27,108 nt of DNA from IMG/VR virus record IMGVR_UViG_3300032516_004967, positions 1 through 27,108 of that record; one strand, given 5' to 3'. This stretch comes from a virus. Positions within the stretch are counted from its first letter, which is position 1, and each line of letters begins with the position of its first letter. The notes beneath the pieces are model-generated. The model worked only from the letters and a program-made list of their open reading frames with translations, was not told where the DNA came from and did not search any database. This document shows positions 1 through 27,108 of this stretch, in pieces. Both the position numbers and the translations under genes were made by a program.

Positions 1-100
1 TAGGAAGCGGCAAGCACGTACAGGCAACAGCCAAAGGTATGCAATGCCAATGTCCAAAGTGTTGTGAAACTATTTAACGGGCGGCATACCTTTGCCACCG
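1..100 (+). mobile_element. Integron-like cassette 0, 3' end only
   Basis: This is the tail of a cassette whose gene lies left of the window. Its last bases before the R'' box (AGGCAAC, 22-28) contain GGAAGCGG, which also occurs at the equivalent place in cassettes 1 and 3, so it belongs to the same family. No coding sequence can be assigned here. From the rule seen in cassettes 1-6, its unseen left end should begin close to GTTGCCTGTA followed by an A or AA and then TGCTTGCC. Confidence 0.65.
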
Positions 101-106
101 TTATAC
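22..106 (+). other. attC-like site 0
   Basis: The R'' box is AGGCAAC (22-28) and the R' box is GTTATAC (100-106). The arms CCAAAGGTATGC (31-42) and GCATACCTTTGC (84-95) pair at 11 of 12 positions. The loop between them is about 40 nt. The predicted strand exchange point is between G100 and T101. R'' and R' do not match each other because R' belongs to the next cassette, as expected in an integron array. Confidence 0.75.
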
Positions 107-1008
107 GCAATGCTGCCCTTAAAACATTATTAGAGTTTGCGGCGACCAAGAACGCGGCATCGTGCCGCGAAGAGAAAGGCAAAGCTCGTGATAGTATCGT
201 GGTTTAGTGCTGGAGTGTCGAGCGCAGTGGCAACCAAAATTGCCAACCCAGACAGAATTATTTATATAGATATTGACGACCAGCACCCAGATACATACCG
301 TTTCATTGCTGATTGTGAGAAATGGTTTAATAAAAAAATTGAGATATTAAAATCACCGCTTCGCAATGTAGAAAATGCATGTATGCAAGCTGGCTTTATA
401 CGGTTACCACGCCGCAATCCAAAGTGTACTGAATTATTAAAAAAGAGAGTACGGAAAGAATGGGAATATTTAAACGGAGTTGGGCATACTTACGTCTGGG
501 GGTTTGATTGTAACGAGAAAAGGCGCTCCGAATCTACGCTAAATGGTATGCCAAAACACAAGCACCTTTTCCCTATTTTAAACAGAACAAAAGCTGAAGT
601 ACACGGCATTTTAGAAGTGGCAGGAATTAAGCGTCCTGCCATGTACGACATGGGGTATGAAAATAATAATTGTATTGGATGCGTGGCCGGTGGGATGGGT
701 TATTGGAATAAAATCAGAATTGATTTTCCAGAAGTTTTTAAAAAGCGTTGCGAGATGGAGCGCACGATACAGGAAAAAGGTATAGCTGGAAGCAGAATTT
801 TAAATGAATGTTATCTTGATGAACTTGACCCAACGCGAGGAAAAGAACAAAGCGTAATTATGCCAGACTGCGGAATGTTTTGCGAAATCCAAGAAGCGCA
901 TCCCTGCGCCGAGAGGCCGCCGCAAGACACTGCGGAAGCGGGCAGCACATGCGTATAACTCACAAAGCCCGCAAGCCTCAAAGCAGGCCAGCGGGCGTTT
1001 GTGGGACG
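101..1008 (+). mobile_element. Integron-like cassette 1 (PP-loop enzyme)
   Basis: The cassette runs between the cut points of attC-like sites 0 and 1. Its start GTTATACGCA (from 100) is the exact reverse complement of its end TGCGTATAAC. After a break (A against CA on the tail strand) the match resumes with TGCTGCCC. A second paired segment is 137-147 with 915-925, 10 of 11 bases. Self-complementary hairpins lie at similar depth from each end: CGCGGCA/TGCCGCG at 153-169 and GCGCA/TGCGC at 896-909. Confidence 0.8.
188..958 (+). CDS. PP-loop / PAPS-reductase-like enzyme (phage type)
   Basis: This is a 256-residue protein starting at GTG 188, placed after AGAAAGG and just after the cassette leader hairpin. 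A TTG at 137 would extend the frame but lies in the leader inverted repeat. The N-terminus has the nucleotide-binding PP-loop variant SAGVSSA (residues 7-13), typical of phage proteins annotated as phosphoadenosine phosphosulfate reductase-like. The YIDIDDQHPDT segment and Cys residues in NNNCIGC (about residue 160) and MPDCGMFCEI (about 225-235) fit that group. The substrate is unknown; the superfamily adenylates or reduces varied substrates, including tRNA and DNA bases. The last roughly 20 residues are read through the cassette tail, and the TAA stop lies inside the R'' box GTATAAC. Confidence 0.75.
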   Translation: MIVSWFSAGVSSAVATKIANPDRIIYIDIDDQHPDTYRFIADCEKWFNKKIEILKSPLRNVENACMQAGFIRLPRRNPKCTELLKKRVRKEWEYLNGVGHTYVWGFDCNEKRRSESTLNGMPKHKHLFPILNRTKAEVHGILEVAGIKRPAMYDMGYENNNCIGCVAGGMGYWNKIRIDFPEVFKKRCEMERTIQEKGIAGSRILNECYLDELDPTRGKEQSVIMPDCGMFCEIQEAHPCAERPPQDTAEAGSTCV

Positions 1009-1014
1009 TTGCTT
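953..1014 (+). other. attC-like site 1
   Basis: R'' is GTATAAC (953-959) and R' is GTTGCTT (1008-1014), 62 bp overall. The arm CACAAAGCCCGC (961-972) pairs with GCGGGC-G-TTTGTG (991-1003), leaving one unpaired G in the right arm, a hallmark of attC sites. An inner GCCT/AGGC stem (975-978, 985-988) closes a small loop. The stop codon of the upstream gene is inside R''. Confidence 0.85.
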
Positions 1015-1090
1015 GCAATTTCGGAATCTCTGGAATTGTAGGCGGTGGCAAGACATTCATGCCGAAGCGGCATGGGAAGAAAAATGAACC

Positions 1091-2110
1091 ATGAAATTTC
1101 TATCACTTTTTTCTGGTATCGGTGGTTTCGACTTGGGTCTGGAACGTGCCGGAATGAGGTGTGTTGGCCAAGTGGAAAAAGACGAATACTGCCTTGCGGT
1201 TTTAGAGCATCACTGGCCGGCAGTCAAAAGGATTGCGGATATTTATGACGTTACAGAATCAGACTTCGGAGCAGTTGAACTTATTTGCGGGGGGTTCCCC
1301 TGTCAGCCATTCTCTTTTGCCGGGAAAAAGCGAGGCCAGAAAGATGACCGCTACCTCTGGCCGGAAATGCTGCGAGTTATCAAGGCATACCGGCCCACTT
1401 GGGTACTTGGTGAAAACGTTGCTGGAATCGTCGGCGTGGAACTCGACAAAGTGCTTGCTGACTTGGAAAACGAAGGGTATGAGTTGCAAGCGTTTATTAT
1501 TCCAGCTTGCGCGGTCGATGCCCCGCACGAACGGAAGCGGGTCTGGATTGTCGCCAGACGATGGTCGTCGCATGTGGATGACTCCGAAAGCGGCAGACGG
1601 GGAATTTTGCACACCGAGAACATCGGGCCGACCAGTGGAGAAATCAACGCATCTTGCCACGCAAGTGAAGTTATGGCCCACGGTAACGGTCAAGGATGCG
1701 GAGAACGACGGAGGCCCGAGCCAGTACAACCGGAACAGCATTCCGCTCAATGCTCCGGTCAAAATGTTCCCTACGCCGTCAACGATGGACACAATCGAAC
1801 GGAAGGGAATGCGACCGAGCAGGGCCGCGACGAATCGGACAACGGGATATTTGAGCGAGGCCATACCTGGGAGCCTGAACCCGACGTGGGTCGCATGGCT
1901 GATGGGATACCCAACAGAGTGGCTCAACTCCGTGCCCTGGGAAACGCGGTCGTCCCGCAGGTCGTCGAAGAAATCGGGCGGTGTATCATCGAAGCAGAAA
2001 GAACCGGCACAATCTGTGCCGGAAGAGCCGCCGCGGAGCACTGCGGAAGATTCCGAAACAGCAAGCAACAGCCGCAAGCCAAAACTGGCGAAGTCGGCTT
2101 TGGAATGTGA
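1091..2110 (+). CDS. C5-cytosine-specific DNA methyltransferase
   Basis: This 339-residue protein transfers a methyl group from S-adenosylmethionine to C5 of cytosine in DNA. All main motifs are visible in order: motif I FSGIGGFDLGLERAG (residues 7-21), the catalytic motif IV GGFPCQPFS (67-75), motif VI ENV (about 107), motif VIII RKRVWIVA (about 148-155) and motif X ALGNAVVPQ (about 285). It starts at ATG 1091 after GGGAAGA. The region between motifs VIII and X, holding the target-recognition domain, is low-complexity and typical of phage Dcm proteins. The C-terminal extension after about residue 300 is encoded by the cassette tail and attC-like site 2. No partner restriction enzyme is seen, so it is likely an orphan enzyme, possibly for protection of phage DNA. 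Confidence 0.9.
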   Translation: MKFLSLFSGIGGFDLGLERAGMRCVGQVEKDEYCLAVLEHHWPAVKRIADIYDVTESDFGAVELICGGFPCQPFSFAGKKRGQKDDRYLWPEMLRVIKAYRPTWVLGENVAGIVGVELDKVLADLENEGYELQAFIIPACAVDAPHERKRVWIVARRWSSHVDDSESGRRGILHTENIGPTSGEINASCHASEVMAHGNGQGCGERRRPEPVQPEQHSAQCSGQNVPYAVNDGHNRTEGNATEQGRDESDNGIFERGHTWEPEPDVGRMADGIPNRVAQLRALGNAVVPQVVEEIGRCIIEAERTGTICAGRAAAEHCGRFRNSKQQPQAKTGEVGFGM

Positions 2111-2117
2111 ATTATAG
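1245..2117 (+). CDS. Overlapping alternative-frame ORF inside the methyltransferase gene
   Basis: A second frame stays open for about 290 codons across the methyltransferase gene, from ATG 1245 (TTG 1233 is also possible). Its translation is not random: it has LFAGGSPVSHSLLPG near the start, MTATSGRKCCEL, LWPTVTVKDAENDGGPS, and near the end LNPTWVAWLMGYPTEWL. I recognise that last motif from the C-terminal regions of phage proteins linked to cytosine methyltransferases. The same bases in the main frame encode the equally recognisable GRMADGIPNRVAQLRALGNA. No convincing ribosome binding site precedes it. It may be a translated overlapping gene, a frameshift extension, or an evolutionary relic of frame switching. 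Expression is unproven. Confidence 0.35.
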   Translation: MTLQNQTSEQLNLFAGGSPVSHSLLPGKSEARKMTATSGRKCCELSRHTGPLGYLVKTLLESSAWNSTKCLLTWKTKGMSCKRLLFQLARSMPRTNGSGSGLSPDDGRRMWMTPKAADGEFCTPRTSGRPVEKSTHLATQVKLWPTVTVKDAENDGGPSQYNRNSIPLNAPVKMFPTPSTMDTIERKGMRPSRAATNRTTGYLSEAIPGSLNPTWVAWLMGYPTEWLNSVPWETRSSRRSSKKSGGVSSKQKEPAQSVPEEPPRSTAEDSETASNSRKPKLAKSALECEL

Positions 2118-2150
2118 TCGCCAGCTTCGGCTGTGCGGCACACGTTGTAC
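2063..2150 (+). other. attC-like site 2
   Basis: R'' is AAGCAAC (2063-2069) and R' is GTTGTAC (2144-2150). The arms ACAGCCG (2068-2074) and CGGCTGT (2128-2134) pair, and inside them CTGGCG (2085-2090) pairs with CGCCAG (2119-2124). The methyltransferase reading frame runs into this site and stops at 2110. Confidence 0.75.
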
Positions 2151-3333
2151 AAAATTCGCCCCGCTCTGAATTTATAGGTGGCGGCAGGAAAAACGGCGCG
2201 TCGTGCGCCGGGGAAGGAAAGAAAATGCAACCGAACCAGAAGAACTTCTGCGGTGGAAATTTTCAAGATTGGCTTGAAGTCAATCTAATTGATAAATGCA
2301 ATGGTAAGTGTGCGTGGTGCATCGAAAAGAACGGGTATCATCCAGAAGAACACGCACCGTGGTGGATTATTGCGTCTCAGGCTCTTTCGTCTGGGAAAAC
2401 CAACATCATTTTGCTTGGTGGTGAGCCGACGCTTTACCCAAACTTGAAAGAAACGATACAAATTATTTCTTCGGCTGGTCGTAAAGTGTGGATTACGACA
2501 AACGGCGGGAAACTATCGCCAGAGTTTGTAAAGTTAAAGCTGGTAGGAATTACCGGCATAAACATTTCGGTGCATAACTTTGATTTGGAACAGAACAAAA
2601 GAATTGTCGGAGTCAATCTTGAACGCCTTTCGGATTCGGTTTCCGCTTTACATGAAATCGAAGCAAGCGTAAGATTAAACTGCAACTGTATAGCGGGGCA
2701 CGTTGATTCAGTTGAAAAGATAGAACAATACATTCTATGGGCAAAGTCTATAGGTGCCGACAAAATCAGATTCGCAGAGTTGAAGCAAGACGATGGTGGC
2801 TTTGTAGATTTAGCGAAAGTTCTGAATTACAAATACGGTTTGAACGACAATCCATTTACCTGCGGATGCAATAGCGATGCTGTTATTCATGGCGTACCTG
2901 TGAATTTTCGACAGATGTGTGGCTTGCAAACTTCGCGTAGAGAAAAGCCAGACGATCCGGTTCAGTACGAGAAACAGGTTCTGTATTATGATGGAAAGTT
3001 TTATGACGGATGGCAAACATCAATTCAGGAGGATGAAATGCAAGACAAGGACATTGTTAAGATTCTTCGTTCGGTTGAAAAAGGAGAGTTGACTTCGGAA
3101 GAGGCTTTTGCCCAACTGAAGGGGATTAAGGAAAAAGAAATCGTGCGAGAGGTGGTTCGATATGAAAGCTCCAATGGTTGCCAATACTAAGAGCGCACGT
3201 CCTGTGCGCGGAATGCCGCCACGGGAGCACTTCGGAAGCGGGGCGAACTTCGTACAACAGCCGCAGCACAAAATACGGCTTGACACTGTGGAATAATGTT
3301 TATAGGCCGTACTTCGGGCGAGTGCCTGAAACG
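2145..3333 (+). mobile_element. Integron-like cassette 3 (radical SAM)
   Basis: The start GTTGTAC matches the reverse complement of its end at 3252-3258. After an A/G mismatch, AA and a second A/G mismatch, it continues with TTCGCCCCGCT. The distal segment GTGGCGGCA (2178-2186) pairs perfectly with TGCCGCCAC (3214-3222). Hairpins CGGCGC/GCGCCG (2194-2210) and GCGCAC/GTGCGC (3193-3209) lie at matching distances from the two ends. Confidence 0.8.
2225..3190 (+). CDS. Radical SAM protein, MoaA-like fold
   Basis: This 321-residue protein has the radical SAM cluster motif CX3CX2C as CNGKCAWC (residues 20-27), which holds the 4Fe-4S cluster that cleaves S-adenosylmethionine to a 5'-deoxyadenosyl radical. 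LGGEPTL (about 60) is the usual GGEP SAM-binding motif, and VWITTNGG follows. A later CGCNSD region and FRQMCG supply further Cys residues that could bind an auxiliary cluster. The start ATG 2225 has a good GGGGAAGG site. The substrate is unknown. The last 50 residues begin right after an internal AGGAGG and ATG (3038) in the same frame, so a separate short product is possible. The gene ends just before the cassette tail hairpin. Confidence 0.8.
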   Translation: MQPNQKNFCGGNFQDWLEVNLIDKCNGKCAWCIEKNGYHPEEHAPWWIIASQALSSGKTNIILLGGEPTLYPNLKETIQIISSAGRKVWITTNGGKLSPEFVKLKLVGITGINISVHNFDLEQNKRIVGVNLERLSDSVSALHEIEASVRLNCNCIAGHVDSVEKIEQYILWAKSIGADKIRFAELKQDDGGFVDLAKVLNYKYGLNDNPFTCGCNSDAVIHGVPVNFRQMCGLQTSRREKPDDPVQYEKQVLYYDGKFYDGWQTSIQEDEMQDKDIVKILRSVEKGELTSEEAFAQLKGIKEKEIVREVVRYESSNGCQY

Positions 3334-3339
3334 TTGGTA
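3252..3339 (+). other. attC-like site 3
   Basis: R'' is GTACAAC (3252-3258) and R' is GTTGGTA (3333-3339). The inner stem is TACGGC (3274-3279) with GCCGTA (3306-3311). Outer pairing is weak: GCAC (3266-3269) with GTGC (3322-3325) and bulges. The left half resembles site 2 (CAACAGCCGCA) while the right half does not, which suggests a hybrid or decayed site. Confidence 0.65.
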
Positions 3340-3586
3340 GACATGTTTCGCTCTTTGAATAAATATGGCGAGTGCTGTACCACAGTCAGACGCTTGTGAG
3401 GTTATAAGCACCACTGAGCGATCCTGAATAGACAGGTGGTGTGAATGGCTAATAGCACTCGCCTTTAATTAAGGTGGAGCGAAACACGTTCCACCAACAA
3501 ATAAAGCCTGCAATGCCGCCTGTCCCTATTAGGACTGGATCGCTTTAAATGCGGCGTGCGGCGGCAAAGCAGGCGTTTATCGGACG
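3334..3586 (+). mobile_element. Integron-like cassette 4, no credible ORF
   Basis: This 253-bp cassette covers most of the gene-free stretch 3191-3616. Its start GTTGGTAGAC matches the reverse complement of its end CACCAAC (3492-3498) for GTTGGT, then GA, and after the usual break TGTTTCGCTC. The distal segment GGCGAGTGCT (3367-3376) pairs perfectly with AGCACTCGCC (3454-3463). I see no open frame with a ribosome site that fits inside. Its content between the repeats is the structured element listed separately. Confidence 0.75.
3367..3463 (+). ncRNA. Candidate structured RNA of cassette 4
   Basis: A perfect 10-bp closing stem (3367-3376 with 3454-3463) encloses several hairpins: CTGT/ACAG (3375-3378, 3382-3385), GCTTGT/ATAAGC with one G-U pair (3392-3397, 3404-3409) and CACCAC/GTGGTG (3409-3414, 3436-3441). 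Some pairs share single bases at their edges, so not all need form together. The stem is followed by TTTAATT. It matches no RNA family I know. The closing stem is also the distal part of the cassette inverted repeat, so the structure may act in DNA rather than RNA. Confidence 0.4.
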
Positions 3587-3592
3587 TTGTCT
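3492..3592 (+). other. attC-like site 4
   Basis: R'' is CACCAAC (3492-3498) and R' is GTTGTCT (3586-3592). The arm ATAAAGCCTGC (3501-3511) pairs with GCAGGC-G-TTTAT (3569-3580), with one extra G in the right arm. Inner stems are GCCGCC (3515-3520) with GGCGGC (3560-3565) and GTCC/GGAC (3522-3535). This is one of the most canonical sites of the array. Confidence 0.85.
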
Positions 3593-3870
3593 AACATTTA
3601 GCCTTTGGAGGATTATATGAGCAGCACACGATACAAAATAAGATCATTCGGTTATGCTAATGGGCATTTGTCATGGCACGTTTACGATAGCATCGAACAT
3701 TACGATATACACACCGCTAACACTTTAATGGAAAGTTCTAAAGCACCTATTTGCTGTAAAAAAATATGTGCTGCTCTTAATTATATGGAAGCGGCTAAAC
3801 GGTCAGACAACAAACGCATTAAGCAAGGGCTAAAGCCACATGCGAAGCGCACATCTTAATGCTTCAACCG
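3587..3870 (+). mobile_element. Integron-like cassette 5 (small unknown protein)
   Basis: The start GTTGTCT matches the reverse complement of its end AGACAAC (3805-3811). The match resumes with AC and, after the break (A against CG), TTTAGCC. The distal segment GAGCAGCACA (3619-3628) pairs perfectly with TGTGCTGCTC (3767-3776). These repeats extend into both ends of the coding region, so the first and last parts of the gene are complementary. Confidence 0.8.
3617..3859 (+). CDS. Small hypothetical cassette protein (80 aa)
   Basis: An 80-residue protein of unknown function, beginning MSSTRYKIRSFGYANG. The ATG at 3617 is chosen because GGAGG lies directly upstream with good spacing; the in-frame TTG at 3605 is part of that site. 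The protein is basic at its C-terminus (KRIKQGLKPHAKRTS) and contains a CC pair (APICCKKICAALNY) in the middle. Residues from about 63 onward are encoded by the attC-like site. No membrane segment or signal peptide is visible and I recognise no family. Confidence 0.65.
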   Translation: MSSTRYKIRSFGYANGHLSWHVYDSIEHYDIHTANTLMESSKAPICCKKICAALNYMEAAKRSDNKRIKQGLKPHAKRTS

Positions 3871-3876
3871 TTGGTG
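3805..3876 (+). other. attC-like site 5
   Basis: R'' is AGACAAC (3805-3811) and R' is GTTGGTG (3870-3876). The arms GCATTAAG (3816-3823) and CTTAATGC (3855-3862) pair perfectly. The site is 72 bp and overlaps the 3' end of the cassette 5 gene. Confidence 0.75.
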
Positions 3877-4165
3877 GAAATAAATTTTTCTTTTGGAGAT
3901 TATAGGTGACCGCAAAAACCAGATTAGAATTTTGTGCATTTAACGATTATAGGTGCAAAGCACATTTTTCCTGTGCTTTATGCAATGATTTGTGGAATGC
4001 GGCCACTGGCGCTGCTGTAGAAAGGTTTACATCCACCAACAGCGTTAGGGATGCTATTGTTGCGTTATACGGTCGGTGGGCTACTACCGTTGGTAAGGAT
4101 TCTGACCATACGCAGGTTGACAATTTCGTAGATTGGATGCAACAACAGCACCCGTAACGCAAACG
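3871..4165 (+). mobile_element. Integron-like cassette 6 (small unknown protein)
   Basis: The start GTTGGTGGA is the exact reverse complement of its end TCCACCAAC (4032-4040). After the break (AA against TG) the match resumes with TAAA and TTTCT. The distal segment GTGACCGC (3906-3913) pairs with GCGGCCAC (3999-4006) at 7 of 8 bases and contains the GTG start codon of the gene. This is the last cassette recognised before ordinary phage genes. Confidence 0.75.
3906..4157 (+). CDS. Small hypothetical cassette protein (83 aa)
   Basis: An 83-residue protein of unknown function. It starts at GTG 3906, with GGAG seven bases upstream. The N-terminal half has several Cys and His residues (FCAFNDYRCKAHFSCALC), possibly a metal-binding site, but this is only a pattern. 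The second half, from about residue 43, is encoded within the long attC-like site, as is common for cassette genes. No transmembrane segment is evident. Confidence 0.6.
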   Translation: MTAKTRLEFCAFNDYRCKAHFSCALCNDLWNAATGAAVERFTSTNSVRDAIVALYGRWATTVGKDSDHTQVDNFVDWMQQQHP

Positions 4166-4171
4166 TTGGTG
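4034..4171 (+). other. attC-like site 6, array right end
   Basis: R'' is CACCAAC (4034-4040) and R' is GTTGGTG (4165-4171), 138 bp overall. The arm AGCGTTAGGG (4041-4050) pairs with CCC-G-TAACGC (4151-4160), again with one extra G in the right arm. A second GTTGGT at about 4089 lacks the paired arm and was not used. I find no further CACCAAC partner downstream, so the array ends here. Confidence 0.7.
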
Positions 4172-4200
4172 TCTATGTTTGCATAAGAAAGGATTAACAA

Positions 4201-4497
4201 ATGGCAATGCACGAAAAAGACCCTCCGCAGGAACAGATGCAACCGAAAGCCGAGCAGCCGATACCAAGCATAATAATGGTGAACGGCTTTGACAATCGCT
4301 ATATGAACAATACTACGGCGCTGTTGATGGTGATCGTGTATCCGCTTTGTAAATTGGCGGCAAAGTACGGCGTGCAGGGATTGGAACCGAAAGACGAATG
4401 CCCAACGGGCGTTTGGGTGTCGGACGGCTTGCCGGGGTCAAAACGATATAACTGGTTTGAACTTGTTGACAAAATGATAGAACGGAGCGGGAAATAA
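4201..4497 (+). CDS. Hypothetical phage protein (98 aa)
   Basis: A 98-residue protein with no family I recognise. It starts at ATG 4201 after AAGGAT. The first 25 residues are polar and rich in Gln, Pro and Lys. A hydrophobic stretch (TTALLMVIVYPLCKLAAKYG, about residues 38-57) follows, and the C-terminal part includes GVWVSDGLPGSKRYNWFELV. It is the first gene after the cassette array and starts a run of six short, tightly packed genes on the same strand, typical of phage accessory or early regions. Confidence 0.7.
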   Translation: MAMHEKDPPQEQMQPKAEQPIPSIIMVNGFDNRYMNNTTALLMVIVYPLCKLAAKYGVQGLEPKDECPTGVWVSDGLPGSKRYNWFELVDKMIERSGK

Positions 4498-4499
4498 CT

Positions 4500-4619
4500 A
4501 TGACAAAAGAAGAATTACGGGAAGAGTACCAAAAGGAAACCGGGGAAAGCGCGACGCTGGAAGGCGCAAATTTGCGGGAAGGAAAATATTATGATAGTGC
4601 CGCCTCCAAACGGTTATGA
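4500..4619 (+). CDS. Very small phage protein (39 aa)
   Basis: A 39-residue frame starting 3 bp after the previous stop and overlapping the next gene by 29 bp. It reads MTKEELREEYQKETGE and then SATLEGANLREGKYYDSA, a pattern seen in many tiny phage proteins of unknown role. GGAG lies about 12 bases upstream. It is acidic and soluble. The call rests on the layout and this resemblance only. Confidence 0.5.
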   Translation: MTKEELREEYQKETGESATLEGANLREGKYYDSAASKRL

Positions 4620-4851
4620 AACGTGGTTAGATTACGCCGCTGCCACGATGGACACGCGAACGGAATATCACGAGCGGATTTGGGATGGTCGCAACCATAG
4701 CCGCGAGGACATACGGGAATCGGCTATTGCGGAATTGGCGGCACTTCGGGCGGGTCGCGTTATGCCATGCCAGCAGTATCAACGTGGGGTTGAATGTTGG
4801 ATTAACGGGGTCCGTATGCACTGTGCAGATGTACCATGTCAACTGTCATGA
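4591..4851 (+). CDS. Hypothetical phage protein (86 aa)
   Basis: An 86-residue protein of unknown function starting at ATG 4591 after GGGAAGGAAAA. The N-terminus has aromatic residues (NGYETWLDYAAATMDTR), the middle is a predicted helix (REDIRESAIAELAALRAGR), and the end carries three Cys residues, including GVECWINGVRMHCADVPC. No known domain was recognised. Confidence 0.6.
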   Translation: MIVPPPNGYETWLDYAAATMDTRTEYHERIWDGRNHSREDIRESAIAELAALRAGRVMPCQQYQRGVECWINGVRMHCADVPCQLS

Positions 4852-4875
4852 TAACCACGGCGTAAGGGGGACAAT

Positions 4876-5043
4876 ATGATCATCCGCAATTCTCACGGGC
4901 AATATTTTCATACCAGCAAATGGGGCAGTTATCCCATAAACGACGGCAACCCCGAAAATGACGTCGAGGATTTTGACGAGGAAAAATGGCAGGATAAACA
5001 GGACGAAATGCGCGAGGCTGAGGCCGATAGAAACGAGGAGTAA
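4876..5043 (+). CDS. Small acidic phage protein (55 aa)
   Basis: A 55-residue protein from ATG 4876, preceded by AAGGGGG. It begins MIIRNSHGQYFHTSKWGSYP, and its second half is very acidic (DVEDFDEEKWQDKQDEMREA). No family was recognised. The next gene starts one base after its stop, so the two are probably translated together. Confidence 0.6.
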   Translation: MIIRNSHGQYFHTSKWGSYPINDGNPENDVEDFDEEKWQDKQDEMREAEADRNEE

Positions 5044-5044
5044 T

Positions 5045-5212
5045 ATGGATGTATGTAAACTGCACGACCACACGATTGTTATCTACGAGTTCCGGTCTGG
5101 GTGTAAGGGTTGCCCGTTGTGTGAGGCCAAAGAAGAGATCGACCAGTGGGAACGCGAGGACCAGAAAAGGAGGAAGGCCGAAGATGCCAAAAACAATCCT
5201 TCAGGAAACTGA
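5045..5212 (+). CDS. Small Cys-rich phage protein (55 aa)
   Basis: A 55-residue protein from ATG 5045, immediately after the previous stop. Cys and His residues in MDVCKLHDHT and SGCKGCPLCEA (about residues 19-29) form a likely zinc-binding site, followed by a charged helix (EEIDQWEREDQKRRKAEDAK). Small proteins with a CPLC motif and a charged tail are common in phages. The role is unknown. Confidence 0.6.
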   Translation: MDVCKLHDHTIVIYEFRSGCKGCPLCEAKEEIDQWEREDQKRRKAEDAKNNPSGN

Positions 5213-5351
5213 TAAGATAATCCTGCATATCAGGCGGTTGACGGATGAATTGCGGCAGACCCGGATACGGCTTAAGGCGAAGGAAGATTTATGCCTTTAT
5301 TGCAAGTACAAGGCCGAGTGCGACAAAATCGATCCTAAAGAATCGCCCTGA
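5184..5351 (+). CDS. Small phage protein with CX2C and helix (55 aa)
   Basis: A 55-residue protein from ATG 5184, with AGGAGG ten bases upstream and a 29-bp overlap with the previous gene. It has a long charged helix (IILHIRRLTDELRQTRIRLK) followed by LCLYCKYKAEC, which could bind a metal. Its function is unknown. It is the last gene before a 118-bp non-coding gap that turns sharply AT-rich. Confidence 0.6.
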   Translation: MPKTILQETDKIILHIRRLTDELRQTRIRLKAKEDLCLYCKYKAECDKIDPKESP

Positions 5352-5469
5352 TTTTATCAAGCATAAAATTCTCGCTGGCGGCATAACCAAAGCATAATTC
5401 ATATATATTTTGGAAGATTTAACCTAATAACATATTGACATTTATATTTGAGTATTATATATTTTATAT
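5352..5469 (+). other. Non-coding AT-rich gap
   Basis: This 118-bp gap contains no supported gene. It turns sharply AT-rich at about 5395 and carries the leaderless promoter listed separately at its right end. It marks the entry into the low-GC endonuclease island. Confidence 0.6.
5435..5463 (+). promoter_or_regulatory. Sigma-70-type promoter, leaderless start
   Basis: TTGACA (5435-5440), a 17-nt spacer, then TATATT (5458-5463). The ATG of the next gene begins 7 nt after the -10 box, where transcription should start, so the mRNA is predicted to be leaderless. No Shine-Dalgarno sequence precedes that ATG. The region is AT-rich, so chance hits are possible, but the same geometry recurs at 21812-21840. 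Confidence 0.55.
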
Positions 5470-6138
5470 ATGAAAAATCTATTATTAACAACTGGGGAAG
5501 CGGTTATTATTGATGACGAAGATTTTGAAAGAGTTTCAAGATATAATTGGTATAATTCACATGGATATGCTTTTTGCACAAGCAGAAAAATGAAAATATC
5601 ATTACACAGGTTTATTTTAAACGCTAAAAAAGGTGAGTTTGTTGATCATAAAGATTTCAACACTTTTAATAATATGAAATCAAATATTAGAATTTGTACA
5701 TGGGCACAAAATTCACAAAATAGAGCAAAGGTTAATAAAAATACATCATCAAAATATAAGGGAGTTTGTTGGAGCAGACATTTTAAAAGATGGATGGCAG
5801 GAATTAAACATAATGGTAAATATTATGCAAAAAAATTTATTCATGAAATAAATGCAGCTATTTGGTATGATAAAATAGCCAAAAAATTATATGGTGAATT
5901 CGCATATTTAAATTTTAAAGATGGATATAAAGGAGAAATACCAGAAGAAAGAAAATTTAGCTCAAAATATATAGGTGTTATTTGGTCAAAAGAAAAATGT
6001 AAATGGAGATCGGAAATAAGAAAAGATAAAAAAGCTTATTCTCTCGGTTATTTTACTAATGAAAAAGAAGCATACTTATCATATAGAAAAAAAGAATTAG
6101 AGCTTTATGGAAAAGAAAGAAGAAAAAATAGTGAATAA
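5470..6138 (+). CDS. HNH homing endonuclease with two AP2 domains
   Basis: A 222-residue putative site-specific DNA endonuclease of the kind that moves itself between phage genomes. The HNH part covers about residues 1-85, with SLHRFILNAK, VDHKDFNTFNN and SNIRICTWAQNSQNR matching the usual HNH-3 pattern. Two AP2-type DNA-binding domains follow: SKYKGVCWSRHFKRWMAGI (from about 95) and SKYIGVIWSKEKCKWRSEI (from about 163). The gene is much more AT-rich than its neighbours, a sign of recent entry. It starts directly at a predicted transcription start without a ribosome site. Confidence 0.88.
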   Translation: MKNLLLTTGEAVIIDDEDFERVSRYNWYNSHGYAFCTSRKMKISLHRFILNAKKGEFVDHKDFNTFNNMKSNIRICTWAQNSQNRAKVNKNTSSKYKGVCWSRHFKRWMAGIKHNGKYYAKKFIHEINAAIWYDKIAKKLYGEFAYLNFKDGYKGEIPEERKFSSKYIGVIWSKEKCKWRSEIRKDKKAYSLGYFTNEKEAYLSYRKKELELYGKERRKNSE

Positions 6139-6562
6139 GACCGCGATATTTAGTGGTAGATATTGCCCACCCCATTTAGGGCACATTTTAACGATATTTG
6201 AGCTTTGTAAAAAATTTAATAGGGTTGTTGTTGTGATTCTTGATTATCCGAGCCGGGAATTTTGTACAGCACACGAAGCAAAAGATATTTTTGATAAATT
6301 ATTTAAATATATATTTAATGGCATTTACGATGGAAAAATTTATGTAGTTATAAATAATATTCATTTTGCCAAAATAACAGTTAGCGAATATTTATCTTTT
6401 TTAAAATCAATTAGAACTAATTATTATGATTCTATATATTTCAGTGGCAATAATAGGGTTATAAAACATATGCAAAAATTAAACATAAGGCATAAATTTA
6501 TTGGAAGAAGTTTAGATAGGTTTTTTGAAGGTAAAAAAATAAGGAAATACCTATCATCCTAA
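6107..6562 (+). CDS. HxGH-type nucleotidyltransferase, NMN adenylyltransferase-like
   Basis: A 151-residue member of the cytidylyltransferase-like superfamily. SGRYCPPHLGHI (about residues 16-27) carries the HxGH nucleotide-binding motif, and GRSLDRFFEGKKIRKYL near the end resembles the second phosphate-binding motif seen in NMN adenylyltransferases. It could make NAD from NMN or transfer CMP/AMP to another small molecule; the sequence does not decide. It overlaps the endonuclease by 32 bp from ATG 6107. A GTG at 6131, with an 8-bp overlap, is an alternative start. It shares the low GC of the endonuclease. Its stop overlaps the stop of the converging gene. Confidence 0.7.
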   Translation: MEKKEEKIVNKTAIFSGRYCPPHLGHILTIFELCKKFNRVVVVILDYPSREFCTAHEAKDIFDKLFKYIFNGIYDGKIYVVINNIHFAKITVSEYLSFLKSIRTNYYDSIYFSGNNRVIKHMQKLNIRHKFIGRSLDRFFEGKKIRKYLSS

Positions 6563-7776
6563 CTCGTCCTCCATGTATTTTTGTCTGTCCAGTCTCCCAC
6601 AACAAGTATATGTTCATGGGCCGATGCTCCCTCGGCTGGACTCATCCACGACGGATACCAAGAGTCTAAGCACGATCCGATACCGTCTGGTATTTTCACA
6701 TCAATACCTTTAAATTTAATCCCTACCAATTTATTTAAACAAAATTCTGGTATTCCTTTCGCTATGGCGTCGTCTTTATTCGTATAGGTGGTTTTATGCG
6801 GGTTGAATTTCTTCGGGTCAATCCATAACTTATTTTTACTATGCCACCAATACCCGTCATGTTTAAACCAGAACCACTGGCAGCATTTTACTCCTGATTG
6901 CGATACCGGATTCTTAGGCCCCAAGCTGAACCATAGTGGCATTCCGGTATCACCCCTACATTCCGGTGTACGCCAACGGTATTCGTCCAGATGTGCCTTC
7001 TCGCATTCCGAGACATAAGCCAATCCCTGATCGGTCGTAATCCAGTCTGCAATAATGCACATATCCATGTCACGATCATTCGGTATGAAATCTCCGTGCC
7101 TGATCGCCCCTAACGCCGTACCGAATCCTATAAACATGGCATGGTCTATTCCTGCCTTTCGACCACATTCGTATAATTGCCCGAGCAATTCAACACCGTT
7201 TGTTTTCCTGGCTTCATCGAAGAAAATGTCGTGTATATTCCATTCGACCGGATCATGTTTAAGATCGACAAACCAATCCGATTTATATGAATCGCATACC
7301 GAACCTGCCATATAAGGCAACTTGAATTCAATGGCCTGTATTTGGCTCAACGGAACGTGCCATAATCCATCACCACCCATGGTCCCGTTTTTTTTACGAA
7401 TTTCATGAACCGTATTGGCATTGCAAAACAGCCATTCCTTGGGAAAGCGGTGGGCGCCAGAGGCTATCGTCCCTTTGCGCGAGTCTTCGTATAGGTGTAT
7501 AATTATCGTCGATTCTAGGGCTGTTGCCGTGATTGTGGTGGGGTTTATATCTTCTACCTTAATATTAAACAGTTCGCAGCGGGTTAAAACATCAGAAACT
7601 GATACCCCGTAAAGCCCTATGTGGATTTCATTATCGACCGTGATATTGCGGTTACAGCAAAAATTCCAAAGAGAGGGACCGGTAAGAAACCAAGTTCCGA
7701 TTCGGTTGAAGAAAACGGTGCAGAGGTTAATGAGTTGGTTATTCAAGACCACCGTCTTACTATTCCCAAGCAACAT
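6559..7776 (-). CDS. LicD-like nucleotidyltransferase-fold sugar modifier
   Basis: About 405 residues from ATG 7776; GTG 7752 is also possible, as neither has a strong ribosome site. FIGFGTALGAIRHGDFIP followed by NDRDMDMCI matches the LicD/fukutin family, which transfers phosphorylated groups such as phosphocholine onto glycans. An earlier segment, WFLTGPSLWNF then DNEIHIGLYG (about residues 26-55), looks like a second, degenerate copy in which the metal-binding acidic residues are not preserved. It is the last gene of the minus-strand sugar cluster. Its stop overlaps the stop of the converging plus-strand gene. Confidence 0.7.
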   Translation of the reverse strand: MLLGNSKTVVLNNQLINLCTVFFNRIGTWFLTGPSLWNFCCNRNITVDNEIHIGLYGVSVSDVLTRCELFNIKVEDINPTTITATALESTIIIHLYEDSRKGTIASGAHRFPKEWLFCNANTVHEIRKKNGTMGGDGLWHVPLSQIQAIEFKLPYMAGSVCDSYKSDWFVDLKHDPVEWNIHDIFFDEARKTNGVELLGQLYECGRKAGIDHAMFIGFGTALGAIRHGDFIPNDRDMDMCIIADWITTDQGLAYVSECEKAHLDEYRWRTPECRGDTGMPLWFSLGPKNPVSQSGVKCCQWFWFKHDGYWWHSKNKLWIDPKKFNPHKTTYTNKDDAIAKGIPEFCLNKLVGIKFKGIDVKIPDGIGSCLDSWYPSWMSPAEGASAHEHILVVGDWTDKNTWRTS

Positions 7777-8836
7777 TGCGGATATAACCCGTATTAAAGA
7801 TATCCTTATTCCACCATTTTTCCGATTTCTTGATGAGTTCCATTTGGGTCCACCCCATAAATGTGCAGAAATCGTTGGAAATAGTCTCGTCATACGCCCC
7901 TTCTTCCTTACGTATTTTATCAGCAAGTTCTTCTTTCGTAATTATCCCATATCTTACCCATCTGCTACCAATGTCAACCACCCGACCAATTCCGTATTTC
8001 ATGAACTTTAAATAATAATTTTGGAGGTACGCAACCGAATCAATCTGCGCGTAATCATCAATGTATCCCATTCTCTGCCACGAATCAAGGGTTTTAAACC
8101 CGTACTTTTTTGCAATTTCTACATTTTCCAAATCATTCCATGGATAGAACCACGAAAGATAAATGGATTGTATGCCAGCATCTTCCAACTGGGCAGCCGA
8201 TGGGTGTTGGAGAAATTTGCACGGTTTCAATTTAGAAAGTAATTCCTCGCCTTTTGACTGAACCACGTTGTTGTTGATTTGTCCGTTAGCATCCCAGGTA
8301 TCAGTAGCATTGGGGCCTCCGTACATCCACGAAACATTCTCTCCGTAAATAAGCAGTTTTATGCCTTTCTCAATCGCTACTTGTAAGGGCCATGCGTAAA
8401 TCGCTTTATCAACAGCCCAGTTCGTGCAGCCGAGGTGTTCAAGGGTAATCAGGGTAGATTCCCGTATAAAATTAGGATCGAGGGCTAGAGTAATCATATC
8501 GCAGTTAAAGGCCGAAGCAATTGTCTTGTAATTGTGCGTCCCTTCCGGGGTATGGGTAAACGGATCGGTAACGCAAACAAGCAACGGGTTCATATTGAAT
8601 TTGTGCTTCAGGGTATAAACCTGAAAGAACGAGTCCTTCCCCCCGGAAACCGGAATAATGCAGTCGTAAGACCCGTCGTATTTGCGGTGTTCATTGCAGA
8701 GGTTTTTCAGGTAATCCTGTCTGACGGTCCAGTTGATATTCGATCGTGCTTCGAATCGAATACAGGCGGGGCAAACGCCGTCAACAAATTCAACACCGGG
8801 TTTTGTAGGAATAAGACATTTTTTACATCTAATCAT
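7760..8836 (-). CDS. N-acetyl sugar amidotransferase (WbpG/PseA family)
   Basis: A 358-residue enzyme of the family that converts an N-acetyl group on a sugar into an acetamidino group. The N-terminus has a zinc-type CKKC and CPAC pair (residues 4-23). The PP-loop ATP-binding motif PVSGGKDS (about 63-70) activates the amide. Known relatives include WbpG and PseA, acting on O-antigen and pseudaminic acid sugars. WbpG is thought to receive ammonia through HisH/HisF-like partners, and none is found in this window. It starts at ATG 8836 after AAGGAGG, which overlaps the stop of the previous gene. Confidence 0.85.
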   Translation of the reverse strand: MIRCKKCLIPTKPGVEFVDGVCPACIRFEARSNINWTVRQDYLKNLCNEHRKYDGSYDCIIPVSGGKDSFFQVYTLKHKFNMNPLLVCVTDPFTHTPEGTHNYKTIASAFNCDMITLALDPNFIRESTLITLEHLGCTNWAVDKAIYAWPLQVAIEKGIKLLIYGENVSWMYGGPNATDTWDANGQINNNVVQSKGEELLSKLKPCKFLQHPSAAQLEDAGIQSIYLSWFYPWNDLENVEIAKKYGFKTLDSWQRMGYIDDYAQIDSVAYLQNYYLKFMKYGIGRVVDIGSRWVRYGIITKEELADKIRKEEGAYDETISNDFCTFMGWTQMELIKKSEKWWNKDIFNTGYIRNVAWE

Positions 8837-9419
8837 AAATCCTCCTTATAACAATGAATATCCCGCCGCATTTTAAAATACTGATGGGTTTCCATTCGAC
8901 GACCGTCCCCAATCGTCCAAGCATTTCGTTGTATTCGTCCCAGGTCGCGATAAAACAATCCACCGATTTTGCATTGCCTTTTTTGTGAGAGTTAGCCCAA
9001 TGAACCAATAGTAAACCGTCTTTAGTCAGGCATGACAACCATGTTTTAATAGCCAATTCCGGATCCCAGGCATGGTCTAAACTGTTGCTGTAAATCAGGT
9101 CTACCTTATCGCGCCACTCTTCGCGCATATCATGGAAATCATGCCGTATCATGTATTCTATTTTTTCGGCCCATTCCCCGATATCCGTGCCTATTATGGT
9201 GGTATCCCTGCCAAAAAATCCGCCCAGGCTTAATACCTCATATCCGTTTCTGGCGCCGTGGCATATCACGAATTTAGGGGTACCGTATTTTTGGATAATG
9301 TAATCGGCGATTATTCCGAGTTCAATATCGGTCACCCAGTTTCTGGAATGCTTTAAATGAAATGCCGTGTTCTGGCTTTCGACGTATTCGGCATAATTCT
9401 TATATTTATAAAGGTCCAT
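8829..9419 (-). CDS. Class I SAM-dependent methyltransferase-like protein
   Basis: A 196-residue protein with a Rossmann-type pattern: KFVICHGARNGYEVLSLG (about residues 48-65) as the SAM-binding loop, TTIIGTDIGEWAEKI as the second strand, VDLIYSNSLDHAWDPE as motif IV, and LTKDGLLLVHWANSHKKG. It probably methylates a sugar or precursor in the cluster, but the target is unknown. It starts at ATG 9419, one base after the stop of the previous gene, and overlaps the amidotransferase start by 8 bp. Confidence 0.7.
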   Translation of the reverse strand: MDLYKYKNYAEYVESQNTAFHLKHSRNWVTDIELGIIADYIIQKYGTPKFVICHGARNGYEVLSLGGFFGRDTTIIGTDIGEWAEKIEYMIRHDFHDMREEWRDKVDLIYSNSLDHAWDPELAIKTWLSCLTKDGLLLVHWANSHKKGNAKSVDCFIATWDEYNEMLGRLGTVVEWKPISILKCGGIFIVIRRIYD

Positions 9420-9420
9420 T

Positions 9421-10185
9421 TTATACGCTCTTCGGTGGCTTTTCTGTTTTTACGGCTTCCACCCTTGTTGTGTAATCGATCTTTGTTCGGTCAATAAACT
9501 TTGCTTTGAAGAAATCGTATTCGGTTTCATGGTATGCAAGCGGGTCGGATACCATCCTGAATCCGGCCAGCTTTAAATACTTTTTCATCTTATTGTAATT
9601 CCACCACGAAATATGATACGCCGGATATTGCGATTGAAATTCAGGGGTAAAATCAACGTAGGTTTTTACTATCCGGTACATTTCCTCGTAAATTTCTTCC
9701 GGCGTTGCGCTCTTATTAATTATGTCCCACAACTCTTCCTTGGTAATGCGGTCAAGAAGATGGGAGCAGGTGAGGTCCAGCAAGCATTTTTCCTTCGTAT
9801 TATTCTGGCCGTGAACCAACCAATAATCGAAAACCGCCTGGTCGGTCATGTTCGGGTCTTTCAAATCAGCAAGCATCTTATCGGAGTCCGGTATTGCTAC
9901 CCGAAAAACCCCGCGCGGCCTTAAAATCCGTTTGACTTCTTTAAAGACGATCAGTACTTTATCGTCGGTTATATGCTCCATTGTGTGTTCGGTATAGACG
10001 GCTTCAACCGAAGAGTCCTTAATGGGAAGCGGTTCTCCGCTCATTAAGTTGTGTTGGATATCCACCCTTGTATAATCCCGTTTTGATTTATAATGCTCAA
10101 AGGCGTAATCAAGGTTACTCCATCCGGCTTCTCTATGGCAACTATTCCCACCACCGATGTTTAAATACTTGACGTTATATAGCAT
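9421..10185 (-). CDS. SAM-dependent methyltransferase, Methyltransf_11 type
   Basis: A 254-residue enzyme with KYLNIGGGNSCHREAGWSN (from residue 7) as the SAM-binding region, SVEAVYTEHTMEHITDD as motif II/III, and VKRILRPRGVFRVAIPDSDK as the motif IV-V segment, typical of methyltransferase domain 11. It is a clear paralogue of the enzyme at 19790-20542, sharing the IGGGN-CHRE-GW pattern and the YTEHT-EH motif. The substrate is likely a glycan intermediate. The ATG has GGGAGAAC upstream. Confidence 0.8.
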   Translation of the reverse strand: MLYNVKYLNIGGGNSCHREAGWSNLDYAFEHYKSKRDYTRVDIQHNLMSGEPLPIKDSSVEAVYTEHTMEHITDDKVLIVFKEVKRILRPRGVFRVAIPDSDKMLADLKDPNMTDQAVFDYWLVHGQNNTKEKCLLDLTCSHLLDRITKEELWDIINKSATPEEIYEEMYRIVKTYVDFTPEFQSQYPAYHISWWNYNKMKKYLKLAGFRMVSDPLAYHETEYDFFKAKFIDRTKIDYTTRVEAVKTEKPPKSV

Positions 10186-10194
10186 TTGTTCTCC

Positions 10195-11154
10195 CTATTT
10201 TTTCAATTCAATGTAGTCATAACAGTTTCTGCAAAGTTTCAATGAATCGTGGTTCATATTGTAAAGTATATGCCGGTATGACTTCAGGTTTTCGCATTGC
10301 CAGATATCTTCCAACGATTCGATATCTAGGTCTCCCATTTTCATATAATTATCATAGTCCCAACAGCAAGCGGTAACGCCGCCGTCCCAATCGATGGATA
10401 ACTTATCGAACACTTCGGGGCAATGAGGGTGTACTTTGTTTACCGATTCCAAGCGGATGATATTGTTCAATTTTATTTTATCGTCAAAACTAAGGTTGGT
10501 GCTGGCGACATTTATGTAATCTAAAACCGTCTTTCCAACCGTAACGAGATCACAAAATTTTCTGACCGATTTTTTGAATTTCCCAATCTCGTCTGGGGTT
10601 TCATAGGTTACTGTTGTAGAAATATGAATGTATGGTTTTTCGGCACCTCTTCTTATGGAGTACAGTTCTTTGGCGTTTTCGATAAGCGTTTCGTAATCGC
10701 CACCGGCCCGCATTTCGTTATAGCTGAAACCGTCTATCCCCTGAAAGGATATCTTTATGCTATCCAATCCCGAATCGATGAGCGTCTTGATGTATTCCGG
10801 GGTTAATTTACTTCCGTTGGTGTTCAGGTGACAGAGAATATTATTTTCTTTCGCGATTTTAATAAATTCGGGGAGTAATTTATGCAATGTCGGTTCGCCA
10901 CATCGGATAAACCTTAATGGTGTTCCGTGTTTTGAAATCTCTTTTATTATTTTCCGATACAATGATTCCGACATAAACCCCTTTGGTCTCTTGCTTAATC
11001 CCAATCCGGTCGGACACATGAGACATCTAAAATTGCAGGCGTTTGTTACTTCGATATCGATACACTTGGGAAAAGCTCCGGGGTTATTAAGTTTTTCCGT
11101 ATAATCGGAAGAATTACACTGCTTATAGACGGAGTCAAAAGGATTCGTTCTCAT
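10195..11154 (-). CDS. Radical SAM enzyme with SPASM-like C-terminus
   Basis: A 319-residue protein with the radical SAM motif CNFRCLMC (about residues 41-48). FIRCGEPTLH follows as a GGEP variant, then LNTNGSKLTPEYI. The C-terminal part has a SPASM-like Cys set: HCPEVFD, VTACCWDYDNYMKMGDL and LKLCRNCYDY, which would bind an auxiliary iron-sulfur cluster. In sugar clusters such enzymes can dehydrogenate or epimerise sugars, but the actual reaction here is unknown. It starts at ATG 11154 with an ATGA overlap with the previous gene. Confidence 0.85.
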   Translation of the reverse strand: MRTNPFDSVYKQCNSSDYTEKLNNPGAFPKCIDIEVTNACNFRCLMCPTGLGLSKRPKGFMSESLYRKIIKEISKHGTPLRFIRCGEPTLHKLLPEFIKIAKENNILCHLNTNGSKLTPEYIKTLIDSGLDSIKISFQGIDGFSYNEMRAGGDYETLIENAKELYSIRRGAEKPYIHISTTVTYETPDEIGKFKKSVRKFCDLVTVGKTVLDYINVASTNLSFDDKIKLNNIIRLESVNKVHPHCPEVFDKLSIDWDGGVTACCWDYDNYMKMGDLDIESLEDIWQCENLKSYRHILYNMNHDSLKLCRNCYDYIELKK

Positions 11155-11873
11155 GTTTCATCCCATACCGGTATAATCTGATTGAGCATTGACCGGGGGT
11201 TTATGGTTTCCATTGAAAGTCCGTAGTATTCATAAGTATCCTGGACTATACCGAGCGTTCTTTTTGCAAGTAAATGCTGGCTGTTCTGATCGCGCCCCTC
11301 GTTCCGGACCTGTTCCAAAATCTCGTCGTATCCAAGGTAAAAATATCTGTTGTCGTAAAGGTCGATGCCACCAAATATGATTTTCTTGTAACTCATTTGA
11401 ACGGCAAAATGCAAGGCGTCCCAAATCGTACCCCTACCGTGGTGAATACCCTCTTCAAATATATCCGAATGCTGAAAACTTTTCGCACTGCATCCGTACT
11501 GAATTTCCTTGAAAATATATCCGTCGCCTTCGTATTTATCGGTATTCCTGGCGTGTTGATAATTGTCTTTCCGGTAGCTCATGTCCTTGACTATCTTGCA
11601 TGAATTTTTCTGGTATGCCATTAGTTCTATGAAATCGTCAAGAGTATGCCCGGGTTCTATTCTCTTCGGAGTGGCGCATTGTTCCCTGACGATATACCAT
11701 GTCATGGGCCGTTTCATTTTAAGCATCCAATTCATTCCAAGGGTATCGTAATTGGTGTTTAAAATTGTCCACTGCTCTTCGGTGATTCGATTCATGCTGT
11801 AACCGGTACCGAATACCGCAAGAGCGTCGTGTTGCTTTTTACCAAGGAATTGCTGTTGGGTAATCTGATTCAA
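11151..11873 (-). CDS. Candidate sialyltransferase-like enzyme (GT42/DUF115-like)
   Basis: A 240-residue protein. AVFGTGYSMNRITEEQW (from about residue 19) resembles the N-terminal GxGPSL strand-loop of GT42 sialyltransferases and of DUF115/Maf proteins. GMNWML follows as the next strand. GRGTIWDALHFAVQMSYKKI then GGIDLYDN match the segment around the GID motif of Campylobacter CstII, and QHLLAKRT plus NPRSMLNQIIPVW fit its C-terminal His and P-SLL regions. These likenesses are from memory and by eye. With CMP-sialate genes in the same cluster, a nonulosonic acid transferase role is a reasonable inference. It overlaps the radical SAM gene by 4 bp. Confidence 0.5.
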   Translation of the reverse strand: MNQITQQQFLGKKQHDALAVFGTGYSMNRITEEQWTILNTNYDTLGMNWMLKMKRPMTWYIVREQCATPKRIEPGHTLDDFIELMAYQKNSCKIVKDMSYRKDNYQHARNTDKYEGDGYIFKEIQYGCSAKSFQHSDIFEEGIHHGRGTIWDALHFAVQMSYKKIIFGGIDLYDNRYFYLGYDEILEQVRNEGRDQNSQHLLAKRTLGIVQDTYEYYGLSMETINPRSMLNQIIPVWDET

Positions 11874-11887
11874 TGAAATTCCTCTTA

Positions 11888-12199
11888 TTAATTTTTATAG
11901 TTATTGAGGTCAATCGTTTCGACTTTGTAGTCCGGCGCCGTCCTCTTGAGAAATTCTTTTTCGTAATCAGGGTTCTTATCCCACCAGTCCTTGTCCCATT
12001 CCTTGTTGTATTCGTACAGTTTCAGGGACATTCTTCTTGCCATGCTTGTTGCGATAGCCGCAAGTTGTCGAATCTTGAGGTGATTTTCGGTATCGCTTTG
12101 GGCGTTGTCATTGATCTTTCTCAACACTTCGCAGATATGCAACGTCGGGCCTTTTTTGTTCATCTTGATCTTAATTGCCCTGCGTGGAAAATCTTCCAT
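11888..12199 (-). CDS. Hypothetical protein (103 aa) in the sugar cluster
   Basis: A 103-residue protein of unknown function, highly charged, with an N-terminal basic stretch (PRRAIKIKMNKKGP), a likely helical middle (HLKIRQLAAIATSMARRMSL) and a Trp/Lys/Asp-rich part (EYNKEWDKDWWDKNPDYEKE). No signal peptide or membrane segment. It lies 3 bp after the FkbM-like gene and 14 bp before the sialyltransferase candidate. It could be an accessory protein or an unrelated phage protein. Confidence 0.65.
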   Translation of the reverse strand: MEDFPRRAIKIKMNKKGPTLHICEVLRKINDNAQSDTENHLKIRQLAAIATSMARRMSLKLYEYNKEWDKDWWDKNPDYEKEFLKRTAPDYKVETIDLNNYKN

Positions 12200-12202
12200 A
12201 AT

Positions 12203-12814
12203 TTATTCCTTTATGAAATCTTTGTGAATAAAAAATTGTTCGTGTTTGTATTCTTCCTTACACCAAAAACCCTTATCCATAAGTTCGTTTCTAACCAATG
12301 GTCTAAGTGGCTCTGTAATTTCAATGGAAATTTGTTTTACAATGTGATTGTTCGGTATTTCCATAAACCTAGAAATAAAATATCCCTGCGTTCCTGCACA
12401 TATTTTAAGGCATTCGATTACCGGGAAATCTTTTATGGTATTGTTAATATTATAGGATCGCACCGGGTAGGTTATATAGGAATATTTTGGACTTAAATTC
12501 AAATCAACCTGCCCTAATTTCGCACAACCTTTTGAACCGCTCATTACTTCATTAAATATCATCGGTGGTTCACTATTCTCTGCGTTTCCTATTACTACCC
12601 CGTGGTTTATACAAGCCAGTTTGCCATAATCTCTTTTTAATATTTCAAAATTTGTTTTCGAAGGTTCAAAAGCTATTACCTTAAGGTTTTTATTTAACGA
12701 AATAACATCTCGTATAAATTCACCCACGCAAGCTCCGATATCAATAACCATTCCGTTGTCGGATGTTATATCAAGGTCTATGAAATGATCCGTGGGTGTT
12801 CGGTGAATATTCAT
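12203..12814 (-). CDS. FkbM-family methyltransferase-like protein
   Basis: A 203-residue SAM-dependent methyltransferase-like protein. MVIDIGACVGEFIRDVI (about residues 22-38) is the SAM-binding loop, VIAFEPSKTNFEILKRD is the acidic second strand typical of FkbM proteins, and KICAGTQGYFI and ISIEITEPLR fit the later strands. FkbM enzymes methylate hydroxyls of natural products and glycans. KICAGTQGY stands where the family usually has KID-EG-E, so the active site may have diverged. It starts at ATG 12814 with an ATGA overlap with the previous gene. Confidence 0.7.
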   Translation of the reverse strand: MNIHRTPTDHFIDLDITSDNGMVIDIGACVGEFIRDVISLNKNLKVIAFEPSKTNFEILKRDYGKLACINHGVVIGNAENSEPPMIFNEVMSGSKGCAKLGQVDLNLSPKYSYITYPVRSYNINNTIKDFPVIECLKICAGTQGYFISRFMEIPNNHIVKQISIEITEPLRPLVRNELMDKGFWCKEEYKHEQFFIHKDFIKE

Positions 12815-13770
12815 ACGGCTTTAATAATTGATTTAAAAACGTGTTCAAAAACGGCCTTGTACTTCTGGGCTGTGGTATTCAAATCTACGTGATTGTTCTT
12901 TATTTCCGGTCTGTTTTGTGATACTGAAACCATCGCTTCGGCTACCATATTCAAATTAATCTTGGGAGGGTGGTATAAATCCACCGGCATGAGGTTATAG
13001 GGTTGGTCCAGGTTCAAAACAATCCCGCCGGATGGGCGCACCAATTCGTGCGTCCCGCCCTCATTACTGCAAATAACCGGGCAAAGTTGATTAATCGCTT
13101 CAACAACGCTATTCGGGCAGCAATCAAACCAGCATAAGTGTATCGATGCCGTAGCCGTTCTCATGTAACCCAGAAGAAGGGGTCGGTCGGTAACTTGGTC
13201 CATGAAAATAACCTTATCGCTGGCATAGGATTTTATGCTTTCGTCCATGCCCTTCCCGAGCTTGCCAAACACCCTTAAAACCGAATCGGGTATGTCGGCA
13301 AGCAGGAAGGCTTCGATGGTCTCCTTGAGCCTCTTATGCGGTCTCCATACCGATACGGTTATAAAGTTGTGGCGGTGCGTTAATTCGGGTTCTATAACTG
13401 GAGCATTTGAGCGTGTTCCGTTATTTATAACGGTAATCTTGGATGGGTCGGCATTAAGGTAGGCTATCACCATCTTCCTGCCGAAATCACTTTGGCATAT
13501 TATTGAAAATGCCCGGTCTGCTGCTTCTTTTATCCCCTCGTTTTTGCCCCGCCAATCAATCCCGGTATCGTGATAAACTCCATCGAAACGTACCACTATA
13601 GGTCTATGCGTCTTGTTTTTTATACGGATGTTCTCAAAAACGATGTCGTGATCTTCTGATTTATCGGTGATTATTCCAACGCCAATATTCTGCAATTCAC
13701 CAACAAGTCCCTGAAGGAAAAAACCCTTTCCGGTTCCTGGCGAAGATGTATCGGGGAATAGGACTTTCAT
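12811..13770 (-). CDS. Glycosyltransferase, GT4-like
   Basis: A 319-residue GT-B type glycosyltransferase. The N-terminal domain starts MKVLFPDTSSPGTGKGFFLQ, ICQSDFGRKMV marks the domain joint, and the C-terminal nucleotide-sugar domain has FITVSVWRPHKRLKETIEAF, VLRVFGKLG, and CCPNSVVEAINQLCPVICSN, where the family's EA/E motif and the following G-T-E region (EGGTHELV) bind the sugar nucleotide. Donor and acceptor are unknown. It is coupled to both neighbours through ATGA overlaps. Confidence 0.8.
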   Translation of the reverse strand: MKVLFPDTSSPGTGKGFFLQGLVGELQNIGVGIITDKSEDHDIVFENIRIKNKTHRPIVVRFDGVYHDTGIDWRGKNEGIKEAADRAFSIICQSDFGRKMVIAYLNADPSKITVINNGTRSNAPVIEPELTHRHNFITVSVWRPHKRLKETIEAFLLADIPDSVLRVFGKLGKGMDESIKSYASDKVIFMDQVTDRPLLLGYMRTATASIHLCWFDCCPNSVVEAINQLCPVICSNEGGTHELVRPSGGIVLNLDQPYNLMPVDLYHPPKINLNMVAEAMVSVSQNRPEIKNNHVDLNTTAQKYKAVFEHVFKSIIKAV

Positions 13771-14513
13771 TTTATTATTCCAATTTTCCTTAAAATATAA
13801 TCCTGTTGTATTTCATTCGGGTTCATCCAGTCGAACAGCGTATTGCTGCAATTGTGATCGTGAATTACCATGCACCAAATGGGGTCTGGTTTAATTACGA
13901 TCGGTGTGTTTTTATACATTTTTGAATGGATGGAATCGTAAATAAATCTGAAGGTTTTATCACATTTTTGGTATAGAGAAATAAAGGGAGTGCCTTCTTT
14001 GTGGTTTATTGAATACATTTTGTTTTTTTGTTTGTCCCACAAATAACCGTTAATAAAATCTATTGAATACCTTGATTTTACCGACGGGGAATTTTCCTGA
14101 ATGGTCTGTATCGCTCTCGGCATCAACATATCGTCATTATCCAATCGTGTCTGTATTGCTGCTGTCGATTGGTCCCTTATGAAATTACGAACTTCTTTAT
14201 ATTCAATTTCGCATGAGGTTCTTTCCCCGTATGTTTTTGCCTGCCATCCATCCTGCAATTTCAAGGGGAATATATCGACCGGCAAGTTCGATTTTGTTAT
14301 AATATCAGCGATTTTATTACCGTGCTTTTTAGGTGTATCCGCGTCGATTAAAATAAGCCAACGAAAATTCCTGATAGTCTGAGATTGTATAGACGGAACG
14401 GTGTAATTTCCGAATATTTCAATGCGCTTGTCGAACCAATCCGGCAGTGTTCTTTTTACCCGGTAAAGCCCAAGGTTAAATCTGGTCACAATCCAATGCT
14501 GCATTTTAATCAT
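13767..14513 (-). CDS. Putative rhamnosyltransferase-like glycosyltransferase
   Basis: A 248-residue protein matching the family annotated as putative rhamnosyl transferase (GT-A fold). WIVTRFNLGLYR at the N-terminus, FGNYTVPSIQSQT, FRWLILIDADTPKKHG with the likely metal-binding acidic pair, and IQTRLDNDDMLMPRAIQTI are all typical. The sugar is not proven by sequence. It begins with an ATGA overlap on the stop of the preceding GT2 gene. Confidence 0.75.
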   Translation of the reverse strand: MIKMQHWIVTRFNLGLYRVKRTLPDWFDKRIEIFGNYTVPSIQSQTIRNFRWLILIDADTPKKHGNKIADIITKSNLPVDIFPLKLQDGWQAKTYGERTSCEIEYKEVRNFIRDQSTAAIQTRLDNDDMLMPRAIQTIQENSPSVKSRYSIDFINGYLWDKQKNKMYSINHKEGTPFISLYQKCDKTFRFIYDSIHSKMYKNTPIVIKPDPIWCMVIHDHNCSNTLFDWMNPNEIQQDYILRKIGIIK

Positions 14514-15271
14514 TTTTTCAGGTGCCTTGTGTTTTTTTTGGTAATGCCTTCCATTAACCTGAGATTTTTTTGCTCTTCCAGAATCCTTGAAACTTCGTCG
14601 TTATACTCCGGGTTCTTTTTCCGGTATTGAATCATCGACCTGTCGTGTTTTCGGTAATATGCCACGGGGTGACGCAGGGAATAAAAGCTTCCCCCGATAT
14701 TTGCCACATTTCTCAAGCGATTCCACATTTCATTATCCGATCTGGACCGCAGTTTTTCATCATATAATCCATAGTTCACATAAACCTCTCTGCGTACCAT
14801 GACCGTTTGGGCGTGTATTTTGTCTTCCCGATGGGAAACCTCTATTTTATACAGACGATTTTTCCAATACGATAAATCGCCGTCCCCTTTTATTATATAT
14901 GCTTGAGCATATACCAACAGATATCTTGGGTTTTCAAATAGGAATTGGCTTCTAACAGAAACACTGTCCTCGGTAAGCATATCGTCGGCATCGATAGCGG
15001 TGATATATTCACCGGTACTTACCCTAATTCCTTCGTTTTTTGCGGTGGAATATCCCATGTTTTGGGGAAGTCTTAATAGCCTTACCTGCCCCTTAAAATG
15101 GCGTTCCACCATCATAACCGAATGGTCGGTGCTGCAATCGTCCACAACGATTACTTCAACCTTACCCTTATAATCCTGGGCAAGGCAACTTTCCAATGTG
15201 TTGCAGATATAATTTTCGTAATTATAGCACGGGATTATTATGCTTACCTTGGGATATTCTGAATTATTCAC
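14510..15271 (-). CDS. Glycosyltransferase family 2
   Basis: A GT-A type transferase of about 253 residues. YPKVSIIIPCYNYENYI is the N-terminal nucleotide-binding strand, VEVIVVDDCSTDHSV the second, NMGYSTAKNEGI the third, and YITAIDADDML contains the DxD metal site. I place the start at GTG 15271, which has AAGGA upstream and overlaps the acetyltransferase stop by 8 bp. An upstream ATG at 15307 or 15334 would add residues that overlap that gene. Donor and acceptor are unknown. Confidence 0.85.
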   Translation of the reverse strand: MNNSEYPKVSIIIPCYNYENYICNTLESCLAQDYKGKVEVIVVDDCSTDHSVMMVERHFKGQVRLLRLPQNMGYSTAKNEGIRVSTGEYITAIDADDMLTEDSVSVRSQFLFENPRYLLVYAQAYIIKGDGDLSYWKNRLYKIEVSHREDKIHAQTVMVRREVYVNYGLYDEKLRSRSDNEMWNRLRNVANIGGSFYSLRHPVAYYRKHDRSMIQYRKKNPEYNDEVSRILEEQKNLRLMEGITKKNTRHLKK

Positions 15272-15800
15272 GGGGTATATTCCTTGCCCAATATTCGTAT
15301 AATTCATTAACGTCGTGCCGCATGAGCAATTCAATGGTTTCTTTTTTCAATAGCCACTCTTCGGGCCAATCCCACCATCGAATTTTTTCAAGCAACTTGA
15401 TTTCTTTTCTTCCGAATCGAAAACTTTTAACCTTTGCCAAACTACCCGCCGCAATGGCATAGGCCGGTATTTCTCCTCGTACTACAGAGTTGGCTCCTAT
15501 AATCGCCCCGTTGCCTATTTTGGAGCCGCTTAAAATAATGGTGTCGAATCCTATCCAGACATCATTTCCTATTACCACATCGCCCCTGCACGTTAATTCA
15601 CCGGCTATGTGCCCAGCTTGTACGGGAAAAAAATGATTGAAGGGGAATGTAGAAATGTTGTCTTTATTGTGTTCGTTTCCGATATCAATTCTCACATTGG
15701 TTGCTATGCTACAAAATGCCCCGATATAACAATGGGCTAGCTTGCCGTGTATTTCCGGGTCACCACAGGTATACCTTCCAATCACCGTTCTTGTTTTCAT
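15264..15800 (-). CDS. Left-handed beta-helix (hexapeptide) acetyltransferase
   Basis: A roughly 178-residue acyltransferase of the CatB/xenobiotic type that uses acetyl-CoA to acetylate a hydroxyl or amine on a small sugar substrate. Hexapeptide turns are seen in CYIGAFCSIATNVRIDIG and GDVVIGNDVWIGFDTIILSG, with NHFFP marking the loop that carries the catalytic His in relatives, and GAIIGANSVVRGEIPAYAI typical of the family end. The start ATG 15800 gives the usual ATGA overlap with the deacetylase gene. A longer frame begins at 15845 but has no ribosome site. Confidence 0.85.
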   Translation of the reverse strand: MKTRTVIGRYTCGDPEIHGKLAHCYIGAFCSIATNVRIDIGNEHNKDNISTFPFNHFFPVQAGHIAGELTCRGDVVIGNDVWIGFDTIILSGSKIGNGAIIGANSVVRGEIPAYAIAAGSLAKVKSFRFGRKEIKLLEKIRWWDWPEEWLLKKETIELLMRHDVNELYEYWARNIPRE

Positions 15801-16399
15801 TTCAAGCACATATATTCCCTGCCAAGGCTCATTTGTGGCAGCCATTTGGCGTTGTTTGGATAAAGTTGCATAGCTTTAAGTGCCCGTTTTTTATACTCTG
15901 CCTTTAAGTTGCCATGTACCGAACGAACTACAAGGTGGGTATTTTTAGGACATACTAAGATACTTATAAAATGAATCATCCTATGAAAAGGATGCCAGTG
16001 TTCCTGCTCTATAAAATCACCATGCGTTACAATCACATCGGGGTTTGTTCTTTCGATTGCGTCTCTCATAAATTTAAAAACATCACCGATTGATTTTTTT
16101 GAATACCTATCAATATCTTTACCAGAATAATCTGTTTTATAAATAATCGGTTCGCATTTCAGGTATTCGCACACTTCAATAAAGTGTTCACTTCTTAAAT
16201 CAGAATAAACCGCAATGGTTACTTTATTTGCCATGCTGATTATTTTGCAAATCAAGGCACCGAATAATATCAACTCATCGTCCGCATGGGCTACGTTAAT
16301 TAATACGTTTTTGCCAATGAATAAATCTTCCCACGAAAGATTCAAGAGTGGTATCATCAAAAGATTTATCAGGTATTCTTCAAACGACATTTTGTCCAT
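15797..16399 (-). CDS. PIG-L/LmbE family N-acetyl sugar deacetylase
   Basis: A 200-residue zinc-dependent hydrolase that removes the acetyl group from N-acetylated sugars. The metal motif NVAHADDELILFGALI (about residues 33-48) corresponds to the family's PHPDDE box, and THGDFIEQEHWHPFHRMIHF (about 124-143) holds the second metal-binding HxxxH site. With an acetyltransferase next to it, the pair could exchange the acyl group on a sugar nitrogen. This pairing is inference. Confidence 0.85.
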   Translation of the reverse strand: MDKMSFEEYLINLLMIPLLNLSWEDLFIGKNVLINVAHADDELILFGALICKIISMANKVTIAVYSDLRSEHFIEVCEYLKCEPIIYKTDYSGKDIDRYSKKSIGDVFKFMRDAIERTNPDVIVTHGDFIEQEHWHPFHRMIHFISILVCPKNTHLVVRSVHGNLKAEYKKRALKAMQLYPNNAKWLPQMSLGREYMCLK

Positions 16400-16406
16400 A
16401 ACCGGC

Positions 16407-17081
16407 TTATATATTATCGATTCTCTGAAACGATGGTTTGTGTTCGATTGATTCCCGTATTTTAAGGCTCAGTTCCTTATTCGTTCTCCAAACACCTTCC
16501 GGATTGGTGTCGTCGTAGCAATATAGAAGCCAGTCGATATGTTTAATTCGGTCGTATCCCGCCATTTCCATTAAGGGTATCATGATTAATCTGTCGGCGC
16601 AACATTTATACCATTCTCCGGAAGCGTGTTGCAGTGCGCTAAAGGGCAAACATTTCCACAATTTAACCTTAAATGTTTTTAAATGACTGGCTCTCCACGG
16701 GGAAGCCCTGAAATTATCCCCGTTTAAATACTCACCATTGAATTTACCGCGCTTGTTATTGCTGAAATTAACATAACTGCCGTAGGTCAAAAGCAAGTCG
16801 GTGTCTGATTCATATTCATTGGAGATTATTTTTAGCGCGTTCTCGTCCAATAAAAAATCATCAGCATCAATAAGAATTAATACGTCCTCGGGTTCCAGGT
16901 TCAGGGAGTAAATGGTATGAAACGTGTTCTCTACGAGATACATCCGTTTTGAATCGTCGGTCCCGATGCTAACGGTGATTGTTTTGTTTGGGTAATCCTG
17001 CATCTCAATGGAATTTAAACAGCGTGTTAAAATATCCGCAGGTGTTTTCCAACCGCAAATTATGATTCTGAATTTTATCAT
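16407..17081 (-). CDS. Glycosyltransferase family 2-like
   Basis: A 224-residue GT-A protein. FRIIICGWKTPADILTRCLN (from residue 4) is the nucleotide-binding strand, followed by IEMQDYPNKTITVSIGTD and DVLILIDADDFLLDENA with the DxD metal site. The second half, with Trp- and Cys-rich segments (GEWYKCCADRLIMIPLME), forms the acceptor side. It is coupled to the CMP-sialate synthetase by an ATGA overlap, so it may act in the same step series. Confidence 0.8.
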   Translation of the reverse strand: MIKFRIIICGWKTPADILTRCLNSIEMQDYPNKTITVSIGTDDSKRMYLVENTFHTIYSLNLEPEDVLILIDADDFLLDENALKIISNEYESDTDLLLTYGSYVNFSNNKRGKFNGEYLNGDNFRASPWRASHLKTFKVKLWKCLPFSALQHASGEWYKCCADRLIMIPLMEMAGYDRIKHIDWLLYCYDDTNPEGVWRTNKELSLKIRESIEHKPSFQRIDNI

Positions 17082-17830
17082 GGCAGGATGATATCTTTTC
17101 TGAAAGACAGGGTTGTGTTATTCGCGGATTGCGTGACGATTTCTCCTTGTTTTGCCAATAGCAATAATTCGGCAATGTCCATGTCAAAGGGAGTGTCTAT
17201 CTGAATCGACCTTTCCGTTGGCAGAATTATACTCATTACCTTCCCGCAATAAATTGTCTTTTCCATTAAAAATTTTTTAACCGGAAAAACGAACAAGGCG
17301 CCATTAACGTGATATTTGGGTTTAATTTTCTGTCTCGGGAGATACCGGTTTTTTAAAAATCTGAAAAACGGAAATTTCAAAACACCTTTTTTGTCCTTGT
17401 TAAATAAAAACGGGTAATCCGTATTCGGAGTAACCGATACTACCGAAGCGTCGTTTTTAAAAGATTTTATACATGAGTTGTTGATATCGAAAAAATTTCT
17501 TAACGGCGAAGTTGGTTGCAGAATACAGCAATGCGAATAAGTGGTTAGCCCAACCTTTTTAAGCGCGTGTAGAATCACGTCGTAATGAGAACTGGTATCC
17601 GTTGCCAATTCCGGTGGTCGTAAAAACGGAACATCGGCACCATAATACATGGCAATATCGGCATATTTCTGGCTGTCGGTCGAAACGATAACTTTATCCA
17701 ATACGACCGCTTTTTTTGCTTCTATTATCGTCCATGCAATCAGGGGTTTCCCGGCGCAATATTTTATGTTCTTATCGGGTATGCCTTTGGACCCGGACCT
17801 GGCAGTAATAATACCGATGGTTTTTGTCAT
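17078..17830 (-). CDS. neuA: CMP-N-acylneuraminate cytidylyltransferase
   Basis: A 250-residue enzyme that joins CMP from CTP to a sialic acid or related nonulosonic acid. IITARSGSKGIPDKNIK (residues 8-24) is the CTP-binding P-loop. KPLIAWTI, VIVSTDSQKYADIA, LQPTSPLR (about 108-115) and the late DIAELLLL are the expected order of family motifs. YHVNGALFVFP fits the sialic-acid-binding region. It follows the GT-A gene with an ATGA overlap. It could also activate legionaminic or pseudaminic acid, which the sequence alone does not decide. Confidence 0.88.
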   Translation of the reverse strand: MTKTIGIITARSGSKGIPDKNIKYCAGKPLIAWTIIEAKKAVVLDKVIVSTDSQKYADIAMYYGADVPFLRPPELATDTSSHYDVILHALKKVGLTTYSHCCILQPTSPLRNFFDINNSCIKSFKNDASVVSVTPNTDYPFLFNKDKKGVLKFPFFRFLKNRYLPRQKIKPKYHVNGALFVFPVKKFLMEKTIYCGKVMSIILPTERSIQIDTPFDMDIAELLLLAKQGEIVTQSANNTTLSFRKDIILP

Positions 17831-18612
17831 GGTATCGGGTTTCTAATGAATTCGTCGAGTGAAACGAGTTGGTTATTCAGGCTTTTATTTGAAACTCGGC
17901 ATTCCTTTATAATCCGGGAGAACACCGGATCGGCCTGCCATTGCTGCCACTGCGAACGATACTCTATCGGTATCCTGTCCGCCCATTTTTCTTTGGAGTC
18001 GAATAACCTGAAGTTCCCGAGGTGAATCCCATGATGTCTTTTCTTGAGCTTGTATTTCTGCGGCAATCCTATTCCTGACTTCTCAGCCATGCGATAAAGC
18101 ATTACCCCGTCATATTCACGGTATAGGCCAATTAAACCTTCCCTTAATAAATCGTAATATTTTGCGCGTATATGTTCTGTTTTTTCGAACCATAATTTCG
18201 TTGCGAAGTGCAAGCCGCTTAAGCTTTGGAATCCCGCATAATGATGAATATTTCTTAAAGAGTTTGAGTAGCATAGCCCGGTTGTCACCATTTCTGATTT
18301 ATGAAAATCCTCAATGGAAGTTCTTTCCGGCATAATCATCATGTCTATATCGGTCACATAAACGAAGTCGTATCCATTGAAATATTCGGGGGGAACAACG
18401 AATCTCAGGGCTATCGAATTATAGATATAATCTGGAAAGTCTTGAAAAAGAGGGATTATTTCCACACCGGGAACTTTACCGTAAGGATTATCGCACCGTA
18501 AAAATATTTTCACATCGTAGGTTTTATACACCTGCTTTACGCACCAACTGAAAAGCGGAACGTATTCCAGATATCGCTTGTCTACTACGGTGGTTATGCA
18601 GAGTTTTGACAT
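17827..18612 (-). CDS. GT-A type glycosyltransferase (GT8-like)
   Basis: A 261-residue protein with CITTVVDKRYLEYVPLFSWC as the N-terminal strand, FVYVTDIDMMIMPE (about residues 89-102) as the DxD metal and donor site, GFQSLSGLHFATKLWF and a late HHGIHLGNFR segment with the His residues usual in GT8-like enzymes. It starts at ATG 18612 with a one-base TAATG overlap on the phosphatase stop. The donor and acceptor sugars are unknown. Confidence 0.7.
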   Translation of the reverse strand: MSKLCITTVVDKRYLEYVPLFSWCVKQVYKTYDVKIFLRCDNPYGKVPGVEIIPLFQDFPDYIYNSIALRFVVPPEYFNGYDFVYVTDIDMMIMPERTSIEDFHKSEMVTTGLCYSNSLRNIHHYAGFQSLSGLHFATKLWFEKTEHIRAKYYDLLREGLIGLYREYDGVMLYRMAEKSGIGLPQKYKLKKRHHGIHLGNFRLFDSKEKWADRIPIEYRSQWQQWQADPVFSRIIKECRVSNKSLNNQLVSLDEFIRNPIP

Positions 18613-18962
18613 TATTTAAAATTCCTGAACACGAAGGTTTTTACATGATGCTTTAAATTCAGAATCCTTGCGTTTTCGGCTCGGTCGTCTATGAGTAGAT
18701 CGTAGAGTGGTTTGTCCATTCTGAGTTGCGTGTATTTAACATCCCACATTTTTAACTGTGCTTCGGTTAGTGGTCTGTAGTCGAAGGAAGAAAGGCCGCC
18801 TCTTGCGGTATAATAAACGACAATGTGACCGTCCAAAAACAGATTGTTTAAATGATTGATTCTATATTCCAAAGGGATGGCGTGGGCGTAATCCGTTCCT
18901 TCGGTTTTACATATAGTATTGTCAATATCGACAAAAAATGTTCGGGGTGTATTTTTCTGCAT
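18612..18962 (-). CDS. HAD-superfamily phosphatase, candidate sialate-9-phosphatase
   Basis: A small 116-residue HAD hydrolase. FFVDIDNTIC (residues 9-18) has the nucleophile Asp and acid-base Asp. VVYYTARGG gives the motif II Thr, MDKPLYDLLIDDRAEN carries the Lys and the final acidic pair. No cap domain is present, as in the C0 type that includes KdsC and the Bacteroides KDN-9-phosphatase. Its start lies 41 bp inside the end of the sialate synthase gene, which suggests it removes phosphate from that enzyme's product. This role is inferred from context. Confidence 0.7.
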   Translation of the reverse strand: MQKNTPRTFFVDIDNTICKTEGTDYAHAIPLEYRINHLNNLFLDGHIVVYYTARGGLSSFDYRPLTEAQLKMWDVKYTQLRMDKPLYDLLIDDRAENARILNLKHHVKTFVFRNFK

Positions 18963-19797
18963 TTAATTTCTCCAGTAGTTTAACTTCCGAAGGCATGACC
19001 TTTTTAACTCCATCGCCCAATGCGCGTTCGATAGATCGTACTGCTTTTACGACATTAATCATACCGATCGGCTCAAGGCTGGCTGACTGGTCCGTACCCT
19101 TCCAAGTCCTATCAAGCGTAAAATGGCGTTCGATATAAGTAACTCCAAGGGCTACGGCGGCTGCTTCGATTGCACCGTTACCTGCGGAGTAGTGACCGGA
19201 AAGACCGAGTTCGTAATCAGGGTGAACGTATGTTTGCCATATTAATTGTTTTCTGAGCCACTTGAGATTTACTTCGTCTTCGGGGCAGGGGTAGGAAGAT
19301 GTCGTATGGCAAACAATTGCCGGGTGAAGTATTTTGATCGCTTCGTTTGCCTGTTCTTCAGTACACATACCGGTAGAGATGATGATTTGTGATTCAGCTA
19401 ATGCCTTAATTCGATACAATAAATCAGCATTTCTTATTTGACCCGAACCGATTTTAAGATAAGGCAATTTTAAACTTGTCAAATCCCATGCACTTTGTTC
19501 ATCAAAAGCTGTGCCAAAAATACCTATTTCGATTTTTTTGGTCTCGGAGATTAATTCATTCCAATCCTCAATATCAAATTCAAGCGCTATCCGATGGTCC
19601 CGGTAGGTCTTGCCGAATGAGTTTTCGCTGAGATACGGTTTATCTCCCACCTCTTGGGGAATGGAATCTATGTGGCGTTTCTGAAATTTCACCAAATCGC
19701 AACCACATAGTTTTGCCTCACGAATCATTTTCTTTGCAATCTCAAGCGAACCCTGGTGGTTGCATCCGATCTCGGCACAAATTTTGACGTTAGTCAT
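18922..19797 (-). CDS. neuB: Sialate (nonulosonate) synthase, NeuB family without SAF domain
   Basis: A 291-residue TIM-barrel enzyme that condenses phosphoenolpyruvate with an N-acylmannosamine or its 6-phosphate. AEIGCNHQGSLEIAKKMI (8-25), KFQKR, GIFGTAFDEQSAWDL, LKIGSGQI, IISTGM, HTTSSYPCPEDEVNL and GLSGHYSAG are the family's core motifs. TWKGTDQSASLEP closely resembles the human 9-phosphate synthase NANS (recalled as TWKGSDHSASLEP), so a phosphorylated substrate is likely. The protein ends where NANS begins its SAF (antifreeze-like) domain, which is absent. It overlaps both neighbours. Confidence 0.85.
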   Translation of the reverse strand: MTNVKICAEIGCNHQGSLEIAKKMIREAKLCGCDLVKFQKRHIDSIPQEVGDKPYLSENSFGKTYRDHRIALEFDIEDWNELISETKKIEIGIFGTAFDEQSAWDLTSLKLPYLKIGSGQIRNADLLYRIKALAESQIIISTGMCTEEQANEAIKILHPAIVCHTTSSYPCPEDEVNLKWLRKQLIWQTYVHPDYELGLSGHYSAGNGAIEAAAVALGVTYIERHFTLDRTWKGTDQSASLEPIGMINVVKAVRSIERALGDGVKKVMPSEVKLLEKLNAEKYTPNIFCRY

Positions 19798-20542
19798 TTT
19801 TAGAACACTCCATTCGCAGGGTTATTTTATGTGCTGTTAGATCAAGATAATCTTTTCTGAAGGCTTTAACGCCTGAGCCATGTCTGTTGAGACGTCCAGA
19901 AACATTTTTAAACCCCGACCTTTCCAAAACATCCTTTAATTTATCATACGACCACCATGAAACGTGCCATTCCGGATGTTCTTTATTCATTTCGGGGGTT
20001 ATTTCTCCTGCCAAGTCAACCAATAAATTAAGTGCATAATCCATTGGATATTTATTGATTATACCAGCAACATTGGAATTGCTAATATTATCACGTAAAG
20101 GTGTTATTATCAACCCTAAAAATGGTTGCTCTTTAGTCTCGTCGCCATGGATGAAGGCATGGGGGTAATCCGTTACAGGCGTTTCTGGATCAATTAATTT
20201 ATTGTAAATTAATTCGGCATCCGGTACTGCGATTTTTAACATCCCACCATCGCGCAGGATTCTATGAATTTCCCGAAACAAATATTCTACGTTTAAATCA
20301 GGAAGGTGTTCTATCGTGTGTTCGGTATAAACACCTCTCAGGCATTTATCAGGAAGATCGATTGGTTTATCCTCAAGAAGATTGTGGGTTATATCTATCG
20401 CGCCCTTATCCCAACCGTAATAATTTGTATCGGCAAAAAAGCAGTCGAGATTCAACCAGCCGTCTTCCCGATGGCAGAAATTTCCACCACCGATATTCAG
20501 ATATTTGAAATGCGTAAAATCAAACGAGGTTGATGAAGTCAT
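19790..20542 (-). CDS. SAM-dependent methyltransferase, paralogue of 9421-10185
   Basis: A roughly 250-residue Methyltransf_11 enzyme. KYLNIGGGNFCHREDGWLN is the SAM-binding region, LRGVYTEHTIEHLPDLN the motif II/III part, and IHRILRDGGMLKIAVPDAEL the motif IV-V segment. HPEWHVSWWSYDKLKDVL near the end is shared with the paralogue at 9421-10185. The ATG at 20542 is chosen because a TTG start at 20572 lies deeper in the nanE-like gene; GAAGAG is upstream. It is coupled to the sialate synthase by an 8-bp overlap. Substrate unknown. Confidence 0.78.
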   Translation of the reverse strand: MTSSTSFDFTHFKYLNIGGGNFCHREDGWLNLDCFFADTNYYGWDKGAIDITHNLLEDKPIDLPDKCLRGVYTEHTIEHLPDLNVEYLFREIHRILRDGGMLKIAVPDAELIYNKLIDPETPVTDYPHAFIHGDETKEQPFLGLIITPLRDNISNSNVAGIINKYPMDYALNLLVDLAGEITPEMNKEHPEWHVSWWSYDKLKDVLERSGFKNVSGRLNRHGSGVKAFRKDYLDLTAHKITLRMECSKND

Positions 20543-21269
20543 TTTTAGAATTCTCTTCCCAGGTTCCCTCAAAAATAAGTCTTGATCTGTTCACGGTATT
20601 CTTGGGTTCGTGAATCAGCGTCCCGATACAAACCGCATAGGCTCCTGCTTCTTTTGCTTTGATAAAATCCAACTGGGTATTGTATCTTCCCTCTGCAATA
20701 ACCGGGATATCTAAATTCTGTACACATTGGTGAACTAATTTTATGTCGGGGGCAACGAATGGGTGTGTCACCTTATCGACGTAACCGCTTAGCGCCGTGG
20801 TGATAGCCTGTACGCCAATTTCCTGTGCGGCCATGGCGTGTTTTAAATCCGCTATATCTGCAATGACGGGGATTTTATCTGAAACGCATTCTTGTATTCT
20901 GTCGGTAGGGAGTCGGTCGGTTAATTCCATTGCCACATAAGAGGCTCCGGAATCGATTAATGCGTATACCTCTTCTTTTGACCGGGTAATAAATGTGTTG
21001 AGCGCGTTCTGTTTGGATTTTACTATTCCGATTATCGGGATATTATAAATGCCCCTTATGGCCTTCGCAACCATCCGGACATTGTACGTTCCTTCAATGC
21101 GTAACGCAACCGCATATCTGGAGCATTCCCTTGCGATAGCGCAAATAATTTCAGACTGGCTTATCCCGTGATTCCAACTCGGCTGGATACTGGCTACAAT
21201 GCCTTTCGGGAACATCGATTTGACCCCTCGTAGCATGCTTAACTGATATATTGGGTATGTCGGTTGCAT
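20520..21269 (-). CDS. nanE: N-acetylmannosamine-6-phosphate 2-epimerase
   Basis: A 249-residue TIM-barrel enzyme that interconverts ManNAc-6-P and GlcNAc-6-P. GIVASIQPSWNHGISQSEII, AVALRIEGTYNVRMV, IIGIVKSKQN with the catalytic Lys, IPVIADIADLKHAMAA, TALSGYVDK and PVIAEGRYNTQLDFIKAKEA then GAYAVCIGTLI are all NanE signatures. Here it likely runs in the synthetic direction, feeding the sialate synthase. Bacterial NanE usually serves sialic acid breakdown, so its place in a synthesis cluster is noteworthy. ATG 21269 lacks a close ribosome site but follows a five-codon mini-ORF. Confidence 0.88.
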   Translation of the reverse strand: MQPTYPIYQLSMLRGVKSMFPKGIVASIQPSWNHGISQSEIICAIARECSRYAVALRIEGTYNVRMVAKAIRGIYNIPIIGIVKSKQNALNTFITRSKEEVYALIDSGASYVAMELTDRLPTDRIQECVSDKIPVIADIADLKHAMAAQEIGVQAITTALSGYVDKVTHPFVAPDIKLVHQCVQNLDIPVIAEGRYNTQLDFIKAKEAGAYAVCIGTLIHEPKNTVNRSRLIFEGTWEENSKNDFINLV

Positions 21270-21270
21270 A

Positions 21271-21288
21271 CTAATATCTGTTAGACAT
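21271..21288 (-). other. Mini-ORF (5 codons) ahead of the nanE-like gene
   Basis: On the minus strand, GGGAG is followed by ATG TCT AAC AGA TAT TAG (MSNRY), and the nanE-like ATG begins one base after this stop. The only strong ribosome site nearby serves the mini-ORF, so ribosomes may terminate there and restart on nanE. This is seen in sequence; function is inference. Confidence 0.35.
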
Positions 21289-21290
21289 TT

Positions 21291-21452
21291 TTATCTCCCT
21301 GCTGTTTTTCCTGTAGGCCGCCATCCATGATCGATGGCGTTTAAAAGGTTTCTTTGTTTCTTTGCTTTTGCCAAGGTGGTTCCCTTCGCCTTTGTTCCGT
21401 GTGGCGTAGATACCCTATACTTGCCGTCTGTTTTTGTGATAGATACTGGCAT
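21291..21452 (-). CDS. Small conserved-type phage protein (53 aa)
   Basis: A 53-residue protein, MPVSITKTDGKYRVSTPHG then TKAKGTTLAKAKKQRNLLNA and IDHGWRPTGKTAGR. Short basic proteins with this YRVSTP-KAKGTT-KAK-Q-LLNAI pattern occur in many phages; the function is unknown to me. It starts at ATG 21452, and its GGAGGAG ribosome site overlaps the stop of the acetyltransferase gene. Confidence 0.7.
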   Translation of the reverse strand: MPVSITKTDGKYRVSTPHGTKAKGTTLAKAKKQRNLLNAIDHGWRPTGKTAGR

Positions 21453-21454
21453 AA

Positions 21455-21805
21455 TCACTCCTCCTTTTTCCAGACAAGTCTCAGGTCATTTGATTCCCGT
21501 CTTTTAAACCCGTTATTTATACAGAAGTCGTATCCTTCCTGAGTCTCCCAATCGGTGGCAATTTCATCGAAGTGTTCTTTCGCAGCAGTCATAAGGTGAG
21601 TGGCAAATTTCTTCCTTCGGTATTCGGGCTTTATAAAAATGCGCCAGAGAATCGCCACCCGGTTATTATTGTGAAGAAATAGGGCCGTGCCTATCACCTT
21701 GTGCTTATTGTCAGGCAATTCAATGTAAATTAAACGTGGGAACAGAGGGATGTCATGATATTCCACATTACGATGTTCCGGTTTATTCTGTACCGATGCC
21801 ACCAT
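21455..21805 (-). CDS. GNAT-family acetyltransferase
   Basis: A 116-residue N-acetyltransferase. WRIFIKPEYRRKKFATHLM (about residues 54-72) is the acetyl-CoA-binding motif A, in which RRKKFA stands for the usual Q/RxxGxG/A loop, and the C-terminal EGYDFCINNGFKRRE is the typical GNAT end strand. It is the first gene after the terminase and starts precisely at a predicted transcription start, making it the head of the sugar cluster. It could acetylate an amino sugar, but a protein target is also possible. No ribosome site precedes its ATG. Confidence 0.78.
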   Translation of the reverse strand: MVASVQNKPEHRNVEYHDIPLFPRLIYIELPDNKHKVIGTALFLHNNNRVAILWRIFIKPEYRRKKFATHLMTAAKEHFDEIATDWETQEGYDFCINNGFKRRESNDLRLVWKKEE

Positions 21806-21811
21806 GATATT

Positions 21812-21840
21812 AATATATCTTTAAAGCAAAGTTCTGTCAA
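21812..21840 (-). promoter_or_regulatory. Sigma-70-type promoter of the sugar cluster, leaderless start
   Basis: On the minus strand TTGACA (21840-21835), a 17-nt spacer, then TATATT (21817-21812), with the GNAT gene ATG beginning 7 nt further on. The -35 box contains the TGA stop of the terminase large subunit. Hexamers, spacer length and distance to the ATG are identical to the promoter at 5435-5463, though the spacer sequences differ. Confidence 0.6.
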
Positions 21841-23936
21841 TAAATTTTTTTCTTTTCATCGACATTTCTGTAATCGGATGTCTTATTTATATTCGTCCCC
21901 ACGACTTTTTTCCTCTGCAATTCGCTTAAAATAAGGCATAAACATTCGCAATATCCCCAATCTTCTTCGGAAGGTTTCCCGTTTTTAAGCGTCCACCCTA
22001 ATATTTGTCTGGAGACATCCGAGCATTTATCGCTGATTAGAATGCCGTTGGTCCTGAAAAGTTCTTCGCCTATTTGAATCGCACCGTATGAATTGTAATG
22101 AATCGGTTCTTTTATCGTCACCGGGTCATTCGTATTTAATTCCCTGATTTTATGATTGAGTTGCCGAGCCGGTGATTTTTCAAAAGCGTTAATTGAAAAC
22201 ATATTTTCGCTGCCCATTAACTTGTCTACCCTGTATTTTTCAGATTTAGTCATGGCTCCGATACCTCTTATTACCGATTCCTCGTTACAATTCGGCCATG
22301 TTTTACAGGCATAAATACTCAATTGCGACTTGAAATTATCCCACAATGCGGCCACGAAATATATGGAAAAATCTTTCTGAAGACTGATCGCTGCGTAATT
22401 AAAGCTGGTGTATGGTCCTGCCTTTTCCCATTCAATGGTTATTGGGAGTTGCTTGGTAATCCGGAAGGAAGGCCAGACCTGCTTGAGATACGAACCGTGC
22501 ATGGAAAATGCCGTTATGATGCTGTCGGGTATGTCGTCATGTTTTCCATCGGGAGCCGTTGCCATTTCATCTAAAAAGTCCTGATTCCAAGGGGCTTCTT
22601 TAATAAATACGTTCCCGGCTGCGAATGCCGATTCAATAGGCGCCCATTTCGTCACCTTATCCCCAGGTAGGTGGACCGATTTTACGACCCTTAAACCATT
22701 GAGTATTTGAACCGCCTCGGTGAAGGCGTCCTTGTACGCACCGAACGCCTCTATTCCTACGTTTATATCCCCATCCCCTATCGCAGTGTCCCGGATGATG
22801 CTCTTGCGTTGCAGGGCTTCCCAGCGGCCCCTAATCATGTCGTCTATATAGAGAATCGGAATGTTCTGGCCCTCTACTCCGGACGCTACCCACTTAACGC
22901 CCAATTTAATGCCTACGGTGTAATCAGGATCGGGGGAAATTCGGCTTTTCTCGGAAGAGGCTAAATCCCACCCTCGCGTCCACACGATATCATCCGGTGC
23001 GACCGTGTACTTTTTCACGTTATCGACCTTAAACATCGAACCGCCCCGGGGAACAGGTTCGCATTGCAGAAGTGCGGAGGAGTAATACGGTCCCAAGGTG
23101 GCAAACTGCGATTCGTACCACGCCTTGCCGAACTTTTCAGGCCAGAGAAACCCCTGATTATAAGACGGGTCGCGGGCGGGGAATTTTATCTCCTCAAAAA
23201 CCGGGAACATGGGGTCCTGTTTCATCATATTCGCAATGCGCCCGAAGGGGTCGTCCATGTGCCAAGGCGTAGCTAAAATTATCACAATTGACGGATCGGG
23301 ACGTCTGGTTAGTAAATCGTTTCCAATTGAATCCCATACTGCGTCTCGTAATATTTCAGAATTTGCTTCTTTGCGACCCTTGAAAAAATCGTCGCAGATT
23401 GTCAAGGAGCCGCCCTTCCCGGTAATCGAACCACCAAGGCCCAGCCATCGCACTTTTCCCTGTCTTCCCTCGATGCCCCACATATCAACCGATTGTTCGC
23501 GTTCGGATAGCTTTGCTTCGGGAAACATTTTCATGTACTCTTCAGAACGCATAACCTTATCTCTTGCAAACCTGCTGAATTCCCTTGCGAGAGATGCGGT
23601 ATAGGTGGCTACTATTATTTCAGAATCGGGAAATAATCCTATGAAATGAGCGGGGAGATATTTGGAAATGATCGTCGACTTGGAATGCCTGAAGGGTACT
23701 TTGATTATTAAAAACGTGCTTTTGCCTTCACGGTAATCGATAATTGCCTGGTCAATCCTTTTGCAGATTACGTCTATATGCCAACCGGGTATGAAGGCAT
23801 TTTCCGCAATCCACAAGCGTTTTATGAAATCAAGATGATATCTGCGGGCAAATTCCCGCTCAAACATATCTTCCGTCGGGTCTTCAGTTTCCGCTTGGTC
23901 GAACGATACTTGAGAGAGTATAGGCTTGGGGGACAT
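21837..23936 (-). CDS. terL: Terminase large subunit with extra C-terminal domain
   Basis: A 699-residue DNA-packaging motor. The ATPase domain has a Walker A variant VPFRHSKST (about residues 81-89), Walker B LTICDDFF (about 179-186) and an ATP-coupling segment IILATPWHM. The nuclease domain has GWDLASSE (about 325), VGIEAFGAYKDAF and KHDDIPDSI, the acidic metal sites of an RNase-H-like fold. Most family members end near residue 500; here about 200 further residues follow (YAAISLQKDFSIYFVAALWD onward), which may be a second RNase-H-like fold. It starts at ATG 23936 after AAGG, overlapping terS by 53 bp. Confidence 0.9.
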   Translation of the reverse strand: MSPKPILSQVSFDQAETEDPTEDMFEREFARRYHLDFIKRLWIAENAFIPGWHIDVICKRIDQAIIDYREGKSTFLIIKVPFRHSKSTIISKYLPAHFIGLFPDSEIIVATYTASLAREFSRFARDKVMRSEEYMKMFPEAKLSEREQSVDMWGIEGRQGKVRWLGLGGSITGKGGSLTICDDFFKGRKEANSEILRDAVWDSIGNDLLTRRPDPSIVIILATPWHMDDPFGRIANMMKQDPMFPVFEEIKFPARDPSYNQGFLWPEKFGKAWYESQFATLGPYYSSALLQCEPVPRGGSMFKVDNVKKYTVAPDDIVWTRGWDLASSEKSRISPDPDYTVGIKLGVKWVASGVEGQNIPILYIDDMIRGRWEALQRKSIIRDTAIGDGDINVGIEAFGAYKDAFTEAVQILNGLRVVKSVHLPGDKVTKWAPIESAFAAGNVFIKEAPWNQDFLDEMATAPDGKHDDIPDSIITAFSMHGSYLKQVWPSFRITKQLPITIEWEKAGPYTSFNYAAISLQKDFSIYFVAALWDNFKSQLSIYACKTWPNCNEESVIRGIGAMTKSEKYRVDKLMGSENMFSINAFEKSPARQLNHKIRELNTNDPVTIKEPIHYNSYGAIQIGEELFRTNGILISDKCSDVSRQILGWTLKNGKPSEEDWGYCECLCLILSELQRKKVVGTNINKTSDYRNVDEKKKIY

Positions 23937-24456
23937 TGGATTTTACCTTGGGTTCATCGTTCTGGTTTTCAGTATTCATTTTTCTCTTCAGGTCGTAATA
24001 TGCCTTCAACTCTTCGTCATTAAGCTTTTTAAGATCGGCAGGGCTTGTTTCGCTTGAATTGGTGGCTTCGGTTTTCCATGAGAACAGATTCAACATCATC
24101 CGAATATACAGCGGAGTATTGAATTTACTGTTCCCGATATTTTCCCGTCCCTGATTCAACCACCATGCCTGCTTATATACGACTCCCTTTTGAATCACCT
24201 CGCCGAATTCAGGATATTTTTTTACCCATCGGTTAAAGGCATTTACGTTGAATATCCCGCGCTCTTTTTGAATTTCGGCAGCTACTTCCTGGTCGGTATA
24301 CCCCTGCCTGTAGAATGATAAAATCCTTTCCTGCCAGCCTTCCTTAAGATCAAATTCGTATTTTCCTATGGGGGCAACTGGTTCCTTGGGTGGTTCGGTT
24401 TTCTGTTCGATCTTGATGCCTTCAATCGGCTTTAAATCATCCATTGAGAAGTTCAT
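23884..24456 (-). CDS. terS: Terminase small subunit
   Basis: A 190-residue protein that would recognise phage DNA for packaging. ILSFYRQGYTDQEVAAEIQK (about residues 45-64) is a helix-turn-helix-like segment, FNRWVKKYPEFGEVIQKG and AWWLNQGRENIGNSKFNTPL with the following MMLNLFSWK are common to phage small terminases. The C-terminal part is charged and likely disordered. It overlaps the large subunit gene by 53 bp, the usual packaging order, and begins one base after the stop of the repetitive protein. Confidence 0.82.
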   Translation of the reverse strand: MNFSMDDLKPIEGIKIEQKTEPPKEPVAPIGKYEFDLKEGWQERILSFYRQGYTDQEVAAEIQKERGIFNVNAFNRWVKKYPEFGEVIQKGVVYKQAWWLNQGRENIGNSKFNTPLYIRMMLNLFSWKTEATNSSETSPADLKKLNDEELKAYYDLKRKMNTENQNDEPKVKSNVPQAYTLSSIVRPSGN

Positions 24457-24457
24457 T

Positions 24458-27108
24458 TTACATTCCTATTCCAGCGCTTATCTGCATAGTTGATTTTGCC
24501 CTTTGCGCTATTCCGCCGACAACAACAGGCCATATCCAATCGGTGTCGTTGTTCCCGCCATTAAGGCTTGTTCCGTCGTTTACCGTGATCTGAAACCCGG
24601 TCAATTCAGAGTCCATGGGATTCATGTATTGAAGAGTTAGTGCGTTGGGCAATGCAAACGTCCAACGGACTCCGGGTGTGGAAGACCGAAGTGCGTTCAA
24701 TGAACCCAAGGCGCCGTCCCAGTTTGCCGCTGCAAGGTTGGTAATGGTAAATGTTTGCCCAGCCTCAAAAGTCCCGGTAAATCCATCTAATGCCCATATA
24801 AGTCGCGTAATAGGGCAGGAATCATTTATGGCAAAATTGCTATAGAAACTTATTTGGGGAAGTCCGATTCCGTTAGTGGTAACTGTCGCTCCGTTTTTAT
24901 AAAAAGAAAAGGTGGTCGCAGCATTCACTGTCACCGTAGCGGCAACGGCAGTTGTATAATCTCCGGAAAATACGCAGGCTGTTCCAGTAACATTTAGCGT
25001 AGACGTTCCGTTTACCTGAACATTATTGGTAACGGTCAGGTTGAATGTTGCCGTCGTGAATGTCCCGGCGGTAAGGGTCAATGAACTGCAAGAAAAGGCA
25101 TCGGCGCAAGTCATAGTATTGAGGGGGGCATTCAATACGATGGGACCCCAGGCCTTTGCATTTGAAGTTGCCAGACAGGTATTGGTTATGGTCATTACGC
25201 CTGCTTGTGTACCCGCGCTTGCCGCCGCACGAGTGATATTCCCTGAACATGAAATTGTTCCGCTAAGTGCCGTTCCAACACTAGTGGTTGCCCACGAAAG
25301 CAAAGTAATAATCATTGCCTTGCCATTTTGATCGAAGGTTCCTGCGGTAAGCGTAAGATTTCCGAAGGTTATTGCGTCTTGAAGTTGGACAGTTGCTAAC
25401 CCGGCATTGACCGTGGTATTTGGAAATGTTTTTCCGTTGCAGGTTATCAGTTGGGTAACACCCACACCACCGTTCAAGGTAAGAGTAGAAAGGTTAATAG
25501 TAAATGTACATCCCGCAGCCGTAGTCATATCTCCGGCAACTGACAGTGCGGTACCGGTTCCCGTATACGTACTCGTCCCGTTAACCGAAAAAGCCCCACC
25601 TACCGTTACCGCGAAAGTCGCCGTGTTCAAAGTCCCGGCGGTAAGAGTCAGTGCCGAACCGGTTATTATTGCATCTATGAGAGTAATGGTTTTACCTGCC
25701 GCGTTGACGATAAACGAACCGGGGAATGTCTTGCCATTGCTCGTAATATTCGCCGTATTGGTGAAGGTAACCGAAGTGGTCGCGGCGGTGCCGGTGATGG
25801 TGTGATTTGTGCCGAATGTCCAGTTACCAGAGCAAGAAAAAGTTGCTGTACTCATGGCAATTGTAGATGTACCAAGAGCGGAGTCGTATGTGTTAACGTA
25901 ACTTGTGCAAGAAAATGCGCTGGCGCTGGCGGTGAGGGCAAATGTACCGGAGTTGCCACTACCCCAGACAAGAGTGCCGCAGGTAACAGCATAACCCGCA
26001 GGAGTGAACGTCACATTTTTTAAAGCGGTGTTTGTATAAACCGAGAAATTTGCAGTACCAAGATTGAATGCTCCTGAAAGCGTGAAAATAGTAGGTGTAT
26101 AGGTACCTGCTCCACAATACATCACCCATGCCCCACTGCCGGTATAAGTGATGGCGGGAATGGTAAGAGTGAGAGTATTCGCGCCAGGTTGAACGGTGAT
26201 GGCACCAGTGCCGTTAAAAGTGGTCCCCGCGCCAATACTGAAAACTGTGATTGAACCGCCACAGGTAATAATTACTGCCCGATTGAATGTTAGCGTCGAA
26301 CCGGCAAAAGTTGTAATAGGTGTTGCGGTGTGAGAGAATGTCGTAGTGGCAGCGCCGCTGCTTGTCAAAATAGCGAGAGCGGCGGTTCCGACGGTAAGGG
26401 TTTTAAAGGTTGTACCGATGTCATCGTCAAGAACCGGAGCGGTTGCACCAGTAAAAGTGAGAGCGCAGGATGTTGCTGTTGGGGCAGTAAGAGTAGACCC
26501 AATATGGCAGTTGGAACTCGCCCCGGTCATGGTAATTCCATTACCGAAAATATGTGTCCCCGTTCCGTCAAAAGTCAGATTACCAGAACAGGTCATCGTA
26601 GTTCCCGTCCAGCTTATCACTTGCGTGTTTGTGGCGCTGGCGGTGAGGGTGTGGCACGAAGCGGCATCGGCAAAGAGCAAAGTCCCCGCTGTGGCACGAT
26701 TGATGGTCACATCGTAAAATGCCTTGCCGTTGGAAGTGATTGTTTGGGCGGCGGTGCCGGTAAAGGAGACAAGGGAGGCGCTGGCATCAATGGTATGGTT
26801 GGAACCAAACCCCCATGCTGTCGCGCCTCCTGAGGAAACCGTCCATTGGGAAGTGGACATATTGAAATTGGAAGTCGCCGCGGCATTATAAGTGGAGCCA
26901 TTGCAAGAAGAAACGGAAATGGCAGAAGCGTTAAAATTAATTGTAAATGTTTTTCCGGCAGAATTAGAGCCGATAGACAAGGTAGTGCAAGCGAAAGAAT
27001 AGTTACCAACAGAACTTGTCGAAAAAGTATATCCGCCTCCGCTTACATTGCAGTAAATATTAACAACGCCGGTTGAAGAAAAATTCCCAGATAGCGTAAT
27101 GGTTCCAC
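24458..27108 (-). CDS. Repetitive beta-rich phage surface/structural protein (5' partial)
   Basis: At least 880 residues, open through the right edge of the window, so the true start is outside; a TTG at 26980 is only an internal codon. The protein is very rich in Thr, Ala, Ser, Gly and Asn, built of repeats about 70-80 residues long with shared phrases: SNGKTFP or SNGKAFYD, LTLTAGTFNTATF, CSGNLTF, and short alternating strands. This is typical of a parallel beta-solenoid. The C-terminus (MNPMDSELTGFQITVNDG then NDTDWIWPVVVGG) is not repetitive. It could be a tail fibre, capsid decoration or adhesin. Location next to terminase supports a virion role. Confidence 0.7.
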   Translation of the reverse strand, partial: GTITLSGNFSSTGVVNIYCNVSGGGYTFSTSSVGNYSFACTTLSIGSNSAGKTFTINFNASAISVSSCNGSTYNAAATSNFNMSTSQWTVSSGGATAWGFGSNHTIDASASLVSFTGTAAQTITSNGKAFYDVTINRATAGTLLFADAASCHTLTASATNTQVISWTGTTMTCSGNLTFDGTGTHIFGNGITMTGASSNCHIGSTLTAPTATSCALTFTGATAPVLDDDIGTTFKTLTVGTAALAILTSSGAATTTFSHTATPITTFAGSTLTFNRAVIITCGGSITVFSIGAGTTFNGTGAITVQPGANTLTLTIPAITYTGSGAWVMYCGAGTYTPTIFTLSGAFNLGTANFSVYTNTALKNVTFTPAGYAVTCGTLVWGSGNSGTFALTASASAFSCTSYVNTYDSALGTSTIAMSTATFSCSGNWTFGTNHTITGTAATTSVTFTNTANITSNGKTFPGSFIVNAAGKTITLIDAIITGSALTLTAGTLNTATFAVTVGGAFSVNGTSTYTGTGTALSVAGDMTTAAGCTFTINLSTLTLNGGVGVTQLITCNGKTFPNTTVNAGLATVQLQDAITFGNLTLTAGTFDQNGKAMIITLLSWATTSVGTALSGTISCSGNITRAAASAGTQAGVMTITNTCLATSNAKAWGPIVLNAPLNTMTCADAFSCSSLTLTAGTFTTATFNLTVTNNVQVNGTSTLNVTGTACVFSGDYTTAVAATVTVNAATTFSFYKNGATVTTNGIGLPQISFYSNFAINDSCPITRLIWALDGFTGTFEAGQTFTITNLAAANWDGALGSLNALRSSTPGVRWTFALPNALTLQYMNPMDSELTGFQITVNDGTSLNGGNNDTDWIWPVVVGGIAQRAKSTMQISAGIGM

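What the first reader, a model, noticed from the sequence alone, without database searches (positions are those of the whole stretch)
100..4040. Each cassette has its own long matched inverted ends, broken at the same place
In all six complete cassettes the first ~20 nt (counted from the GTT) are the reverse complement of the last ~20 nt, well beyond the 7-base R box. The match is specific to each cassette: start/end share GTTATACGCA + TGCTGCCC in cassette 1, GTTGCTTGC + TTTCGGAATC in 2, GTTGTAC + TTCGCCCCGC in 3, GTTGGT + TGTTTCGCTC in 4, GTTGTCT + TTTAGCC in 5, GTTGGTGGA + TAAA in 6. Every match is interrupted near nt 10-12, where the tail strand (as reverse complement) carries a G and the leader an A. 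A second paired segment sits ~34-46 nt from the ends in all six (137-147/915-925; 1042-1049/2027-2034; 2178-2186/3214-3222; 3367-3376/3454-3463; 3619-3628/3767-3776; 3906-3913/3999-4006). Six cassettes with different sequences keeping the same pairing pattern is covariation. In the circular cassette this would turn the attC hairpin into a far longer one, present only when the cassette is free. To my knowledge ordinary integron cassettes show only R-box-length matching.
Basis: partly seen in the sequence, partly recalled or inferred. Interest (0 to 1): 0.93.

Follow-up and report, generated by a model that had tools for sequence, protein, structure and literature searches.

The report
Phage integron cassettes with matched ends
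Several phages carry strings of swappable gene cassettes in which the two ends of each cassette are long mirror-image matches unique to that cassette, about 20 (sometimes 45) letters instead of the usual 7 to 11, which suggests an undescribed rule for how such cassettes fold and move.

Summary
In a phage contig without a recognisable integrase, all six complete integron-like cassettes have ends that pair with themselves: stem P1 (nt 1-10), an A opposite C at nt 11 in 6/6, stem P2 (nt 12 to about 21), and P3 near nt 35-45. In 226 putative ordinary integron cassettes complementarity falls to background by nt 12-13, and no second stem exceeds 6 bp; the window has 8, 11, 11, 10, 7 and 4. The same architecture occurs in a 219-kb phage contig (9 cassettes), a phage-like contig in a Desulfobacterota-group MAG (4), and without clear P3 in the cultured Polaribacter phages P12002L/S (10). 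Over the first 19 cassettes P2 holds 173/190 Watson-Crick pairs (shuffled maximum 113); head nt 11 is A in 19/19. Corrections: known cassettes already match over 9-11 nt; cassette 6 is weak beyond nt 10; not every cassette in the 219-kb array has it; and the pairing is also predicted in single-stranded integrated cassettes, so it is not confined to free circles. In P12002L/S, ORFs run against the end motif, which argues against an mRNA role. Best reading: a new variant of integron cassette with an extended, mismatch-marked recombination site. Function is inferred, not shown.

The parts
26..102 (+). recombination site (attC-like) between cassette 0 and 1: AAC...GTT hairpin; tail of cassette 0 (1-28) has GGAAG-P2'-C-P1'
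   Evidence: fold; R1 hit 1-133 (training sequence)
100..118 (+). cassette 1 head: P1 100-109, A 110 (nt 11), P2 111-118
940..959 (+). cassette 1 tail: P2' 940-947, C 948 plus one extra base 949, P1'/R'' 950-959
132..147 (+). cassette 1 P3 (pairs with 915-931)
957..1010 (+). attC-like site 1, one extra G on the right arm
1008..1029 (+). cassette 2 head: P1 1008-1016, loop 1017-1018, P2 1019-1029; P3 1042-1049
2027..2069 (+). cassette 2 tail: P3' 2027-2034, P2' 2048-2058, P1' 2061-2069
2067..2146 (+). attC-like site 2, one extra G on the right arm
2144..2165 (+). cassette 3 head: P1 2144-2153, A 2154, P2 2155-2165; P3 2178-2186
3214..3258 (+). cassette 3 tail: P3' 3214-3222, P2' 3237-3247, C 3248, P1' 3249-3258
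3256..3335 (+). attC-like site 3 (poor hairpin)
3333..3353 (+). cassette 4 head: P1 3333-3342, A 3343, P2 3344-3353; P3 3367-3376; cassette has no obvious ORF
3454..3498 (+). cassette 4 tail: P3' 3454-3463, P2' 3477-3486, P1' 3489-3498
3496..3588 (+). attC-like site 4, one extra G on the right arm
3586..3603 (+). cassette 5 head: P1 3586-3595, A 3596, P2 3597-3603; P3 3619-3628 overlaps the ORF's first codons
3767..3811 (+). cassette 5 tail: P3' 3767-3776, P2' 3793-3799, P1' 3802-3811
3809..3872 (+). attC-like site 5; its region is 86% identical in the 219-kb phage contig
3870..3891 (+). cassette 6 head: P1 3870-3878, A 3880, P2 3881-3891 (weak, with wobble); P3 3906-3914
3998..4040 (+). cassette 6 tail: P3' 3998-4006, P2' 4019-4029, P1' 4032-4040
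4038..4167 (+). attC-like site 6, one extra G on the right arm
4165..4176 (+). last core site GTTGGTGTCTAT; shares A11 T12; no matching tail found in the window
137..958 (+). cassette 1 ORF, PAPS reductase domain (PF01507)
1091..2110 (+). cassette 2 ORF, C5 DNA methyltransferase (PF00145, first half only)
2225..3190 (+). cassette 3 ORF, radical SAM (PF04055)
3617..3859 (+). cassette 5 ORF, unknown; its C-terminus is encoded by the attC region
3906..4157 (+). cassette 6 ORF, unknown

Best explanation
This is an integron-type cassette array in a tailed-phage contig in which no tyrosine recombinase was detected (a CALIN, as far as the contig shows). Each cassette carries an extended form of the self-complementarity known for integron cassettes: P1 (the R boxes, about 10 bp), an A opposite C one helical turn from the G|TT crossover, P2 (about 10 bp), and, in most of the non-Polaribacter cassettes, a partly conserved internal loop and P3. 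I infer that the pairing acts on single-stranded or extruded DNA. In the excised circle it lengthens the folded attC arm from about 10 to 20-45 bp and so favours correct folding, cruciform extrusion and integration by an integrase supplied in trans. In the integrated single strand the same pairing ties head to tail, competes with the attC R-stem and would damp excision. The fixed mismatch could mark register for the recombinase. SHOWN: the pairing, its covariation, the near-fixed nt 11 mismatch, its recurrence in further phages, and different cassettes next to an identical flank in P12002L and P12002S. PREDICTED by folding: both conformations. INFERRED: the DNA-level role, the in-trans integrase, and the direction of the effect on integration and excision.
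For: Covariation: 15-cassette alignment, 91.3% of cells paired vs 58.1% in column shuffles; 16/20 pairs changed on both sides; score 0.829 vs 0.180 shuffled and 0.08-0.18 for slid structures; 19 cassettes, P2 173/190 vs shuffled maximum 113, head nt 11 A 19/19, tail C 17/19. Specificity: in 226 control cassettes the largest second stem is 6 bp; head-tail duplex energies -20 to -34 kcal/mol in the window vs control mean -13.9; TJE1 and Rctr41k arrays give none. Recurrence: 219-kb contig, MAG contig with three model hits, best E 2e-10, P12002L, P12002S. DNA rather than mRNA: in P12002L/S the annotated ORFs of the assigned cassettes run opposite to the A11 polarity, while in the other three arrays they run with it. 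Mobility: P12002L and P12002S share an identical flank up to ...TATCCGTT|GTT and then carry different cassettes, each with its own matched ends. No tyrosine recombinase in the window or the 219-kb record. attC folding from ssDNA or as cruciforms is established (PMC8946536); IntI1 recombined one P12002L attC (PMC9892861).
Against: No functional data on the extended part; published assays tested attC sites, not these junctions. The canonical RRRY of the R box is close to chance here (2-3 of 4 positions; controls mostly 3-4). The extra-helical base lies on the L' arm, not L'' as in canonical attC, in four of seven window sites and several related ones, so polarity relative to IntI rules is unresolved, and the P12002 flank comparison points the other way. 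No cognate integrase was identified. P3 is absent or weak in P12002L/S, and several heads in the 219-kb array lack a matching tail. Sequence conservation in the internal loop suggests a further role this model does not explain.
Confidence: 0.55

Rival explanations
1. RNA panhandle: the ends pair in each cassette's transcript, closing the ORF in a loop that controls translation, stability or insulation between cassettes.
For: The pairing is also predicted in the integrated context of short cassettes; the internal loop is partly conserved and top-strand G.T-compatible pairs occur in P2; in some cassettes P3 covers the start codon, e.g. cassette 5.
Against: In P12002L/S the ORFs lie on the other strand relative to the nt 11 polarity; cassette 4 has no obvious ORF yet has strong pairing; at nt 11 and in P1 the departures are A.C on the coding strand and G.T on the other strand.
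Confidence: 0.15
2. Relic of cassette formation: the matched ends are by-products of how genes become cassettes (fold-back or templated synthesis on a hairpin) and are not maintained by function.
For: Each body has its own near-perfect P2; one cassette in the 219-kb contig matches over 22 nt without a mismatch; R box plus attC appear to combine with different bodies; departures in P2 show no clear excess of wobble.
Against: Does not predict the near-fixed A.C at nt 11, the conserved T or G at nt 12, or the fixed P2 start; conserved loop motifs are unexpected.
Confidence: 0.15
3. Longer integrase binding arms in double-stranded DNA: the recombinase reads a 20-nt arm, and symmetry reflects two protein sites rather than folding.
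For: Fixed positions (A11, T/G12, P2 start) and a shared head motif even at the last core site.
Against: P2 sequence differs completely between cassettes (3-4 pair types at most positions), which direct sequence readout does not predict.
Confidence: 0.1
4. Chance or composition effect.
For: Cassette 6 alone is not significant beyond nt 10.
Against: Permutation, shuffle, slide and 226-cassette controls; recurrence in further contigs.
Confidence: 0.01

Closest known systems
Integron gene cassettes with attC sites (R''-L''-L'-R')
   Same: GTT/AAC core boxes, hairpin sites of about 54-136 nt between cassettes, own-head/own-tail R complementarity, promiscuous cargo, exchange beside a fixed flank in P12002L/S.
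   Different: Self-pairing continues past an almost invariant A.C at nt 11 into a second, and often a third, covarying stem; RRRY poorly kept; extra-helical base on the L' arm at many sites.
Phage CALINs (Qi et al. 2023, PMC9892861), including P12002L
   Same: Arrays of attC and cassettes without integrase in virulent phages, rich in DNA methyltransferases. P12002L itself belongs to the group described here.
   Different: The extended ends were not noted in the sections read; TJE1 shows only 8-nt matches.
Virus Rctr41k integron (KX853513)
   Same: Phage-borne array with methyltransferase cargo.
   Different: Has its own IntI-like integrase; its clear cassettes match over 9-11 nt only.
Ordinary cassette self-pairing of 9-11 nt (PMC2727003)
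   Same: Same principle: the two R boxes of one cassette pair on one strand.
   Different: Here 18-22 nt across a fixed mismatch, plus P3.

Membership tests
Integron cassette array (CALIN) | At least two attC-type hairpin sites with GTT/AAC cores, same orientation | tested here: met
   Seven AAC...GTT sites; clear hairpins at six, site 3 poor; one model fits all seven, which are its training set
Integron cassette array (CALIN) | R'' of a cassette complementary to its own R' | tested here: met
   At least 6 of the first 7 nt in all six cassettes
Integron cassette array (CALIN) | R box consensus GTTRRRY | tested here: not met
   GTT kept; RRRY 2-3 of 4 at all seven sites, controls mostly 3-4
Integron cassette array (CALIN) | Extra-helical G in L'' only (canonical strand polarity) | tested here: inconclusive
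   Extra base on the L' arm at sites 1, 2, 4 and 6 and at several related sites; none in P12002 sites examined by eye
Integron cassette array (CALIN) | No integrase beside the array | tested here: inconclusive
   No PF00589 match in the window or the 219-kb record, but the window's left end is missing
Integron cassette array (CALIN) | Recombination by an integron integrase | not testable with these tools
   Published only for the attC2 of the related P12002L (PMC9892861)
Complete integron | intI gene and attI | tested here: inconclusive
   intI not found; an attI-like shared flank is seen only in P12002L/S

The most novel reading that the evidence does not exclude
These phages use a distinct integron class whose integrase recognises an extended folded site (R stem, A.C mismatch one turn from the crossover, second stem), so that the same pairing promotes insertion of free circles and locks cassettes already integrated; or the paired ends are the signature of the still unknown process that turns a gene into a cassette.
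Probability: 0.35. Interest if true: 0.9.

Novelty: new variant of a known kind. Interest (0 to 1): 0.74.

Why it matters
Recombination at integron sites is thought to depend on a short folded hairpin. A lineage in which every mobile cassette keeps a private, covarying 20-45-nt match around a fixed mismatch would reveal a new structural determinant of cassette folding and direction, and may bear on how cassettes arise, which to my knowledge is unsolved. It occurs in cultured lytic phages (P12002L/S) with an established assay for one of their sites, so it can be tested now.

Tried and rejected
Motif and attC DNA patterns in viral contigs: one chance hit and none. Relatives via radical SAM, TerL and cassette 6 proteins: none, only about 30% TerL relatives, none; the hit came from cassette 5's C-terminus, which the attC encodes. 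PAPS-reductase relatives: only L232 has a cassette with a long match, 19 nt without an A.C. A scan for inverted repeats without attC or P1/P2 constraints was no better than reversed sequence and was dropped. Model R1 found nothing in 201 Chloroflexota-group genomes or about 3.5 Mb of held loci. A strand call from wobble type was abandoned: P1 departures favour one strand, P2 the other. Polarity from extra-helical bases conflicts with the P12002 flank comparison and is left open. TIR transposon reading rejected: the ends share no sequence between cassettes.

Full report
WHAT IS THERE. The window is a 27-kb virus record with phage terminase genes. At its left end seven AAC...GTT sites, hairpins except that site 3 is poor, separate six complete cassettes carrying a PAPS reductase, a C5 methyltransferase, a radical SAM protein, an ORF-less element and two small proteins. 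No tyrosine recombinase was found in the record.

THE OBSERVATION. Aligning each head with the reverse complement of its own tail gives stem P1 (nt 1-10), A opposite C at nt 11 in 6/6, and P2 from nt 12 in 6/6, with up to four pair types per position. Own pairs beat every permutation of heads and tails (1/720). Cassette 6 is weak beyond nt 10.

IS IT ORDINARY? The literature gives 9-11 nt of self-pairing for most cassettes (PMC2727003). I collected integrase-bearing loci from viral and bacterial genomes and extracted 226 putative cassettes from 48 arrays with my own finder, which requires a hairpin and an R-box match and so may include some false cassettes. Identity of head and tail falls from 0.94 at nt 7 to 0.25 at nt 13, and the longest second stem is 6 bp. 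The window's second stems are 8, 11, 11, 10, 7 and 4. Five of the six exceed every control. Few or no Bacteroidota integrons are in the control set, so I cannot exclude that some unsampled bacterial integrons share the feature.

RELATIVES. The last viral scan, with cassette 5's protein, hit a 219-kb phage contig (L363) through the attC-encoded C-terminus. It carries a long array of the same type next to a phage tmRNA; nine cassettes show P1-A.C-P2 with 8-10 of 10 P2 matches, eight of them with C opposite A11 on the MAFFT alignment. Other heads there (10350, 11684, 12017) have no matching tail. A covariance model of the sites found a third array on a phage-like 32-kb contig of a MAG in the Desulfobacterota-group set, with four such cassettes. 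A scan of the control loci for the same geometry gave 29 hits in 4.6 Mb, several of them from plain inverted repeats or low-complexity sequence, but five fell in one record, Polaribacter phage P12002L; four of these have A/G at nt 11, against none in shuffles. With P12002S there are ten such cassettes, nt 11 A/G in 10/10, P2 73/80 vs shuffled maximum 67; the last test partly benefits from having been selected on these features. P12002L's array was already published as a CALIN (PMC9892861); the extended ends are not mentioned in the sections I read.

COVARIATION. On 15 cassettes (window and L363) the proposed 20 pairs are 91.3% satisfied, 16 show two-sided changes, and the score is 0.829 against 0.180 for shuffles and at most 0.18 for slid structures. 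Over 19 cassettes P2 keeps 173/190 Watson-Crick pairs. The nine L363 and four MAG cassettes were picked for matching P2, so the independent statistics are those of the window; the nt 11 bases were not used in that selection.

HOW IT MIGHT WORK. Folding as DNA, both the circle junction and the integrated single strand of short cassettes adopt the head-tail pairing; in the integrated context R'' does not pair with the next R' except for one pair in one cassette. In a circle the pairing extends the attC arm; in the array it ties a cassette's ends together and would compete with attC folding. attC sites are known to fold from single strands and as cruciforms (PMC8946536). I therefore infer a DNA-level role that favours integration of free circles and restrains excision. 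Against an mRNA role: in P12002L/S the annotated ORFs lie on the opposite strand relative to the A11 polarity, whereas in the window, L363 and the MAG contig they lie with it.

MOBILITY. P12002L and P12002S are near identical over much of this region, share an identical flank up to ...AACTTGTTTTATCCGTT|GTT, and then carry different cassettes, each with its own matched ends. This is what capture at one fixed end would give, and shows that the matched ends stay with their cassette.

OPEN POINTS. The canonical RRRY of the R box is barely kept. At many sites the single extra base of the hairpin is on the L' arm, the reverse of canonical attC, while the P12002 flank points to the other polarity. 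No cognate integrase is known; the MAG has only sub-threshold integrase-family matches, some broken by stops. The partly conserved internal loop (head about CTTTGAAATTATAG, tail about GAACATTGCGGAA) is unexplained.

VERDICT. The thing works like, and mostly fits, an integron cassette array, but with an undescribed extension of the site; two canonical features are not met or unresolved, so I call it a new variant of a known kind.

Noticed in passing
L363 9273-9622 and 9611-9622: The 219-kb phage's cassette array begins directly after a phage tmRNA; its 3' end TCCACCA plus AC reads like the common R'' box (CCACCAAC), suggesting the array was founded at a tmRNA site.
   Followed up: partly
window 1091-2117: The C5 methyltransferase of cassette 2 is split over two frames (motifs continue in the 1233-2117 frame); the Pfam match covers only the first half. 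Frameshift, assembly error or pseudogene.
   Followed up: no
KX853513 (L182) 4680-10100: Virus Rctr41k carries an IntI-like integrase (45.5% to IntI1) and several cassettes; it is not in the published table of phage integrons that I read.
   Followed up: partly
Viral contigs: 272 IMG/VR candidate stretches encode relatives of integron integrases; phage-borne integron integrases may be more common than reported.
   Followed up: no
L232 9948-10753: A PAPS-reductase cassette in another phage CALIN without integrase has a perfect 19-nt head-tail match, without the nt 11 A.C, while its neighbours match over 7-13 nt.
   Followed up: partly
window sites 957-1010, 2067-2146, 3496-3588, 4038-4167; L363; G876 contig: The single unpaired base of the attC hairpin is a top-strand G on the right arm at many sites, the mirror of canonical attC.
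   Followed up: partly
L363 10068-10200 and 11104-11259: At nt 8 each head mismatches its own tail but matches the other cassette's tail, as if R-box segments had been exchanged between two cassettes.
   Followed up: no
window 6559-21269, minus strand: Long run of LicD-like, radical SAM and methyltransferase genes between the array and the terminase genes; looks like a modification or surface-sugar cluster.
   Followed up: no
G876 C114 and C293: Integrase-family fragments with internal stops in the MAG that holds the third array; possible decayed integron integrases.
   Followed up: no
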